DNA of 64,000 nt, from the NCBI RefSeq assembly GCF_014856545.2, contig NZ_CP109811.1, positions 986,001 through 1,050,000 of the forward strand, in the 5' to 3' direction. Source of the stretch: Mesobacillus jeotgali. GTDB taxonomy: Bacteria; Bacillota; Bacilli; Bacillales; Cytobacillaceae. Under the pieces are notes generated by a model. The model saw only the letters and a list, made by a program, of their open reading frames with translations. It was not told the origin of the DNA and ran no database searches. Made by a program: the position numbers and the translations under genes. Below, in pieces: positions 1-64,000 of the stretch (positions within the stretch are counted from its first letter, which is position 1; each line of letters opens with the position of its first letter).

Positions 1-9
1 TTCGAAAAC

Positions 10-579
10 ATGTCACCAAGACCGAAAATTGCACTCGATAAAAATACAATTATGATTGCAGCAGCTGAGCTTGCGAATGAGCATGGAAGTGAGTTTATAA
101 CTCTTGCACTGCTTGCCAAGAAGCTCAATATTAAACCGCCATCATTATACAATCACTTTGACGGCCTGTCGGGGATCAAAAAAGAACTGGCTATTTATTC
201 TCTTGAAAAATTGTTCAACAGCCTCGCAAATGAAGCCGAAGGCAAGCCTCAGGGGGAAGAGGCAATAAAGGCATTAAGCCAGGCCTATTTAACTTTCGTA
301 AGGACAAATCCAGGATTATACGAGTTCGCATTATCCGCCCCTGATCCAGCGGATGAGCTTGTTCATGACGCCGGCAAAAAAATCGTGGAACTTATTGTGT
401 CTGCTATGAAGCCTTTTGGACTGCCTGAAGAGGAAGCAATCCATGCTATCCGCGGATTAAGAAGCCTGATGCATGGGTTTGCATCGCTGGAGCAAAAAGG
501 TGGTTTCGGCATGCCGCTTGATCTGGATGAAAGCTATCGGCTTGCAGTCACTGCCTTTATTACGGGTTTGAAAAAATAA
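10..579 (+). CDS. TetR/AcrR-family transcriptional regulator
   Basis: A 189-residue regulator. The N-terminal part (about residues 10-55) reads as a TetR helix-turn-helix: the stretch around LAKKLNIKPPSLYNHFDGL has the typical SLYNHF recognition-helix pattern. The rest is an all-helical ligand-binding domain that resembles the WHG-type TetR C-terminal domain (motif around GLRSLMHGFASLE). Such proteins normally repress nearby genes until a small ligand binds. The next gene on the same strand starts about 90 bases downstream, but no operator dyad was recognised. The start codon lies 10 bases into the window, so its ribosome binding site and promoter are outside. Fold assignment is firm; target and ligand are unknown. 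Confidence 0.88.
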   Translation: MSPRPKIALDKNTIMIAAAELANEHGSEFITLALLAKKLNIKPPSLYNHFDGLSGIKKELAIYSLEKLFNSLANEAEGKPQGEEAIKALSQAYLTFVRTNPGLYEFALSAPDPADELVHDAGKKIVELIVSAMKPFGLPEEEAIHAIRGLRSLMHGFASLEQKGGFGMPLDLDESYRLAVTAFITGLKK

Positions 580-665
580 AGCGAATTTTCATCTTCTGAA
601 ATAGATTCCAAAGCTACTCATATACATATGTATAGATGCAACTTTGAAAGAACAGGAGGCGCACT

Positions 666-1856
666 ATGGATATATATGTGAGAAGAGGAGATTCCTTTTG
701 GTATTTCAGCAATATTTTCAACATCCCTCTCCAGTTGATCATAGATTCCAACCGTGATATCGACCCAAATGCTCTGGATGTGGGACAGACGGTGAGGATT
801 CCTGGTTTTGCAGCGGTGGATTATCGGATCCGTGCAGGGGATACTCTTTGGAAAATTGCCCAAAGCAGAAATCTTCAGGTGGATGCGCTGCTGCTCGCAA
901 ACCGAAATATTAATCCAAACGGATTGTATATCGGCCAAATGGTAAAGGTTCCATTAAGGATCACCTGGAGAATTGTCCAGGGTAAGAAGAATTATGACTA
1001 TGCCTCATTGATGAGTGATTTACGACGTTTGGAAAATGTCTATCCGTTCATGAGGGTGCCCTCGATTGGAAACTCTGTTTTAGGAAAAAGCATCCCGGAA
1101 ACACTAATCGGGAATGGCAATAAACGGGTTCACTATAATGGATCGTTCCATGCCAATGAATGGATCACCACTCCCATCATCATGACTTTTCTGAACGACT
1201 ATCTTCTGGCTTTGACAAATAAGTCCTCCATTCGCGGCTTGTCCATGCAGAACTTCTATGGACAGACAACATTATCGATTGTGCCGATGGTGAATCCGGA
1301 TGGTGTCGATCTTGTGCTCAATGGGCCGCCTGAAGCAGAGCCATGGAATGAAAGAGTAGTAGAATTGAATAGAGGAAGCCAGGATTTCAGCGGATGGAAG
1401 GCCAATATCAGAGGTGTGGACCTGAACGACCAGTTCCCGGCAAAATGGGAGCTTGAAAAAGAACGGAACCCAAGCCAGCCTGGCCCAAGGGACTATGTTG
1501 GGCCAAACCCGCTATCCGAGCCAGAAGCAATTGCGATGGCAGAAATGACAAGAAGACGCGATTTTGCCCGGGTTCTGGCTTTCCATACCCAGGGAGAGGT
1601 CATCTACTGGGGCTTTGAAAATCTTGAGCCACCTGAATCGGAGGCGATGGTCAATGAATTTGCGCGGGTGAGCGGTTACCAGCCGGTCAAAACGATTGAG
1701 AGCTATGCCGGCTATAAAGACTGGTTCATCCAGGATTGGCGCAGGCCAGGTTTTACAGTCGAACTTGGTTTCGGCATAAACCCGCTGCCGCTGTCCCAAT
1801 TCGATGAGATATATGAAGAAGCCCTGGGAATCTTCCTTGCAGGACTTTATCTATAA
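666..1856 (+). CDS. LysM-domain M14 peptidase (gamma-D-glutamyl-diamino acid endopeptidase type)
   Basis: A 396-residue enzyme with two LysM peptidoglycan-binding repeats (about 2-46 and 51-97) followed by an M14 zinc carboxypeptidase domain (about 105-396). Zinc and catalytic residues are visible: SFHANEW (H and E near 162-165), a third His in LAFHTQG (near 305) and a catalytic Glu in TVELGFG (near 363). This architecture matches the Bacillus endopeptidase I/YqgT group, which cuts the gamma-D-Glu-diaminopimelate bond in cell-wall peptides. There is no signal peptide, as in YqgT-type enzymes, so release by mother-cell lysis or action on recycled muropeptides is inferred. The ribosome binding site is AGGAGG, just upstream of the ATG. 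It is followed by a rho-independent terminator. Confidence 0.88.
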   Translation: MDIYVRRGDSFWYFSNIFNIPLQLIIDSNRDIDPNALDVGQTVRIPGFAAVDYRIRAGDTLWKIAQSRNLQVDALLLANRNINPNGLYIGQMVKVPLRITWRIVQGKKNYDYASLMSDLRRLENVYPFMRVPSIGNSVLGKSIPETLIGNGNKRVHYNGSFHANEWITTPIIMTFLNDYLLALTNKSSIRGLSMQNFYGQTTLSIVPMVNPDGVDLVLNGPPEAEPWNERVVELNRGSQDFSGWKANIRGVDLNDQFPAKWELEKERNPSQPGPRDYVGPNPLSEPEAIAMAEMTRRRDFARVLAFHTQGEVIYWGFENLEPPESEAMVNEFARVSGYQPVKTIESYAGYKDWFIQDWRRPGFTVELGFGINPLPLSQFDEIYEEALGIFLAGLYL

Positions 1857-1889
1857 AAAAGCGGATCACCTGAAAAGGTGGTCTTTTTA
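1855..1889 (+). terminator. Terminator after the LysM/M14 gene
   Basis: Stem GATCACCT (1864-1871), loop GAAA, arm AGGTGGTC (1876-1883, one G-U pair), then five T. It begins at the stop codon of the upstream gene. Confidence 0.8.
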
Positions 1890-1938
1890 AATTGTATTTA
1901 TATGGTAAAATCGAAAGAGTACGAGAGGAGGGAATTAG

Positions 1939-2367
1939 TTGACTTATACAGGAAGCCTACCCAAAGATATTTTGTGGAGTATCATTATCATGAGCGTATT
2001 TATCCTGCCTAATTTCAGCTGGATGGTCCGGGTTTCAATTGCTCTTGCTGTGCTGGTCATTACTTTACATCAAATCCAATTAACGATTACCTCAAATCAC
2101 CTTGAATATAAAATTAAACTATTTAAATATCCAATTTACCGGAAACTGCTGACTCCGGACAATATCAAAAAAATAAAATTCGGCCGCATTGGCTGGTCGA
2201 CGAAGAATGCAGTGGTGAAGGTAAGGAGAGGCTTCAATTTTGGTGTTGCGCAATTTTACAGCGAAAAGCTGATAGGTGAGCTTGAAGAGTTCGCTCTTAC
2301 CCATAATATCGAAATTCAAAAGACGCGAGATTATCTGCTGCTGGAAAAATACTATTCTCATAACTAA
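1939..2367 (+). CDS. Small membrane-anchored conserved protein (PH-like domain)
   Basis: A 142-residue protein starting at a TTG codon preceded by GAGGAGGG. Two hydrophobic helices occupy about residues 10-28 and 32-50. They are followed by a beta-rich, basic cytoplasmic domain (around YKIKLFKYPIYRKLL and the tract VVKVRRGFNFG) that resembles the bacterial PH-like domains found behind two membrane helices in Firmicutes. No catalytic motif is seen. It stands alone between two terminators, so neighbours give no functional hint. The PH-like reading is inference from the pattern only. Confidence 0.65.
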   Translation: MTYTGSLPKDILWSIIIMSVFILPNFSWMVRVSIALAVLVITLHQIQLTITSNHLEYKIKLFKYPIYRKLLTPDNIKKIKFGRIGWSTKNAVVKVRRGFNFGVAQFYSEKLIGELEEFALTHNIEIQKTRDYLLLEKYYSHN

Positions 2368-2396
2368 AAGCATCGGGCAAGTTACCCGATGCTTTT
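2366..2396. terminator. Bidirectional terminator between convergent genes
   Basis: Perfect 12-bp stem AAAAGCATCGGG (2366-2377) and CCCGATGCTTTT (2385-2396) with a 7-base loop. A-run and T-run flanks let it serve both the plus-strand gene ending at 2367 and the minus-strand gene ending at 2404. Confidence 0.9.
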
Positions 2397-2403
2397 GCAA
2401 TGC

Positions 2404-4782
2404 TTATTTTTCAAAAATGCTGTTCGAAAGAAGTCGGAACAGATAATCGGTATGGTCTCTGAAACCAGCTTCAAGGCCGATCATTGTAACGTCCTTATCC
2501 TGTTCTTTCACGATGACTGCCTTGCCCTGTGCTTCACTGTTGTTTTTCCAGTGGCCGGCTACAAAGAAGTCGGAGTTGTCATCGAATGTTGCGGATACTT
2601 CATCGTTATCGGTGTTTTCATACCAGACAGGGCGATAAACAAAACCGAGATCGTCCTCGCTATATCCTCCCGTCACACCTTGGCCGCTGTAATCAACTTT
2701 TGCAATACCATTGCTGCTGTAGCCTGCAACGACAATATCGTCATCAGTAAGTCCCAATGTCTTTGTCGCGAGGGAGGCACCAGCCCCAACTGCGATATAT
2801 TTTCCGCCATTATTTAAAAATTCATCTACATTTGCTTTGAAACTATCAAACTGAGCTGGATTTTGGAATCCGAACTCTTTATTACCCGCGCGTGACTGAG
2901 TTTTGGCAATCAAGCCTTCCGTTCCGCTGTATACGAATACGTCGAAGCTGGAAAGACCTTGTTCTGCAACGTCTGAAGGAGTTACTTCAGTAACGGTGAA
3001 GCCAAGACGTTTCAGAGCGAGTTTTGTACCCGAGTGAGATTGAGCTTTGTTTATGCCGCCATCTTTTAGGATTGCGACCTTTAAGTCCCCAACCTCAACT
3101 GCTTCAGCCGGAACCTTTGTTGATTCAATGTGCAGTCCGGATTGCTTTACCGCTGCTGAAATTACGTTTGCAGCTGATTCTGTGTAAAAATTACCTTCAG
3201 AATCGCGTTTAACTGTAACCCCTTGCTGAAGGAGCGTATTCACCAGGTTAACAGCTTTTACTGAACTGTTCGGGATTAAGAATGGACCTTTACCAATGAC
3301 AGAACCTTGCCCCTGGATTTGGTTCACTTTAGTCGCTGTCACATCAAACTCGCTTTGAACCGCAATCGCCTCGAATCCCCAGAGTTCCGGAAGGCTCCAT
3401 GCTGAGATATCATACATGGCATCAACGTCTTCGGTGATGTCCTCGCCATCCCACAGCATCGTATTGGCTAGGCCAGCCTTTGCCTGGTCCATTTTTACTA
3501 TATATGTGCCTTTTGGGTAAGACTTTCCGTCAGCAGTGAACGCCTTAGAAGCCTGGACGACTTCGATGTCGTTTTTCTGCAGATGATTAACTGCCTTATG
3601 TGTTACGGTTGGATCTTCGGAATCAACAGGCAGCACATAGGCAGTCGGGAAGAAGCCTTCTTCATGGAATGGGTGATCAAAATTGATGCCGCGCTTGAAC
3701 ATCTCAATCTGGTCCTTGATCATTTCCTGCTTGTTATCCGTAGCATTTTTCAATGCGCCCATGATGGCGTCATACATCCAGCGAACGCCGTCTTCATCAT
3801 TTGTTGGCGCTTCAAGTGTGTGGCCGTAAGCACCATGGTACATTGCGTACATCGGAGTGAAGATTGGCGGATAATCATCCCAGCCTTCTGCGTCATCACG
3901 CTGCGGAATGTAGGTTCCTTCCATTGATTGATAGAGGCTGCCTGAGAAGTTTTCCTTGTCGGACATGATTTCATTTTCCATTGCTTTTGCCTGGTTCATT
4001 GCCCATTTTTCATACAAATCATATTCGTAATTAGGATTGTGTGGAACCGTACATGGTTCAATAAGACCCTGCTTGTTCGGTGCATAATTTTTTACATAGC
4101 CATGTGTATCAAGGAAGACCATCGGATTCCATTCCTTGATCAGTGCGACGGTTTCCTGGGTTTCTGGCTGTGACTGGGTGATGAAATCACGGTTCAGGTC
4201 GATTCCTTCACCGTTGAAACGTGTTGCATCAATCCGGCCATCAGGATTCTGGACAACATTGAAAATCAGGATGTTATTTTCGAGGATTTTCTTTGTTGTA
4301 TCGTCATTTTCAAGAGCAAAGCGCTCAATCAGCTGCATGACCGCATCACTGCCGATAAACTCGGTACCATGGATGGATCCATTGATCATGATCGGCACTT
4401 TGAAGTCTGGGTTATTTTCAATCCAGTCCTGTGCCTTGCCAGGGTTCTTGAACATTTGTTTTCTTAATGCCTGAATTTTGCCAAACTTGCCCTGAGAGTC
4501 AGGTGCAGCTATCGTAACGACATAAAGGGGCTGTCCTGTTGATGATTGGCCCTTTACTTCTACCTTCACACGATTGGATTGCTTCTCGATTTGTTCAAGC
4601 TTGTCGCCAATTTCTGAGAATTTCATAAAATCATAGTTTTCACTGTTGAATAAGCTGCCGTCCTTTTCCTCATATGCATTTACATAATTCCACTTGAGTG
4701 ACTCAGCGAGCGCGGGAGTCCATGGCGAGGATGCCAGCAAGCTTGCGGCGACTACACCAGAGATAATCTTTTTATGCTTCAT
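2404..4782 (-). CDS. Secreted M14 zinc carboxypeptidase
   Basis: A 792-residue exported metallopeptidase. A Sec signal peptide is evident (MKHKK, then a hydrophobic run, cleavage likely after TPALA near residue 26). The M14 domain spans roughly residues 50-370: zinc ligands HGTE (H138, E141) and the His of FLDTHGY (H227), substrate-binding DLNRDF (about 195-200) and the catalytic Glu in GHTLEAP (E324). The remaining half (about 380-792) is a long C-terminal extension with an amidotransferase-like segment around VFVYSGTEGLI; its role is unknown. Expected to release C-terminal residues from extracellular peptides. A strong GGAGG ribosome site precedes the ATG. Single-gene unit ending at the shared terminator. 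Substrate is not predictable. Confidence 0.88.
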   Translation of the reverse strand: MKHKKIISGVVAASLLASSPWTPALAESLKWNYVNAYEEKDGSLFNSENYDFMKFSEIGDKLEQIEKQSNRVKVEVKGQSSTGQPLYVVTIAAPDSQGKFGKIQALRKQMFKNPGKAQDWIENNPDFKVPIMINGSIHGTEFIGSDAVMQLIERFALENDDTTKKILENNILIFNVVQNPDGRIDATRFNGEGIDLNRDFITQSQPETQETVALIKEWNPMVFLDTHGYVKNYAPNKQGLIEPCTVPHNPNYEYDLYEKWAMNQAKAMENEIMSDKENFSGSLYQSMEGTYIPQRDDAEGWDDYPPIFTPMYAMYHGAYGHTLEAPTNDEDGVRWMYDAIMGALKNATDNKQEMIKDQIEMFKRGINFDHPFHEEGFFPTAYVLPVDSEDPTVTHKAVNHLQKNDIEVVQASKAFTADGKSYPKGTYIVKMDQAKAGLANTMLWDGEDITEDVDAMYDISAWSLPELWGFEAIAVQSEFDVTATKVNQIQGQGSVIGKGPFLIPNSSVKAVNLVNTLLQQGVTVKRDSEGNFYTESAANVISAAVKQSGLHIESTKVPAEAVEVGDLKVAILKDGGINKAQSHSGTKLALKRLGFTVTEVTPSDVAEQGLSSFDVFVYSGTEGLIAKTQSRAGNKEFGFQNPAQFDSFKANVDEFLNNGGKYIAVGAGASLATKTLGLTDDDIVVAGYSSNGIAKVDYSGQGVTGGYSEDDLGFVYRPVWYENTDNDEVSATFDDNSDFFVAGHWKNNSEAQGKAVIVKEQDKDVTMIGLEAGFRDHTDYLFRLLSNSIFEK

Positions 4783-4970
4783 ATATGTATTCCTCCAAAT
4801 TATATTTTGTATATTTATTCATAATAAGTATTAAAAATTATTTCGGCAATCGTACAATATTCCTAAATTTTAGTGCCGGTATCATAACCCTTGTTTCTGT
4901 TGAATTTTTGACTGGTTGGGAAATAAATCAGAATGAGGATATAGGAAGATAGTCACCAGGCAAAGGCAAA

Positions 4971-4997
4971 TAAAAAAACAGGGCGAGTTGCCCTGTC
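4971..4997 (-). terminator. Terminator of the DUF948 gene
   Basis: Read on the minus strand: arm ACAGGGC, loop of 5, arm GCCCTGT, then a run of seven T. It abuts the stop codon of the gene at 4998-5366. Confidence 0.88.
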
Positions 4998-5366
4998 TTA
5001 CTGTGGCTGCATGGTTCGGTTGCGACGCTTGCGGTTCCACTGTCTTGCTTTATACTTCTGTTCGAGTTCAGCGACAGGTTTTGCAACAAGTGCGTTCTTG
5101 AATTCTACCGGTGTCTGTTTTACTGAAAAAACAACGGTATTGACAGCTTTCTTTTTCTTATCAAAATCAGTCATCAGCTTCTGCTGCTTAAACTTGAGTG
5201 AATCGGTTTCTTCTTTGATGGCATTCGTTTTGTTCTGTACCCGGGTCGCAGTCTCTTGAAGACTATCAATCGTTGGCTTGGCATCTTTATATGTTTTATA
5301 AACAACATAACCAAGATACCCCAGGGCTGCCACGATGACAGCGATACTTATATAGACAATGATCAT
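4998..5366 (-). CDS. DUF948-family membrane-anchored coiled-coil protein
   Basis: A 122-residue protein with one N-terminal membrane helix (about residues 3-24, IVYISIAVIVAALGYLGYVV) followed by a charged, heptad-like helical region (about 28-80) and a basic tail (KARQWNRKRRNR). This layout matches the DUF948 family of Firmicutes, some members of which are called general-stress proteins. The function is unknown. The ribosome site AAAGGAGGC precedes the ATG. It is a monocistronic unit with its own terminator, and it diverges from the nitrite reductase operon across a 262-base intergenic region. Confidence 0.75.
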   Translation of the reverse strand: MIIVYISIAVIVAALGYLGYVVYKTYKDAKPTIDSLQETATRVQNKTNAIKEETDSLKFKQQKLMTDFDKKKKAVNTVVFSVKQTPVEFKNALVAKPVAELEQKYKARQWNRKRRNRTMQPQ

Positions 5367-5485
5367 GAAGCCTGCCTCCTTTTACATTTGCATCTAATCA
5401 TTCCATTACAAGTACAATACCCAATTTAAGCTTTAACATAACTGCTATTCAAAAGAAAGGTGGAAATTGCTAATTTTGAAGTATT

Positions 5486-5501
5486 TGTGAAATGATGCAC
5501 A
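5486..5501 (+). promoter_or_regulatory. Upstream Fnr-like box (imperfect)
   Basis: TGTGA-N6-GCACA, one mismatch from the Bacillus Fnr consensus TGTGA-N6-TCACA. Its centre lies 30 bases, about three helical turns, upstream of the perfect box at 5516-5531. Confidence 0.55.
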
Positions 5502-5515
5502 TAACAGACCGAAAG

Positions 5516-5531
5516 TGTGACGAACTTCACA
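5516..5531 (+). promoter_or_regulatory. Fnr box of the nitrite reductase operon
   Basis: Exact TGTGA-CGAACT-TCACA. The centre (5523.5) is 41.5 bases upstream of the start site predicted from the -10 hexamer TACAAT (5553-5558), the standard class II activator spacing. Anaerobic induction by Fnr is inferred. The TnrA pattern (TGTNA-N7-TNACA) is not met because the spacer is six bases. Confidence 0.8.
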
Positions 5532-5552
5532 AACAGGAGACTTAAATCACAA

Positions 5553-5558
5553 TACAAT
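5553..5558 (+). promoter_or_regulatory. Predicted -10 element of the nitrite reductase operon
   Basis: TACAAT, giving a transcription start near 5565. No good -35 hexamer is present at the usual spacing, as expected for an Fnr-activated promoter. Confidence 0.55.
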
Positions 5559-5628
5559 TTATACATAGAGGAAATATCATTAATGAAAATTCCGGAACAG
5601 AAGCTTTTACCATGGGAGGACAAACGAG

Positions 5629-8052
5629 ATGAAAAAGAAACTAGTCATGATAGGAAACGGAATGGCAGGAGTAAGGACGATTGAAGAATTGCTTAAACTT
5701 CAGCCAGATGGATATGAGATCACTATTTTTGGGAATGAGCCACATCCTAACTACAATAGAATTATGTTGTCCACTGTCCTTCAGGGAGATAAGTCAATCG
5801 AAGACATCATCATGAATGACTGGGATTGGTACAAGAATAACGGCATCAAGCTTTATACAGGGGAAGCAGTTGTCGGGATAGACAATCAGAAGAAGCAGCT
5901 GCTATCTGATCAGGGACGTCTTGTAGATTATGATGAGTTGATCATTGCAACAGGCTCAAGCTCGTTTATTCTTCCGGTACCTGGATCTGATAAACAGGGA
6001 GTAGTCGGATTTCGTGACATCCATGATTGTGAAATGATGATCAAAGATTCCAGGAAGTATAAAAAGGCAGCTGTAATTGGCGGTGGGCTGTTAGGCCTTG
6101 AAGCAGCTAGAGGGCTGCTGAATTTGGGAATGGAAGTCAATGTTGTCCATTTGATGCCGCATCTGATGGAAAGACAGCTTGATGAAACAGCTTCAGGAAT
6201 GCTGAAAAAAGAGCTGGAAAACCAAGGTATGAATTTCTTGCTTGAAAAGCAGACAGCGGAAATTCTAGGAGACGAGAGAGTAACCGGACTCAGATTCTCT
6301 GATGGTTCCGAAATACAGGCAGATCTTGTCGTCATGGCTGTCGGCATCCGTCCTAATGTCCAGCTGGCCAAAGACAGCGGCATTTATGTCAACAGAGGGA
6401 TTGTCGTCAATGATTATATGGAGACAGATATGCCGAATATATATGCCGTCGGGGAATGTGCTGAACATAGAGAAATCGTTTATGGCCTTGTGGCACCGCT
6501 GTATGAACAGGGAAAAGTACTTGCAGCTAACCTTGCGGGAATTCCGGCTAACCCTTATGAAGGAACGATTTGCGGCACTCAGTTGAAGGTATCTGGCTGT
6601 GATTTGTTCTCAGCAGGTGAAATCGGCGATGACGAAGGAACTAAATCAATCAAAGTCCACAATGAGTTTGATGGAATCTACAAGAAAATTGTCATTCGTG
6701 ACAATCGGATTGCCGGGATTGTACTTTATGGTGATACAAAGGACAGCAACCGCCTGTTCAGGATGCTGACGAAAAGAGAAGACATCAGCGGAATGACAAG
6801 TGTCTCGATTCTTGAAGCAAATGGCTGCTGCGGCGGAGGAGAAGCAGGCGATGTAGCAGCGATGGCTGATGACGAGCTTGTCTGCGGCTGTAATGGTGTC
6901 ACAAAAGGAACGATTGTCGACGCAATCCGTACAAATGAGTTGACTACTGTTGACGAAGTGGGTGGCTGCACAAACGCGGGCCGTTCATGCGGAAGATGTA
7001 AATCGCTCATATCCGATATCCTCGCATATACACTTGGCGACCAGTATGATACTTCGGTGAAAAAAGCAGGGATCTGCGGATGCACAACTTTAAGCAAAGA
7101 CGAAATTGTTGCTGAAATCAGGGAAAAAGGCCTGACGAATGTCAGGGAAGTCATGAATGTTCTAGGATGGTCCCAGGAAGAAGGATGTTCAAAATGCCGT
7201 CCAGCGATCAACTATTACCTTGGTATGATCAATTTTGACGGCTATAAGGATGAACGAGATTCTAGGCTGGTTAATGAGAAAATGCATGCCAACATCCAGA
7301 AAGATGGGACATATTCCGTTGTTCCAAGAATGTATGGCGGTGTGACGACTGCTGCAGACTTGAAGAAAATTGCAGAAGTTGCCGAGAAGTACGACGTGCC
7401 TTTAGTAAAAATGACGGGCGGACAGAGGATTGGCCTATTCGGTGTCAACAAAGAGGACCTTCCTGCAATGTGGGAAGACCTGGGGATGCCATCAGGCTAT
7501 GCGTACGGAAAAACATTGCGTACTGTAAAAACCTGTGTTGGCGAAAAGTTCTGCCGTTTTGGAACTCAGGATTCAATGGGACTTGGAATTGAGCTAGAGA
7601 AAAAGTTTGAGCGCCTTGATACACCGCATAAGGTCAAGATGGGAGTTTCTGCTTGCCCAAGGAACTGTGCGGAATCCGGAATTAAAGACATTGGCTTTGT
7701 AGGGGTCGATGGCGGCTGGGAAATCTATATCGGCGGAAATGGCGGAACAGACCTGCGTGCTGCTGATCTGCTTGATACCGTTAAGACAAAAGAAGAGGCA
7801 ATGGAAATTACGGGGGCATACCTCCAATACTACCGAGAAACAGCTGCCTATCTTGAAAGGACGGCTCCTTGGCTTGAAAGGATGGGACTAGAACATGTTA
7901 AAGAAGTCCTCGCCGATGAGAGCATGAGAAAACAGTTAAACGAAAGACTGGATAAGACATTGGAGCGATATAACGAGCCGTGGCAGGAAGCAATCTCTGA
8001 TAACGGAATAAAAGAAAAATACTATAAAGTACGAAACGTAACGGTTGAATAG
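5629..8052 (+). CDS. nasD: NAD(P)H nitrite reductase, large subunit
   Basis: An 807-residue multidomain enzyme that reduces nitrite to ammonium in the cytoplasm with six electrons from NAD(P)H. Visible in order: FAD-binding site (GNGMAG, residues 8-13); second nucleotide-binding loop (GGGLLGLEAARGL, about 151-163); two BFD-like [2Fe-2S] modules, VCGCNGV with paired cysteines at GGCTNAGRSCGRC, then a second around GICGCTTL and EGCSKCRP; a ferredoxin-like half domain; and the siroheme/[4Fe-4S] cysteines in KTCVGEKFC and SACPRNC. Length agrees with B. subtilis NasD/NirB. The start is set by GGGAGGACAAACGAG before the ATG. First gene of an operon with the small subunit and siroheme synthesis genes. 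The Fnr-type promoter suggests anaerobic nitrite ammonification in addition to, or instead of, assimilation. Confidence 0.97.
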   Translation: MKKKLVMIGNGMAGVRTIEELLKLQPDGYEITIFGNEPHPNYNRIMLSTVLQGDKSIEDIIMNDWDWYKNNGIKLYTGEAVVGIDNQKKQLLSDQGRLVDYDELIIATGSSSFILPVPGSDKQGVVGFRDIHDCEMMIKDSRKYKKAAVIGGGLLGLEAARGLLNLGMEVNVVHLMPHLMERQLDETASGMLKKELENQGMNFLLEKQTAEILGDERVTGLRFSDGSEIQADLVVMAVGIRPNVQLAKDSGIYVNRGIVVNDYMETDMPNIYAVGECAEHREIVYGLVAPLYEQGKVLAANLAGIPANPYEGTICGTQLKVSGCDLFSAGEIGDDEGTKSIKVHNEFDGIYKKIVIRDNRIAGIVLYGDTKDSNRLFRMLTKREDISGMTSVSILEANGCCGGGEAGDVAAMADDELVCGCNGVTKGTIVDAIRTNELTTVDEVGGCTNAGRSCGRCKSLISDILAYTLGDQYDTSVKKAGICGCTTLSKDEIVAEIREKGLTNVREVMNVLGWSQEEGCSKCRPAINYYLGMINFDGYKDERDSRLVNEKMHANIQKDGTYSVVPRMYGGVTTAADLKKIAEVAEKYDVPLVKMTGGQRIGLFGVNKEDLPAMWEDLGMPSGYAYGKTLRTVKTCVGEKFCRFGTQDSMGLGIELEKKFERLDTPHKVKMGVSACPRNCAESGIKDIGFVGVDGGWEIYIGGNGGTDLRAADLLDTVKTKEEAMEITGAYLQYYRETAAYLERTAPWLERMGLEHVKEVLADESMRKQLNERLDKTLERYNEPWQEAISDNGIKEKYYKVRNVTVE

Positions 8053-8060
8053 GAGGATGG

Positions 8061-8387
8061 ATGATGATGCAGGAAACAATGGTGAGAATCAAGCTGGCGG
8101 ATTATGATTCCCTTCCTGTGGGGGCAGGGCAGGCAATCACAGTGAATGGCGAGAACATTGTCTTGTTCCGTATATCGAATGGAGATGTCAAAGCGGTTGA
8201 AAACCGCAGTCCCCACAGAAAAGGCGGCACCCTTGCCGATGCACTCGTAAGCGGGAAGTTTATCTACTGTCCAGTCTACGATCTGAAGATATCACTGGAA
8301 GACGGGAAAGTTCAGGCTCCGGATACAGGAGAAGTAAAAACGTATCATGTTGAAGTAATCGAAAATGAAGTGTATATAACAATATGA
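8061..8387 (+). CDS. nasE: Nitrite reductase small subunit with degenerate Rieske site
   Basis: A 108-residue Rieske-fold protein, the usual small partner (NirD/NasE) of the large nitrite reductase subunit. It starts 8 bases after nasD ends; AGGAGG precedes a run of three in-frame ATGs (8061, 8064, 8067), so the exact start is uncertain by two codons. The two ligand loops are recognisable but altered: the first reads NRSPHRKGG (Ser where a CxH ligand Cys would be) and the second YCPVYDLK (Tyr where a CxxH ligand His would be). Only one Cys and one His of the four ligands remain, so a normal [2Fe-2S] Rieske cluster looks unlikely. Cluster-less NirD proteins are known, so a structural role is plausible. 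Confidence 0.92.
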   Translation: MMMQETMVRIKLADYDSLPVGAGQAITVNGENIVLFRISNGDVKAVENRSPHRKGGTLADALVSGKFIYCPVYDLKISLEDGKVQAPDTGEVKTYHVEVIENEVYITI

Positions 8388-8390
8388 CCT

Positions 8391-8412
8391 AAGAGGGGGA
8401 ACTTTCCCTCTT
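8391..8412 (+). other. Intercistronic hairpin between nasE and nasF
   Basis: AAGAGGG (8391-8397) pairs with CCCTCTT (8406-8412). There is no following T-run, so it looks like an mRNA stabilising or processing element more than a terminator. Confidence 0.45.
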
Positions 8413-8436
8413 CATAATTGAAAGGGCGGGAACACA

Positions 8437-9897
8437 ATGGAAAAAGGAAGAGCTTATTTAGTCGGTGCAGGGCCAGGAGACGTACAGTTGATCACAGTTA
8501 AGGGGATGGAAGCCATTAAAAAGGCGCAGGTCATTTTATATGACCGCCTTGCCAACCCGAAACTGCTGGATTATGCTCCTGCGGATTGCGAGCTGATCTA
8601 CTGCGGCAAGCTCCCGGACCGGCACATCCTTCGCCAGGAAATGATCAATGACCTTCTGGTTGAAAAAGTGCTTGAAGGTAAAATCGTAGTCCGCCTCAAG
8701 GGCGGCGATCCTGGCGTGTTTGGGCGCGTAGGCGAGGAAGCAGCTGCTTTGGCTGAAAATGGCCTTTCTTTTGACATTGTTCCGGGAATCACCTCAGGAA
8801 TATCTGCCCCGCTTTATGCAGGAATTCCCGTCACACACCGTGAATTTGGTGAATCCTTCGCGGTTGTGACTGCCCATGATAAATCTGAAAATGGCCAGCC
8901 GAAACTGGATTGGAAAGGGCTTGCCACCGGCATTGACACAATTGCCTTTTACATGGGCATTTCAAATCTTCCTTACATCAGCGGAAATTTAATCAAACAC
9001 GGAAAACCGGCGGATACCCCGGTGATCCTCATCCAATGGGGAACCTTTTCCCGGCAGCAGACTTTGGAGGGAACTCTGGCTAATATTGCTGCCAAAGCGA
9101 AGGAAGTGAATTTTACAAACCCTGCCATCACTCTTGTTGGTGACATTGTATCGCTGCGAAAGAAGTTGAACTGGTTTGAAAAGAAACCTTTGTTTGGTAA
9201 ACAAATATTACTTGCCAGAACAGGAACGGATGAGAGTGAACTGGCGAAGGAATTGATGGAGCAGGGAGCAGATGTGATTGAATTCCCGAAATGGAAGAAA
9301 GTCCCCTTTCCTGTTGATCAAACAGTGATCAAGCGAATTGCTGATTACGAGCAAATTCTTTTTACCTCTCCTGAAAGTGTTGGGGAATTCTTCGAAATCT
9401 TATTTTCAGAAGGAATCGATATCAGAAGGGTGAAAGCAGACTTTTACGGCTGTTCAACAAAGTCTGTCAAGGCATTGAATGAAAAGGGCTTTTTTGCAGA
9501 AGTGGATGGGAAGATGTCTCAAGAAGGAAAGCTGTTAATCGTAGGTGACAGTGATACCGCCTATAAGTATCCTTATGCTGAAAGGTTCGTCACATCCAAA
9601 AAGGTCATCGACGAGCAATTCACGCCTATTTTTAAAAGAGTACTTGAGGAAGCTTCTGTAAACACAGTTATTTTTCCAAGCACCAGGTCTGTCAAAACAA
9701 TGATAGATGAAGGGATCCTCAAGGAAATCATTCCACAGCAGCTTTTGAAAACAGCAAAGGTTGTTTGTATGGGAGTTAGGACGGCAGAGACTGCAGGCGA
9801 ATATGGTATTGCAGCTGGTAAAGTGTTGGAAGCGCCGGATAAAAACGCTGTGGTCGATTGTTTGGCTAATAAAGAATCTGAGCTGGCATTCGTGTAG
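8437..9897 (+). CDS. nasF: Bifunctional uroporphyrinogen-III C-methyltransferase / uroporphyrinogen-III synthase-like protein
   Basis: A 486-residue fusion. The first half (about residues 5-245) is a SAM-dependent uroporphyrinogen-III methyltransferase: VGAGPGD near the N terminus, YDRL, the RLKGGDPGVFGR motif (about 86-97), VPGITSG and THRE are all present. It converts uroporphyrinogen III to precorrin-2, the first step to siroheme. The second half (about 250-480) resembles HemD (uroporphyrinogen-III synthase) with low conservation; segments LLARTGTDESELAKEL and FTSPESVGEFFEIL fit that fold. The same fusion occurs in B. subtilis NasF. The ribosome site is AAAGGGCGG. Third gene of the nas operon, providing siroheme for NasD. 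Confidence 0.93.
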   Translation: MEKGRAYLVGAGPGDVQLITVKGMEAIKKAQVILYDRLANPKLLDYAPADCELIYCGKLPDRHILRQEMINDLLVEKVLEGKIVVRLKGGDPGVFGRVGEEAAALAENGLSFDIVPGITSGISAPLYAGIPVTHREFGESFAVVTAHDKSENGQPKLDWKGLATGIDTIAFYMGISNLPYISGNLIKHGKPADTPVILIQWGTFSRQQTLEGTLANIAAKAKEVNFTNPAITLVGDIVSLRKKLNWFEKKPLFGKQILLARTGTDESELAKELMEQGADVIEFPKWKKVPFPVDQTVIKRIADYEQILFTSPESVGEFFEILFSEGIDIRRVKADFYGCSTKSVKALNEKGFFAEVDGKMSQEGKLLIVGDSDTAYKYPYAERFVTSKKVIDEQFTPIFKRVLEEASVNTVIFPSTRSVKTMIDEGILKEIIPQQLLKTAKVVCMGVRTAETAGEYGIAAGKVLEAPDKNAVVDCLANKESELAFV

Positions 9898-9923
9898 TGG
9901 ATTTTTTAAAAGGAGAGAAAGAT

Positions 9924-10652
9924 ATGGAAGCAACAGTATTCATCAGCCATGGCAGCAGAAGTGAGCAAGGAAACAAGGTATTTGTATCATTTATCGAGAA
10001 GGTGATTTCAACAGGGAATAGTACAAATGCTTCCTACGGATTCCTTGAAAATGCCCGGCCAGCCATATTCGAAGCGGTCGAATCATGTATTTTAAAGGGT
10101 GCATCATCGGTAACCGTCGTTCCCGTTTTGCTGCTTCCGGGAATCCATGCAAATGTAGACATTCCAGCCGAATTGGATAGGATCAGACAAAAGTACCCAG
10201 AAATAAAGATTTTCTATTGTGAGCCACTCGGTGTAAATGAAACGATCCTGGAAATCGTACTGGACCGCCTGAAGAAACAAGGTTTCACAGGTATGAACTC
10301 AGAGACCGTCCTGCTCGTCGGACATGGCAGCAGAGATCCCCTGGCAGCGATGGAATTCGAAAAGCTGGCAGGCAGGGTTCAGGAGAAAGTCTCGGTAAAA
10401 GTTGATACTGGATATATAACAACACAGCCATTTTATGGAGAAAAGCTCTTGGGAAGTGACTCGTCATCAAAGATTTATATTTTGCCATTCTTGCTGTATA
10501 CAGGCGGTTTTACCGCTAAAATAGAGGAAACAGTACAAAATGTGTTGGATCAATATCCTGAAAAAGAGATTGTCCTGTGCGAACCAATAGGCTTTGATGA
10601 ACGACTGGGCGAACTGCTTCTGCAAAGAGTTGATGAAGCAAGAGCAAGGTAA
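9924..10652 (+). CDS. sirB: Sirohydrochlorin ferrochelatase (CbiX/SirB type)
   Basis: Inserts iron into sirohydrochlorin, the last step of siroheme synthesis. The two-repeat CbiX architecture is clear: FISHGSRSEQGNK at the N terminus and LLVGHGSRDPLAA near residue 130, each with the HGSR metal/tetrapyrrole-binding motif. I chose the ATG at 9924 (242 residues) because AAAGGAGAGAAAG sits immediately upstream; an earlier in-frame GTG at 9897, overlapping the nasF stop codon, lacks a ribosome site. Fourth gene of the nas operon. It is separated from sirC by a block of short AT-rich repeats. Confidence 0.92.
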   Translation: MEATVFISHGSRSEQGNKVFVSFIEKVISTGNSTNASYGFLENARPAIFEAVESCILKGASSVTVVPVLLLPGIHANVDIPAELDRIRQKYPEIKIFYCEPLGVNETILEIVLDRLKKQGFTGMNSETVLLVGHGSRDPLAAMEFEKLAGRVQEKVSVKVDTGYITTQPFYGEKLLGSDSSSKIYILPFLLYTGGFTAKIEETVQNVLDQYPEKEIVLCEPIGFDERLGELLLQRVDEARAR

Positions 10653-10668
10653 ACTTAAATATACGGTC

Positions 10669-10797
10669 TTCGCTAATAGAATTGTGAACATCGCCAATAA
10701 AATTGTGAACTCCGCCAATTAAGTAATATTTTCGCCAATAAAGTTGTGAACTCCGCTAATAAAATATAATTCGCAGTCAAAATCGCCAATAAATGGA
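10669..10797. repeat. Degenerate 21-bp tandem repeat array (copy A)
   Basis: About six to seven head-to-tail units based on TCGCCAATAAAATTGTGAAC, fresh at 10691 and 10731 and degenerate elsewhere. It fills the sirB-sirC gap and runs up to the sirC ribosome site. The same family occurs at 19443-19563. No unit-spacer alternation, so it is not CRISPR. Confidence 0.85.
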
Positions 10798-10807
10798 GAG
10801 TGAAAGC

Positions 10808-11434
10808 ATGATATACCCTATAAATGTACAGATACGGGATCGGAATGTCGTAGTGATTGGCGGGGGCAGAGTTGCTCAACGTAAAGTCTATGGCTTGCTG
10901 GATGCTGGAGCGAAAGTGAAGGTAGTGAGCCCGGAATTAACAAGCGAATTGCTGCGGCTATCCGAAATCGGCGAAATTTCCTGGCGGCCTGAGCCTTATG
11001 CAAAGGAAGATCTTAAAGGAGCTTTGCTCATCGTTGCCGCCACTAATGACCGAGAGACGAACCTGGCAGTTAAAAGGGATGCAGCACCATATCAATTGGT
11101 TAATCTTGCAGATCATCCGGAGGAATCGGACTTCCAGGTCCCATCCGTCATGAAAAGAGGCAAATTGACCATTGCCGTCTCTACATCGGGAGCAAGTCCG
11201 GTACTGGCAAAAAAGATTTCCCGCCAGCTAGAGCAGATGTTTGATGAACAATATGAGAGCTACGTGGAGTTCCTGGCATCCAGCCGGAAAGAAATCAAGG
11301 CGGCTGTCAAAGATGAAACAGTAAGAAGGAAGCTTCTGAGTACAATAGCAGACGAAAGTTTCGTAAAGGAGCCCTATCGAGAAGAAAGGTTTGCCAGGCT
11401 GCTTGAAGAAGCGATAAGTGAGGAGGGGAGGTAA
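10808..11434 (+). CDS. sirC: Precorrin-2 dehydrogenase
   Basis: Oxidises precorrin-2 to sirohydrochlorin with NAD+, between the NasF and SirB steps. The N-terminal Rossmann motif GGGRVAQRKVYGLLDAGA (about residues 17-34) and the LIVAATNDRETN segment are characteristic of the SirC/Met8 family. Length is about 208 residues, the short monofunctional form without a chelatase domain. I chose the ATG at 10808 because GGAGAG lies 8 bases upstream; an earlier in-frame ATG at 10793 is itself inside the repeat array and has no ribosome site. Last gene of the nas operon, followed by a terminator. Confidence 0.92.
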   Translation: MIYPINVQIRDRNVVVIGGGRVAQRKVYGLLDAGAKVKVVSPELTSELLRLSEIGEISWRPEPYAKEDLKGALLIVAATNDRETNLAVKRDAAPYQLVNLADHPEESDFQVPSVMKRGKLTIAVSTSGASPVLAKKISRQLEQMFDEQYESYVEFLASSRKEIKAAVKDETVRRKLLSTIADESFVKEPYREERFARLLEEAISEEGR

Positions 11435-11470
11435 AGCGCGAATGCGCACAATTACTGCCCTCTTTTTTTT
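11421..11470 (+). terminator. Terminator of the nas operon
   Basis: An imperfect long stem (GAGGGGAGGTAA against TTACTGCCCTC) capped by a GCGC-GAAT-GCGC hairpin and followed by eight or nine T at 11462-11470. It overlaps the sirC stop region. Confidence 0.65.
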
Positions 11471-11573
11471 GTTCAAATGTTCTGTTTTAACAAGGAATCG
11501 GTCCATACATGCAGGGAAATGCCGGAAATGATATGATTAAATGGAAAATATTATAAGATTGGAGTACCGTTTT

Positions 11574-11894
11574 ATGAAAAAATTTGTCGTGTTCCTAAAA
11601 GATAAAAGGAAAGGCAAACTGGAACCAAGCCTGTTGACAAGGCATATTGAACACCTCAGGAATTTAAACCAGGAAGGAAAACTGATGGTTGGCGGTCCGT
11701 TGAAAAATAACGAGCAAGCAATGATCATCCTGAATTGCGATGATATTGATGAAGCACTCCAACTTGTCGAAAGTGACCCGTTCATAAAAGAGAAATATTA
11801 CAATACATATGATATCAACGAACTTATCGTTGCCAACGAAGAAAATAACTGGCTGATAGACAGTCCGCAGACGACAGGGAATCTGGTTCATTAG
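11574..11894 (+). CDS. YciI-like (YCII-related domain) protein
   Basis: About 106 residues when started at the ATG at 11574, which has TTGGAG nine bases upstream; the earlier in-frame ATG at 11541 lacks a ribosome site. The sequence fits the YCII-related ferredoxin-like fold: an N-terminal strand (KFVVFLKDKRKGK), a conserved His in LLTRHIEHLR, the GKLMVGGPL turn, and the DPF motif in VESDPFIKEKYY that carries the conserved Asp. Members are small dimeric proteins proposed as enzymes or binding proteins, and the role here is unknown. Monocistronic, convergent with the acidic-protein gene across a shared terminator. Confidence 0.8.
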   Translation: MKKFVVFLKDKRKGKLEPSLLTRHIEHLRNLNQEGKLMVGGPLKNNEQAMIILNCDDIDEALQLVESDPFIKEKYYNTYDINELIVANEENNWLIDSPQTTGNLVH

Positions 11895-11902
11895 GAATAA
11901 AA

Positions 11903-11933
11903 AAGGACTTCCAGCAAGTGTGGAAGTCCTTTC
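11903..11933. terminator. Bidirectional terminator
   Basis: AAGGACTTCCA (11903-11913) pairs perfectly with TGGAAGTCCTT (11921-11931), with an A-run before and T after. It serves the YciI-like gene and the minus-strand acidic-protein gene. Confidence 0.88.
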
Positions 11934-11950
11934 AAGGATACTATATCCTA

Positions 11951-13831
11951 TTACTTTGTTTCTGCTTCAACGATAACTTCTTCAGTAGTCTCTTCAGGTG
12001 CTTTTTCAAATACTGCAAAGACAGCAGAGATCAATGCAGCAAATTTCTTCGCGATTTCACTTGCATATTCACTCGCTTTAGACGCAGCTTTATTAGCAGC
12101 AGAAGGGTTAACTTTAGCTTCTTCAGTCACTTCTTCAGAAGCAGTTTCATCAACAACAACCTCTTCAGTCACTTCTTCAGAAGCAGTTTCATCAACAACA
12201 ACCTCTTCAGTAGCTTCTTCAGAGGCAGTTTCGTCAGCAACAGCTTCTTTAGTTACTTCTTCAGCAGCAATTTCTTCAGTAGCAACCTCTTCAGTTACTT
12301 CAACAGACAAAGCAACTGCTGAATTTTTGTTAGCTTTCTCTTTAGCAACATCACTTGCATTGAAAGCTTTAGACTTCATTTTGTTAGCAATAGAAGGAGA
12401 TACTTTTGCTTCTTCAGTAGCTTCTTCTTCAGTAGCTTCTTCTTCAGTAACTTCTTCTTCAGTAGCTTCTTCTTCAGTAGCTTCTTCTTCAGTCACTTCT
12501 TCTTCAGTAACGTCTTCTTCAGTCACTTCTTCTTCAGTAACGTCTTCTTCAGTAGCTTCTTCTTCAGTCACTTCTTCTTCAGTAGCTTTTTCTTCAGTCA
12601 CTTCTTCTTCAGTTACTTCTTCTTCAGTTACTTCATCTTCAGCAACCTCATCTTCAGTAACTTCAACAGATAAAGCAACAGCTGAGTTTTCGTTAGCTTT
12701 CGCTTTAGCAACATCGCTTGCATTGAAAGCACTGGACTTCATTTTGTTAGCAATAGAAGGAGATACTTTTGCTTCTTCTTCAGTCACATCTTCTTCAGTA
12801 ACGTCTTCTTCAGTAACGTCTTCTTCAGTCACGTCTTCTTCAGTCACGTCTTCTTCAGTCACGTCTTCTTCAGTCACGTCTTCTTCAGTCACGTCTTCTT
12901 CAGTCACGTCTTCTTCAGTCACGTCTTCTTCAGTCACATCTTCTTCAGTCACATCTTCTTCAGTCACATCTTCTTCAGTGACATCTTCTTCAGTAACGTC
13001 TTCTTCAGTGACATCTTCTTCAGTTACTTCAACAGACAAAGCAACAGCAGAATTTTCGTTAGCTTTCTCTTTAGCAACATCGCTTGCATTGAAAGCACTA
13101 GACTTCATTTTGTTAGCGATAGAAGGAGATTCCTTATCTTCAGTATCTTCTTCCTCTTCTTCTTCCTCTTCTTCTTCGTCTTCTTCTTCAGTTTTTACAG
13201 TTGCGTCTGCATCAAGGTCAATGTCTTCAGAATCCTCATCAGATTCTTCTTCATCTTCCTTTTTCATTTCAGTATCAGCGTCAAGCTCAGCATTTTCTTC
13301 TTCTTGTTCTGTTGCTGTATTTTCTTCAAGCTCAGCAGTTTCTTCTGATTCACCATCTTTTTCAGTGTCATCAGTTACAACGGGCTCTGCTTCAACAACC
13401 TCTTCAACTACATCTTCTATAACTGGCTCCTGAGTAACAACTTCTTCAGTTGGAACTTCTTCAGTCGGAACTTCCTCAGCAGGTGCTTGCTGAACAGTTG
13501 AGTGAACTGCTGCGTTTGGTGCTGCGTGCTTTTTAGCCGTTTCACTTGCATGAGTGCTAGCCTGTGATTTCGCTGCTTTTTCCTTAGCTTCCGCTTTTGG
13601 TGCTTTTACTTGAGGCTTGGCAGCAGGCTTTGCTGAAACAGCAGGCTTTGCTTTTTCTACTTTTTTAGCAGACTGAACCTTTGCTGGTTTCACTGCGTGA
13701 GATTGTTCAACCTTAACTTTTTCAGGTCCTGCTGCTTGGGTGAATTGCCCTCCAGTCAGTACCCCGATTGACAATACTCCAGCTAACATAAAAGACTTCA
13801 CAACTTTTGTTCCATTCATATAGTTATTCAT
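11951..13831 (-). CDS. Secreted, extremely acidic repeat protein (VTEED repeats)
   Basis: A 626-residue exported protein I do not recognise. A signal peptide is visible (hydrophobic MLAGVLSIGVLTGG, likely cleavage after TQAA near 34). It continues with a Lys/Ala/Pro-rich zone (about 35-115), then a very acidic body. Three near-identical 37-residue modules (SPSIANKMKSSAFNASDVAK..., ending SVEVTE) are separated by runs of five-residue repeats: about 17 consecutive VTEED units in the longest block and mixed VTEEE/ATEEE units in the next. A fourth, diverged module (PSAANKAASKASEYASEIAKK) closes the protein. No LPXTG, LysM, SLH or catalytic motif is present. It lies 19 bases downstream of the basic secreted protein gene and is probably co-transcribed. 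Cell-surface, calcium-binding or matrix roles are guesses. Confidence 0.8.
   Translation of the reverse strand: MNNYMNGTKVVKSFMLAGVLSIGVLTGGQFTQAAGPEKVKVEQSHAVKPAKVQSAKKVEKAKPAVSAKPAAKPQVKAPKAEAKEKAAKSQASTHASETAKKHAAPNAAVHSTVQQAPAEEVPTEEVPTEEVVTQEPVIEDVVEEVVEAEPVVTDDTEKDGESEETAELEENTATEQEEENAELDADTEMKKEDEEESDEDSEDIDLDADATVKTEEEDEEEEEEEEEEDTEDKESPSIANKMKSSAFNASDVAKEKANENSAVALSVEVTEEDVTEEDVTEEDVTEEDVTEEDVTEEDVTEEDVTEEDVTEEDVTEEDVTEEDVTEEDVTEEDVTEEDVTEEDVTEEDVTEEEAKVSPSIANKMKSSAFNASDVAKAKANENSAVALSVEVTEDEVAEDEVTEEEVTEEEVTEEKATEEEVTEEEATEEDVTEEEVTEEDVTEEEVTEEEATEEEATEEEVTEEEATEEEATEEAKVSPSIANKMKSKAFNASDVAKEKANKNSAVALSVEVTEEVATEEIAAEEVTKEAVADETASEEATEEVVVDETASEEVTEEVVVDETASEEVTEEAKVNPSAANKAASKASEYASEIAKKFAALISAVFAVFEKAPEETTEEVIVEAETK
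12769..13025 (-). repeat. 15-bp minisatellite encoding VTEED
   Basis: About 17 consecutive 15-bp units (plus-strand core TCTTCTTCAGTCACG) differing mainly at third codon positions. Unit length is a multiple of three, so copy-number change keeps the frame. A second, more degenerate array lies at about 12420-12650. Confidence 0.9.
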
Positions 13832-13850
13832 TTTAATAATTCGCTCCCTT

Positions 13851-14732
13851 TTATTTAACGTTTTCCGTGGCTATTGCGTCGGTATACGGTAAAAAAGCAG
13901 GAGCTTTGAGCGGTGGCGGTGATGGCGGGGCATTGACCCACTGGCTTCGAAAAACAGCAACTCGCGATGTATACGGCTGCAGGAGATTTAAATTAAATGA
14001 TTCATCCCAAACAAACCACTTATCGTTAATGAAAGTGCTCGCGTTTCCATAACTTGTCCTGTCACTTGACGGCCCCCCTGAAGCCTTCGTGCGTGAAGGA
14101 GGGTTAGGAATGTTGTCACCCTTAGGATACCTCTCGTTTTTGGATGAATCCTTTTCATCATCTTTAACTAAAGGCGTTTCTTTGCTTGCCGTCTTTGCTG
14201 TAGGTTTAACTACTGACGGGGTCGCTGCTGACTCCTTGGATGGCTCAACCTTTTCCTTTAACCCAGGTGATCTGCGCTGTGTTTCTTTTGCGTAATTCCC
14301 CTTATTATGTATGGACTTTAAAGCATCTTTATTGCTTTGTTTATTGCTATGCTTTGTTCTATGTTTTTCCTGTTTTGACTTCTCGTTGATCAAAGCTTTA
14401 GCCTTTTGAGGCAGGGGCGCTTTCTCATTTTTCTTGAATGATTGAGCTTTCCTATTTGATTCCACTGCTTCAGCAGGCTTCTCTTTCGGTTTTGCCTGGG
14501 CTGGTTTTTGAACGACTGGCTTCTGCACCGGCTGGTTTTTGGCAGCAGGTTTTACTGGAGTTTTTTCAGAAGTCTGGGCATTCTCAGCCTTATCTGGCAG
14601 AGGAACTTGTTCAGCCGCCACAGGCTTTTGAGGTTTTCCGGCATTTGACCCTTTTTCAGCAAAAGCGATGTCAGGTACCAACATAGCTGCACCCGCAATA
14701 AAGCCAGTAATGATCAGTTGTCGGAAGTGCAT
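13851..14732 (-). CDS. Secreted basic Lys/Pro/Ala-rich protein
   Basis: About 293 residues; not recognised. A signal peptide is clear (MHFRQLIITGFIAGAAML, cleavage probably after IAFA). The mature part is low-complexity and strongly basic (many KPA/KPV/QKP and KSKQEKHRTKH-like stretches to about residue 220), then a more ordinary C-terminal segment with aromatic residues (around INDKWFVWDESFNLNLLQPY) ending in a proline-rich tail. The start at 14732 is fixed by a textbook AAAGGAGGTGAAAGA ribosome site; an upstream in-frame ATG at 14750 forms part of that site. Its opposite charge to the acidic protein encoded directly downstream suggests the two may interact electrostatically outside the cell (inference). 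Confidence 0.75.
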   Translation of the reverse strand: MHFRQLIITGFIAGAAMLVPDIAFAEKGSNAGKPQKPVAAEQVPLPDKAENAQTSEKTPVKPAAKNQPVQKPVVQKPAQAKPKEKPAEAVESNRKAQSFKKNEKAPLPQKAKALINEKSKQEKHRTKHSNKQSNKDALKSIHNKGNYAKETQRRSPGLKEKVEPSKESAATPSVVKPTAKTASKETPLVKDDEKDSSKNERYPKGDNIPNPPSRTKASGGPSSDRTSYGNASTFINDKWFVWDESFNLNLLQPYTSRVAVFRSQWVNAPPSPPPLKAPAFLPYTDAIATENVK

Positions 14733-14989
14733 TCTTTCACCTCCTTTCATAGCGGTATCTATCTTTCCGAAATAGCATTCAGGTTTTTAAACCTCTTTTT
14801 GTCGGTTTTTGAAGGATTTTATAACAAACCGTTCTTTTAACCTAGCACCCTATGAGACATTTATCCTTTATTTTTGGTACTTATTATTCTTGGTGGTAAA
14901 TAATTGGTATTCCTTTCTCTTGCCCTTTTAAAAAAAAGGAGTAGAATGTTAGTTATGCTTTAACCGTTTAAATGAAAGAAGGAAACATC

Positions 14990-15907
14990 ATGAAAAACCT
15001 TAAAATATATTTGATTCTTACCGGTGTCATGTTTTTATGGGGACTGAATGTAACGGCCCTAAAGATTATAGTAGGGAATTTCCCGCCAATCACAATCACT
15101 TCTCTCCGCGTCTTCACGGCTGGAGTTTCGGTGTTTATCATTCTATTTTTCTTGAAAAAAGTACGGATCCCATCAAGGCAGGAGTGGAAATATATATTAG
15201 GCGGGGCAATCCTGAATGTCACTGGCCACCATTTATTCCTTGGCATTGGATTAAAAGTGACATCTGCTGTTAACGGTGGTCTGATCCTCGGTATGGGCCC
15301 ATTGCTGACGGCTTTGATGGCAATTTTATTCCTTGGGAAACGTCTGACATTTGTACGGACACTCGGTTTTATCTTTGGAGGGATTGGCGTCTCGTTGACT
15401 GTGATGGCAGGGAGCACAGGACTGTCAGGCATGTCGATTGGTGATTTTTATGTATTTCTGTCCATATTATCTCAGGCGATCAGCTTCATCATTATTTCAA
15501 AAGCAGCAAAAACTCTGGATCCCCGTCTGCTGACGGGATATATGCTGATTTTCGGCTCAATCCTGATGTTTTTTATCGGACTATGGAAGGAACCAGGTGG
15601 ATTAGCAAGCTTAAGTAATGGTTCCCTTGGAGTGTGGAGCGTGTTTTTCGCTTCAGCAATCTTCGCGACCGCAGTAGGGCATATGCTCTACAATTACGCA
15701 ATTGGCAAAGCCGGACCAGCGGAAGCATCCATTTTCCTGAACTTGAATACATTCCTGTCAATCATGTTCGCAGCCATCTTCCTCGGGGAGCATATTACTT
15801 CTTCTCACCTGCTGGGATTGATTTTCATCGTTTCCGGTGTCATATTCGGATCAGGAGCACTTGAGGAATTGTTGCTGAGAAACAAGATAAAACGGAACGC
15901 AGCTTAA
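14990..15907 (+). CDS. DMT-superfamily permease (EamA type)
   Basis: About 305 residues with ten predicted membrane helices in two EamA repeats (about residues 5-138 and 148-290), the standard ten-helix drug/metabolite transporter layout. The start at 14990 follows AGAAGGAAACATC; the in-frame ATG at 14972 precedes that site. Members export amino acids, nucleotides or drugs, and the substrate cannot be read from sequence. The C-terminal tail is basic (LRNKIKRNAA), consistent with a cytoplasmic end. Monocistronic, followed by a strong terminator. Confidence 0.88.
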   Translation: MKNLKIYLILTGVMFLWGLNVTALKIIVGNFPPITITSLRVFTAGVSVFIILFFLKKVRIPSRQEWKYILGGAILNVTGHHLFLGIGLKVTSAVNGGLILGMGPLLTALMAILFLGKRLTFVRTLGFIFGGIGVSLTVMAGSTGLSGMSIGDFYVFLSILSQAISFIIISKAAKTLDPRLLTGYMLIFGSILMFFIGLWKEPGGLASLSNGSLGVWSVFFASAIFATAVGHMLYNYAIGKAGPAEASIFLNLNTFLSIMFAAIFLGEHITSSHLLGLIFIVSGVIFGSGALEELLLRNKIKRNAA

Positions 15908-15918
15908 TATTGAAGTTA

Positions 15919-15949
15919 AAATGCAGGGCTTATGCTCTGCATTTTTTTT
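15919..15949 (+). terminator. Terminator after the DMT permease
   Basis: AAATGCAGGGC (15919-15929), loop TTAT, GCTCTGCATTT, then a run of T to 15949. One G-U pair in an 11-bp stem. Confidence 0.92.
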
Positions 15950-16105
15950 GCTTGAAGAAATCCTAGGTATTAAAACCCGTCGGGGAATAAATTAGCTTCA
16001 ACGAGGATAAAAATCAATCCAACGGAGATAAAGCATTCAATCTAGTAAAAACTTATTCAAGAAGCAAGTTGCCTGAATCGAAGTCTGCAGCTCAAAGTCT
16101 CCAAG

Positions 16106-16144
16106 TGTCCATTTTTTCATGAACTGTCCTATAACTGGACACTT
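16106..16144 (+). promoter_or_regulatory. Upstream activating dyad for the first sigma-54 promoter
   Basis: A TGTCC copy at 16106-16110, then TGTCC-N7-GGACACTT (16125-16144). The outer AAGTGTCC (16103-16110) is also the exact inverted complement of GGACACTT (16137-16144). The same TGTCC-N7-GGAC core occurs before the second sigma-54 promoter. Likely binding site of the activator encoded at 17171-19219 (inference). Confidence 0.7.
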
Positions 16145-16182
16145 TTCTTTAGTAACCTCTTAATTTTCATGCAAAACAGACC

Positions 16183-16198
16183 TGGCACGATTCTTGCT
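16183..16198 (+). promoter_or_regulatory. Sigma-54 (-24/-12) promoter, SDR gene
   Basis: TGGCACGATTCTTGCT matches the sigma-54 consensus TGGCACN5TTGCW exactly, with GG at -24 and GC at -12. Predicted start near 16209, about 33 bases before the SDR start codon. Confidence 0.92.
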
Positions 16199-16241
16199 TT
16201 ATATAAAACTAACAATTTTATAAAAGTGGAGGTCAAACATA

Positions 16242-17009
16242 ATGAAAATGAGTGAAGTAAGAGCGATTGTTACAGGCGGAGCTTCTGGTTTGGGAGAAGC
16301 AACTGTCAGGAGAATTGTAGAGCAAGGGGGGAAGGCGGCAATCCTTGATTTGTCAGTGGAACGCGGAGATGCTCTCGTTAAAGAACTTGGGGAACAGGCA
16401 ATATTCATTAAAACAGATGTAACAAGTGAAGAAGAAGCAGGGAATGCCATCAACAAAGCAATTGAATCATTGGGATCGATTAACACGGTTGTTAACTGTG
16501 CAGGAATTGGAGTTGCAGGCAAGCTGTTATCACGGAAAGGTGTCCATTCCCTAGACATGTTCTCGAAAGTAATTTCCATCAACTTGATAGGAACCTTCAA
16601 TGTCATCAGGCTTGCTTCGGAACAGATGTCTAAAAACGAAGCGAATGAACTTGGTGAGCGGGGCGTCATCATTAATACAGCATCTGTTGCCGCGTTTGAT
16701 GGCCAAATCGGGCAGGCTGCCTATAGTGCTTCAAAAGGCGGCGTTGTCGGCATGACGCTGCCAATTGCCAGGGAGCTAGCTTCATATGGAATCAGGGTGA
16801 TGACAATTGCACCAGGGCTTTTCCATACGCCGATGTTCGATTCACTCCCAGTGGAAGCCAGGGACTCTCTGGGAAAAATGGTGCCATTTCCGCAGCGTCT
16901 AGGTTATCCCGAGGAATATGCGCTGCTTGCTGAAAGCATCCTGACAAATCCAATGCTGAATGGCGAAACAATACGACTGGACGGAGCCATCCGCATGCAG
17001 CCGAAATAA
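16242..17009 (+). CDS. Short-chain dehydrogenase, 3-hydroxyacyl-CoA dehydrogenase type 2-like
   Basis: A 255-residue classical SDR. The NAD-binding motif [10 protein letters not shown] (about residues 10-19), NNAG-equivalent NCAGIG (about 87), catalytic Ser in [10 protein letters not shown] and YSASK (Tyr and Lys, about 165-169) are all present. Overall sequence ([29 protein letters not shown]) is typical of type 2 3-hydroxyacyl-CoA dehydrogenases, which oxidise 3-hydroxyacyl-CoA, including 2-methyl-branched substrates, in beta-oxidation. A GGAGG site lies upstream. It is driven by its own sigma-54 promoter and ends with a terminator before the activator gene, so it forms a separate transcription unit of the same regulon. 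Confidence 0.9.
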
Positions 17010-17053
17010 TGTCATTGCAACGCATTTATAATTATTAAAGTCATGCACTATTG

Positions 17054-17085
17054 AAACCTGCTCCTCTTCTGGTAGCAGGTTTTTA
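17054..17085 (+). terminator. Terminator after the SDR gene
   Basis: AAACCTGCT (17054-17062) pairs with AGCAGGTTT (17074-17082), followed by T. It separates the SDR unit from the activator gene. Confidence 0.88.
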
Positions 17086-17170
17086 CATTCAATAAGTGTA
17101 CCTTTCCGCAGCAGTGCTATATAATTGAAGTTATAATATTCAGAAATCTCTCAACTTAGGGGGGAAATGA

Positions 17171-19219
17171 ATGATTGAATTCAAGGATATAGTTACGCCT
17201 GTCGACTGCCAGGTCACGGAAAAAACAACATTAAGAGAGGCACTTGGAATTTTCAGAGAGATGAAATGGAATCTTCTGCCCGTTACTGACGCCGAACGGA
17301 ATTTGCAGGGCGTTTTTACCCGGAGTGGGCTTTATCAAATGATCCTGGATGGCAGTCCGCTGGAGGCACCAATCCAGCCATACATAAAGAAGCAAGCAAG
17401 GTCCATCCGTATTGACACCCCTTACCGTGAAATCGAGCAAATTGTTAAAACGAGCAAGGTTGGGACAGGGGTCGTACTTGATGAGCAGGACAAGGTCATC
17501 GGTTTACTGACCAAAACCGAAATGGTGGTCGCTCTGTTAAAATCTGCGAATACACTCAAGGATCAGCTGGAAACGATCCTGCAGCACTCCAATATCGGTG
17601 TGCTCATGACGGACGGCCGGATGAATGTAGTGTATGCAAATGAAGCCTTCGCCAAAATCAGCGGCAGGGCAGTTGATTCAATTGTGTCCAGGAAGATCGG
17701 TGAGATTCTTCCCGGCTTGTTGAAAGAAGAAAATTCACCTCATCATTATGAAAAATTTAAATCGATTTTACATATTTCTTCCTATGAAACAGTGAATCAT
17801 GAGGAAGGGAAGATCCTGTTATTCCAGGATATTTCCGAATTTGAAAAAATGGCAGAAGAGCTGGAGACCGTCAAAAAGCTGAAGCTGACAATCGAGACGA
17901 CGCTCGAGAATGCATATGATGGAATCCTGATGACAGACGAAAGAAACATGATCACGATGGTCAGCCCGCCGCTGCTTGAATTGTTCAACCTGGAAAAAAC
18001 AGAAGTTTTGTATAAACCGGTTGACCAAGTACTTCCGCAGCTGAAGCTTGGCAATGTATTTAGCTCAGAAATGGCGGAGGTCAGCGATTTTCACGAGATA
18101 AACGGAATAAGATATATTGTCCATCGGATACCAATCAAAAAGGATGGCAAGGTGATCGGAGCGATTGGAAAAGTGATGTTCCGCCAGCTGAATGAGGTCA
18201 GCGAGCTGTTCAAGAGGCTTCAGAAGGCGGAGAACAAGGCAAGCTTTTACCACCAGCAGCTGCAGAAATCAGAGTCTGCCAGATTCACGTGGGACCATAT
18301 TTTCAGCGAAGATCCTTATATGGAAAAATTAAAGAAGAGTGCTGCCAAAGCAGCAAAAGGAAGGTCAACTGTCCTGGTCAGGGGAGAAAGCGGTACAGGG
18401 AAAGAGTTATTCGCGCATGCCATCCATAACAGCAGCGCCCGGAGCGAAGGCAAGTTTGTTGTAGTCAATTGTGCCGCAATACCGGAGGACCTGCTCGAAT
18501 CCGAGTTTTTCGGATATGAAGAAGGGGCCTTTACGGGGGCAAAGCAGCGCGGTAAAATCGGGAAGTTTGACCTTGCGAATGGCGGGACGCTTTTCCTCGA
18601 TGAAATCGGCGATATGTCTCTCTCCCTCCAGGCAAAACTATTGAGGGTCCTGCAGGAGCGGGAGTTTTACAGGGTAGGCGGAAATGTCCGGGTAAAGGTC
18701 GATGTCCGTATTATCGCGGCGACAAATCGCAACCTGGAAGAAATGGTGAAGCAGGGGGAGTTCAGGGAAGACCTTTATTATCGTCTTAACGTCATATCTT
18801 TGAATATTCCGCCGCTAAGGGAACGTGTTCATGATGTCGAGTATTTGATCGGCGGTTTAATGAAAGAATTGAATTCGATGCTGGGCACGAGCATCACAGG
18901 TATCTCTTCACAGGCAAAGACCGCCCTGCTGCGCTATGAATGGCCGGGCAATGTCAGGGAACTGCGGAATGTCCTGGAACGCGCGATGACCTTTGCCGAG
19001 CATGGGAAAATTCAGGCTGAGGACTTGCCGGATTATCTAATCTCGCAGCTATCCAGCCCGCTCGGCGAACAAATCAGCCTTGCAGAAGATGCCGAGCTCG
19101 GAGCCATCAGAAAAGCGCTCTCCCAGACGAACGGAAACAAAGCAAAGGCAGCAAGACTCTTAGGCATCAGCCGCTCAGGCCTTTATGAAAAAATAAAGAA
19201 ATATCAGCTGAGCGTATAG
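17171..19219 (+). CDS. Sigma-54-dependent activator with CBS pair, two PAS domains, AAA+ and Fis HTH
   Basis: A 682-residue enhancer-binding protein. Order: two CBS motifs (about residues 1-125), PAS (about 130-215), linker coiled coil, second PAS (about 240-345), AAA+ domain (about 375-610) and a C-terminal Fis-type helix-turn-helix (about 640-682, TNGNKAKAARLLGISRSGLY). The AAA+ core is intact: Walker A GESGTGKE, the sigma-54-contacting GAFTGA loop, Walker B LFLDEIGD and the arginine-finger region. CBS pairs often bind adenylate or CoA-type ligands, so sensing of acyl-CoA metabolism is a reasonable inference. It sits between two sigma-54 promoters sharing one dyad, so it most likely controls both. 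Ribosome site AGGGGGG. No sigma-54 promoter was seen for this gene itself. Confidence 0.94.
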   Translation: MIEFKDIVTPVDCQVTEKTTLREALGIFREMKWNLLPVTDAERNLQGVFTRSGLYQMILDGSPLEAPIQPYIKKQARSIRIDTPYREIEQIVKTSKVGTGVVLDEQDKVIGLLTKTEMVVALLKSANTLKDQLETILQHSNIGVLMTDGRMNVVYANEAFAKISGRAVDSIVSRKIGEILPGLLKEENSPHHYEKFKSILHISSYETVNHEEGKILLFQDISEFEKMAEELETVKKLKLTIETTLENAYDGILMTDERNMITMVSPPLLELFNLEKTEVLYKPVDQVLPQLKLGNVFSSEMAEVSDFHEINGIRYIVHRIPIKKDGKVIGAIGKVMFRQLNEVSELFKRLQKAENKASFYHQQLQKSESARFTWDHIFSEDPYMEKLKKSAAKAAKGRSTVLVRGESGTGKELFAHAIHNSSARSEGKFVVVNCAAIPEDLLESEFFGYEEGAFTGAKQRGKIGKFDLANGGTLFLDEIGDMSLSLQAKLLRVLQEREFYRVGGNVRVKVDVRIIAATNRNLEEMVKQGEFREDLYYRLNVISLNIPPLRERVHDVEYLIGGLMKELNSMLGTSITGISSQAKTALLRYEWPGNVRELRNVLERAMTFAEHGKIQAEDLPDYLISQLSSPLGEQISLAEDAELGAIRKALSQTNGNKAKAARLLGISRSGLYEKIKKYQLSV

Positions 19220-19227
19220 GAGGCTCT

Positions 19228-19383
19228 ATGTATTCTAAAAAATACTGGCTATTGATGCCGCCTTTCTTTTTGTTTGGACTGCTGCTTTTCGCCGTATTAA
19301 GGCCATTTATATTTTGGGTGCCCCTGATTTTCTGGGCGGTATATTATGGGTGGGGTAAGCGAAATCGAAAAAATAAAGATTAG
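19228..19383 (+). CDS. Small hydrophobic protein downstream of the activator
   Basis: A 51-residue ORF starting 8 bases after the activator stop, with a perfect AGGAGG ribosome site. Two hydrophobic stretches (about residues 6-23 and 26-41, rich in F, L, W, P) suggest a small two-helix membrane hairpin with a basic tail (GKRNRKNK). It is translationally linked to the activator gene. I do not recognise a family. It may be a membrane anchor or regulator of the activator, but that is speculation. Confidence 0.6.
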   Translation: MYSKKYWLLMPPFFLFGLLLFAVLRPFIFWVPLIFWAVYYGWGKRNRKNKD

Positions 19384-19409
19384 TCTAGTAGATTTGCACA
19401 TAGCTTTTT

Positions 19410-19446
19410 GCGAACTGGAAAAAACACGTGTTTTTTTCCAGTTCGC
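19410..19446. terminator. Long hairpin after the activator operon
   Basis: GCGAACTGGAAAAAA pairs with TTTTTTTCCAGTTCGC around CACGTG. The T-run lies inside the stem arm. It may terminate the activator transcript; the right arm merges with the first unit of the following repeat array. Confidence 0.6.
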
Positions 19447-19563
19447 CAATAAATCTTGGATATCGCCAATAAAGTCGTGAAAATCGCCAATAAAATCTTA
19501 ATATCGCCAATAAAGTTGTGAACTCCGCCAATAAAATTGTGAAAACCGCTAATAAATCTAAAA
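19443..19563. repeat. 20-21-bp tandem repeat array (copy B)
   Basis: Six head-to-tail units starting TCGCCAATAAA, the best being TCGCCAATAAAGTTGTGAAC. Same family as 10669-10797, 8.8 kb away. It precedes the second sigma-54 promoter region. Confidence 0.88.
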
Positions 19564-19688
19564 TGCCTTCAGTCATCACACATTAAGTACTAGAACTACC
19601 CAGTACAATGCTGAAACGAGCAATAAGACGAGATTTTCCTCGAATATTTTTGTTTTTTATTCGTCCAGTAACACCCTTCTATTTAAAT

Positions 19689-19720
19689 GTCCAAATACAG
19701 TGTCCAATTTTCGGACGCTT
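19689..19720 (+). promoter_or_regulatory. Upstream activating dyad for the second sigma-54 promoter
   Basis: TGTCC at 19689-19693, then TGTCC-AATTTTC-GGACGCTT (19701-19720), the same TGTCC-N7-GGAC core as at 16125-16144. Dyad centre is about 98 bases upstream of the predicted start, against 76 for the first promoter; the 22-base difference is about two helical turns. Confidence 0.7.
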
Positions 19721-19780
19721 TGCAAGGCATAGATGCTTATTTCTGCTTGGTTGTTACTGTCTTTTCCGTTTTCGGAAAAT

Positions 19781-19796
19781 TGGCATAATTATTGCA
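19781..19796 (+). promoter_or_regulatory. Sigma-54 (-24/-12) promoter, acyl-CoA degradation operon
   Basis: TGGCATAATTATTGCA: GG and GC elements at consensus 10-base spacing, one deviation (T for C at position 6). Predicted start near 19807, 39 bases before the first start codon. Confidence 0.85.
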
Positions 19797-19806
19797 TATA
19801 AAATGA

Positions 19807-19820
19807 TGAAGGCGTTTTCA
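19807..19820 (+). promoter_or_regulatory. cre-like site at the sigma-54 start
   Basis: TGAAGGCGTTTTCA, one mismatch from the CcpA consensus TGWAANCGNTNWCA, beginning at the predicted +1. Glucose repression of the fatty-acid operon by CcpA is inferred. Confidence 0.5.
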
Positions 19821-19845
19821 AATTTAACCAGGGGGGAAGTTCTGT

Positions 19846-21368
19846 ATGGATATCGGTTCATATTTAGCGCAAAATGCAAGGAAAACACCGGAGAAGCTCG
19901 CGATTCAATGTGAAGGCAGGAGCTATACATACAAGGAGTTTAATGAGGAAGTGAACAAGTTTGCCCACGGTCTGCTCAGCCTGGGGGTTAACAAAGGCGA
20001 TCGGATTGCTTTAATGATGAAAAACTCTGATCAGTTTGTATTTGCTTTTTTTGCTGGAGCTAAAATTGGTGCGATAATCGTGCCGGTGAATTTCCGCCTG
20101 ACAGCATCCGAGGTCCATTACATACTGGAACAGTCTGGCGCTGTGCTGGTTATTTGCGATGATGAGTTCGAGGATATCATCACTTCTGCGCGTGAAGGGA
20201 CAGATACAGCGCATGTCATCACGACTGGAACCCCTAAAGCAGTTGGACATCATTCATTTCATAATGTCCTTTCCAAAAATGCCGATGATCCACAAATTGA
20301 AGTCAGCGATGATGATGACCTTGAAATCTTATATACGTCGGGGACAACCGGCAGGCCCAAGGGTGCCCTGTTTGACCATAAACGAGTATTCAATGTCGGC
20401 CTGACGATGATGATCAGCATGGGCATTAACCAGGAGGAACGGATCCTCCATATTGCTCCGCTATTCCATTCGGCACAGCTTAATCTATTCCTGGTATCAG
20501 GGGTCGTTCTTGGGGCAACCCATATCATCCATCGGGATTTTCATCCGGTTACAACGCTTGAAGCAATCCGGCAGCATAAAATCACCCACTTTTTTGGAGT
20601 CCCGGCGATGTACAACTTTATGCTGCAGGTGCCGAATGCTTCTGATTATGACCTAACTTCGATCAAAAGATGCGGCTATGGCGCTGCACCAATGGCTCCG
20701 GAACTCGTCCGCAAAAGCATGGAGCTTTTTAGGACAGACCAGTTTTACAATCTATGCGGGCTGACTGAAGCGGGACCTGGCGGCATATTGCTGGATCCGG
20801 AAGGGCATAAGCACCACTTTGGAAAGGGAGGGAAAGCTGCGTTCCTGACCGAAGCGAGAGTGGTGGATGAAGAAGGCAAGGATATCAAGCCTGGTGCAGT
20901 CGGTGAATTCATCATCAAAGGTGAATCCATTATGAAGGAATATTATAAGAAGCCGGAAGAAACGGCAAAGACAATCAAAAGCGGCTGGCTTTATACCGGA
21001 GACCTGGCAACGGTTGATGAAAACGGATATATCACCCTCGTTGACCGGAAAAAAGACATGATCATTCCGGCGGGGAAAATGTGTACTCCATTGAAGTAGA
21101 GGAAGTCCTTTATGAACATCCTGCGGTTATCGAGGCAGCAATCATCGGTCTGCCGGATGAAGTCTGGGGAGAAGCCGTCTGCGCCGTCATCGTGCCAAAG
21201 CAGAATGCAATAGTTGATGAGCAGGAGCTTAAGAGCTTTTGCCGCGAAAAACTTGCAGGCTATAAAGTTCCAAGAAAGATCTTCATCGAAGAGGCATTGC
21301 CGAGGAATGCCTCTGGAAAAATACTAAAATACCAGCTTCGCCAGAAATTGAATGAAGTGAAGCTTTAA
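19846..21368 (+). pseudogene. Acyl-CoA synthetase (AMP-forming), interrupted by a single-base frameshift
   Basis: First gene of the operon; it would encode about 507 residues of an AMP-forming acyl-CoA ligase. The first 410 or so residues are normal: the P-loop-like YTSGTTGRPKG (about 166-176), GYGAAPM and TGDLATVDENGYITLVDR. At 21072-21075 the frame changes: frame one ends shortly after (stop at 21097-21099), while the frame beginning near 21078 continues perfectly (YSIEVEEVLYEHPAVIEAAI ... LPRNASGKILKYQLRQKL). Adding one G to the GGGG run restores the family motif PAGENVYSIEVEEVL. So either a one-base deletion or an assembly error. If real, the C-terminal lid with its catalytic Lys (ASGKIL) is lost. 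Ribosome site is GGGGGGAAG. Confidence 0.9.
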
Positions 21369-21396
21369 TAGTTTGAGTGAAAGGGGAGTTTAATTT

Positions 21397-22542
21397 ATGA
21401 AGCATCCTTATTTAACGGATGACCATGAAATTTTTCGCAGGTCACTGAGGAAGTTTTTAGAGAAGGAGGCATATCCATTTTACGAACAGTGGGAGGAAGA
21501 GCGAATGATTCCGCGATCCTTCTGGGAGAAAATGGGCGAGCAGGGCTATCTCTGTCCTGATATCGATGAAGAATACGGGGGCAGTGAAGTCGACTGGGGA
21601 TTTGCAGTTGTCATCAATGAAGAGCTTGAGCGGGTGGGCTCAGGCCTGGTTGGTGTAGGTTTGCATAATGACATCGTGGTTCCTTATATCACTGCTTATG
21701 GAACAGAGGAGCAGAAAAAACGCTGGCTGCCAAAATGTACGACTGGAGAAATTATCACGGCGATTGCAATGACAGAGCCAGGGACAGGGTCAGATCTGGC
21801 AAACATACAGACAACAGCAATCCTGGATGGCGACCACTATATTTTAAATGGGCAAAAGACATTCATCACCAACGGAATCCAGTCTGATTTGATTGTCGTA
21901 GCCTGCAAAACCGACCCAAAGGCGAATCCCAAGCATAAAGGTGTCAGCCTGCTAGTCGTTGAGCGGGATACACCAGGTTTTTCCCGAGGGAGGAAGCTGA
22001 ATAAGGTGGGGCTGCACTGTCAGGATACGGCAGAGCTTATCTTCGAAGATTGCCGAGTTCCAAAGGAAAATCTGCTGGGTGAGGAAGGGAAGGGCTTCCT
22101 TTATCTAATGGAAAAGCTCCAGCAGGAACGACTGCTTGTTGCGATTGCCGCCCAGACGGCATCCGAGGTCATGCTGAAGCAGACAATCGAGTATGTAAAA
22201 AGCCGTGAAGCATTTGGCAAACCGGTCAGCAAGTTCCAGAATACGCAATTCAAGATTGTCGAGATGGCGACAGAAATCGAAATGGGCAGAGCTTTCCTTG
22301 ACCAGCTGATTGCCGAGCATATTGAAGGCAAGGATGTTGTCACAAAGGTATCGATGGCGAAGTGGAAGCTGACAGACAGCGCGAGGAAAATCGCTGCAGA
22401 ATGCATGCAGCTCCACGGTGGCTATGGATACATGGAAGAATACGAGATTGCGAGAAGGTTCCGTGATATCCCGGTTGCCAGCATCTATGCCGGAACAAAC
22501 GAAATCATGAAAACCATCATTGCAAAAAACCTGGGATTGTAA
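21397..22542 (+). CDS. Acyl-CoA dehydrogenase
   Basis: A 381-residue flavoenzyme that introduces the alpha,beta double bond in acyl-CoA. Typical signatures are present: AMTEPGTGSDLANIQT (FAD/substrate contact, about 128-143), the central NGQKTFITNG segment, and LHGGYGYMEEYEIARRFRD plus YAGTNEIMKTII near the C terminus, where the Glu of GTNEI aligns with the catalytic base of short/medium-chain enzymes. Ribosome site AAAGGGGAG. Second gene of the sigma-54 operon, 28 bases after the synthetase. Electrons would pass to an electron-transfer flavoprotein encoded elsewhere. Chain specificity is not predictable. Confidence 0.94.
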   Translation: MKHPYLTDDHEIFRRSLRKFLEKEAYPFYEQWEEERMIPRSFWEKMGEQGYLCPDIDEEYGGSEVDWGFAVVINEELERVGSGLVGVGLHNDIVVPYITAYGTEEQKKRWLPKCTTGEIITAIAMTEPGTGSDLANIQTTAILDGDHYILNGQKTFITNGIQSDLIVVACKTDPKANPKHKGVSLLVVERDTPGFSRGRKLNKVGLHCQDTAELIFEDCRVPKENLLGEEGKGFLYLMEKLQQERLLVAIAAQTASEVMLKQTIEYVKSREAFGKPVSKFQNTQFKIVEMATEIEMGRAFLDQLIAEHIEGKDVVTKVSMAKWKLTDSARKIAAECMQLHGGYGYMEEYEIARRFRDIPVASIYAGTNEIMKTIIAKNLGL

Positions 22543-22572
22543 AAAGTAAGATTTTCAGAAAGGAAGATGAAC

Positions 22573-23727
22573 ATGCGTGAAGTCGTAATCGTTGAAGCTG
22601 TCAGGACGCCTGTCGGCAGAAGAAAAGGGTTATTGAAGGATATCAGGCCGGATGAGCTGGCTGCAGGGGTTTTAAAAGAGGTTGTGAAGCGGGCCGGAAT
22701 CGATGCAGGACTTGTTGAAGATGTCATCCTCGGTTGTGTAACACAGTCAGGAGAACAGGCTGGTGATATTGCAAGGGTAGCGGCTTTGACAGCCGGTTTC
22801 CCAATTGAAGTACCGGGAACAACGATTGACCGTCAATGCGGATCGAGCCAGCAGGCAGTCCATTTTGCGGCCCAGGCAATCCTTGCAGGGGACATGGATG
22901 TCGTCATTGCCGGCGGCGTTGAGAATATGACACGTGTTCCGATGGGCTCCAATTACCAGGAAGCCAACCCTTTCAGCCCTAAACTAAGAGAGCAATACGA
23001 GATGATCCATCAGGGTCTATCCGCAGAACGGATTGCGGAGAAATACGGTTTTACCCGCCGGGAACTTGATGAATTTTCTGCTGAAAGCCATCGCCGGGCT
23101 TTGAAGGCGCAGGCAGAGGGTTATTTTAAAAAAGAAATCATGCCGCTCGAGGTCACCCTCGAAAATGGTGAAACAACTTTGGTGACGGAAGATTCAGGTC
23201 CTCGCGAAGGAACGACACCTGAAGTTTTGGCCGGGTTGAAAACGGTCTTTAAAGAAGACGGTGTCATCCATGCCGGGAACTCGAGCCAGATCAGTGACGG
23301 AGCAGGTGCCATATTGTTGATGAGCCGTGAAAAAGCTGAAGAGTTAGGCTTAAAGCCGCGCTTTAAGGTTCACACCAGGGTTGTGGTAGGGTCAGATCCG
23401 ACGCTGATGCTGACAGGACCGATTCCGGCAACGGAAAAAGTCCTCAAAAAAGCCGGCCTGAAGCTGGAGGATATTGATGTCTTCGAGGTAAACGAAGCAT
23501 TTGCTCCTGTACCGATGGCATGGCTGAAAGAAACGGGAGCAGATCCTGCAAAACTTAATCCGAATGGCGGAGCAATCGCGCTAGGCCATCCTCTTGGAGC
23601 GAGCGGCGCCCGCCTGATGATTTCAATGATGTCCGAACTTGAGAGGAGCGGCGGACGCTACGGCCTGCAGACAATGTGCGAAGGGCACGGCATGGCAAAC
23701 GCCACTATTATCGAACGTCTAGATTAA
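22573..23727 (+). CDS. Acetyl-CoA acyltransferase (thiolase)
   Basis: About 384 residues; cleaves 3-ketoacyl-CoA with CoA in the last beta-oxidation step. Catalytic residues visible: the nucleophilic Cys in DRQCGSSQQAVHFA (about residue 88), the GGVENMTR motif, the His in ALGHPLGASGARL and the second Cys in QTMCEGHGMANATI. In the last motif CEGHG replaces the more common CIGGG, a variant seen in several acyl-CoA thiolases. I chose the ATG at 22573 because AAGGA lies eight bases upstream; the ATG at 22567 is too close to it. Third gene of the operon. Confidence 0.93.
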   Translation: MREVVIVEAVRTPVGRRKGLLKDIRPDELAAGVLKEVVKRAGIDAGLVEDVILGCVTQSGEQAGDIARVAALTAGFPIEVPGTTIDRQCGSSQQAVHFAAQAILAGDMDVVIAGGVENMTRVPMGSNYQEANPFSPKLREQYEMIHQGLSAERIAEKYGFTRRELDEFSAESHRRALKAQAEGYFKKEIMPLEVTLENGETTLVTEDSGPREGTTPEVLAGLKTVFKEDGVIHAGNSSQISDGAGAILLMSREKAEELGLKPRFKVHTRVVVGSDPTLMLTGPIPATEKVLKKAGLKLEDIDVFEVNEAFAPVPMAWLKETGADPAKLNPNGGAIALGHPLGASGARLMISMMSELERSGGRYGLQTMCEGHGMANATIIERLD

Positions 23728-23732
23728 GAACC

Positions 23733-23845
23733 TTCTATTGGCGCCCAATAAGCTCCCAAATCGGAAAAAGAGGTAACCAATAGGTCTTATTGGTGCCCGA
23801 AAATAGCAAAAGTGAGAAAAAAAGGTCATCAATAGGTCTACTATA
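23733..23845. repeat. Two-unit direct repeat with internal hairpin
   Basis: Two related units of about 52 bases, each beginning CTATTGG/TTATTGG(C/T)GCCC and ending CAATAGGTC. ACCAATA (23776-23782) and TATTGGT (23788-23794) form a perfect hairpin at the junction. Sits between the thiolase and the second synthetase. Confidence 0.75.
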
Positions 23846-23896
23846 TACAGCTACTCTGTAAAGCATAAAATCGACATTTTATTAGGAGGAATGCAA

Positions 23897-25468
23897 ATGA
23901 GCACGACGATCGGCAAAATTTTTGACCTAACGGTAATGAAATTCCCGAACAAGGAAGCCCTCTATGATGTCCGCAAAAATGTCCGCTTTACTTATAGTGA
24001 ATGGAATGATGAAGTGAACAGGCTTGCCAACGCGCTCCTTGCTGAAGGAGTGAAGAAAGGCGACCGAGTTTCTACGTTCACTTTTAATACCGAGGAGTTG
24101 GGTACGGCGTTTTTCGCCTGTGCGAAAATTGGTGCAGTCTTCAATCCAACCAATTTCAGGCTGATGGGAGAGGAGGTCGCTTTTATCCTGAGCGATGCCG
24201 AGCCGAAGGTCGTCCTCTTTGAAAAAGCGGTTGAGCCAGTCATCGCGGCCATTGAAAAGCGATTCCCGCATATCGCTTTCTGGTATATCGACGAAGATAC
24301 GCCAGAGTATGCCCAGAGCTATCATGAAAAAGTGAAAGCTGCGGAAACGAAGCCAGTTGAGATTGAAGTAGACGAAAATGATCTGTACGCGATTATGTAC
24401 ACAAGCGGGACAACGGGCAGGCCAAAAGGCGTTATGCACAAGCACCGCAATATGGTCGAGCAGAGTCTCATCGTTGTCGGTTCAACCAAACTGGGTGCAA
24501 ATGATAAAGGTCTGGTAACTGCACCAATGTTCCACTGTGCCGAGCTCCATTGCGCATTCCTGCCAAGAATCCATGTGGGCGGGAGCAATGTCATTCTCCA
24601 TCAATTCGCTCCAAAGAAAGTGCTGGAGCTGATTGATTCTGAAAAAATCACGAAGTTCTTCGCGGCTCCTACGATGTGGAATATGCTTCTTCAGGAGAAC
24701 CTGGACGACTATAAGATCGAAAGTCTGAAACTGGGACTGTACGGAGCTGCCCCTATGGCGCCGTCGCTTGTCCATGCCTGCCATGACAAGCTGGGCATCA
24801 AGCTCGTCCAGGCTTATGGAATGACAGAAATGGGTCCTGCAATCACTTTCCTTTCCGAGGATGACCAGCTGACAAAAGCAGGTGCGGCAGGCCAGGCTTG
24901 CCTTAACCATGAAATCAGGATTGTCCGGCCGAACGAGGATGGTCCGTCTGACCCCGAAGACGTCCTTCCGCCAGACGAAAGCGGTGAAATCATCGTTCAG
25001 GGTCCATGCATGATGTCTGGCTACTTCAACCGTGCAGAGGCTTCCGAAAAAGCGATGCATAAGGGTTGGTATCATTCAGGGGATATCGGCTACCTGGATG
25101 AAGAGGGATATCTCTGGGTCAAGGACAGGGTGGATGACATGATCATCAGCGGGGGTGAAAATATTTATCCGCGTGAGGTAGAAGATGTGCTCCATGCCCA
25201 TGAGGGTGTGCTTGACGTTGCGATAGTCGGCCAGCCGGATGACCGCTGGGGCGAAACGGTGACAGCTTTTGTCGTTAAAAAAGATTCAAAGGTAACAGAA
25301 GAGGAATTGGATGAATGGTGCAAAAACAGCGACAGCCTGGCAAATTACAAACGCCCGCGCAAATACCTCTTTGTGGATGCACTTCCTAGGAATGCGAGCG
25401 GGAAAATCCAGAAATTCATGCTCAGAAAGCAAATGGAAGAATTGTTTTCAAAAGGGCAGCCGACGTAA
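23897..25468 (+). CDS. Long-chain acyl-CoA synthetase (second copy)
   Basis: About 523 residues, AMP-forming acyl-CoA ligase: YTSGTTGRPKG (about 174-184), YGAAPMAPSLV, QAYGMTEMGP, the YHSGDIGYLDEEGYLWVKDR hinge and the C-terminal catalytic Lys in NASGKIQKFMLRKQ are all intact. It activates a fatty or related carboxylic acid with ATP and CoA. I chose the ATG at 23897 because AGGAGG is seven bases away; the ATG at 23891 touches that site. It is only moderately similar to the first and third synthetases of the operon, so the three are probably specialised for different acids. Confidence 0.93.
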   Translation: MSTTIGKIFDLTVMKFPNKEALYDVRKNVRFTYSEWNDEVNRLANALLAEGVKKGDRVSTFTFNTEELGTAFFACAKIGAVFNPTNFRLMGEEVAFILSDAEPKVVLFEKAVEPVIAAIEKRFPHIAFWYIDEDTPEYAQSYHEKVKAAETKPVEIEVDENDLYAIMYTSGTTGRPKGVMHKHRNMVEQSLIVVGSTKLGANDKGLVTAPMFHCAELHCAFLPRIHVGGSNVILHQFAPKKVLELIDSEKITKFFAAPTMWNMLLQENLDDYKIESLKLGLYGAAPMAPSLVHACHDKLGIKLVQAYGMTEMGPAITFLSEDDQLTKAGAAGQACLNHEIRIVRPNEDGPSDPEDVLPPDESGEIIVQGPCMMSGYFNRAEASEKAMHKGWYHSGDIGYLDEEGYLWVKDRVDDMIISGGENIYPREVEDVLHAHEGVLDVAIVGQPDDRWGETVTAFVVKKDSKVTEEELDEWCKNSDSLANYKRPRKYLFVDALPRNASGKIQKFMLRKQMEELFSKGQPT

Positions 25469-25486
25469 TGGAAAGGGTTTTTTAAC

Positions 25487-26572
25487 ATGTTAGATGGTAT
25501 TAAAATAGTAGACTTCACCAATTATATCCCCGGACCTTTTGCGACTCTGAGATTAGCAGAGCTTGGGGCTGAGGTTGTCAAAGTCGAAGCGCCGGAGGGA
25601 GACCCCGCAAGGAATACAGGGCAAGGATATGTATTTAACGCCCATAACCGCGGCAAGAAGAGTATCGTCATCAACCTGAAGCAGCCAGAAGGCAAGATGC
25701 TGGCCCTTGACCTGCTGGCCAAGGCCGATGTAGTTGTTGAGAGCTTCAGGCCGGGAGTGATGGATAAGCTTGGACTTGGTTATGAAGCGGTGAAAAAGGT
25801 CAACTTAGGAATCGTCTATTGCTCGGTGACAGGTTACGGCAGGGACGGAGAGATGAGCAGCCTGGGCAGCCATGATCTTAATTATATGAGCTTGAGCGGC
25901 GCTTTGGCCCAGATGAAGGACGATAAAGGAAGACCGGTTCATCCAACCCATACCTTTTCTGATTATATCGGGGGAATGGCGGCCAGTGAAAGGATCCTTG
26001 CTGCTCTTGTAGCCAGGGGGAAAACCGGTGAGGGGAGCTATCACTGCATTTCCATTGCTGACAGCATGGCAGCCTTGATGGCAAACCATGTCCTGATTGA
26101 AAAAGAAACAGGTTATCCTAATGGCGTTTCCGTTCTAAACGGCACCGTCATTGGATATTGGCTATACGAAACGAAGGACGGCCGCTATGTCAGCCTTGGG
26201 GCACTCGAGTCAAAGTTCTGGCGCAATTTTTGCCAGGCTGTCGGACGGGAGGATTGGCTCTCGGCGCATTATTCCAGGCCGGAAAACACTAATCCTGTAT
26301 ACATCGAGCTTGTTGACCTGTTTAAAAGCAAGTCGCTCTCACAGTGGGCGGATTTCGGCATGAAGGTCGACTGCTGCCTTACACCTGTACTTGAGGCGGG
26401 AGAACTGGCTCACTATCCATATTGGAGAGAAAAGAATTTTGTATTGCCAGAAGGCCAGATTAAAATGCATGGAGATAGGCCATCGCAAACAGAAGCAGCG
26501 CCGCCAAAAAAAGGAGAACAGACTGATGAGATTTTGCAAGATTGGCTCAGTATAAAAAGCAGTAAATACTAG
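25487..26572 (+). CDS. Family III CoA-transferase (CaiB/BaiF) or alpha-methylacyl-CoA racemase
   Basis: A 361-residue member of the CaiB/BaiF family. The N-terminal LDGIKIVDFTNYIPGPFATL, AELGAEVVKVEAPEGDPAR, NRGKKSIVINLK and VVESFRPGVMDKLGLGY segments are typical. SLGSHDLNYMSLSGAL contains the conserved HD pair; the Asp is the catalytic residue in transferases and, together with His, in racemases. In this setting an alpha-methylacyl-CoA racemase would let methyl-branched chains enter beta-oxidation, and a CoA-transferase would be an ATP-free way to activate acids; sequence alone does not decide. Start 19 bases after the synthetase stop. Fifth gene of the operon. Confidence 0.9.
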   Translation: MLDGIKIVDFTNYIPGPFATLRLAELGAEVVKVEAPEGDPARNTGQGYVFNAHNRGKKSIVINLKQPEGKMLALDLLAKADVVVESFRPGVMDKLGLGYEAVKKVNLGIVYCSVTGYGRDGEMSSLGSHDLNYMSLSGALAQMKDDKGRPVHPTHTFSDYIGGMAASERILAALVARGKTGEGSYHCISIADSMAALMANHVLIEKETGYPNGVSVLNGTVIGYWLYETKDGRYVSLGALESKFWRNFCQAVGREDWLSAHYSRPENTNPVYIELVDLFKSKSLSQWADFGMKVDCCLTPVLEAGELAHYPYWREKNFVLPEGQIKMHGDRPSQTEAAPPKKGEQTDEILQDWLSIKSSKY

Positions 26573-26608
26573 AGTCCTATTTTAAAAAGCGGAAGGAGAA
26601 ATGTCGGT

Positions 26609-28228
26609 ATGATGAATGTTCCATTAACAGTAGGATCGCTATTGGAAAGAGCAGAAAAATTTTTCCCGAAAAAGCAGGTGGTGTCACGAACACTATCAGG
26701 TATTCACCGGTTCACTTACAAGGAGATAGGCGAGAGGACCCGCAGGCTTGCCAGTGCGCTTGAAAAGCTGGGTGTGGAAAAGGGAGACAGGGTCGGCACA
26801 TTCGCCTGGAATCATCATCGCCATCTTGAAGTCTACTTTGCTGCTCCGGGAATGGGGGCAGTTCTTCATACAATCAATATCCGCCTGTCGCCAGAACATG
26901 TCTCCTACATTATCAATCATGCAGAAGATAAAGTTTTGCTTGTCGATGAGGACCTGGTGCCGCTGATTGAGCGTAGCAAGGACCAATTTAGAACAGTAGA
27001 GGCATACATCATCATGACCGACAAGGATGAACTGCCGGAAACAACTTTGGAGCCAGTCTATTCCTATGAAACGCTTCTCCGCGAGGGCAGTCCGGATTTT
27101 GAATTCGTGAAGGATCTTGATGAGAATGCTCCGGCAGGGATGTGCTACACATCTGCAACCACTGGCAATCCAAAGGGGGTTGTATACTCCCATCGAGGCA
27201 TAGTGCTCCACAGCTACGCTTTTGGGTTGGCAGATACTGCTGCGTTATCCGAAACAGATGTCGTCCTCCCGGTAGTGCCAATGTTCCATGCCAATGCCTG
27301 GGGCATGCCATTCGCTGCGACATGGTTCGGCTCGACCCAGGTGCTGCCTGGCCCGCTGTTCACACCTAAGCTGCTTGCTGAACTTATTGAACAGGAAAAG
27401 GTCACCTTCACCGCAGGAGTGCCGACGATTTGGCTAGGCCTGCTGAATGAGCTTGAAAATGGAAGCTATGATACCTCTTCACTTAGATCGATTGTCTGTG
27501 GCGGTTCCGCGGCACCGCGAGGCATGATCAAGGCGTTTGAAACAAAATATAAGATTCCATTCCTGCATGCATACGGCATGACAGAGACCACTCCGCTGGC
27601 AACAGTATCACGTCTGAAGAGCTATCAGGTCGGCTTGGACGAAGATGAAATTTTAGATATCCGCTCAAAGCAAGGACTCCTTGTACCTGGGCTTGAAATG
27701 AAAGTCATCGGCGGAAATGGCGAAGTGAAGTGGGATGGAGAGGAAATGGGAGAACTATTGCTGCGCGGACCATGGATTGCCGATGAATATTATAAGGATG
27801 AGCGTTCGGCAGATGCATTCCGCGATGGCTGGCTATACACCGGGGATGTAGCCACTGTTGATGAAGAGGGTGTCATCAAGCTGGTCGACCGCACAAAGGA
27901 TCTGATCAAGAGCGGCGGCGAATGGATTTCATCGGTCGACCTTGAGAATGCCTTGATGGCTCACGAGGCTGTATTCGAGGCGAGTGTTGTCGCAGTTCCT
28001 CATCAGCAATGGCAGGAACGACCGGTTGCCTGCGTTGTACTGAAGGAACAATATAGAGGCAAGGTCGATAAGCAGGAAATTCTCGAATTCATCGCCCCGC
28101 AGTTCGCCAAGTGGTGGCTGCCAGATGATGTTGTATTCATGGAGGAGATCCCTAAGACATCAGTAGGGAAGTTCCTCAAACGCGCACTAAGGGACCAGTT
28201 AAAGGATCATCTCGTGCAGAATTCTTGA
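26609..28228 (+). CDS. Long-chain acyl-CoA synthetase (third copy)
   Basis: A 539-residue AMP-forming ligase. Motifs: [18 protein letters not shown] (with Ala for Gly in TSGTTG), [49 protein letters not shown] and the catalytic Lys in [15 protein letters not shown]. The sequence is closest in style to the medium/long-chain FadD3/AlkK-like group ([19 protein letters not shown]). It ends the operon and is followed by a terminator. A GGAGAAATG ribosome site precedes two adjacent ATGs (26609 and, one codon on, 26612). Confidence 0.93.
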
Positions 28229-28249
28229 AATTATATGAAATAAGTCAAA

Positions 28250-28283
28250 AGCAGCATCGTCTTAATAAACGGTGCTGTTTTTT
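28250..28283 (+). terminator. Terminator of the acyl-CoA operon
   Basis: CAGCATCGT (28252-28260) pairs with ACGGTGCTG (28269-28277, one G-U) and is followed by six T. Confidence 0.88.
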
Positions 28284-28445
28284 AGTTGTAAAACAAATAA
28301 TAAGCCTATAAAAAAATTTCAGCACCAAAAGCAAAATAAATTATTCTCTTTCAATTCAAAAAATTCACCAAAAGAGGTATTATAGAAGATATTAAAATTC
28401 GTAAGCCGAAATAATAAAGATTGTTTCAACGGGGGTCCTATCTTC

Positions 28446-30169
28446 ATGAGTATATTTTCATTTGTAAAACCATATCGCATCCCGATTGGGCTGCGCTAAG
28501 CTTGATGCTCGTCGAACTGGCGGTTGAACTTGTGCAGCCGCTGCTGATGGCTAAGATCATCGATGAGGGAATTGTCGCCAGGGACCTGGATACTGTCATC
28601 AAATTAGGTGCAATCATGCTCGGGATTTCATTCCTTGCTTTTGCATCCGGTATCACAAATTCGTTTATAGCTGCCCATGCAGGCCAAAGCTTTGGCTATG
28701 ATTTGCGGGAAAAGCTGTTTGCCAAGGTCCAGGCTTTTTCTTTCACTAACTTCAGTAACTTTCCATCATCATCATTGATCACAAGGATTACCAATGATGT
28801 GACACAGCTGCAAAATACATTCTTTATGAGCTTGAGGATTGCATTGCGCGCTCCTCTGTTAGTCATCGGCGGAATCATTATGGCCATGCTCGTCAATGTG
28901 AAACTGTCTCTTGCATTTGTCATCATTATCCCGCCTCTGTTGATATTCCTGATATGGATCATGACCAAGGCTGCAGGATTATTCAAAAGTGTCCAAAAGC
29001 GTTTGGACAAAGTAAATGGTGTCATGAGGGAAAACCTTGTGGGGATGAGGCTGATCAAGGCATTTGCCAGAGGTGGTTACGAAGGTACAAGATTCGAAAA
29101 TGCGAACAATAACCTTAAGGATAAAACCATATTTGCTCTAAGGGTTACTGAGGTAACGATTCCTGTCCTGCTGCTTTTCATGAACCTGAGTGTCATTGCT
29201 GTCCTTTGGTTCGGAAAAATACAAGTCCAGACTGGTAACGTTTCTGTCGGTGAAGTGGTTGCAATTGTCAATTATGCAGCCAGGATCACCAATGCTTTTT
29301 CAATGTTTTCATGGATTATCATGGTCCTTTCCCGTGCCAGAGCATCTGCTGAGCGTGTGACAGATGTGCTGAATGAGGAAATAGACCTGGAAGATACAAT
29401 CGAAAGCAGTAAGGAGTACGGGATTTCTAAAGGGAAAATCGAGTTTGACAAGGTTTCATTCCAGTTTCCAAACACCAATATCCCAATCCTTCAAAATCTA
29501 TCCTTTTCGATTGAGCCAGGTGAAACAGTGGCTGTACTAGGGGCTACTGGTGCCGGGAAGACATCGATGTTCCAGCTTATACCCCGGTTATATGATGTAA
29601 CGAGCGGGGAAATCCGAATAGACGGCCGGAGAATCAAGGACTTTAAACTTAAAAGTCTGAGAGAGGGGATTGGCTACGTTCCCCAGGAGGCTTTGCTGTT
29701 CACTGGTTCTATCAAAGAAAATCTTGCATGGGGCAAAAAGAATGCCACCGATGAGGAAATGGTCAAGGCTGCGTCTGATGCCCAGATCCATGAAACGATT
29801 GAAAAACTTCCTGATCGATATAATACACTTCTGGGACAAAAAGGTGTCAATCTTTCGGGCGGACAAAAACAGCGACTATCCATTGCGCGGGCACTGATTA
29901 AAAATCCAAGAATCCTTCTGCTTGATGACAGCACGAGTGCGCTTGATTTAAAAACAGAAGCAAAGCTTTTGGATTCGATCACCAAATACCATTGCACAAC
30001 AGTCATCATTACCCAAAAGATAAGCACCGCTAAGGAAGCGGATAAGATCCTGCTGCTAGAAGATGGCACCTTAATTGGATATGGAGACCATGAGTACCTC
30101 CTTGACCATTCTGCCCTTTATCAGGCTATTTACGAATCCCAATTTGGGGAGGTGAAGGCAGGATGTTAA
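28446..30169 (+). pseudogene. ABC exporter subunit 1 (degenerate-site half), N-terminal frameshift
   Basis: Encodes about 574 residues of an ABC exporter (six-helix membrane domain, then ATPase), similar in size to YfiB. Starting at the ATG at 28446 the frame gives MSIFSFVKPYRIPIG and then hits a stop at 28497; adding one G to the GGG at 28488-28490 restores PIGAALSLMLVELAVELVQP and the rest reads cleanly. ATPase motifs: Walker A GATGAGKTS, signature LSGGQKQR, Walker B ILLLDDSTSALD (Asp where the catalytic Glu is expected) and TQK in place of the H-loop His. Those two changes mark the non-catalytic half of heterodimeric exporters. It overlaps the next gene by 7 bases. Confidence 0.88.
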
Positions 30170-31952
30170 AAAAGCAGAGCAAGACAGATCAAAAAAGTAA
30201 TTCTGTAAGGGGAATTGGGCCGACGGTTAAAAGGATTTGGTCTTACCTTGCAGAACAGAGGAGCCTGCTGATCCTGGTTCTATTAATGGTTGTGGCAAGT
30301 TCTGCACTTGGTTTAATGGGACCATTCCTGATCGGATGGGGAATTGATGAGTATTTTGCGACAGAGTCCACTGACGGATTCATCTGGCTGTTAGCCGGTC
30401 TTGGCGTTGTGTATGGGCTGCACTCTTTATCCTTATGGCTCCAGAGCTACTGGATGATTGGTATTGCCCAGAAGACAGTCTATACAATGAGGAAACAGCT
30501 GTTCACTCATTTTCATAAGCTTTCGATTGATTTCTTTAACAAGCGCCAGCATGGTGAATTGATGAGCAGGGTAACCAATGATATTGAGAATGTCAGTGCG
30601 ACGCTGAATTCTTCTGTCATCCAGATTTTTTCTAGTGTGCTTACCCTTGTGGGAACTCTCGCCGTCATGATTTGGCTAAGTCCGCTGCTAACTCTTGTTA
30701 CGATGATCATTGTGCCGCTGATGTTCATGGGGATGAAGTGGATTACGAGCCGGACCGGAAGGCTGTATAAAGAACAGCAGCGCCGGCTTGGAGAAATGAA
30801 TGGCTATATTGAAGAAACCATCTCTGGTCAGAAAATCATAAAATCTTTCTCGCAAGAACCAAAAGTTATTGAAGAGTTCCGTATTAAGAATAAGCAGTTG
30901 AAGGAGTCCGGATACTGGGCCCAGACCTTCACCGGCTTCATTCCAAAATTAATGAATATGCTCAATAACCTGAGCTTCACCATTGTGGCGGGAGTTGGCG
31001 GCTACTTCGCGCTTAGAGGCTACGTATCGATTGGGACAATCGTTATTTTCACGGAGTACTCCAGGCAGTTCACAAGACCGCTGAATGACCTGTCGAACCA
31101 GTTCAATACTCTACTTTCTGCAGTTGCAGGGGCTGACAGGGTTTTTGATATCATTGATACTGAAGAAGAAGCAGTCGATGAGAAAGAAGCTGCCCGCCTT
31201 CAGAACATCAAGGGTAAGGTCGAATTCAATGATGTATCTTTTCATATGAAAAAGGCGGGGAAACAGTGTCTGATTTGAATTTTAAAGCTGAACCGGGCGA
31301 AAGTATTGCCCTCGTTGGACCTACAGGTGCTGGTAAGTCCACAATCATCAACTTGATTTCACGTTTTTATGAGCCAAATGAGGGACTCATTTCAATTGAT
31401 GGATATGACAGCAAAAAAATTACCCGCGAAAGCTTGCGTACCCAAATGGGGTTTGTCCTCCAGGATTCATTCCTTTTTCAGGGCAGCATTAGAGAAAATA
31501 TCCGCTACGGCAGGCTGGACGCAACAGATAAGGAAGTAGAGCAGGCAGCAAAGGCAGCAAATGCGGACTCCTTTATCCGCCGGCTTCCGGAAGGATACGA
31601 TACCGTGTTAAGCCAGGATGATGCGGGCATCAGCCAGGGGCAAAAACAGCTGTTATCCATCGCAAGGGCAATCCTTGCTGATCCATCGATTTTAATTCTT
31701 GATGAAGCAACGAGCAGCATTGATACGATTACTGAGCTTAAAATCCAGGAAGCACTCCAGCATCTGCTGAAAGGCAGAACAAGCTTCATCATCGCCCATC
31801 GTTTGAATACGATTAAAAACGCTGACCAGATTATCGTCATTGAAGATGGGCAGATCATTGAAAAAGGCAGCCATGACGAATTGCTGGGACAAAAAGGTTT
31901 TTACCATAGTCTGTACACGAGCCAGCTGGAAAAGAAAATGTTAATGAACTAG
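30163..31952 (+). pseudogene. ABC exporter subunit 2 (catalytic half), interrupted by a single-base frameshift
   Basis: Encodes about 596 residues, partner of the preceding half-transporter (size as in YfiC). Membrane domain (about 25-330) is normal to KGKVEFNDVSFHMKKAG; at the GGGG run 31257-31260 the frame shifts and stops at 31278, while the other frame continues SDLNFKAEPGESIALVG. One added G restores AGETVSDLNF. Walker A GPTGAGKST, Walker [13 protein letters not shown] with the catalytic Glu, and H-loop AHRLNT are canonical, but the signature is ISQGQ instead of LSGGQ. That is the expected complement of subunit 1: one working and one degenerate ATP site. Drug or lipid export is likely; substrate unknown. 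Confidence 0.88.
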
Positions 31953-32098
31953 GCTCTTTTTGCAAACTTATCTGCTTTCAACTAATTATTGCAAGCCCTG
32001 TTCAGAAGTCTTTTCAAGAAGAGCCCCGACAGCTTAAGAATGCAGAAGCAAGTACTTCTTAGAAAAGAATCATTCAATGTATAAAGCAATAAATTACT

Positions 32099-32122
32099 AG
32101 GAGCCTAAGGGCTTCTTTTTTT
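32099..32122 (+). terminator. Terminator after the ABC exporter genes
   Basis: AGGAGCC (32099-32105), loop TAAG, GGCTTCT (one G-U), then seven T. It lies about 145 bases after the stop codon. Apart from this and the dyad at 32257, nothing is recognised between 31953 and 32344. Confidence 0.75.
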
Positions 32123-32256
32123 ATTTTTAATAATAGTAAGTCGGGTGCTCGCAAAATTATTAGATAGTACTTATTTAAAGATCAGAGTTTGGCTCTAGCA
32201 TTTTCTTGTTAAATATGACAAATTTCCCGGGCAATAGAGGATTCGTAAAAACTTTG

Positions 32257-32273
32257 TCGTATTCCTAATACGA
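32257..32273. promoter_or_regulatory. Short inverted repeat upstream of the kinase gene
   Basis: TCGTATT-CCT-AATACGA, a perfect 7-bp dyad 72 bases before the kinase start. The left side (TTTGTCGTA) is one base from the Spo0A box TTTGTCGAA. Operator role is speculative. Confidence 0.35.
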
Positions 32274-32344
32274 GAAAGCTATCCAGCAGGACAGAATTGG
32301 TCCGGCTTTATATAAACCAAACCTCTTCGAATGGAGAATATGAA

Positions 32345-33640
32345 ATGCTTGTTGAGAAACTTCTTCTAAACGTCCTTATTATTCTGCTGCCAATCTTCAT
32401 TCACAGTGTCCTTTTTGATAATAAAAGGGTTGGGAAATCCCCTTACTTGTGCGGGATACTTCAAAGTGGTGCTGTGTTTCTTTCCCTTGCTTTTTCGTAT
32501 GAGGAAGGCGGCTTATTCTGGGATCTTCGTTATGTCCCCATGGTGCTGGCCTTTTTATATGGCGGCCCGATTGCAGGTTCAATGGTTTTGGTAACCTACC
32601 TCGCAACAAGGACAATAATGGGCGGTGACCTTCTGCTCGGATATGCGAGCGGTTTATTGGCAGCACTTATTCCATACTTATTCATGAAAAAGTTTTGGAC
32701 CTTCGATGCAAAGAAGAGAATTAGAACAGTGGTCCTTGTTGGTTTATGGCCTTCGTTCTCCATGCTGATGATTCTGGTGGCCAATATTTTCATTAATGAT
32801 GCAATAGCGGAAGACACGAATCAGATTATGATGAATGTAGCCATTTTTGGGGCAATACAGGTTTTTGCGGTATGGGTTGCGGCAATTATGAATGAGTCCT
32901 TGATCGAGAAGGATTTAATGAGAAAAGAAATCCTGCGCGCCGAAAAACTGAATACACTGGGTGAACTAGCTGCGTCAATTGCACACGAAATCCGTAATCC
33001 GTTAACGGTGGTAAAAGGGTTTTTACAAATGATGCACAAGCAAGAAAAAGGGGATAATTATTATTATTTAAGCCTCGTTTTGACTGAACTTGGCAGGGCG
33101 GAATCGATCATTAATGATTATCTGAATTTCGCCAAGCCACAATTTGAGAAACTTGAAGATGCCGAACTGGCAGAAATCATTGCTGAAGTCACATTGCTTA
33201 TAGAGGCATTTGCTGCAAAGGAAGGGGTTCAGGTGAATGTCCAGCTCGAATGGGGAGTATATGTAAAAACAGACAGGAACCAGTTAAAACAAGCACTGGT
33301 GAATATTATAAAGAACGCGATCGAGGCAAGTGATGACGGCGGGGAAGTAATCATCAGCCAGGCTTCATCCGGAAATGAATCCCATGTAGTGGTTTCGGAT
33401 AAGGGAAAAGGAATGGATAGTGCGCAAATCGCCAGACTTGGTACATTATTTTATACTACTAAAGATAAAGGTACGGGTCTCGGAACCTCTGTTTCGATAA
33501 AAATAATTGAAGCTATGGGCGGGGCGATATCATTCAAGAGTGAAAAAGGAGTTGGGACAGAGGTCACCATTATCCTGCCGACCTACAAACAGGAACCATC
33601 TGATAACACTGAACAGGACAGGATGAATAACGCAATTTAA
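32345..33640 (+). CDS. Sporulation-type sensor histidine kinase with 5TM-LYT sensor (KinB-like)
   Basis: About 431 residues. The N-terminal 200 residues contain five or six membrane helices of the 5TMR-LYT type (PMVLAFLYGGPIAGSMVLVTYLATR is typical). Then a HisKA dimerisation domain with the phosphorylated His in SIAHEIRNPLTVVKGFLQMM, and a HATPase domain with N box (NIIKNAIEA), G1 (VSDKGKGMD) and G2 (KGTGLGTSVS). This layout resembles KinB, a kinase feeding the Spo0F-Spo0A phosphorelay. No response regulator gene is adjacent, as usual for phosphorelay kinases. I chose the ATG at 32345, which has GGAG eight bases upstream; the in-frame ATG at 32297 does not. Signal unknown. Confidence 0.88.
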   Translation: MLVEKLLLNVLIILLPIFIHSVLFDNKRVGKSPYLCGILQSGAVFLSLAFSYEEGGLFWDLRYVPMVLAFLYGGPIAGSMVLVTYLATRTIMGGDLLLGYASGLLAALIPYLFMKKFWTFDAKKRIRTVVLVGLWPSFSMLMILVANIFINDAIAEDTNQIMMNVAIFGAIQVFAVWVAAIMNESLIEKDLMRKEILRAEKLNTLGELAASIAHEIRNPLTVVKGFLQMMHKQEKGDNYYYLSLVLTELGRAESIINDYLNFAKPQFEKLEDAELAEIIAEVTLLIEAFAAKEGVQVNVQLEWGVYVKTDRNQLKQALVNIIKNAIEASDDGGEVIISQASSGNESHVVVSDKGKGMDSAQIARLGTLFYTTKDKGTGLGTSVSIKIIEAMGGAISFKSEKGVGTEVTIILPTYKQEPSDNTEQDRMNNAI

Positions 33641-33877
33641 ATCTGTCTTTTCACATTTAGAAAAAGCGAACCGGTTATCCGGTTCGCTTTCAAGTAACTT
33701 GCTACTCCACAAGATGTATGAAAAATCATCCATTATAAACTTTGCCGCGGTACAAAATTCCACTTGACCATTTTTAAACCTAAACGACACAAGCCCTACC
33801 TCTCTTGCATCCTTACGGCTCCGAAGCCGATCCAGTGTGAATAAGTTGTTACCTAAAAATAAAAAGCAGAACGCCAT
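33530..33877 (-). CDS. Possible small protein or structured RNA (uncertain)
   Basis: A minus-strand open frame of 115 codons, of which only the part outside the kinase gene (33641-33877) could be real. The stretch FTLDRLRSRKDAREVGLVSF through DDFSYILW has a natural amino-acid composition. However, no good ribosome site precedes the ATG and the frame runs without a stop through a perfect terminator hairpin (33661-33690). Either the true 3' end is obscured by a small indel (a TAG in another frame lies just before the hairpin) or the region is a non-coding transcript, for example the 3' part of the SASP mRNA. I do not recognise a family. Confidence 0.3.
   Translation of the reverse strand: MAFCFLFLGNNLFTLDRLRSRKDAREVGLVSFRFKNGQVEFCTAAKFIMDDFSYILWSSKLLESEPDNRFAFSKCEKTDLNCVIHPVLFSVIRWFLFVGRQDNGDLCPNSFFTLE
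33661..33690. terminator. Strong terminator, convergent
   Basis: AAAGCGAACCGG (33663-33674), loop TTAT, CCGGTTCGCTTT (33679-33690). On the minus strand it is followed by TTTTTCT, making it a good terminator for leftward transcripts; it also lies just after the kinase gene. Confidence 0.85.
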
Positions 33878-33990
33878 TAATTGTTTACATAATTATTAGT
33901 TGTGATTCAAGTTACTTCTTTTTGGCGAAGCTTTATCATTATATGATATTTTCCAGCAGCTGTCAATCATTTTATAAACAGTTAAAATCC

Positions 33991-34242
33991 TTACTTCTTA
34001 CGCAGATTTTCCTGTGCCATTTTAACGAGCTCACGAACCATATTTCCTCCCAGTCTGCCACCGACCCGGCCAGCTTCACGGGTTGAAAGATTTCCGTTAT
34101 ACCCCTTGTTCAAGGGAACCCCAATCTCCCTGGCGGTCTCGTATTTGGCATCCTCTGATTTCATTGTTCCGGCTACTTGAGCTTTCAAGTCATCCAATGC
34201 CTTTCTAGCTTCAGGTACAAGTATTTTATTCCTTCTTGCCAT
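33991..34242 (-). CDS. Alpha/beta-type small acid-soluble spore protein
   Basis: An 83-residue DNA-coating spore protein. Both family signatures are present: the GPR protease cleavage region KYETAREIGVPL (about 40-51) and the C-terminal block TREAGRVGGRLGGNMVREL (about 58-76). It has a longer basic N terminus (MARRNKILVPEARKALDDLK) than the classic 60-70-residue SspA/SspB. Such proteins are made in the forespore under sigma-G, bind DNA to protect it from UV and heat, and are degraded at germination. The ribosome site is GGAGGGATTCCTG. No terminator is seen directly after the stop; the nearest leftward one is at 33661-33690. Confidence 0.95.
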   Translation of the reverse strand: MARRNKILVPEARKALDDLKAQVAGTMKSEDAKYETAREIGVPLNKGYNGNLSTREAGRVGGRLGGNMVRELVKMAQENLRKK

Positions 34243-34392
34243 CAGGAATCCCTCCGTATTGTTAAAAGTTCAGCTCCAATTAGGAATAGTATTTGACTTG
34301 TTCATGTAAATTATTTAGGGCTGTTATTTATGAATATGGTTTGCGGCGCTAGAAGAAAGGGAAATATTAATAGCGATTATTTATCACCATAC

Positions 34393-34530
34393 TTATCAAC
34401 AGGTAAAATCACTATTTTCCGAGTACTCCACAGACTTATACACATTATCCACAAATATCACGTGAAAAAGTTAGTATAATAAAAATCTAATAATAGTAAG
34501 CGATTGGAAGAGTTATTAACATTGTCCACA
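34393..34530. promoter_or_regulatory. DnaA-box cluster
   Basis: Exact or near matches to the DnaA box TTATNCACA, all in one orientation: TTATCAACA (34393-34401), TTATACACA (34436-34444), TTATCCACA (34445-34453, perfect and directly adjoining) and TTGTCCACA (34522-34530). The 491-base intergenic region 34243-34733 holds no gene I can support. Confidence 0.6.
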
Positions 34531-34545
34531 GTAATGTTAATAACT
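34511..34545. repeat. Perfect 13-bp inverted repeat around a DnaA-like box
   Basis: AGTTATTAACATT (34511-34523) and AATGTTAATAACT (34533-34545), separated by nine bases. The last two bases of the left arm and the loop include TTGTCCACA. No T-run follows, so it is more like an operator or RNA hairpin than a terminator. Confidence 0.75.
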
Positions 34546-34686
34546 GGGGTGTATTTATTTTGAACAATTGGTGAAAGCCATTGTATAAGTTGGAGAGAGA
34601 GCGTATAGTAAAGATATCAAAAGTTAGTGAAAACATTCACAATATAAATCCTGTTACTAACTGTTGATATTCCCCTTCCCCTTAAA

Positions 34687-34727
34687 AGAGAAAGCAGAAC
34701 CCATGATGGATTCTGCTTTCTTTTTTA
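34687..34727. terminator. Terminator downstream of yfhD
   Basis: AGAAAGCAGAA (34689-34699) pairs with TTCTGCTTTCT (34711-34721). T-rich on both sides, so it could also stop a rightward transcript from the gene-free region. Confidence 0.8.
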
Positions 34728-34733
34728 TGGGGA

Positions 34734-34919
34734 TTATTTTGGTTGTTTTTTTGCGCGTTCATCGGCAGCCTTGGATCGAGCCATTGCCTCAAGGTCCTCA
34801 TGATCGGCAAGGTCTCGGTCAAATTCTACGTCAAGTCCATCAGATTTCATATTTTTAGGAACCTGAGGAAGAGAAGCTTTGTTGCGGTCACGTGTTTTAT
34901 GTCCATGAGCACGACCCAT
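34734..34919 (-). CDS. yfhD: YfhD family protein
   Basis: A 61-residue hydrophilic protein. MGRAHGHKTRDRNKASLPQV at the N terminus and the acidic middle (LDVEFDRDLADHEDLEA) are characteristic of YfhD, a short conserved Bacillus protein of unknown role. Ribosome site AAAGGGG upstream of the ATG. It sits next to yfhE and yfhF, as in B. subtilis, and is bounded by terminators on both sides, so it is transcribed alone. Confidence 0.9.
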   Translation of the reverse strand: MGRAHGHKTRDRNKASLPQVPKNMKSDGLDVEFDRDLADHEDLEAMARSKAADERAKKQPK

Positions 34920-34941
34920 TCGAAAAAACCCCTTTCAGGAT

Positions 34942-34975
34942 AAAAGTACGGAAATAGGATCATTTCCGTACTTTT
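34942..34975. terminator. Bidirectional terminator between yfhE and yfhD
   Basis: A perfect 14-bp stem, AAAAGTACGGAAAT (34942-34955) with ATTTCCGTACTTTT (34962-34975), loop of six. Confidence 0.85.
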
Positions 34976-35007
34976 ATATTTCGCAATAAAGGGGTGCTTA
35001 ATGCTTA

Positions 35008-35127
35008 TTATCTCTTTCCATTTGTATAGCCGCCATCTCTGTCGGCTTTCTTGAATTCATGGCTGTATGTAACTTCCTGCATGCTTGATAAAGTGCTTTT
35101 AGTCTTGTCTCGTTTTTTCTTATCCAT
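35008..35127 (-). CDS. yfhE: YfhE family protein
   Basis: A 39-residue protein, translated MDKKKRDKTKSTLSSMQEVT then YSHEFKKADRDGGYTNGKR. The SSMQEVTYSHEFKKADRDGG pattern is the YfhE signature known from Bacillus. Function unknown; the high charge and size suggest a spore or stress-associated small protein (inference). A different frame at 34998-35195 is longer but has no family support. The ribosome site is weak (GGGTGGG). It lies 67 bases downstream of yfhF on the same strand, probably co-transcribed. Confidence 0.88.
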   Translation of the reverse strand: MDKKKRDKTKSTLSSMQEVTYSHEFKKADRDGGYTNGKR

Positions 35128-35194
35128 TGGTTACCCACCCTTTCAAATTGTTTTACTTTACCAGTATTTCCTTGTTGAAAGGGATTAAACAGCA

Positions 35195-36094
35195 TTATTT
35201 GCCGAAAATTTCTATAAGTGCATCTTGAAGTTCAGGATACCTGAATGTAAAACCAGCATTGAGCATTTTTTCCGGGATTGCGCGCTGTCCTTCCAATACT
35301 AGGATGCTCATTTCTCCCAGCAGTAATTTTAGAGCAAATGAGGGGACAGGCATCCAGTGGGGGCGTTTTATGATTCTCGATAAAGTTTCACCGAATTGAT
35401 CCATCTTTACCGGGCAGGGAGCTGTGAAATTAACAGGGCCGTTTATTTTATTATTTTCGATGGTGAAAATTATCCCGCGTACGACATCCTCTATATGAAT
35501 CCATGACAGCCATTGCTTGCCGGAGCCAATTTTTCCTCCAGCAAAAAATTTATATGGAAGAACCATTCGCGGCAGGGCTCCTGCGGTTTTATCAAGGATG
35601 ACACCAAAACGGCAAAAAACGGAGCGGACCCCCATAACATTAACCTCGGCAGCTGAGGCTTCCCATTGATCCACTGTGGCTGCGAGGAAGTCGTTTCCCT
35701 TATTTGATTGTTCTGTATACTCCTTGCTTAATGATGTGCCATAATAGCCTACAGCACTTGCGTTAACTAAAACAGAAGGTTTTTTCGGCATCATTTTAAT
35801 AATCCTCTTGACCTCATCTGTTGCCTGCAGCCGGCTAGCAATAATTTTCTGTTTGTATTCATCCGTCCATTTGCTATTGATTGTAGCGCCAGCAAGATTG
35901 ACAATTGCATCTATGCCTTCCAGTTCCTTTTCAGGTGTGTCCCCAGGATTAAGCCATTGGATAAACTTTGGGTTGCTGCTTTGTGATTCACCTGGATTCC
36001 GGGTTAATATATACACTTGATGGCCTTCTTGTATCAAGTGACTGCTTAGCGCTTTGCCTACAAGTCCAGTTCCTCCGGTTATCGCTACTTTCAT
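35195..36094 (-). CDS. yfhF: NAD-dependent epimerase-like protein (TIGR01777 / YfhF)
   Basis: A 299-residue extended SDR. The nucleotide-binding loop TGGTGLVGKAL (about 6-16), VNLAGATI, the SAVGYYG segment with the catalytic Tyr, and the C-terminal DUF1731-like part (PVPSFALKLLLGEMSILVLEGQRAIPEKM) define the TIGR01777/SDR39U1 group, older annotations of which say cell-division inhibitor. Natural substrate unknown. The start is the ATG at 36094, with GAGGAGG seven bases upstream; a TTG directly before it is not needed. It diverges from recX. Confidence 0.92.
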   Translation of the reverse strand: MKVAITGGTGLVGKALSSHLIQEGHQVYILTRNPGESQSSNPKFIQWLNPGDTPEKELEGIDAIVNLAGATINSKWTDEYKQKIIASRLQATDEVKRIIKMMPKKPSVLVNASAVGYYGTSLSKEYTEQSNKGNDFLAATVDQWEASAAEVNVMGVRSVFCRFGVILDKTAGALPRMVLPYKFFAGGKIGSGKQWLSWIHIEDVVRGIIFTIENNKINGPVNFTAPCPVKMDQFGETLSRIIKRPHWMPVPSFALKLLLGEMSILVLEGQRAIPEKMLNAGFTFRYPELQDALIEIFGK

Positions 36095-36195
36095 CAATAA
36101 TCCTCCTCAATAAAGCCTCTTGTTAATATAGTACTTCTTTTAAAATGATAAACCTCCTTTGAATGTGTTAAAGTTTCATTAGAGGTGAAAATCAC

Positions 36196-37008
36196 ATGCC
36201 AGTGATCACAAAGATTTCTGTTCAAAAACATAATAAGGAAAGATACAGCATTTTTACCGACAGCGGCAGAGGGGAAGAGTATGCCTTCAGCGTTGATGAA
36301 GATGTGTTGATTAAGCATAACCTGAAAAAAGGGATGGAGCTCGATGATTTTTCAGTCACAGAGATGCTTTTCCAGGATGACATCCGCAAAGCCTATAATG
36401 CAGCTATCAATTATTTAGCCCATCGCATGAGATCTGAAGCTGAAGTGCGTGATTACCTGTTAAAAAAAGAAATGGCTGAACCAGTTATAAAAGAAGCAAT
36501 TCATAAATTATATGAATTCAAATTCCTGAATGACGAGGAATTTGCAAATGCCTTTGTCCGGACTCAGTTGAATACGACAGACAAGGGAGCAGAGGTGATT
36601 AAACAGGAATTGAAGAATAAAGGAATATCACCCGATCTCATTTCAAAGGTCATTGAAGAGGTTTCATTTGCTGAACAATTAGAAAAAGCGATTAAGCTTA
36701 GTGATAAATATGCACAGAAAAACAAGAAGGATTCGTCCAAAATACTGAAACAGAAAATAGAGCAGATGCTTCAGCGTAAAGGGTATTCCTTCGGGATTAT
36801 CAGGGCTGCCCTGCAAGAAACAAGTGTGGAGAAGGAAGAAGACGATGAAATGGATGCATTAAGGGTCCAGGGTGAGAAGCTGCACAACAAATACAGTAAA
36901 TTGCCGGAAAGGGAATACAGGCAGAAGCTGAAGATGGCGTTGTACCGCAAAGGGTTTCCGATGGAAATGGTTGATGAATTCATTTCTGAAAAAGAGAATG
37001 AGGAATAA
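36196..37008 (+). CDS. recX: Recombination regulator RecX
   Basis: A 270-residue helical-repeat protein that modulates RecA filaments. Characteristic RecX segments: RKAYNAAINYLAHRMRSEAEVRDYL, LYEFKFLNDEEFANAFVRTQ and MLQRKGYSFGIIRAAL. The length fits the long Bacillus form with an extra N-terminal domain (about residues 1-70). Ribosome site AGAGGTG. It lies divergent from yfhF as in B. subtilis (yfhG = recX), and is followed by a strong bidirectional terminator. Confidence 0.95.
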   Translation: MPVITKISVQKHNKERYSIFTDSGRGEEYAFSVDEDVLIKHNLKKGMELDDFSVTEMLFQDDIRKAYNAAINYLAHRMRSEAEVRDYLLKKEMAEPVIKEAIHKLYEFKFLNDEEFANAFVRTQLNTTDKGAEVIKQELKNKGISPDLISKVIEEVSFAEQLEKAIKLSDKYAQKNKKDSSKILKQKIEQMLQRKGYSFGIIRAALQETSVEKEEDDEMDALRVQGEKLHNKYSKLPEREYRQKLKMALYRKGFPMEMVDEFISEKENEE

Positions 37009-37037
37009 AAAAATCATGACCCGTGTCATGATTTTTT
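37007..37037. terminator. Bidirectional terminator between recX and the SDR gene
   Basis: AAAAAATCATGAC (37008-37020), loop CCGT, GTCATGATTTTTT (37025-37037), a perfect 13-bp stem. The SDR stop codon lies inside the right arm. Confidence 0.93.
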
Positions 37038-37703
37038 AGATTCTATAACAATTTCTTCTTTGTTCAGATTTTCGATAATGATATCGGCTACCTCGGCAGC
37101 TGACCGAAGTCTAGTTGGGTCAGCCACATGCTCACTATCATTCCAAAATGGAGTGTTCATTCCGCCCATATAAGCAGCGACGAAGCGGATTCTGGTTCCT
37201 TCAAACTCCTTCTGCAGGCTTTCAGTGAAACCCCTGACAGCGAATTTGCTGGAGCAATAAACAGCTTCATTCTTTTTCCCGCGCAGCCCGGCTGTAGAAA
37301 CAATGTTTAAAACCAGCCCCTCATTATGCTGTTCCAGATAAGGGAGGATGGCCTTCGTCATATTAATCGTCCCAAATACATTTGTCTGGAACATCTCCTC
37401 GATTTCAGTATCTGAGATTTCGGGGAACGGGCCGAAGTAACCGAGTCCTGCATTATTCACGAGACCGTATATTTCATGCTTTTTGCTGATCAACAGAGCT
37501 TTTTCCTTAATATCCTCAAGGTTGCGAAGGTCAAGCTGGATTGCCGTGGCACTTCCTCCTGACTTTTCGATTTGCTCTTTGACTTCATTAAGCTTCTCAA
37601 CGGTTCTTCCTGTTAAGATTAAATAGTAACCCTGTTCTGCTAAAAGCAAGGACAGCTCCTTGCCGAGGCCTGTACCGGCTCCAGTCACAATGATTGCTTT
37701 CAT
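37026..37703 (-). CDS. Short-chain dehydrogenase
   Basis: A 225-residue classical SDR. TGAGTGLGKELS (NAD(P)-binding, about 6-17), NNAGLGYFG (about 87-95), the Ser of IVSTAGLRG and YCSSK (Tyr/Lys, about 150-154) are all present. The short C terminus (ends NKEEIVIESKKS) and the AYMGGMNTPFW segment resemble YqjQ-type SDRs of Bacillus. Substrate unknown. B. subtilis does not, to my recollection, have an SDR between recX and yfhH, so this may be a local insertion. Ribosome site GGAGGC before the ATG. Confidence 0.9.
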   Translation of the reverse strand: MKAIIVTGAGTGLGKELSLLLAEQGYYLILTGRTVEKLNEVKEQIEKSGGSATAIQLDLRNLEDIKEKALLISKKHEIYGLVNNAGLGYFGPFPEISDTEIEEMFQTNVFGTINMTKAILPYLEQHNEGLVLNIVSTAGLRGKKNEAVYCSSKFAVRGFTESLQKEFEGTRIRFVAAYMGGMNTPFWNDSEHVADPTRLRSAAEVADIIIENLNKEEIVIESKKS

Positions 37704-37792
37704 GATAGCCTCCTTAAAATTACATGCTATAATTTATTTATATCTTAAATGCTAAAATGTTAAAAGCGAGAACAATCCAGGAGTGATTATAA

Positions 37793-38128
37793 ATGAGCAG
37801 GGAAAAACGTTACAGTGAGTTATCTGCATACGAATTGAACCAGGAAATTGCCAGTCTGCGTGATAAGGCTAGAAAAGCAGAGCAGATGGGGATGGTAAGT
37901 GAGCTTGCCGTTTATGAACGTAAAATTGCCATGGCCAAATCTTACATGTTGAACCCGGATGATTTTAAGCCAGGTGAAATCTATGGGATTGATGGGGACC
38001 CGGGCTCCTATTTTAAAATTGATTATATGAATGGCGTTTTTGCCTGGGGTGCTCGTCTTAATGGAGATGGAAAAGAAGAAGCACTGCCGATTTCTTTATT
38101 ATTAAAAATGGAGCAAAACCAGAATTAA
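37793..38128 (+). CDS. yfhH: YfhH (DUF1811) protein
   Basis: A 111-residue protein matching YfhH: MSREKRYSELSAYELNQEIA at the start, a helical region (KARKAEQMGMVSELAVYERKI), then a beta-rich half with FKPGEIYGIDGDPGSYFKIDYMNGVFAWG, typical of DUF1811. Function unknown. Ribosome site CAGGAGTG. Position between recX and sspK is as in B. subtilis. Confidence 0.92.
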   Translation: MSREKRYSELSAYELNQEIASLRDKARKAEQMGMVSELAVYERKIAMAKSYMLNPDDFKPGEIYGIDGDPGSYFKIDYMNGVFAWGARLNGDGKEEALPISLLLKMEQNQN

Positions 38129-38153
38129 GTATCTGGTTTTGCACCTGTTTTTT
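38113..38153 (+). terminator. Terminator after yfhH
   Basis: GCAAAACCAGA (38113-38123) pairs perfectly with TCTGGTTTTGC (38132-38142), and a run of seven T follows after a few bases. Confidence 0.7.
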
Positions 38154-38192
38154 TGCTGACTTTAAAGCTACCTGATGTTGTGCAAGAGCTTT

Positions 38193-38375
38193 TTAATGGT
38201 CTTTTATGACCGCTGAAGTGTCATCTTCACGGTGAGATGAGGCGTACATGCGCTCCTGCGGATGAGTATTGATGGTACCATCAGCTCTTCTTGAAGCATA
38301 TTCTGCTTTAGCCCGGGGTTCGCCCTCAAGCTTATTGTTGTTCTGGTTTGGGAAGTTGGTTACTTTATTTCGCAT
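38193..38375 (-). CDS. sspK: Small acid-soluble spore protein K
   Basis: A 60-residue spore protein. [20 protein letters not shown] and [14 protein letters not shown] are the SspK signature. SspK is a minor SASP made in the forespore, probably under sigma-G. The start at 38375 follows GGAGGGCAATA; upstream in-frame codons lack a ribosome site. The C-terminal tail ([17 protein letters not shown]) is a little longer than in B. subtilis SspK. Confidence 0.92.
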
Positions 38376-38493
38376 TATTGCCCTCCGTGACGGGTAAATT
38401 ACGTGTATGCCAAAATAGCTGCACGCATTTATAGTATTGGATAAAATCAATCATTCATAACTACATTAAATATTGGCAAAGAGGTGTTCACAA

Positions 38494-38766
38494 GTGCAGG
38501 AAACTCTTGAGAAGCTTGCAAGCCTGCTGCAGGAAAAAAATAACGGCATTACTTATGAGCAGGCATTGACGTGGGTGGAGCTTTTATGGGGAGACTTTGA
38601 GTCAACCTACGCAAAGGCTGGACATAAATATATGGGCAGCGAAATGACTGAAAAAGTTGTACGTCAATGGATCGAAAATTACGGAGGACAGCTCCATGAA
38701 TTTGTCGCCAGGAACCCGAAGTATAAGCATCTATTGGATCAGCAGGATCCTGATAATACACATTAA
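38494..38766 (+). CDS. yfhJ: YfhJ (WVELL family) protein
   Basis: About 90 residues. ALTWVELLWGDFESTYAKAG contains the WVELL motif after which the family is named, and MTEKVVRQWIENYG and HEFVARNPKY are also conserved. Function unknown. I chose the GTG at 38494, preceded by AGAGGTG at good spacing; the in-frame TTG at 38473 lies upstream of that site. Order sspK-yfhJ matches B. subtilis. Confidence 0.9.
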   Translation: MQETLEKLASLLQEKNNGITYEQALTWVELLWGDFESTYAKAGHKYMGSEMTEKVVRQWIENYGGQLHEFVARNPKYKHLLDQQDPDNTH

Positions 38767-38770
38767 AGCG

Positions 38771-38794
38771 AAATCCCCTTTTATGGGGATTTTT
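38771..38794 (+). terminator. Terminator after yfhJ
   Basis: AAATCCCC (38771-38778), loop of six, GGGGATTTTT (38785-38794). Confidence 0.85.
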
Positions 38795-38821
38795 GTGTTT
38801 TGTGAAAGTGCGGATAAAACT

Positions 38822-38912
38822 TGTGACCGGTTAGAGGGAGAACACGGAAAACCGGGAACATAAAGAGCAGCTATGTGCCCGGTTAAAGGGAGAGTATGCA
38901 AAACCGGTCACA
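38822..38912. repeat. Dispersed-type repeat with 11-bp inverted ends
   Basis: TGTGACCGGTT (38822-38832) and AACCGGTCACA (38902-38912) are perfect inverted repeats. Inside, two related direct half-units occur (CCGGTTAGAGGGAGAACA and CCGGTTAAAGGGAGAGTA), each followed by AAAACCGG. Not coding. Confidence 0.75.
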
Positions 38913-38976
38913 TAAAATGTATTTTTTGCTAAATATCCGAAACTAAGCCTCCTTACTCCCCTTCCAAAAACAACAC

Positions 38977-39001
38977 AAAAAAACCGGGCAATACGCCCGG
39001 T
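38977..39001 (-). terminator. Terminator of yfhP
   Basis: On the minus strand ACCGGGC, five-base loop, GCCCGGT, then TTTTTT. It lies one base after the yfhP stop codon. Confidence 0.9.
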
Positions 39002-39002
39002 C

Positions 39003-39989
39003 TCAACCTTCTCCAGGAAGGAATTCCAATTTCTTTCTTAATTTTTCTTCACTGTAAATCCAGCCGGTATAGGAGCTGAGAATTTCCAGGTCCTTGCTCA
39101 GATTCACGACAGCGACGAATGGATAATGCCCGTTGCTGCGATAGCGAAGGTCAATGAATCTAACCTCGTAATAGTCATCATATTCATCGCATTCCCAGCG
39201 GTAGACTGGTGAGAAGGACAGGAATGCTGACAGGTTCTTGTCTTTTTTTGCTGCCTCTAGCACCGGAGTTTCCGGGACAGGTACACGATTGAATTGATCG
39301 AGAATTCTCACATGATGCTTGTGGCCCCGGCCGACGAAGAACTGGTGCTTATTCATGACTGCAACCCGCCAATGGTTGAACTTCATGGTGGGAGCAATAA
39401 TGATATCTGTAGCATCCGGTACAATATGTTCTACTGCCCGTCGTATTCGAAATTTCATAATAAAGCGGTAAATATAGTAGAACACCAAAATGGCATAGAT
39501 CGTTAAAAAGGTGTATCCAGGGTGATATCCAAATGCCCAGAGGAACAATCCGACGACATGAAGCGCGAAAATAATCGGGTCGAATGTATTGATTACCCCC
39601 AGAGCGACCCATTTCGACGAAAAAGGACGCAAAGCCTGGGTCCCATAGGCATTGAAAATGTCGACAAAAACATGAAGGAAAACAGCAATAAATGTCCAAA
39701 TCCATAAATGCAGCAAGTTTGCTTGAGGATAGAAAAAGTAGATTGTCCCAGAAATAAGCAACGGCCACAGGAGGACTGCTGGAATTGAATGGGTGATGCC
39801 CCGGTGGTTCCGGATATAGACAGCATTATTCCTCAATTTCAATACAGTATCGATATCAGGGATTTGCGAGCCAACAAGTGTCGCGATCAGAACACTTGAT
39901 GCAGTGGCGGTGCTTTCGCTGACAGCAGGATCAAGCGTCGCTAAGCCGCCTAGAGCGAATCCCATTACAACATGGGTACCAGTATCCAT
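39003..39989 (-). CDS. yfhP: Membrane-bound metal-dependent hydrolase-like protein YfhP
   Basis: A 328-residue protein of the DUF457/YdjM group. The N-terminal DTGTHVVMGFALGG, PDIDTV and NHRGITHS carry the conserved His/Asp residues that define these putative membrane-bound hydrolases. Four or five membrane helices follow (about 65-180), then a soluble C-terminal half (about 190-328). In B. subtilis YfhP is reported as a regulator-like factor; the biochemical role is uncertain. Ribosome site AAAGGAGGC. Next to mutY as in B. subtilis, but on the opposite strand from it. Confidence 0.9.
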   Translation of the reverse strand: MDTGTHVVMGFALGGLATLDPAVSESTATASSVLIATLVGSQIPDIDTVLKLRNNAVYIRNHRGITHSIPAVLLWPLLISGTIYFFYPQANLLHLWIWTFIAVFLHVFVDIFNAYGTQALRPFSSKWVALGVINTFDPIIFALHVVGLFLWAFGYHPGYTFLTIYAILVFYYIYRFIMKFRIRRAVEHIVPDATDIIIAPTMKFNHWRVAVMNKHQFFVGRGHKHHVRILDQFNRVPVPETPVLEAAKKDKNLSAFLSFSPVYRWECDEYDDYYEVRFIDLRYRSNGHYPFVAVVNLSKDLEILSSYTGWIYSEEKLRKKLEFLPGEG

Positions 39990-40118
39990 GGAAACAGCCT
40001 CCTTTTCATAATAATTACCTGGCAGGCAAAAGTTCTTGTCACAAAACGAATAATAGTTTACTTTTAAAGGGCTGTATCAATCAGTCCTTTCACGAGTCAC
40101 ATAAAGGAGCTGAAAAAA

Positions 40119-40415
40119 ATGATCCAGATGATTGTGCAATATGAAGTAAAACAAAATCTGCTAAGTCAATACCATGAAACAATTGATAAAATCTCAACCA
40201 TGCTTCCTGATTTTGAAGCTGATATGTTTTCATGCAGCCAGTCGGAAGAGCGTAATATGTTCATCGAATCATTCTATGTCCCGACTGAAGCCCATTACCA
40301 TGCGTTGAAAAAAATGCGTCAATCCCGAAACCATTCCGTTTTTGGAATTCTTGAGGACTTTGTTCCGGGCGGATTGGAACGTATAGGCTTTATGGCGATT
40401 AAGCAGAAGCGTTAA
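40119..40415 (+). CDS. Small conserved protein, possible dimeric alpha-beta-barrel fold
   Basis: A 98-residue protein with ribosome site AAAGGAGCTG. Two beta-alpha-beta halves can be traced: MIQMIVQYEVKQNLLSQYHE and a second around FIESFYVPTEAHYHALKKMR, which resembles antibiotic-biosynthesis-monooxygenase-like small proteins. No catalytic residue is evident. I do not recognise the family with confidence. It lies 48 bases before mutY on the same strand and may be co-transcribed. Confidence 0.7.
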   Translation: MIQMIVQYEVKQNLLSQYHETIDKISTMLPDFEADMFSCSQSEERNMFIESFYVPTEAHYHALKKMRQSRNHSVFGILEDFVPGGLERIGFMAIKQKR

Positions 40416-40463
40416 TATTATATTCCCAAATTTCCGGAAAGTTTAACACCTGGAGGAACGAAA

Positions 40464-41570
40464 GTGGCAACTGACATCAAGAAATGTATAGATAAAATGG
40501 ATATAAAATCCTTTCAGGATGACTTGATAGGATGGTTTGTAAGTGAGCAGCGAGAACTGCCATGGAGAAAGGACCAGGATCCTTACAAAGTGTGGGTATC
40601 AGAAATCATGCTCCAGCAAACTAGAGTAGATACTGTCATCCCTTATTTTAATCGATTTTTGGATAATTTTCCAACAATAGAGGCGCTTGCAGCCGCTGAT
40701 GAAGAAAAAGTCCTTAAAGCATGGGAAGGTCTCGGTTATTATTCCCGTGTCCGTAATTTACAATCCGCTGTAAGAGAAGTTAATGAAAGATACGGCGGCA
40801 GGGTTCCAGATTCACCAGCTGAAATTTCTGCATTAAAAGGCGTTGGTCCGTACACTGCCGGTGCAATCCTCAGCATCGCCTATGGAAAACCTGAGCCAGC
40901 CGTAGATGGTAATGTCATGAGGGTATTATCGCGCATCTTGTTAATTCGGGAGGATATTGCCAAACCGGCATCCCGTAAAATTTTTGAAGCGGCAGTCAGG
41001 GAGCTGATCTCCCACGAAAATCCCTCTTTTTTCAATCAAGCGCTGATGGAGCTGGGTGCCCTTATTTGCACCCCCACTTCTCCTTCCTGCCTGCTTTGTC
41101 CGGTCAGGGACCATTGCGAAGCTTTTCACGAAGGCGTGCAGAGTGAACTGCCAGTAAAAACTAAAAAGAAAAAACAGAAAAATGTCCAGCTTGCTTCCGG
41201 AATCTTTAAAGATGAGGAAGGAAGGATCCTTATACGGAAAAGACCAGAAACCGGCTTGCTGGCCAACCTGTGGGAATTCCCGACTGTTGAGCTGAGTCTC
41301 GATTTCCAGAGACAAAGAGACCAGTTGTCACAGCATTTTGAAGAGGCTTATGGTTTAACGCCAAAGATAACTGATTCCATAGGGGAGATTAATCATGTAT
41401 TTTCACATCTAGTGTGGAACATACAAGTGTTCAGCGGCCAGTTTAAAGGTGACATCGTTGAGTATCCACAGTTGAAATTAGTTACCGAGAATGAAATTGA
41501 GGAATTTGCCTTCCCGGTTCCATACCAAAAAATGCTGAAACAGTATTTGGAATTAACAAAGGCTGACTAA
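40464..41570 (+). CDS. mutY: A/G-specific adenine glycosylase MutY
   Basis: A 368-residue base-excision repair enzyme that removes adenine mispaired with 8-oxoguanine. Helix-hairpin-helix/GPD core with catalytic Glu in [13 protein letters not shown] and Asp in [10 protein letters not shown], HhH motif [11 protein letters not shown], and the [4Fe-4S] loop [17 protein letters not shown] (C-x6-C-x2-C-x5-C). The C-terminal Nudix-like domain (about 240-360, around [15 protein letters not shown] in spirit) reads the 8-oxoG strand. The GTG start at 40464 has GGAGG seven bases upstream; the next in-frame ATG (40497) lacks one. Followed by a terminator. Confidence 0.96.
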
Positions 41571-41594
41571 CCATCGGGTTAGCAGCCTTTTTTC
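41558..41594 (+). terminator. Terminator after mutY
   Basis: AAAGGCTG...TAACC and GGTTA...CAGCCTTT form a long stem with a one-base bulge, followed by T. It overlaps the mutY stop codon. Confidence 0.85.
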
Positions 41595-41628
41595 ACCTAA
41601 GCTTTTGTACTCACAGTGCTCTCGAATC

Positions 41629-41853
41629 TTAATCGTAGCTCACTTTGGTTCCGTGTGTGTAATCGGCTTCGCCTCGGTTCAAACCACCCCGGTTTTCGAT
41701 TTCTTCAACAATTTCCCTGTGAATCGTCTGGCCTTCGGCATTCAGGTACGGAACCATTTGCTGGAGAGAGTGATGGAAAAAGGCAAGCTCGCTATCCTTC
41801 CAATCGGTTTTGGGCATCATTGATAATTCGGTCATATCACGTCCTACATACAT
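41629..41853 (-). CDS. yfhS: YfhS family protein
   Basis: A 74-residue hydrophilic protein. MYVGRDMTELSMMPKTDWKD and HREIVEEIENRGG resemble B. subtilis YfhS, which lies in the same place between mutY and fabL. Function unknown; YfhS has been linked to spore properties in B. subtilis, but nothing in the sequence shows a mechanism. Ribosome site AAAGGATGATTCC before the ATG. Its 5' side faces fabL, divergently. Confidence 0.85.
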   Translation of the reverse strand: MYVGRDMTELSMMPKTDWKDSELAFFHHSLQQMVPYLNAEGQTIHREIVEEIENRGGLNRGEADYTHGTKVSYD

Positions 41854-42033
41854 CGGGAATCATCCTTTCAAAAGATTATTAACCTAAAGATTAGTGTTTT
41901 CAGTACGGTGGTTTTTTATCAAAGATTGACAAGGAACATATCCTTATTGTCATATATACCTGAACAGGCTAAAATGAAACAAAATTAAGGTTCTGCTTTT
42001 TTAGCAAGAACTGGATTGAAAGGGATTTTGTAA

Positions 42034-42783
<750 letters not shown>

Positions 42784-42872
42784 GGAGAATCGTTCTGGAT
42801 GAATTTGGTATAAAAAAGTCGGATAGCACCCTCCACGGATGGTTAATCTATTATTCGTGGAGGTGATAAACA

Positions 42873-43064
42873 ATGGCAAAACAACCTAACCAATCTCAAG
42901 CTGGAACTAACATTCAAGAAGTAAGACAGCAAAACGCTCAATCAGCTGGACGCCAGGGCCAATTCGGCACTGAATTCGCGAGCGAAACTAACGCTCAAGA
43001 AGTACGCCAGCAAAACCAGCAAGCTGAAGCTCGTAAAGGCCAAAACTCTGGTCAACAGCGCTAA
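42873..43064 (+). CDS. sspE: Gamma-type small acid-soluble spore protein
   Basis: A 63-residue Gln/Asn-rich spore protein. The GPR cleavage motif EFASET (about 34-39) and the repeat NIQEVRQQNAQS / NAQEVRQQNQQA are diagnostic. Gamma-type SASP serves as amino-acid reserve during outgrowth and does not bind DNA. Shorter than B. subtilis SspE (84 residues), with one cleavage site. Ribosome site GGAGGTG. Forespore (sigma-G) expression is expected. Position between fabL and ygaB is conserved. Confidence 0.95.
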   Translation: MAKQPNQSQAGTNIQEVRQQNAQSAGRQGQFGTEFASETNAQEVRQQNQQAEARKGQNSGQQR

Positions 43065-43077
43065 TATCACCTTAATG

Positions 43078-43107
43078 AAAGGCACTCTAATTCGTAGAGT
43101 GCCTTTT
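43078..43107 (+). terminator. Terminator after sspE
   Basis: AAAGGCACTCTA (43078-43089), loop ATTCG, TAGAGTGCCTTTT (43095-43107). Confidence 0.92.
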
Positions 43108-43285
43108 CCATTATTGTACGGGAACTTATTGAATAATTCGCATCTAGTTAAAAATTCCAGTTATACAAAAAATCAATATCCTCCATTCGACAAAGATTCC
43201 AATTCCTCTACATAACTAGTCAAAGGATTTTCATCGCCACCCAAGAATACATTTAGAAGATAAATTTTACAGGCGGTGGAAAAGC

Positions 43286-43540
43286 ATGGATAAATTTAAC
43301 GAATTGGTTTCTACACAAATGCAAACGATGGAAAAACTTCTATATCTGCAGTCTGAATTGGAAAGATGCCAGGAGATTGAAAAGCAGCTGGATGCCCTTA
43401 AGCAAAGCGCTGAACTAGAGGATCTTCGGATGGAAATTGACCGAAAAAAGCAGGACCTTAAGGAGATACACCGTATGTTTGAAAAGCAGACGGAGGAAGT
43501 CATCCATACGTATCAGGAACTTGCCGTTACCTTTCGTTAA
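43286..43540 (+). CDS. ygaB: YgaB-like coiled-coil protein
   Basis: An 84-residue protein that is predicted to be almost entirely helical and coiled-coil (LLYLQSELERCQEIEKQLDA; EIDRKKQDLKEIHRMFEKQT). Similar in size, composition and position to YgaB of B. subtilis (between sspE and ygaC). Function unknown. Ribosome site AGGCGGTGG. Confidence 0.82.
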   Translation: MDKFNELVSTQMQTMEKLLYLQSELERCQEIEKQLDALKQSAELEDLRMEIDRKKQDLKEIHRMFEKQTEEVIHTYQELAVTFR

Positions 43541-43777
43541 GACTTCTCAGTTTATTTGATTGTAATAAAAAATAGTGGATTTTTATAAAAATTCAAGCAA
43601 ATTTATTGGGCGATCGAGGAAATCGGTGGCTCTTTTGTTTTAAATTCTCTCGTTAACCGTTATAATAATAAAAAATAGGAATCGTTCTTTGTTGCCTTTT
43701 GTCGTTTTGAAGGATATAGATACATATACATTAATAGGTTGCAAAGTTTCCGGGAAAGGAAAGTAGGGGAGAAGAAC

Positions 43778-44308
43778 ATGGGCGTACCCACAGAAGGTGA
43801 ACCGATCCAAATCCATAGTTATAAGCATAATGGGCACATCCATCGAGTCTGGGAAGAAACTACCGTCTTAAAAGGAACACAAAATCTTGTGATAGGCGGA
43901 AATGATCGGACAGTCGTGACTGAGTCAGACGGAAGAACTTGGATTACGAGAGAGCCTGCAATCTGTTACTTCCATTCTCAGCTATGGTTCAACGTTATAG
44001 GCATGATTCGGGAAGACGGCGTGTATTATTACTGCAATATCAGTTCTCCATTTATTTTTGATGGAGAAGCACTGAAATATATTGACTATGATCTCGATAT
44101 TAAAGTTTTTCCTGATATGACGTTTAATCTGCTCGATGAAGATGAATATGAGCGCCATCGTAAAGAAATGCAGTACCCTGATGTAATCGATAAGATATTA
44201 AAATATAATGTTGAAAAGCTAAAACGCTGGATCCGACAAAGGAAGGGACCCTTTGCGCCAGATTTTATCGACATTTATTATGAACGGTATTTAACCTATC
44301 GTCGTTAA
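43778..44308 (+). CDS. ntdP: Nucleoside tri-/diphosphate phosphatase (DUF402, YgaC)
   Basis: A 176-residue cytoplasmic phosphatase, same length as B. subtilis YgaC. The family's beta-barrel core is seen in [36 protein letters not shown] and [28 protein letters not shown]; the acidic D-Y-D-L-D segment coordinates metal in the DUF402 family. It hydrolyses nucleoside tri- and diphosphates (established for the S. aureus homologue). Start at 43778 after GGGGAGAAGAAC; the upstream in-frame TTG has no ribosome site. Followed by a terminator. Confidence 0.93.
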
Positions 44309-44332
44309 CCATACAGGGTAGACAAGCTTCAG

Positions 44333-44358
44333 CCTGTTGATCGATTCAACAGGTTTTT
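44333..44358 (+). terminator. Terminator between ntdP and ygaD
   Basis: CCTGTTGA (44333-44340), loop, TCAACAGG (44346-44353), then five T. Confidence 0.88.
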
Positions 44359-44402
44359 GTTTCGTGTCTAGAGGGCAAGGCTCCATAAGGGGGAACTATA
44401 AA

Positions 44403-46151
44403 TTGGGCAGCATCCGCAGATACTTAAAATTCGTCAAACCATATAGGCTGCAAATCATTGGAACTATCCTAATCGGCATACTAAAATTTGCGATACCATT
44501 GTTGATTCCACTTTTAATAAAATTTGTCCTTGATGATGTCATTGGGAATGAAACAATGTCCAAGGATGAAAAAATAGACAAACTGCTTTGGGTAATGGGC
44601 ATCATGATCGTTATTTTTGTTGTGCTCAGGCCGCCTATTGAGTACTATCGTCAATATTTTGCCCAGTGGACAGCTAGTAAAATCCTTTATGACATAAGGG
44701 ACAGACTGTTTACCCATATGCAGAGGCTCAGCTACAAATATTACTCCAATACGAGAGCAGGAGAGGTCATCTCAAGGATGATCAATGATGTCGAGCAAAC
44801 CAAGACCTTCGTTGTTACTGGACTGATGAATCTGTGGCTTGATGTTGCTACGATTATGATAGCAGCTGCTATCATGTTTTCGATGGATGTCCAGCTTACA
44901 TTTGTTTCATTGATCCTGTTCCCTTTTTACGCTTTTTCGGTAAAATTCTTTTTCGGGAATCTTCGGAAGCTTACGAGGGAACGGTCTCAGGCACTCGCTG
45001 GGGTACAAAGCTATTTGCATGAAAGAGTAGCCGGGATCTCGGTCATCAAAAGCTTTGCGATTGAGGATTATGAGCAGACACAGTTTGACCAGCAGAATAA
45101 AAACTTTTTAACAAAAGCGCTTGAGCACACAAGATGGAATGCAAAAGCATTTGCGGTAGTCAATACGATTACTGATATAGCGCCACTGCTGGTAATTGGC
45201 TTTTCCGGTTACCAGGTCCTTCAAGAGAATCTCACCATAGGGGAAATGGCCGCTTTCATCGCGTATATCGACCGACTGTATAACCCTCTGCGCAGGCTTG
45301 TGAATTCGTCAACTACATTGACACAGGCGATCGCATCAATGGACCGGGTTTTTGAGTTCATGGATGAAAAATATGATATCAAGGATACTCCTGATGCCAT
45401 TGAACTGAAACAAGTGCATGGGGATATTTCTTTTAGAAATGTAAGCTTCTCTTATGAGGAAAACGGTGAGACGGTCCTCAAGAAATTGAATATAGAGGTT
45501 AATAAGGGAGAAACAATTGCCCTGGTCGGCATGAGCGGCGGCGGAAAATCCTCGTTTGTGAGCCTGATTCCAAGATTCTTTGATGTTACCGAGGGTGAGA
45601 TTCTGCTCGACGGGAAGGACATCCGTTCGTTCAAGGTCCGTTCCCTCCGCGATAAAATCGGCATGGTTGCGCAGGATAATATTTTATTCAGTGAATCCGT
45701 CAAATCGAATATCCTTTTAGGAAGGCCCGGAGCCAGTGACGAGGATGTGATTCAAGCGGCAAAAGCTGCAAATGCCCATGACTTTATTATGAGTCTGCCA
45801 GAAGGCTATGATACGAAAGTCGGGGAAAGGGGCGTCAAGCTTTCCGGAGGCCAAAAGCAGCGTGTCGCGATCGCGCGCGTGTTCCTGAAGAACCCGCCGA
45901 TCTTGATTCTGGATGAAGCAACATCAGCGCTTGACCTTGAGAGTGAACATCTTATTCAGGAAGCGATCGAGAAGCTGGCAAAAGACAGGACAACATTCGT
46001 GGTAGCCCACCGTTTATCCACGATTACCCATGCTGACAGGATTGTCCTGATCGAACACGGTGAAATCGTCGAGGACGGCAGCCATGATGAATTGATGGCA
46101 AAACAGGGCGGCTACCATAGACTATTCCAGGTCCAGCAGCTTGAAAGTTAA
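44403..46151 (+). CDS. ygaD: ABC exporter YgaD (fused membrane and ATPase domains)
   Basis: About 582 residues, starting at TTG 44403 ([20 protein letters not shown], the family's usual N terminus) with AAGGGGGAAC upstream. Six-helix membrane domain (about 12-300) and ATPase with canonical motifs: Walker [10 protein letters not shown], signature LSGGQKQR, Walker [14 protein letters not shown]-loop AHRLST. All catalytic residues are intact, so a homodimeric exporter with two active sites is expected, unlike the asymmetric pair at 28.4-32.0 kb. Probably a multidrug or lipid exporter. Located after ygaC as in B. subtilis. Confidence 0.93.
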
Positions 46152-46161
46152 ATATATTGCA

Positions 46162-46190
46162 AAAAACCGAGGCATTTTGCTTCGGTTTTT
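46162..46190 (+). terminator. First terminator after ygaD
   Basis: AAAAACCGA and TCGGTTTTT arms with a 10-11-base loop, T-rich tail. Confidence 0.82.
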
Positions 46191-46211
46191 ATTTTGCCTA
46201 TTACAATACCT

Positions 46212-46240
46212 ATTCCCCGACATTGTTCGGGGGATTTTTT
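46212..46240 (+). terminator. Second terminator after ygaD
   Basis: TTCCCCGA and TCGGGGGA arms around a short loop, followed by six T. Between here and 46480 the sequence is AT-rich and shows nothing else. Confidence 0.8.
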
Positions 46241-46480
46241 ATTCTAAGAGAGATTCACTTGAAAAGATATTACTTTCACCGCATTTCTATAGTGTCATAA
46301 TTTATCAGCTTTTGACATACAAATAGTACCAATTGCCTAAAATAATTCTAAATTATTATTATATTTAAATAATTTAGAAAAATCAGTGGACTATCCTGGT
46401 CTTTTTAATATAAAATGTTTTACACAGACATAAGATTTTTATTCAGCAATAATATTTCGGTAATAGAAAGGAGTAGGAAA

Positions 46481-47494
46481 GTGGTACATGCTCCGGTTTT
46501 GGATGTTAAGAACTTAAAAACATCATTTATCACTAAAGATGGAGAGACTCCTGCAGTCGATGATGTCAGTTTTTCAGTTAACAAAGGAGAAATCCTTGGG
46601 ATAGTCGGAGAATCGGGCAGCGGGAAGAGCGTTACTTCATTATCAATCATGAAGCTGATTCCCCAGCCTCCGGGAAAAATTGCTGGAGGGGAAATTCTTC
46701 TGAATGGGGAAGACCTGGTTCACGCTTCCGAAAGGAGAATGCGGGAAATTCGCGGAAATGAGGTCGCGATGATTTTCCAGGAACCGATGACTTCGCTGAA
46801 TCCATTATTCACAATTGGTGAACAGCTCGTTGAGGCTTTGAAAATACATAAGAAGCTCGGCAAAAAGGCCGCCTATCAGCAGGCTGTAGAAATGCTTAAG
46901 CTCGTCGGGCTGCCAAGGGCAGAACAAATCATCAAAGAATATCCTCATCAGCTTTCAGGGGGAATGAGACAGAGGGTCATGATTGCAATGGCACTGAGCT
47001 GCCATCCGCGGGTGCTGATTGCTGATGAACCGACAACAGCACTCGATGTAACTATCCAGGCGCAAATCCTGGCTCTAATGAAGGACCTAAATGAAAAGCT
47101 AGATACAGCGATTATCATGATTACTCATGACCTTGGCGTTGTCGCCGAGGTTTGCCAGCGTGTCGTCGTCATGTATGCAGGTAAAATCGTCGAGGAAGGG
47201 CTTGTACAGGATATTTTTAAAAATCCTAAGCATCCTTATACTCTCGGCCTGCTTAAATCGATTCCGGATATCAGGGATAAACAGGAGCGGCTATACTCCA
47301 TTCCCGGAAACGTGCCGAAGCCAGGTTCTATTAAGGTGGGCTGCAGGTTTGCTGCAAGATGCGAATTTGCCATGGACAGATGCCTGAGCGAAGATCCTGA
47401 ACTCTATGAAACTGGCAGTCCAGGCCATACTGTTCGATGCCTGCTGCATGAGAAGGAGGGAGCAGCCGATGACCGAAGTACTGTTAAAAGTTGA
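46481..47494 (+). CDS. Oligopeptide/dipeptide ABC transporter ATPase (OppD/DppD type)
   Basis: About 337 residues. GVESGSGKS-type Walker A (GESGSGKSV), signature LSGGMRQR, Walker [12 protein letters not shown] and H-loop THDLGVV are intact. The C-terminal oligopeptide-transporter extension ([13 protein letters not shown], and the Cys cluster region [14 protein letters not shown]) identifies the peptide/nickel family, where it binds an iron-sulfur cluster or stabilises the dimer. GTG start at 46481 after AAAGGAGTAGGAAA; the upstream ATG lacks a ribosome site. First gene of the peptide-uptake operon; overlaps the next gene by 26 bases. Confidence 0.93.
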
Positions 47495-48437
47495 TGGATT
47501 AAAGAAGTATTTTCCGATTACCGGGGGTATCCTTGGCAAACAGACTGGAAGCGTCAAAGCAGTTGATGATATCAGCTTTTGGGTGAACAAAGGTGAAACG
47601 CTTGGTCTTGTTGGCGAGTCAGGCTGCGGCAAATCAACAACAGGAAGAATGCTGATGCGTCTGATTGACCCGACAGAAGGGCAGGTCGTTTTCGAGGGGA
47701 AAGATCTTGTCACCCTGTCAGACAACGAAATGCGCAAGGCGCGGAAGGATATGCAGATGGTCTTCCAGGATCCATTTGCATCACTGAATCCAAGGCATAC
47801 AGTTGAGAAAATCCTTGAGGAACCTTTGCTCGTCCATGGAATCGGTACTAAGAAGGAACGCAAACAGATGGTCAAGGAAATGCTTGAGGTAGTAGGCCTC
47901 AGCAGTTATCATGCCAAAAGGTATCCGCACCAGTTCAGCGGCGGACAGCGCCAGCGTATAGGGATTGCCCGCGCACTGATGACAAGGCCGAAGCTAATCA
48001 TAGCCGATGAACCTGTGTCGGCACTCGATGTTTCGATTCAATCACAGGTATTGAATTTACTGGAGGACCTGCAAAAGGAATTCCAGTTGACTTATATTTT
48101 CATAGCCCATGACCTTGGTGTAGTAAGGCATATTAGTGACAGGGTAGGAGTCATGTATTTAGGAAGACTCGTAGAAATCACCGAAGCTGATAAGTTGTAT
48201 GAAAAACCGCTTCATCCGTACACAAGAGCCCTGCTTTCAGCGGTGCCGATCCCGGATCCTGATATAAAAAGGGATCAGGAGCTGCTGACAGGGGATATTC
48301 CAAGCCCGGCGAATCCGCCTCAGGGTTGTGCTTTCCATACAAGATGCAAGGAATGCATGGAAATCTGCAAGACTGATAGACCTGTATTGAAGGAAATTGA
48401 ACCTGGTCATTTTGCTGCCTGCCATCTTTATTCCTGA
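47469..48437 (+). CDS. Oligopeptide/dipeptide ABC transporter ATPase (OppF/DppF type)
   Basis: About 322 residues. Walker A GESGCGKST, signature FSGGQRQR, Walker B IADEPVSALD, H-loop AHDLGVV. The N-terminal LKKYFPITGG and the C-terminal oligopeptide extension (HPYTRALLSAVPIPDPD; FHTRCKECMEIC) are OppF-like. Start at ATG 47469 with AAGGAGGGAGCAGCCG upstream, inside the end of the preceding gene, so translation is coupled. It pairs with the first ATPase to power import. Confidence 0.93.
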   Translation: MTEVLLKVDGLKKYFPITGGILGKQTGSVKAVDDISFWVNKGETLGLVGESGCGKSTTGRMLMRLIDPTEGQVVFEGKDLVTLSDNEMRKARKDMQMVFQDPFASLNPRHTVEKILEEPLLVHGIGTKKERKQMVKEMLEVVGLSSYHAKRYPHQFSGGQRQRIGIARALMTRPKLIIADEPVSALDVSIQSQVLNLLEDLQKEFQLTYIFIAHDLGVVRHISDRVGVMYLGRLVEITEADKLYEKPLHPYTRALLSAVPIPDPDIKRDQELLTGDIPSPANPPQGCAFHTRCKECMEICKTDRPVLKEIEPGHFAACHLYS

Positions 48438-48580
48438 TTAGTCTGGAATTAAAGTTTATTCCAGGAAATCTGGTACTGAATTTCATTCTTGTCCGGAATG
48501 TCTGCAGGGAAAACAGCATAGATGATAGATATTATGGACTGGATATATAAAACCGGTCCAAAAAAACAAGGGGGAAGATT

Positions 48581-50179
48581 ATGAAAAGGCGTTTTGGATT
48601 AATGTTTTTTGCTTTTATCCTTATCCTTAGCTTAGGGCTTGCCGGCTGTAATAATGAATCCGGCAAGAAAACTGGCGGGGATTCTGGTTCTGATGGTGGA
48701 TCATCATCCGGAGGAACTCTTGTATTTGGCCGCGGCGGTGATTCAACATCGCTTGATCCAGCTGTGACAACTGAAGGTGAAGCTTTCAAGGTAACAAAGA
48801 ACATCTATGAAACTCTCATCGAGTTCGGTGAGCAGGATACAGAAATCCACCCAGGTCTTGCAGAAAGCTGGGAAGAGTCTGAAGATGGTTTAAAGCATAC
48901 ACTTAAACTTCGTAAAGGTGTCAAATTCCATGACGGTACTGACTTCAACGCTGAAGCTGTAGTCTTCAACTTCGAGCGCTGGATGGCCGGCAATAAAGAA
49001 CAATTCTACTACTATAACTCACAATTTGGTGACGTAATCAAGGAAGTTAAGGCAGTGGATGAGCATACAGTTGAATTCACATTGAACCGTATTCTTGCTC
49101 CATTCTATAAAAACCTTGCAATGTCTCCATTCGGGATTGCAAGCCCTGCTGCAATCGAGAAGCATGGTGAAAAGTTCATTGAAAATCCAGTAGGTACTGG
49201 ACCGTTCAAGTTCAAAGAGTGGAAACGAAATGACAGAGTAACATTGGTGAAAAACGAAGATTACTGGCAGGAAGGACTTCCAAAGCTTGATGAAGTCATC
49301 TTCCGCGCAATCCCTGAAAATTCAGCTCGTCTGAATGCCCTTAACACAGGTGAAGTCGACATTATTGACGGCGTAAACTTCAGTGATGTTGAATCAATCG
49401 AAAACAATTCTGATCTTCAGGTTTTCTATCGTCCTTCTTTGAACGTAGCTTACCTGGGATTGAACAACGAACGTGGACCACTTAAGGATAAGAAGGTTCG
49501 CCAGGCATTGAACCATGCGGTTAATAAGCAAGCATTGATCGATGCTTTCTTCGCTGGAGCAGCAGAGCCTGCAAAGAACCCGATGCCGAAATCGGTAGCT
49601 GGTTATAACGATGATGTGGAACCGTATGATTACAACCCGGAGAAAGCAAAGGAGCTTTTAAAGGAAGCTGGATATGAAGATGGATTCGAAATTGAACTAT
49701 GGGCAATGCCAGTTCCAAGACCATATATGCCAGATGGAAAGAAAGTGGCTGAAGCGATCCAGAAAGATTTCGCTGAAGTAGGCGTAAAAGCAAAGATCGT
49801 TTCTTATGAGTGGGCAACATATCTTGAAAAAGCTCGTACAGGTGAAGCAGATACATTCCTGCTTGGCTGGACTGGTGACAATGGTGACGCTGATAACTTC
49901 TTGTATGTCCTTTTAGATCAGGACAATATCGACAGCAACAACTACGCACGCTATGCTAGCCAGGAAGTACATGATTTGTTCATCAAGGCTCAGTCTACAA
50001 ACGACCAGGCTGAGCGCGAAAAACTTTATAAAGAAGCTCAATTGTTAATTAAAGAAGATGCTCCATGGATTCCGCTTGTCCACTCTGAGCCTGCGCTTGC
50101 GGGAAGAGCTGACGTCACAGGATTCAAGGCGCATCCAACAGGATCCGATAACCTGGCAAATGTTGAATTCAAAAAATAA
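48581..50179 (+). CDS. Peptide-binding lipoprotein (family 5 solute-binding protein)
   Basis: A 532-residue extracellular lipoprotein. Signal peptide with lipobox LAGC (Cys near residue 23), then a Gly/Ser-rich linker (KKTGGDSGSDGGSSSGG) and the family 5 domain: TSLDPAVTTEGEAF, ETLIEFG, LKLRKGVKFHDGTDFNAEAVVF, VGTGPFKFKEW and LNNERGPLKDKKVRQALNHAV are typical of DppE/AppA-like dipeptide or peptide binders. Ribosome site AAGGGGGAAG. Directly follows the two ATPase genes and is followed by a terminator that separates it from the permease genes. Confidence 0.93.
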   Translation: MKRRFGLMFFAFILILSLGLAGCNNESGKKTGGDSGSDGGSSSGGTLVFGRGGDSTSLDPAVTTEGEAFKVTKNIYETLIEFGEQDTEIHPGLAESWEESEDGLKHTLKLRKGVKFHDGTDFNAEAVVFNFERWMAGNKEQFYYYNSQFGDVIKEVKAVDEHTVEFTLNRILAPFYKNLAMSPFGIASPAAIEKHGEKFIENPVGTGPFKFKEWKRNDRVTLVKNEDYWQEGLPKLDEVIFRAIPENSARLNALNTGEVDIIDGVNFSDVESIENNSDLQVFYRPSLNVAYLGLNNERGPLKDKKVRQALNHAVNKQALIDAFFAGAAEPAKNPMPKSVAGYNDDVEPYDYNPEKAKELLKEAGYEDGFEIELWAMPVPRPYMPDGKKVAEAIQKDFAEVGVKAKIVSYEWATYLEKARTGEADTFLLGWTGDNGDADNFLYVLLDQDNIDSNNYARYASQEVHDLFIKAQSTNDQAEREKLYKEAQLLIKEDAPWIPLVHSEPALAGRADVTGFKAHPTGSDNLANVEFKK

Positions 50180-50189
50180 TGCATCTGGG

Positions 50190-50220
50190 AAAGGGAGAAC
50201 ATGTGCATTCTCCCTTTTCT
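50190..50220 (+). terminator. Intra-operon terminator after the binding-protein gene
   Basis: AAAGGGAGAA (50190-50199) pairs with TTCTCCCTTT (50208-50217) followed by T. Partial read-through could set a high ratio of binding protein to permease. Confidence 0.85.
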
Positions 50221-50253
50221 TTTGAAAAAAATGAAATTAATCAATTTGAATAA

Positions 50254-50617
50254 TGTCTAGCTCCAGCGCCTAGCCAGTTTTCATCTTTGACAGTGCAACC
50301 TCGAGTATATTGCAAGAAGCGTAAGCTTGAGCAGTTCGAGTCGCTTGTCTAGCTGCGGCTCCTAACTTCTCGAGCCGCTTGTCTAGTTCGCCTCCTAGAA
50401 ACTCCGAAACTCCAACTCCGCCCGCAGAAGCGAAAAGCGCTTCTTTGTCGGAGTCTCCAGTTTCTGCGTTTCTGGACAGTCGGCTATACATTTTGGATTC
50501 GGTCCTGCCAATGAATTCAAAGAACGACTTCACTGTCAGGCCCTCAAGCACTTGTCAGAGTTGGGCAGTCGGCTCCGCTTTTCGATGTCGGGGCTGACGA
50601 AGGCGCTTATGCTTTTC
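50254..50617. repeat. Dispersed repeat element inside the peptide-transporter operon
   Basis: About 364 bases starting TGTCTAGCTCCAGCGCCTAG and ending GGGGCTGACGAAGGCGCTTA followed by TGCTTTTC. These ends match, in my recollection, a GC-rich intergenic repeat common in Bacillaceae. An internal partial duplication is seen (CGAGTCGCTTGTCTAG and CGAGCCGCTTGTCTAG). No coding frame is credible. It separates the lipoprotein gene from the first permease gene. Confidence 0.75.
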
Positions 50618-50638
50618 ATCAAGAAAAGAGGTGGGAAG

Positions 50639-51643
50639 GTGTTTGCTTATTCTGTCAGAAGAATATTTTCACTAATTCCTGTTTTGTTAGGACTATCACT
50701 TATTGTATTTTTTATGATCCGAGCAATCCCTGGCGATCCCGCCCAAGTCATACTCGGGCAACTGGCGACTAAAGAAGCGATTGCGGATTTGACTAGAGAG
50801 CTTGGACTCGACCAGCCGTGGTACGTACAATATTTTAATTATCTTGGCGGACTATTGACCGGAGATTTAGGACAATCATTAAGAACGAAGTCGGAAATCA
50901 GTACTGAAATCTGGCCGTATCTTGCAGCCACGATGGAATTATCTTTTGTAGCGATGTTAATTGCCATTGTTATTGGTGTAAATGCGGGAATCGTCAGTGC
51001 TTGGTTCCAGAATTCTTGGTTCGATTATGGAGCGATGATACTCGCTCTTATCGGCGTATCTATGCCAATTTTCTGGCTTGGTTTGATGGAACAGTGGTTG
51101 TTCGCCATCAATCTGGATATACTGCCGACCTCCGGGCGCGAAGAAGTGAGGAACCCAGTCGATACCATTACGAATTTTTACCTTATTGATACATTGATCC
51201 AGGGAAGGACAGACCAGTTTGTCGAAGTCTTGAAGCACCTTGTGCTGCCGGCAATGGCACTGGCAACAATTCCGATGGCTATCATCGCAAGGATCACTCG
51301 TTCTACAATGCTTGAGGTCATGAGGTCAGATTTTATCAGGACTGCAAGGGCGAAGGGTTTAAGCATGTTCTGGGTTGTTTACAAACACTCCCTCAAAAAT
51401 GCGATCATTCCTGTATTGACTATCATTGGCTTGCAGACAGGCCTTCTGCTTGGAGGGGCGATTCTGACAGAAACCATCTTTAGCTGGCCGGGAATTGGAC
51501 GTTATATTTACGAGGCGATCAATTACCGTGATTATCCGGTAATCCAATCTGGAATCCTGATTATTGCTTTGATTTTTGTAATGATCAACCTAGTAGTTGA
51601 CCTATTGTACGCAGCAATTGATCCGCGGATCAAATACCGTTGA
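50639..51643 (+). CDS. Peptide ABC transporter permease (DppB/AppB type)
   Basis: About 334 residues, six membrane helices. The N-terminal YSVRRIFSLIPVLLGLSLIVFF, AIPGDPAQVILG and the coupling motif DFIRTARAKGLS (the EAA loop) identify a DppB/OppB-type permease, as do ILTETIFSWPGIGRYIYEA and the C-terminal DLLYAAIDPRIKYR. I chose the GTG at 50639 (MFAYSVRR) because GAGGTGGGAAG precedes it; earlier in-frame codons lie inside the repeat element. It overlaps no gene and is translated 18 bases before the next start. Confidence 0.9.
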   Translation: MFAYSVRRIFSLIPVLLGLSLIVFFMIRAIPGDPAQVILGQLATKEAIADLTRELGLDQPWYVQYFNYLGGLLTGDLGQSLRTKSEISTEIWPYLAATMELSFVAMLIAIVIGVNAGIVSAWFQNSWFDYGAMILALIGVSMPIFWLGLMEQWLFAINLDILPTSGREEVRNPVDTITNFYLIDTLIQGRTDQFVEVLKHLVLPAMALATIPMAIIARITRSTMLEVMRSDFIRTARAKGLSMFWVVYKHSLKNAIIPVLTIIGLQTGLLLGGAILTETIFSWPGIGRYIYEAINYRDYPVIQSGILIIALIFVMINLVVDLLYAAIDPRIKYR

Positions 51644-51660
51644 TGGAAGGGGAGAGACAG

Positions 51661-52560
51661 ATGGAGATATCAACTCAAAAACAAATGCAGCCGCCAACCG
51701 TGCAGGTAGAGGAAAAAGTGGCGTCTCCCTGGGCAGAAGCATGGTATAGCTTCAAAAAAAATAAATTAGCTTTAGTAGGGACAGTAATCGTTTTGTTTTT
51801 TATTTTACTAGCGATCTTTGCTCCTTTAATAGCACCAGAAGGAATTAACGAGCAAAAAATGGAGGTCCGTCTCCAGGCGCCTTCGGCAGACCACTGGTTC
51901 GGGACGGATGACTTTGGACGCGATATTCTTTCCAGAGTCATTTATGGTGCGCGAATTTCTTTATGGGTAGGAACCTTCGCGGTAATGGGATCAATCATCG
52001 TGGGTTGCCTGCTCGGAATCCTTGCCGGTTATTATGGCAGATGGGTCGATACGATTATCTCAAGAATCTTTGATATTATGCTGGCATTCCCTAGTATCTT
52101 GTTGGCAATTGCGATTGTAGCGGTCCTCGGGCCATTGCTGCGGAATGCGCTGATTGCGATTGCGATCATTAATATACCAAACTTCGGAAGGCTGATCCGT
52201 TCAAGGGTACTCAGTGTTAAAGAAGAGGAATATATTATGGCCGCCAAGGCGATTGGGATGAAGGATAGAAGAATTCTGTTCCAGCATATACTTCCGAACA
52301 GTATGGCGCCAATCATCGTCCAGGGCACGCTGGCGATTGCTACGGCAATCATTGAGGCAGCTGCGCTGGGATTCCTCGGATTGGGTGCGGACGCGCCAAA
52401 TCCAGAATGGGGGAAGATGCTGGCAGATGCGAAAGACTATATGATCCAGGCTCCATGGACCATGATTTTCCCTGGTCTGGCAATCATGTTAACCGTACTC
52501 GGATTCAACCTGATGGGCGATGGTCTCAGGGATGCATTGGATCCTAGAATGAAGAGTTAG
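51661..52560 (+). CDS. Peptide ABC transporter permease (DppC/AppC type)
   Basis: About 299 residues. WYSFKKNKLALVGTVIVLFF (first helix), HWFGTDDFGRDILSRVIYGAR (the DppC hallmark), the EAA loop YIMAAKAIGMKDRRILFQHI, and FPGLAIMLTVLGFNLMGDGLRDALDPR at the C terminus are all present. Start at ATG 51661 after GGAAGGGGAG; an in-frame TTG at 51640 lacks that spacing. Last gene of the peptide-uptake operon, with a terminator that serves ygaE from the other side. Confidence 0.93.
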   Translation: MEISTQKQMQPPTVQVEEKVASPWAEAWYSFKKNKLALVGTVIVLFFILLAIFAPLIAPEGINEQKMEVRLQAPSADHWFGTDDFGRDILSRVIYGARISLWVGTFAVMGSIIVGCLLGILAGYYGRWVDTIISRIFDIMLAFPSILLAIAIVAVLGPLLRNALIAIAIINIPNFGRLIRSRVLSVKEEEYIMAAKAIGMKDRRILFQHILPNSMAPIIVQGTLAIATAIIEAAALGFLGLGADAPNPEWGKMLADAKDYMIQAPWTMIFPGLAIMLTVLGFNLMGDGLRDALDPRMKS

Positions 52561-52580
52561 TGCCATTATATGCAACAGGA

Positions 52581-52608
52581 AAAAGCAGCTGATAAACCAG
52601 CTGCTTTT
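52581..52608. terminator. Bidirectional terminator
   Basis: AAAAGCAGCTG (52581-52591) and CAGCTGCTTTT (52598-52608) with a six-base loop; it overlaps the stop codon of the leftward gene. Confidence 0.9.
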
Positions 52609-53689
52609 AAATTTCTGTATTTTGATCCATCGTTACATTGCTATCTTCTTTATGGTAGGACTGGAAGCTGGTGACGAGCGTATCCAGATGCTCAACCTGT
52701 TCGCCGTATTCCATGATGATCGACACGAGCTGCATGACATGATAAAGCATCTGGCTGTTACTTTGGGCCAGTTCACTTCGCTGAGCTAAAAATAATTCAA
52801 AAAGCTGCTCCTTGTTCAGGCATACGTCACCCTCAATATAGGAAGCTTCAGGTCTTACTTTGCCGACATACTTAAGCATCACCTGCTCATGGTGGTTGAT
52901 CAGGCAATCCAGCTGATGCTGGATGACTTCCTGGAATTCAACTGGTAGCTGGTTGAATTCATTTTCATAGCGGTGAAGCCTTTTTAGCGTTTCAAGCGAT
53001 TTTTTAACAGTGGTGATCATCTGTCTGTAAATAACAAGCTTGCGTGATTTAGCAAGAGGGTTATTTTTAAAATAATCACGTTCTTCCTTATACATCATAT
53101 ACAGCTGATCCAGCTTGATGATTCCCTCTCGGAGCTTTTCAATATCTGCCTTCAAAAGCTGATGCTCAGAGGCGTGACGAGTGCTCAGCCTGATCCATTT
53201 CGTAATTTCCTCTGATAAAATAGAACTCTTGTAATACAGCTTATTTTCATACTTTGGCGGCAGGAACACGAGGTTCACAATGAATGCCGATACAACCCCA
53301 AGCATAATGGTCGAGAACCGGATCAATGCGAACTGGATGAAATCATCACCGGGTGTCTCCATAATCGCTATCAATGTAACAAGGGAAAGCGAGATTGTAT
53401 TTTCCAGTCTCAGCTTAAGGTTTAAAGTGATCACGAGTACCGCGGCAAGGCCGATAATGAAAATACTGTTGCCAAATGCCATTACGAATAACACGGCGGT
53501 AGCGGCCCCGATCAGATTGCCCTGGATATGTTCAATAATCGATTGATAAGAGCGGTATACAGTTGGCTGCAGGGCAAAAATTGCTGCAATTCCGGCAAAC
53601 ACCGGAGATGGAAGATCGAAAATATGCGATAAAAATAATGCAAGTGTGATGGCAATTCCCGTTTTCAGTATGCGGGCACCAAGTTTCAT
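52607..53689 (-). CDS. ygaE: FUSC-family (aromatic acid exporter-like) membrane protein
   Basis: About 360 residues. Four to five N-terminal membrane helices (about 1-140) including GIAAIFALQPTVYRSYQ and GNLIGAATAVLFVMAFGNSIF, then a long soluble helical domain (about 165-360). This is the one-lobe FUSC/DUF939 layout, related to aromatic-acid exporters and YgaE in B. subtilis. Whether it exports anything is unproven. Start at 53689 (MKLGARILKTGI) by similarity to the family; the AAAGGA site is somewhat distant. The first 28 codons of the upstream frame are not needed. Confidence 0.78.
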   Translation of the reverse strand: MKLGARILKTGIAITLALFLSHIFDLPSPVFAGIAAIFALQPTVYRSYQSIIEHIQGNLIGAATAVLFVMAFGNSIFIIGLAAVLVITLNLKLRLENTISLSLVTLIAIMETPGDDFIQFALIRFSTIMLGVVSAFIVNLVFLPPKYENKLYYKSSILSEEITKWIRLSTRHASEHQLLKADIEKLREGIIKLDQLYMMYKEERDYFKNNPLAKSRKLVIYRQMITTVKKSLETLKRLHRYENEFNQLPVEFQEVIQHQLDCLINHHEQVMLKYVGKVRPEASYIEGDVCLNKEQLFELFLAQRSELAQSNSQMLYHVMQLVSIIMEYGEQVEHLDTLVTSFQSYHKEDSNVTMDQNTEI

Positions 53690-53973
53690 GGGAAGTGGAT
53701 TCCTTTCATTCAGAGACAAAAAAATCTCATTCATTAATTTATACTTTAAACCATTTTGTTCAAAACTAAACAATTATGTACTATACAATGGATTACCAAG
53801 AAGTTCAAGCGACAATTTTACGAAAAATAAGCCTGTTTTTAATGTAAGTGGTTACAAGTCTATCAGAGTGAGGTCCACTTATCCCGTAATTATTGAAGGA
53901 TATTCTTGAACAAGGGAATATATTCGTTTATGTGCGCTTTTTCAAGAGTAGCCTTCTATTATTCTAAAAAGAA

Positions 53974-54220
53974 GGCTCTGTTAAATTCGGCTGTTGATTT
54001 TTGCTCCAGTCGCTTCGCTTTCCGCGGGCAGTCCGGTAGCCTCCTCGGCGCTTTCAGCGCCTGCGGGGTCTCCCGAGACTCACTAATCCCGCAGGACATT
54101 GATTGTGCTTCCTCGACCCGCCCACGCACGATGGAAATGCGTTAGCATTTTCGGAGGAGTCTACGCGACTTCCACTACAATCAACAGGGCTTTAAAACAT
54201 CATTGGGCTTTAACAGAGCC
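53974..54220. mobile_element. MITE-like element with perfect 12-bp terminal inverted repeats
   Basis: A 247-bp element bounded by GGCTCTGTTAAA (53974-53985) and TTTAACAGAGCC (54209-54220), an exact inverted pair, with an inner pair CTGTTGATT (53991-53999) and AATCAACAG (54179-54187). The interior is GC-rich with CGCTTTCCGCGGGC and CGGCGCTTTCAGCGCC palindromes and no open frame of note. Flanks are AAAAAG-rich on both sides, a possible target duplication. The interior style matches a repeat that I recall from many Bacillaceae genomes. Confidence 0.8.
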
Positions 54221-54224
54221 AAAA

Positions 54225-54260
54225 AGTAAAATAAATGGCCCCGTTTTAGTAACGGGGCCA
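54225..54260 (-). terminator. Terminator of the glutamate-synthase-like gene
   Basis: TGGCCCCGTT (54236-54245), loop TTAGT, AACGGGGCCA (54251-54260). Leftward it is followed by a T-rich stretch. Confidence 0.88.
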
Positions 54261-54274
54261 CTATCATTTTCCCA

Positions 54275-57200
54275 TCATTCAGTTGATACTGCTGGGTCTG
54301 CCTGCTCTTTGACAGGAACGACCTGGATGAAGTGATCTTCTGGATGTTCCAGCAGAAGGGCGAGATCAGCAGCTTCGTTATCCTGGCCATGGTTTTTAAC
54401 CATTTCGATGTAGTTCGCCAGTAATTCTTTTACATCACTGATGCCTTTTGCTGAGAGGGTCTCGATGGAAACCTTCGCGCCTTTGGCGATTCGGCGGCTG
54501 ATGGCTTCTTTTGTCAAGCCCATCTCCGGCTGGTGTCTCAGATAAACGACACCGCCTGTCATGCCTGCGCAAATCCATGGTCCCGGATCGCCGAGAACAA
54601 GTCCGCGGCCGTTGGTCATATATTCAAAAGCAAAACCTTTGATATTGGCGTTTGTTCCAAGATTCCCGAATTCTTTTTCAGGAATAGGCTTTTTCACCTG
54701 ACCGCCGATGATCATATCGGCTCCTGATAAACGGATTCCGGCACGAGCATCTGCATTGCCCTGTGCTACGAGCAAACCTTTTTGTGCCCCGTATCCAAAT
54801 CCCTTACCGACGGAACCGTTGTAGAAACCTCCGTCCTTGCCAGGAGATTTTGCAATTAAAATTGCGCCTCCGAATGATGTCTTGCCGACTCCGTCCTGGC
54901 CGCCGCCATCAATTTCTATGCTGATGCCGTCTGTGTTATAAGCGCCAAGTCCGTTTCCAAGGATGGATCCTTTATAACGGAGCGTGACTGGCTGAAGCTT
55001 TCTGTAGGATCCATCCAGACGTCCGCGGACCCTGTGGCAGGAAACCCTGCTTGCGAGCACTCGCTGCTCGGCAGTAACAGCCTGGAATTCACGTGACTGA
55101 TGAAGCTCCTCATCGACAGCATCCAGGTATTCAGCGCCTGCTGCAACCTGAAGCTGTGCAGAAGCAAGGGAAGCGGCAGCTTCTTTTTGATGCGTGATTT
55201 GGCCAATTTCAAGCGGCTTCAGTAAATATGTTAAATCAAGCAGATCTTGACCTTTAATTTGTTCAAGCAAGTCTGAACGGCCGACTGCTTCCTGCAAATT
55301 CTTGATTCCTGCAGATGCAGCTAGAGCCTTAAGCTCATTTCCAAAAGCAGTGAACAAGTTCATGATGCCCTGGACGGCAAGGTCGAACTGGCGCGGTACA
55401 AATCGGCGCAGTCCATGTTCCTTCGCCTGTGCCTCGGAATCGATCTGTGTCGCGATTCCTACATGGCAAGTATCAAGATGGCAGCCGCGGCAAGTTGTAC
55501 AGCCGATAGCAAGCATTGACAGCGTACCGAAGCCGACGCGGTTTGCACCTAAAAGCATATATTTAATGACATCCTGAGCACTCTTCACACCGCCGTCAGC
55601 CCAAAGCTCGACATTGTCTCGCAATCCGGCTTCAAGCAGGGCGTTATGTGCGGCTTTGATGCCGATTTCTGCCGGCAGTCCAACATATTGAAGGGCGTGA
55701 ATACGGGCAGCACCAGTACCGCCATCGAAGCCGCTCAATGTGATGATATCCGCACCAGCTTTTGCAATACCGACTGCAATCGTACCGATATTCGGAACGA
55801 CAGGAACCTTAACGGCAACACGCGCTTGGTCATTGGCCGTCTTCAATTCATGAATCATCTGTGCAAGGTCTTCGATTGAATAGATATCATGGTTGTTTGA
55901 AGGTGATATCAAATCGGAGCCAATCGTGGCATTCCTTGCTTCCGCGATTTTAGCCGTTACCTTCGAACCAGGTAGGTGTCCACCTTCACCAGGCTTTGCG
56001 CCCTGGCCAATCTTGATTTCCAGAAGGTTGGAGGAGTTCAGCAATTCAGCATTCACGCCGAAACGTCCTGAAGCAACCTGCTGGCCGCGAGTGCGTGGGT
56101 ATTTGCCAAGCATATCCTTTATTTCGCCGCCCTCGCCGTTCATGCTGACCATGTTAAGACGGTCAGCACCTTCAGCATAAGCGCGGAAAGCAATTTCATT
56201 TTGTGAACCGAATGACATCGATGCGATGACGAACGGCAGGCTGTGATCGCCAACACCAATTTCAACTTCCTCCGGTGAAACTCCTGTCTCAGCCTTCTTC
56301 AATCCAGTCAAATGCCGGATGGTTGTAGGGTTGCTGTCTTCCTGTTCGGAAATTTTCTCGCGGTAAACGCTGTAATCTCCTGTAGAAGCAACCTCGCCAA
56401 TCGCCTTCCAGATACGAGGGAAGAGGTGGAACGTTTTGCCGATCCGTTCTTTTTCGTTCTGGAAATCTTCTGCTCTTTTTAATGCATCTTCTTTCATTGC
56501 ATCGAAATTGTATGCAAGTTCATTGGAACCAAAGAAGTTCACGATCACCAAATAATCTGCTACTTCATCATTCAGGCCGATCGCCGAGAACAAACGTCCA
56601 TATCCACGCAATTCATGAATACCAATAGTAGAAATTACTTTTTCAAGACCCTTTGTCAAGGCACTGTATAGGTTAACGAGCGGCTTGACGGACTCATCAA
56701 GCACGGTCATGAACATATAATACGGGCTGACTGCGTCGGCACCAAGGCCAAGGGCAACAATGATATCATGCAGTGATCTTAATGAAGCAGAACGCAGCAG
56801 GAGTGAGCAGTCGCGGCGCAAACCTTCTTTTACAAGAGCCTGATCAATCGCCGAAACGACAAGGTGCGGATCTAGCCACAGTGCATTTTCCTGGTGGGAC
56901 ATTGCGTCGTCAAGCACAAGCAATGTTTTGCCATCCTTAACAGCAGCAATTGCCTCAGCAGCAAGCCTTTCAAGAGCTTCTTTAACGGTTTCATCATTGT
57001 GGAAGACCGTTTCCAGATACGCCGCCAGTTTATCATCCTGGTAACACTGGATGACCTGATCCATGCTTGGCTGGCCAGTTTCCAATGAAACCTCGTAGCC
57101 TGCCTTTCCTTCTACAAGAAGAGGTGTGATCAATTCTACGACTTTACCTGTCTCGGATTTGCCGAAAAGGGAAGGGCGCTTGCCGAGTACAGTCCGTGTT

Positions 57201-58744
57201 GAGAAATGTTCAGCTTCACGATCGCGGTCAATAGCGGGATTCGTTACGACAGCAACACTTTCTTTAATGAAGTCTGCGATATTCTTTCGTTCTGGATTCA
57301 TCGCAGCAAGCGGTGCGTCGTGTCCGAGCGAGCGGATTGGCTCAGCGCCTTTTTCAGCCATCTGTTCGACAAGCTGAACATGGTCACGCTCCCAGCCAAA
57401 TGCTTTATATTGTCCGTTATGGATTTTATCCGGATATGTCATTGTAACCGTCTTGCCAAGCTGCGGGCCCCCTAGGCGATGGCGGGCTTCCTGGAAAGCG
57501 AGGCGCTCTGAAAAACGCTTGAATACTTCACCCTGGAATTGTTCCATTTCAAATACTTCAATTGTGTCACCGTTCCATTTCAGGCCGACCTTCTCGCCTG
57601 GTGCGAGAGGTTTTGGGTCACCTGTGTAATCGGTTGACGGGATGATTCCCGGCTCTGATGAAAATAGGTAAGAGCTTTCTGTGTCTACCATCCAAAGCGG
57701 GCGCAGGCCTAGTGCGTCTACACTGAATACTGCTTCATCACCAAAGCGTGAAATGATGCCAGCAGGTCCCTGGGCGAAATGGCCCCATGCTTCGCGTATA
57801 TAAGTATATAAATCTTGCAAATGTTCCGGATAAGCTTTGATTTCATTGAGGATTGGAGGGAACATCATGTCCATTGCCTCAAATAAAGAATAACCATCGC
57901 GACAAATAAACGTTTCGATTGTACGGCTGAGATCCTGTGAGTCACTTCCGTCTTTTACAAGCGGCACATTGACCATGCGCGCTTCATCGCGCAGCCTTGC
58001 GATTGTATTGATTTCACCGTTATGCCCAAGGACGCTGAACGGCTGGACACGGAAAAAGCTTGATAGAGTATTAGTTGAATAGCGATTGTGTCCAAGTGTC
58101 ATGGTAGATGCCACAAGCGGGCTGGCCAGGTCATGATAGTATTTAGGCAGAATATCTCCTGCGCCCATTACCTTATAAACAGCATGATATTGGCTAAGGG
58201 AGGCCACATGAACCTGATCGTTTTTCTCGAAATCTACGATCATATCAAACAATTTGCCGGAAAGCTCCTGACCTGTTTGGTCTGCAAGGCAAGCGAACTG
58301 CCAGAATACAGGGTTTTCCTGAATCGCAATCGGACCGAGTGCCCCTGAATCAGTGACCTCGACTGATGAAAAAATCAGCTCCATATTCTGTTCTGCTAGC
58401 TTTGCCACCAGCTCATCCTGGATTGACTGCGCCTGCTCCGTCCTTGTGATAAAAACATGTCCGACCACAAAGTTCTCTTTGTCGACTGCACTAACATCAG
58501 CTCCGGCTGCAGCGAGCTTTTCCTTCCAGAGTGCGCGTGGGATGTCAATGTGCACGCCAACGCCATCACCCTCGCCATTAATAAAACCAGCTCGGTGGTT
58601 CATCGTGACCAGGCCGTTGATACAGTGGAAAATATTTTCGCGCGTAGGGATTTTCTTCTTTTCAATGCTGGCAACTATTCCGCATGCATCGTGTTCAAAT
58701 CGTGAAAAGTCCTTAAATTGGGAAGGGTTCCATTGTGTTGTCAT
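54275..58744 (-). CDS. Glutamate-synthase-like large protein (GltB family, divergent)
   Basis: About 1,489 residues from the ATG at 58744. Domain order: class II glutamine amidotransferase with the nucleophilic Cys after HDA (HDACGIV, Cys 21), HRAG and GEGDGVGVHIDIP; central region; FMN-binding glutamate-synthase domain with GPLIIGEG-type loops (SLPFVIASMSFGSQNE, VPVVPNIGTIAVGIAKAGAD) and the [3Fe-4S] cysteines CTTCRGCHLDTCHVG; and a C-terminal GXGXG beta-helix (DGGGQDGVGKTSFGG, GNADARAGIRLSG). It would make glutamate from glutamine and 2-oxoglutarate. It is divergent from GltA of B. subtilis, and no small subunit gene lies nearby. Possible CcpA site upstream. Confidence 0.86.
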   Translation of the reverse strand: MTTQWNPSQFKDFSRFEHDACGIVASIEKKKIPTRENIFHCINGLVTMNHRAGFINGEGDGVGVHIDIPRALWKEKLAAAGADVSAVDKENFVVGHVFITRTEQAQSIQDELVAKLAEQNMELIFSSVEVTDSGALGPIAIQENPVFWQFACLADQTGQELSGKLFDMIVDFEKNDQVHVASLSQYHAVYKVMGAGDILPKYYHDLASPLVASTMTLGHNRYSTNTLSSFFRVQPFSVLGHNGEINTIARLRDEARMVNVPLVKDGSDSQDLSRTIETFICRDGYSLFEAMDMMFPPILNEIKAYPEHLQDLYTYIREAWGHFAQGPAGIISRFGDEAVFSVDALGLRPLWMVDTESSYLFSSEPGIIPSTDYTGDPKPLAPGEKVGLKWNGDTIEVFEMEQFQGEVFKRFSERLAFQEARHRLGGPQLGKTVTMTYPDKIHNGQYKAFGWERDHVQLVEQMAEKGAEPIRSLGHDAPLAAMNPERKNIADFIKESVAVVTNPAIDRDREAEHFSTRTVLGKRPSLFGKSETGKVVELITPLLVEGKAGYEVSLETGQPSMDQVIQCYQDDKLAAYLETVFHNDETVKEALERLAAEAIAAVKDGKTLLVLDDAMSHQENALWLDPHLVVSAIDQALVKEGLRRDCSLLLRSASLRSLHDIIVALGLGADAVSPYYMFMTVLDESVKPLVNLYSALTKGLEKVISTIGIHELRGYGRLFSAIGLNDEVADYLVIVNFFGSNELAYNFDAMKEDALKRAEDFQNEKERIGKTFHLFPRIWKAIGEVASTGDYSVYREKISEQEDSNPTTIRHLTGLKKAETGVSPEEVEIGVGDHSLPFVIASMSFGSQNEIAFRAYAEGADRLNMVSMNGEGGEIKDMLGKYPRTRGQQVASGRFGVNAELLNSSNLLEIKIGQGAKPGEGGHLPGSKVTAKIAEARNATIGSDLISPSNNHDIYSIEDLAQMIHELKTANDQARVAVKVPVVPNIGTIAVGIAKAGADIITLSGFDGGTGAARIHALQYVGLPAEIGIKAAHNALLEAGLRDNVELWADGGVKSAQDVIKYMLLGANRVGFGTLSMLAIGCTTCRGCHLDTCHVGIATQIDSEAQAKEHGLRRFVPRQFDLAVQGIMNLFTAFGNELKALAASAGIKNLQEAVGRSDLLEQIKGQDLLDLTYLLKPLEIGQITHQKEAAASLASAQLQVAAGAEYLDAVDEELHQSREFQAVTAEQRVLASRVSCHRVRGRLDGSYRKLQPVTLRYKGSILGNGLGAYNTDGISIEIDGGGQDGVGKTSFGGAILIAKSPGKDGGFYNGSVGKGFGYGAQKGLLVAQGNADARAGIRLSGADMIIGGQVKKPIPEKEFGNLGTNANIKGFAFEYMTNGRGLVLGDPGPWICAGMTGGVVYLRHQPEMGLTKEAISRRIAKGAKVSIETLSAKGISDVKELLANYIEMVKNHGQDNEAADLALLLEHPEDHFIQVVPVKEQADPAVSTE

Positions 58745-58942
58745 AAAAGTCGGCTTATAAAGGGTTCTTCTAAGCCGTTTCACCTCCTGAAAAAATAATC
58801 TATGATCTGTTGTTTGATAGCTTGGTACATGAGGGTATAACCTTAGACGGGAATTTAAAGCAGGGATTTTAAGCGGCCACTTGAATGGCAATTTTAAAAT
58901 ATTAATAGCAATCATATCATAAGAATTTTCAGAAATCAATTA

Positions 58943-58948
58943 ATTATA
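58943..58948 (-). promoter_or_regulatory. Predicted -10 element of the glutamate-synthase-like gene
   Basis: TATAAT on the minus strand, giving a start near 58936 and a leader of about 190 bases. No good -35 hexamer, suggesting an activator. Confidence 0.45.
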
Positions 58949-59008
58949 CATTAATTTGGATGAAGGATTATTACAAAAGGGGAGAGGAGAATAAAATGCA
59001 CCTTGAAA

Positions 59009-59022
59009 TGTAAACGGTTTCA
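59009..59022. promoter_or_regulatory. cre (CcpA) site
   Basis: TGTAAACGGTTTCA fits TGWAANCGNTNWCA exactly. It lies about 80 bases upstream of the predicted start at 58936, a position used for CcpA activation; carbon-linked control of glutamate formation is inferred. Confidence 0.65.
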
Positions 59023-59032
59023 TTTCGGGTGG

Positions 59033-59066
59033 TAAAAATAACAGGCACCAAGTCGGTGCCTGTTAT
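59033..59066 (-). terminator. Terminator of the glutamate-1-semialdehyde aminomutase gene
   Basis: ATAACAGGCACC (59038-59049), loop AAGTC, GGTGCCTGTTAT (59055-59066), then a T-run leftward. Confidence 0.9.
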
Positions 59067-59084
59067 GTATAAAAAACTGTATAT

Positions 59085-60380
59085 TTATTCATTAGCCATT
59101 GAATAAAATGACTGATCAACAGCATGAAGGGTTGCCTCGATGTCTTCCTGGGAGTGGGCGATGGTCACGAACCATGCTTCATATTTGGAAGGAGCGAGGT
59201 TAATTCCCTGCTCAAGCATCAGGTTGAAGAAGCGTGCGAACATTTCTCCATCCGTATTCTCGGCCTGCTCATAATTCTCTATTTTTTCTTCTGTGAAATA
59301 GATGGTCAATGCACCCTTCAGGCGATTGATTGTAATAGGAATCCCATGCTTCTTTGCAGAAGAAGTGATTCCTTCCTCGAGCATTGCCCCGAGCTGGTCG
59401 AGATACTCATAGACACCATCCTGTTTAAGCACCTCTAGGCAAGCGATGCCCGAAAGAATGGAAGCTGGGTTTCCAGCCATCGTGCCAGCCTGATAAGCAG
59501 GACCAAGCGGTGCCACCTTTTCCATGATTTCCGCACGTCCGCCGTAAGCGCCGATCGGCAGGCCGCCGCCAATGATTTTGCCCATTGCTGTCAAGTCTGG
59601 GGTAATACCCAGCAAGTCCTGTGCTCCTCCATACATGAAACGGAATGCCGTGATGACCTCATCGAAAATGATCAGCGAGCCAGCTTGATGCGTAAGCTCC
59701 TTCACTTCTTCTAAAAAGCCAGGTTTAGGCTCGACAATTCCGAAGTTGCCGACAATCGGCTCCACAAGTACCGCTGCGATCTGGTCGCCCCATTTTTCAA
59801 GTGCTTTCTTGAAGGGTTCAATATCATTGAATGGTACGGTAATGACTTCCTGGGCGATGCTCTTTGGTACACCCGCCGAGTCTGGAGTTCCAAGGGTGGA
59901 AGGTCCTGATCCTGCAGCAACCAGCACCAGGTCAGAGTGTCCATGGTAACAGCCTGCAAATTTGATGATTTTATCCCTGCCTGTATATGCTCTAGCCACA
60001 CGGATCGTTGTCATAACCGCCTCTGTACCGGAGTTAACAAAGCGCACTTTATCAAGTGCTGGCATTGCTTCCTTAAGCATTTTGGCGAATTTGACTTCAT
60101 GCGGGGTCGGTGTTCCGTATAGGACACCTGTTTCTGCGGCCCTTTTGATCGCTTCAGTAATATGCGGGTGAGCATGTCCGGTAATGATCGGGCCATATGC
60201 CGCTAGATAATCGATATATTGATTGCCATCCACATCCCAGAAGTATGCTCCCTGGGCACGCTCCATCACGATAGGGGCACCGCCGCCAACCGCCTTGTAC
60301 GAACGGGATGGGCTATTGACACCGCCTACGATATGTTCAAGAGCTTCACTATGTATCCGCTCAGAATTCGTTCTTTGCAT
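59085..60380 (-). CDS. gsaB: Glutamate-1-semialdehyde 2,1-aminomutase (second type)
   Basis: A 431-residue PLP enzyme that converts glutamate-1-semialdehyde to 5-aminolevulinate in tetrapyrrole synthesis. Signatures: [15 protein letters not shown] at the N terminus, [40 protein letters not shown] and the PLP-binding Lys in [18 protein letters not shown]. subtilis has two paralogues (hemL and gsaB); position in the yga region indicates gsaB here. Ribosome site AGGAGG. Its product could feed the siroheme and heme pathways used elsewhere in the window. Own terminator. Confidence 0.93.
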
Positions 60381-60494
60381 CGTAAAACCTCCTACTATAT
60401 AACTGCTTTTCTATTTTATCATTATTTCTGTTTTTTACAGATTGTTTCACTTTTCGTTCATTTTCAGCGAAAAAAGAAGCCGGAAGGCCTTGAA

Positions 60495-61235
60495 CTATTT
60501 TTCGAGCTTAGGAGGCCAGAAAAAGGCCTTTTTGTATTTTGAGTAATGCAGAAGGGGCTGTTTTGTTAAAAACTCTTGTTGTACAAAAGGTATGAGCATT
60601 TCCTGTGAGATTTCAGCCTGGGCCCTTTGGAGTTCCCATTTTGTGTGGTGTATGTCTCCGCGGATGAGCTTATTGCCGAGTTTTGTCCAAAAACAATATC
60701 TTTCTGTAAGCCACTGTTCCAATGTCCCTGGTTTTGCGAAAAATACCTGAGTTTCTGGTATATATCGCAGTTCCACTTTTGCGTTTCCGCCTGAGGCCTG
60801 TACACGTCTGGAACTCATCTCAAAATGATTCTTTTCCTGAAAGCGGATGTTTGATTGTTTATAGTTTAGGCCGAAAACTGCCTTTGCTCCCAGAACTGCA
60901 AGCAAGTGGTTGGCATCCAGCGAAAAGAAATAGACACCAGTCTTCGGACCGTATTTTACATATGTCCTTACATTCACTTCGAGATAGGAGCTGAAAAAAG
61001 GAATGGCAGGCGTAAACCTTCCCCGTGTGTTCTTGACCTGGAAAGGGACAATTCCGATCCAAGCGCTGCTGTCAAAAGTGTCAATCTCAAGCTCTTTAGG
61101 AACATGCTCCCTTAATGAAGCGGCAGGCACTGGCCAGTGAACAAATAAAGTGTGATGCCATTCCTGTGTCATGACCCAGTTCATATCAGGCAAAGGATAG
61201 GGGCGGTGGCTTTGGACCAGCAATTCCTTTTCCAT
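60495..61235 (-). CDS. DUF2071-family protein (YqjF-like)
   Basis: A 246-residue protein: MTQEWHHTLFVHWPVPAASL, DTFDSSAWIGIVPFQV, PFFSSYLEVNVRTYVKYGPK and GVYFFSLDANHLLAVLGAKAVFGLNY are hallmarks of the DUF2071 / COG3361 family (YqjF in B. subtilis). The fold resembles acetoacetate decarboxylase-type proteins, but no catalytic Lys can be assigned. Function unknown. Ribosome site AAAGGAGGAG. Confidence 0.87.
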   Translation of the reverse strand: MEKELLVQSHRPYPLPDMNWVMTQEWHHTLFVHWPVPAASLREHVPKELEIDTFDSSAWIGIVPFQVKNTRGRFTPAIPFFSSYLEVNVRTYVKYGPKTGVYFFSLDANHLLAVLGAKAVFGLNYKQSNIRFQEKNHFEMSSRRVQASGGNAKVELRYIPETQVFFAKPGTLEQWLTERYCFWTKLGNKLIRGDIHHTKWELQRAQAEISQEMLIPFVQQEFLTKQPLLHYSKYKKAFFWPPKLEK

Positions 61236-61356
61236 TTGATACTCCTCCTTTTTGTGGTTAAAATACCCTCTAACAGCCAGGAGTAATCAGGCATAGCATT
61301 TGTTTTAGCCAGAAGGATTGGCTAAACTGTTTGAGTGACCAAAGGAGGAAATATTC

Positions 61357-62370
61357 ATGAACGCGATTGAAGTGAACGGGTTGCGGAAGGAATTCAAGGC
61401 TTATTCAAGCCGTTCCGGATTATCGGGCGCCTTCCGTGATCTTTTTACACGTAATTATAAAATCGTTCCTGCAGTGAACGATATCAATTTTACTGTCAAA
61501 CAAGGTGAAATGGTCGGTTACATCGGCGAAAATGGAGCCGGGAAATCGACAACCATCAAAATGTTGACCGGAATCCTGACCCCGACATCAGGGAGTGTCA
61601 TCGTCAATGGCATGAATCCACACAAGGAAAGGGAAAAATTCGTCCAAACGATTGGCGTTGTTTTTGGCCAGCGTTCTCAGCTCTGGTGGGACATCGCTGT
61701 CCAGGAATCGTTCCGTCTGTTGAAAAAGGTCTATAAAGTTTCAGACGCTCAGTATAACGAGCATATGGATCATGTAATCAAGACACTCGATCTGGAGCCG
61801 TTGCTGGATAAGCCTGTAAGGAAGCTGTCGCTTGGCCAGAGGATGCGCTGTGAGCTTGCGGCCGCGCTGATCCATAACCCTCCGCTGTTATTCCTTGATG
61901 AGCCTACTATCGGGTTGGATGTGCTTGTGAAATTAAAAATCAGAGAGTTTTTGAAGGAGATCAATGAAAAGTACAATACGACGATCCTGCTTACGACCCA
62001 TGACCTTACCGATATTGAAGCGTTATGCGAGCGGGTCGTCATGCTTGATGAAGGAAACATCATCTATGATGGCGCGCTGAAAAATCTGAAGGAAACGTGG
62101 GGCGAAGGGAAGGAAATCAGCTTTGAGTTCCTTGAAAAAGCCGATCTCAGCCGTTTGGAGACTTTGACGGATGACCTTGATATCAAGTGGGAACTAGATG
62201 AAAGGAAACAAATTTTCACTGCGGTAACAGGGGACGATGAGGAAACGGTATCGCAGGTAATCGCCCGTACAGTTGCCGCCTATAAGGTAAGGGATGTAAA
62301 AATCAATGAACCGTCCACAGAAGAAATCATCCGCAATATCTATGATAAAGGGATGACACAGCATGGATAA
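61357..62370 (+). CDS. ABC-2 type transporter ATPase
   Basis: A 337-residue ATPase of the COG4586 type. Walker A GENGAGKST, Q-loop region with FGQRSQLWWDI, signature LSLGQRMR, Walker B LLFLDEPTIGLD and H-loop THDLTDI are intact. The FGQRSQLWWDI segment and the MRCELAAALIHNP signature are typical of this subfamily, which works with two separate membrane subunits. Ribosome site AAAGGAGG. First gene of a tightly packed three-gene operon, overlapping the next by 8 bases. Substrate unknown. Confidence 0.93.
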   Translation: MNAIEVNGLRKEFKAYSSRSGLSGAFRDLFTRNYKIVPAVNDINFTVKQGEMVGYIGENGAGKSTTIKMLTGILTPTSGSVIVNGMNPHKEREKFVQTIGVVFGQRSQLWWDIAVQESFRLLKKVYKVSDAQYNEHMDHVIKTLDLEPLLDKPVRKLSLGQRMRCELAAALIHNPPLLFLDEPTIGLDVLVKLKIREFLKEINEKYNTTILLTTHDLTDIEALCERVVMLDEGNIIYDGALKNLKETWGEGKEISFEFLEKADLSRLETLTDDLDIKWELDERKQIFTAVTGDDEETVSQVIARTVAAYKVRDVKINEPSTEEIIRNIYDKGMTQHG

Positions 62371-63154
62371 ATATATCGAGATGATCCGGATCCGATTTTT
62401 GATGATGCTGGCGTACAGGACTAATTATTATACAGGGATCTTGATATACAGCATCAATATCGGGGCTTATTATTTTCTTTGGAATGCGATTTACGGCGGG
62501 AAAAGTGAAATCGAAGGCTTGAGTGCCGTCCAAATGACGACATATGTGGCGGTTGCCTGGATGGCAAGGGCGTTTTATTTTAACAATATCGACCGGGAAA
62601 TGGCGACCGAAATCAAGGAAGGCAAGGTTGCCGTCGAGTTAATCAGGCCATATAACTATCTCGGAATGAAAACGATGCAGGGACTAGGGGAAGGGATCTT
62701 CAGACTGTTCTTCTTCTCGGTGCCGGGCATGGTCATCGTCGCATTGATTTTTCCTATGGAGTTCTCTGCGGATGCTGCGACTTGGGGTTTGTTTGCGATT
62801 TCGATTGTCCTAAGCTTTTTCATCAACACACAATTGAACCTGCTGACTGGAATTACCACTTTCTTTCTATATAATAATACAGGCCTGATCCGAGCCAAGC
62901 GTGTACTGATTGACTTGTTTTCAGGATTGCTGCTGCCGATCAGCTTTTTTCCTGGGTGGGCACAGGAAATCATGGGATTTCTTCCGTTTCAGGGAATCAG
63001 CTATATCCCAAGCATGATATTCACGAATGGTTTCACAGGGAGCCAGGCTGTTGAAGGGCTGATGCTCCAGGGCGCATGGGTGTTGATATTGGTGATCCCG
63101 ACCCAGATTCTTTGGGTCATTGCTAAAAAACAACTGATTATACAGGGAGGGTGA
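62363..63154 (+). CDS. ABC-2 type transporter permease (first)
   Basis: A 263-residue membrane protein with six predicted helices. MDKYIEMIRIRFLMMLAYRTNYY, FLWNAIYGGKSEIEG, IDREMATEIKEGKVAVELIRPY and FSGLLLPISFFPGWAQEIMGFLPF are characteristic of the COG4587 permease family. Start overlaps the ATPase stop, so translational coupling is likely. Partner of the other permease in a heterotypic membrane domain. Confidence 0.92.
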   Translation: MDKYIEMIRIRFLMMLAYRTNYYTGILIYSINIGAYYFLWNAIYGGKSEIEGLSAVQMTTYVAVAWMARAFYFNNIDREMATEIKEGKVAVELIRPYNYLGMKTMQGLGEGIFRLFFFSVPGMVIVALIFPMEFSADAATWGLFAISIVLSFFINTQLNLLTGITTFFLYNNTGLIRAKRVLIDLFSGLLLPISFFPGWAQEIMGFLPFQGISYIPSMIFTNGFTGSQAVEGLMLQGAWVLILVIPTQILWVIAKKQLIIQGG

Positions 63155-63157
63155 TGT

Positions 63158-63943
63158 ATGTTTTACATCAGCATGTTTTTTCAGTATGTCGCCCAGTATA
63201 TGAAGACAAGGCTCGAATACCGGGCGGATTTGATTGTTGAAATCTTCTCGGATTTATTGTTCCAGGCTGTCAACCTGATTTTTATCCTGGTCGTATTCGA
63301 TCATACCGATTTCCTGAACGGCTGGAGCAGGGATGAAATCATCTTTATTTACGGGTTTTTCCTTGTGCCTTATGCACTGTTCTCGGCTTTTTTCAATATC
63401 TGGGATTTCAATGAACGGTATATTGTAAAAGGAGAGCTGGACAGGATTTTGACAAGACCGATTCATAGCTTGTTCCAGATTATCCTCGAAAGGATGGAGC
63501 TGGAGTCACTGTTTGGGGCCGTAACCGGACTGGCTGTTATGTTTTATGCCGGAAGCCGGCTTGGTCTTGAGGTGAACTGGTCTGATCCTTTCTTGTTCAT
63601 TTTATTCGTCCTGGGCGGTGTCCTTGTATACGCCGGCATTTTCGTGATGATTGCCTGCATCAGCTTCTGGGCAGATGCCCGGACATCAATTATGCCGATG
63701 ATGTACAACATTGGCAACTATGGACGCTATCCGGTAGATATCTACAACAAGGCAATCCGGTTTGTTTTGACATGGATTCTGCCATTCGCTTTCGTCGGCG
63801 TCTATCCGGCAGCTTACTTCCTGGGTCGCGATGAGTGGTACGGTTACTCTTTTTTGACACCTGTGGTCGGGCTTGTGTTTTTCAGCCTGTCTGTTTTCAT
63901 TTGGAATGAAGGCGTGAAAAGATACCGGGGAGCCGGGAACTGA
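63158..63943 (+). CDS. ABC-2 type transporter permease (second)
   Basis: A 261-residue membrane protein with six predicted helices, of the COG3694 family: RLEYRADLIVEIFSDLLFQ, FNIWDFNERYIVKGELDRIL, TRPIHSLFQII and IYNKAIRFVLTWILPFAF are typical. It begins four bases after the stop codon of the first permease gene, with GGGAGGG as ribosome site. Completes the exporter. Followed by a terminator at the end of the window. Confidence 0.92.
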   Translation: MFYISMFFQYVAQYMKTRLEYRADLIVEIFSDLLFQAVNLIFILVVFDHTDFLNGWSRDEIIFIYGFFLVPYALFSAFFNIWDFNERYIVKGELDRILTRPIHSLFQIILERMELESLFGAVTGLAVMFYAGSRLGLEVNWSDPFLFILFVLGGVLVYAGIFVMIACISFWADARTSIMPMMYNIGNYGRYPVDIYNKAIRFVLTWILPFAFVGVYPAAYFLGRDEWYGYSFLTPVVGLVFFSLSVFIWNEGVKRYRGAGN

Positions 63944-63956
63944 ATATAACAGGTAA

Positions 63957-63988
63957 GGCCGCAGCAAACCGTGCTGCGGTCTTTTTTT
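63957..63988 (+). terminator. Terminator of the ABC-2 operon
   Basis: GGCCGCAGC (63957-63965) pairs with GCTGCGGTC (63973-63981, one G-U), followed by seven T. Confidence 0.9.
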
Positions 63989-64000
63989 GTAGGTGAAGGT

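Follow-up and report, generated by a model that had tools for sequence, protein, structure and literature searches.

Within the window, by which we mean the whole stretch of 64,000 nucleotides of Mesobacillus jeotgali DNA that was analysed, the gene for a sigma-54 activator lies between two sigma-54 promoters, one before an SDR gene (P1) and one before an acyl-CoA ligase gene (P2). Their -24/-12 elements are the only perfect matches to TGGCAYN5TTGCW in the window, and the coordinates of all features are collected in Table 1. The predicted P2 operon encodes, in order, an acyl-CoA ligase, an acyl-CoA dehydrogenase, a thiolase, a second ligase, a CoA-transferase III and a third ligase, the first ligase being split here (19846-21099 and 21081-21368). 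This gene order is maintained in most of 32 Bacillota loci, and orientation and spacing suggest that the genes are co-transcribed. The hairpin between the SDR and activator genes was recognised by eye and is absent from the list of our terminator scan, which takes loops of ≤8 only. In some relatives a 608-aa ORF lies between the same two genes; it was considered as a pathway enzyme and set aside, as the L022 copy has LysM and FlgD_ig domains.

Table 1. Features of the locus, in window coordinates.
Feature	Position	Strand	Evidence
P1 extra TGTCC half-site, offset 19 upstream of dyad	16106..16110	+	sequence
P1 operator core TGTCCTATAACTGGACA (candidate)	16125..16141	+	sequence, genome scan, conservation
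P1 -24/-12 element TGGCACGATTCTTGCT	16183..16198	+	consensus scan
SDR, nearest type-II 3-hydroxyacyl-CoA dehydrogenase (HSD10 type)	16242..17009	+	4o5o 4.9e-90, 1u7t 8e-89
Terminator-like hairpin AACCTGCT/AGCAGGTT, loop 11, T-run	17055..17084	+	by eye
Sigma-54 activator	17171..19219	+	domain search, structure model
P2 extra TGTCC half-site, offset 13 upstream of dyad	19688..19692	+	sequence
P2 operator core TGTCCAATTTTCGGACG (candidate)	19701..19717	+	sequence, genome scan, conservation
P2 -24/-12 element TGGCATAATTATTGCA	19781..19796	+	consensus scan
Predicted P2 target operon	19846..28228	+	orientation, spacing

The activator is composed of a CBS pair (residues about 1-120), two PAS domains (140-221 and 250-338), an AAA+ domain (378-544), a lid (550-627) and a Fis-type HTH (639-678). 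The AAA+ domain matches Sigma54_activat (PF00158, 1.3e-73), as befits an enhancer-binding protein, and the HTH matches PF02954 (2.2e-14); the GAFTGA loop is found in 18 of 20 alignment rows, that of the window protein included, and reads GSFTGA in L045 and L046. The initial annotation had called this the only sigma-54 activator here, and it is indeed the sole strong one in the window and one of five in the genome. For the remaining four, a sigma-54 promoter of perfect consensus lies in each case no more than about 2 kb downstream of the AAA+ match, and all of these promoters lack the dyad described below at <2 mismatches. PrdR (NF041552) is the best NCBIfam model and was rejected as the family, its 507.5 bits falling below the curated cut-off of 795; three other activators of the genome score 412-458 bits on the same model, so the match is generic. 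An AlphaFold model from the 20-row alignment (mean pLDDT 66.7, pTM 0.29) can be used for the CBS and PAS domains alone; it matches AcuB 9s4z, with AMP and ADP, at an rmsd of 8.1, a lead only, which may point to an adenylate ligand. More speculatively, the CBS pair could sense an adenylate or acyl-CoA signal tied to the AMP-forming ligases. The literature searched, outside the scope of which most subscription papers fell, contained no publication on this activator.

Upstream of each promoter stands a dyad, TGTCCTATAACTGGACACTT at P1 (16125-16144) and TGTCCAATTTTCGGACGCTT at P2 (19701-19720), as the initial annotation had reported, with centres at about the predicted -76 and -98 when the start is taken 12 nt after the C of the -12 element. 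The motif had been written as TGTCC-N7-GGAC(A/G)CTT; its symmetric 17-bp part, TGTCC-N7-GGACR, holds, whereas the CTT tail varies among relatives and is not a constant part. The further TGTCC copies noted upstream are likewise present at both window promoters but are kept only locally among relatives, at offsets of 19-21 bp in 12 of 27 dyad-bearing SDR promoters and 12-14 bp in 15 of 36 dyad-bearing ligase promoters, mainly as a Mesobacillus/Rossellomorea trait, and they were dropped as a general operator feature. The P1 dyad reads TGT-N11-ACA and the P2 dyad TGT-N11-ACG, a form that agrees with the TGT-N10-12-ACA type of UAS and is conserved in relatives.

Perfect matches to the strict pattern number two in the 4.84-Mb genome, one at each of the sigma-54 promoters flanking the activator gene. 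When three mismatches were allowed, the window gave 32 matches against 22.2 +/- 5.1 in shuffled sequence, with 5 of 100 shuffles reaching 32, which is weak evidence. The relaxed form, TGTCCN7GGACR, occurs at eight places in the genome, and its counts stay below those of the reversed control (9 vs 33, both strands), so that there is no genome-wide enrichment. Five of the six other relaxed places have no sigma-54-like site (≤2 mismatches) within 200 bp in either direction, and the sixth (L174) has a 2-mismatch sigma-54-like site 182 bp on. A genome scan at two mismatches was set aside, chance matches and an unrelated repeat, AGCCCTTCTATCGGACACTT, dominating among the matches listed; copies of this repeat, again among the matches listed, are often 52 bp apart. 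With raw motif counts weak and the dyad not enriched genome-wide, its significance comes from position and conservation.

The dyad is present upstream of orthologous operons; its absence there is what the initial annotation had named as a refutation. When relatives were collected with the activator protein as the only query, 26 of 32 SDR promoters and 35 of 39 acyl-CoA-ligase promoters had the core upstream (≤1 mismatch, no more than 140 bp from a -24/-12 element); a few promoters identical to pattern-pulled ones are missing from these sets because duplicates were removed in file order. Shuffles of the same promoters gave 0.21 of 71 and spacers other than 7 gave 0-2, leaving 7 as the only conserved spacer. 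No core at ≤1 mismatch was found within 145 bp at P1 of L037, L039, L041, L049 and L146 or at P2 of L149, L153 and L156, and in L041 and L049 (P1) and L156 (P2) there was none even at ≤2 mismatches within 420 bp; P1 of L023 has its core at 250 bp only. Among promoters outside the gene rule, P2 of L152 and that of L158 have no dyad within 140 bp, and L157 has dyads at 110 and 80 bp. The two window dyads, as similar 20-mers 3.6 kb apart, could be taken for the product of a recent duplication or for a coincidence; the probability of this is negligible, as the two differ in N7, flanks and distances, and the conservation of each across genera refutes it.

The association also holds when the activator gene is not the starting point. 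Pattern scans independent of the activator gave 41 sites, the window's two included, of which 38 are at SDR, ligase or activator orthologues, and in a further pattern scan all 15 sites were at SDR or ligase genes. Across 397 sampled genomes of the order, 54 of which bear the activator, strict sites occur in 30 of the 54 vs 2 of the 343 without it (Fisher 5e-28). A set of 15 SDR loci from 16 genomes was picked mostly for an SDR gene away from the activator; 12 of these have a perfect -24/-12 element, all 12 with TGT-N11-ACA at 45-56 bp, eight of the dyads lying within two mismatches of the core and four within one, while a perfect promoter and a dyad are both lacking at loci L189-L191. The dyad persists at SDR genes shifted some 5-15 kb from the activator, including eight at about 14-15 kb, and one copy on another contig keeps TGT-N11-ACA, yet has 3 mismatches to the core. 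The dyad is also found beside two other activators (L094, L104) and is therefore not exclusive to the CBS-PAS-PAS family. Its geometry would fit any HTH dimer, including another DNA-binding protein, for example a pathway repressor, that co-evolves with the operon, an explanation we consider very improbable: across genomes the dyad tracks the activator, no other regulator was found among the nine window proteins scanned (14972-28228; relatives' extra genes were scanned in part), and phase-locking to the -24/-12 element together with TGT-N11-ACA geometry is the usage of Fis-type activators in the systems described in PMC6615313.

This phase-locking is seen in the dyad-to-promoter distances, which cluster near 47, 58, 68, 79, 88 and 100 bp with a best period of 10.5 bp. 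For 62 upstream clusters, many of them close relatives rather than independent cases, R = 0.84 with the ladder origin fitted to the same data, and none of 20,000 uniform draws was as strong. At least 5 + 10 rung changes (at least 15) are placed on the activator tree, and all 64 distance values from this analysis lie within 2.5 bp of the ladder; long-distance copies are off it, L153 (at 179) by -5 bp and L023 (at 250) by +3 bp. The phase set comprises 86 of 147 promoter regions, those with <130 bp upstream or identical last 100 bp being left out; P2 of L157 and L158 was dropped from the 147 for want of a -24/-12 element within 200 bp of the gene, and entry required an SDR or ligase match of at least 55% identity that began close to the N-terminus, which kept out L118 and L152, for example. 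That the dyads share one face of the DNA, a weak proposition from two window sites, is thus borne out across lineages by the 10.5-bp ladder.

Read as RNA, the dyad might instead serve the gene upstream as its intrinsic terminator, and its closeness to sigma-54 promoters would then be incidental. The P2 dyad of outer lineages has a T-run after it and resembles a terminator placed behind the activator gene: three folded P2 copies are strong (L036 -13.7, L037 -9.9 and L052 -15.5 kcal/mol; z -4.9 to -5.9), the L037 dyad starts 4 nt past the activator stop, and in L036 and L040, two Peribacillus loci, the stop codon lies inside it. The window copies, however, fold weakly (z -2.0 and -1.6), the P2 dyad here starts 482 nt past the activator stop, and the P1 copy of L030 and L031 comes after an opposite-strand gene. 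Nothing about termination would call for a 10.5-bp phase to the downstream promoter, and the arms mostly remain TGTCC/GGAC, with some symmetric variants, rather than drifting by paired changes; as a full account of the dyad, termination is very unlikely. AAG...CTT arms, which go mainly with T-runs and resemble a terminator stem, were dropped as part of the operator. It is conceivable, if somewhat doubtful, that in the outer Bacillales one palindrome does two jobs, as a DNA operator phase-locked to the promoter and as the RNA end of the activator transcript.

Conservation and co-occurrence support the candidate operator and regulon that the initial annotation had assigned to the activator, and TGTCC-N7-GGACR is very probably the UAS through which the CBS-PAS-PAS sigma-54 activator, whose gene lies between the sites, drives both P1 and P2. 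Dimers of its Fis-type HTH would bind this TGT-N11-ACA palindrome, centred at about -64 to -120, from where the bound AAA+ domain would reach sigma-54 RNA polymerase over a short loop on a fixed face of the DNA. Opening of P1 would lead to expression of the type-II 3-hydroxyacyl-CoA dehydrogenase and that of P2 to expression of the acyl-CoA ligases, acyl-CoA dehydrogenase, thiolase and CoA transferase, which together would form an acid-degrading set, and both promoters would be expected to depend on sigL.

The operator falls in a known class, since TGT-N11-ACA belongs to the TGT-N10-12-ACA type of UAS reported for NifA, FhlA, PrdR and 14 other Clostridiales EBP groups (PMC6615313). As in the systems presented there, it has TGT/ACA ends, an 11-bp spacer and a place upstream of -24/-12, and its targets usually adjoin the activator gene; it differs in that the inner CC/GG is usually kept, the operator starts mostly 46-102 bp before -24 rather than mostly 100-250 bp, and the target is an acyl-CoA operon (PMC6615313). 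An activator gene between two sigma-54 promoters that it is thought to serve is also the SoxR-type arrangement of Bacillus thuringiensis, although none of the eight activators as described in that account has a CBS domain (PMC4428206). Experiments on a promoter that carries two NtrC sites have shown that phasing matters, sigma-54 activation there depending on the face of the helix (PMC7408454), while the record used here consists of natural indels across many lineages. The window activator also resembles BkdR in being a PAS-containing Bacillales activator linked to an acyl pathway. BkdR is the activator of a branched-chain acyl pathway, and its gene adjoins the bkd/ptb operon, which that of the window activator does not. 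Identity with BkdR was rejected, the ptb-linked activator being a different gene: a separate activator adjoins phosphate butyryltransferase in the same genome, and its promoter is without the dyad. The BkdR of B. thuringiensis is described with two PAS/PAC domains (PMC4428206).

In this way an uncharacterised activator is linked to a concrete candidate operator, a pair of target promoters and an acyl-CoA regulon that can be put to the test. If the dual role in the outer lineages is true, binding of the activator could exert feedback on how its own gene is terminated or insulated. As a natural record, the spacing ladder is unusually clean in showing that a near-bound sigma-54 activator must occupy a fixed face of the helix, a requirement which, to our knowledge, has so far rested mainly on engineered promoters, and with its whole-turn spacings this regulon would offer a natural series from which to measure how stiff DNA is in short sigma-54 activation loops.

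The initial annotation had placed a shared dyad, TGTCC-N7-GGAC(A/G)CTT, before two predicted sigma-54 promoters on either side of the gene for a CBS-PAS-PAS activator. The activator gene is at 17171-19219, and the promoters are those of an SDR gene (P1, dyad core at 16125-16141 and -24/-12 element at 16183-16198) and of an acyl-CoA ligase operon (P2, 19701-19717 and 19781-19796). The positions of both dyads, of the extra TGTCC copies and of the two -24/-12 elements were all confirmed in the sequence. These elements are the only perfect matches to TGGCAYN5TTGCW in the 64-kb window, and their dyads have 0 and 1 mismatches to TGTCCN7GGACA. Across the 4.84-Mb genome the strict pattern TGTCCN7GGACRCTT occurs perfectly in two places and the looser core TGTCCN7GGACR in eight, with counts below those of a reversed control (9 vs 33). 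All six other core places fall within open frames, 102 to 549 codons long. A search over 200 bp in both directions from each gave a sigma-54-like site with two mismatches at one of them (L174), at a distance of 182 bp, and none with two mismatches or fewer at the other five. The dyad is thus without genome-wide enrichment, and its meaning rests on its location. A one-mismatch dyad, TGTCCATTCCCTAGACA, also occurs within the SDR coding sequence (16541-16557).

The genome encodes five strong sigma-54 activators (Sigma54_activat search, E <1e-60), of which one lies in the window, as had been claimed; four weaker matches outside it (E 6e-11 to 2.5e-7) are likewise above the Pfam cut-off. The perfect -24/-12 consensus is found 25 times, against 4 for the reversed control, and none of the 23 matches other than P1 and P2 has a core dyad with fewer than two mismatches within 250 bp. 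Each of the four other activators has one of these 23 matches downstream of its AAA+ match, at most about 2 kb away. The genes there include one for phosphate butyryltransferase, beside a BkdR-like activator, and, at a second activator, a member of the lysine 2,3-aminomutase family; at a third lies an ORF without an NCBIfam match at 1e-30, which we take to encode a GntP-type permease. The fourth activator has an N-terminus resembling a response regulator. The activator adjoining ptb (L123, 1042-3332) forms two neighbouring frames (391 and 398 aa) and is possibly split. A short repeat, AGCCCTTCTATCGGACACTT, recurs in the window's genome (G000:C1, e.g. 193881, 1253819, 1977625 and 3435878), often with 52-bp spacing.

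Searching with the activator protein alone yielded 33 loci, 32 with a full-length match on Bacillota-type contigs and one in a distant gamma-proteobacterial MAG (L053); one locus is labelled Chryseobacterium, yet is 93% identical. The order SDR, activator, ligase, dehydrogenase, thiolase, ligase, CoA transferase, ligase is retained in most loci, with a 608-aa ORF between SDR and activator in some relatives (a LysM protein in the single copy tested) and no SDR close by in several Sutcliffiella-type loci. Among the non-redundant promoters from this and an order-wide genome search with the same protein, the dyad, sought before the orthologous operons as the annotation had proposed, was found with at most one mismatch within 140 bp at 26 of 32 P1 promoters (16 perfect) and 35 of 39 P2 promoters (30 perfect). 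At spacers of 3 to 12 other than 7 the count was 0-2 promoters, and a shuffled control gave 0.21 of 71. P1 lacks the core under these limits in L023, L037, L039, L041, L049 and L146; L023 has a perfect dyad 250 bp off, a distance we read as a probable insertion of about 190 bp. P2 lacks it in L148 (one-mismatch dyad at 143), L149 (symmetric TGTCT/AGACA at 102), L153 (perfect dyad at 179) and L156, where no dyad was found.

Several features of these loci deserve record. In L023 (M. selenatarsenatis SF-1, about 3300-3556), some 190 bp of repeat-like DNA apparently lie between intact dyad and promoter, and the window has four overlapping 20-mers of this repeat-like DNA at 54169. P1 of L148 has three overlapping TGT-type dyads 11 bp apart, at 101, 90 and 79 bp before TGG. 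The operon's first acyl-CoA ligase, intact in relatives at about 508 aa, is broken in the window (19846-21368) into frames of 417 and 95 aa that overlap; either a true lesion or an error in sequencing may account for this.

Genomes were also scanned by pattern. A dyad followed after 30-60 bp by a promoter occurs in 15 of 193 genomes of the family (control matches 0), and one after 57-87 bp in 25 of 397 genomes of the order (control matches 1); the window's two counted, these scans gave 41 sites, 38 of them at orthologues of the SDR, the ligase or the activator. Of the other three, L094 is at a different activator beside what is presumably an acetoin dehydrogenase gene, L104 is also at a different activator, one encoded on the opposite strand, and L119 has no activator and is probably a chance site. 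At 26-56 bp the order gave 12 of 397 genomes, all 15 sites being at SDR or ligase genes. The activator itself (E up to 1e-150) is present in 54 of the 397 genomes, and strict sites occur in 30 of these 54 versus 2 of the 343 without it.

The SDR was also sought in 16 genomes, picked mostly because it does not adjoin the activator, and was present in 15. Eight copies are separated from the activator by about 14-15 kb and two by about 5 and 8 kb; one further copy is on a different contig and one adjoins the activator. The remaining three (L189-L191, 66-67% identical) lie either some 1 Mb off or on separate contigs and have neither a perfect -24/-12 nor a TGT-N11-ACA dyad. The other 12 each have both; TGT-N11-ACA stands at 45-48 bp in eleven of them and at 56 bp in the twelfth. 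Eight of the 15 come within two mismatches of the core and four within one, several carrying the symmetric TGTACAGATTCCGTACA, so that TGT-N11-ACA, which encloses CC/GG or AC/GT, is the most constant part of the predicted operator. In L043 the SDR precedes the activator by some 7 kb, and a perfect dyad stands at 58.

The dyads had further been proposed to keep to one DNA face, and this holds across lineages. From dyad start to the TGG of the -24 element, 62 upstream clusters, not independent because they include pattern-pulled loci and many close relatives, fall at 46-48, 57-59, 67-70, 77-81, 87-89 and 98-102 bp with none between; the best period is 10.5 bp (R = 0.84; matched by 0 of 20,000 uniform draws), and a set of 25 hand-picked lineages gave R = 0.82. 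Outside the 62 clusters, L104 (91), L118 (109, 80) and L157 (110, 80) deviate from the ladder by no more than 1.5 bp. In a quick tree of the activator (53 rows), steps between rungs number at least 5 at P1 and at least 10 at P2, and all 64 values of the tree set are within 2.5 bp of 47.5 + 10.5k; for 15 free changes the chance is about 1e-5 to 2e-4, with a ladder origin that was itself fitted to these values. Two copies farther out miss the phase, the one at 179 bp by 5 bp and that at 250 bp by 3 bp; these are two cases only, and would fit a phase requirement that fades with loop length. According to a review (PMC7408454), NtrC sites should lie no closer to the start than 70 bp, compared with dyad centres here at about -64 to -120, and an NtrC-regulated promoter with two sites is described as face-of-the-helix dependent.

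The P2 dyad begins from 4 nt (L037) to 957 nt (L051) after the activator stop codon, which in L036 and L040 lies inside it. A T-run follows it, with 5-8 T among nine bases in loci of the Sutcliffiella type and of Peribacillus, Neobacillus and Fictibacillus, and with 5-7 in L024, L033 and L043, which are nearer the window. Folding z was -4.9 to -5.9 for the three loci folded (L036, L037, L052) and only -2.0 and -1.6 for the window's copies. We read this as a putative terminator laid over the candidate operator in those outer lineages, and as no alternative to it. Between activator and P2 the window has an array (19443-19556) in which a 21-bp unit, TCGCCAATAAAATCGTGAAAA, is repeated about 5.5 times; several loci of the Mesobacillus type have runs of CGCCAATAAA after the activator, and such runs occur elsewhere too (window 10692-10784).

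Candidate operator palindromes that resemble terminators
Locus	Positions	Feature
L036	12082-12105	terminator-like hairpin with T-run behind activator gene
L040	12082-12105	terminator-like hairpin with T-run behind activator gene
L037	12041-12065	terminator-like hairpin with T-run behind activator gene
L052	12001-12025	terminator-like hairpin with T-run behind activator gene

Pfam assigns the activator one CBS, one PAS, AAA+, lid and Fis HTH domains; by sequence matches in the PDB, residues 15-123 correspond to a CBS pair (2yzi) and residues 242-333 to a CitA-type PAS (5fq1). In the structure model, which is poor in its AAA+ part, residues 1-120 fold as the CBS pair and 140-221 and 250-338 as PAS domains (pLDDT mostly 70-91), and T50-R51 and T114-K115 of the two CBS motifs are invariant in a 20-row alignment. 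The first PAS alone is missing in L045, L046, L047, L049 and L051; as full-length kin stand beside both groups, we infer at least two losses, and the operator is unchanged in these five, which suggests that the first PAS is dispensable for site choice. L045-L052 are shorter orthologues, and L045 and L046 have GSFTGA instead of GAFTGA in the sigma-54-contacting loop.

A search of the accessible literature found no paper on this activator, and of eight B. thuringiensis activators none is described with CBS in the available part of PMC4428206, in contrast to the CBS pair here. Acyl-CoA synthetases are among the sigma-54 targets reported as enriched in Bacilli by a 2025 survey (PMC12316311). TGT-N10-12-ACA sites, which the TGT-N11-ACA read here from sequence resembles, are used by fifteen Clostridiales activator groups, as by NifA and FhlA, according to PMC6615313. 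The kind of site is already known; what is new is the predicted operator, its predicted regulon and the ladder.
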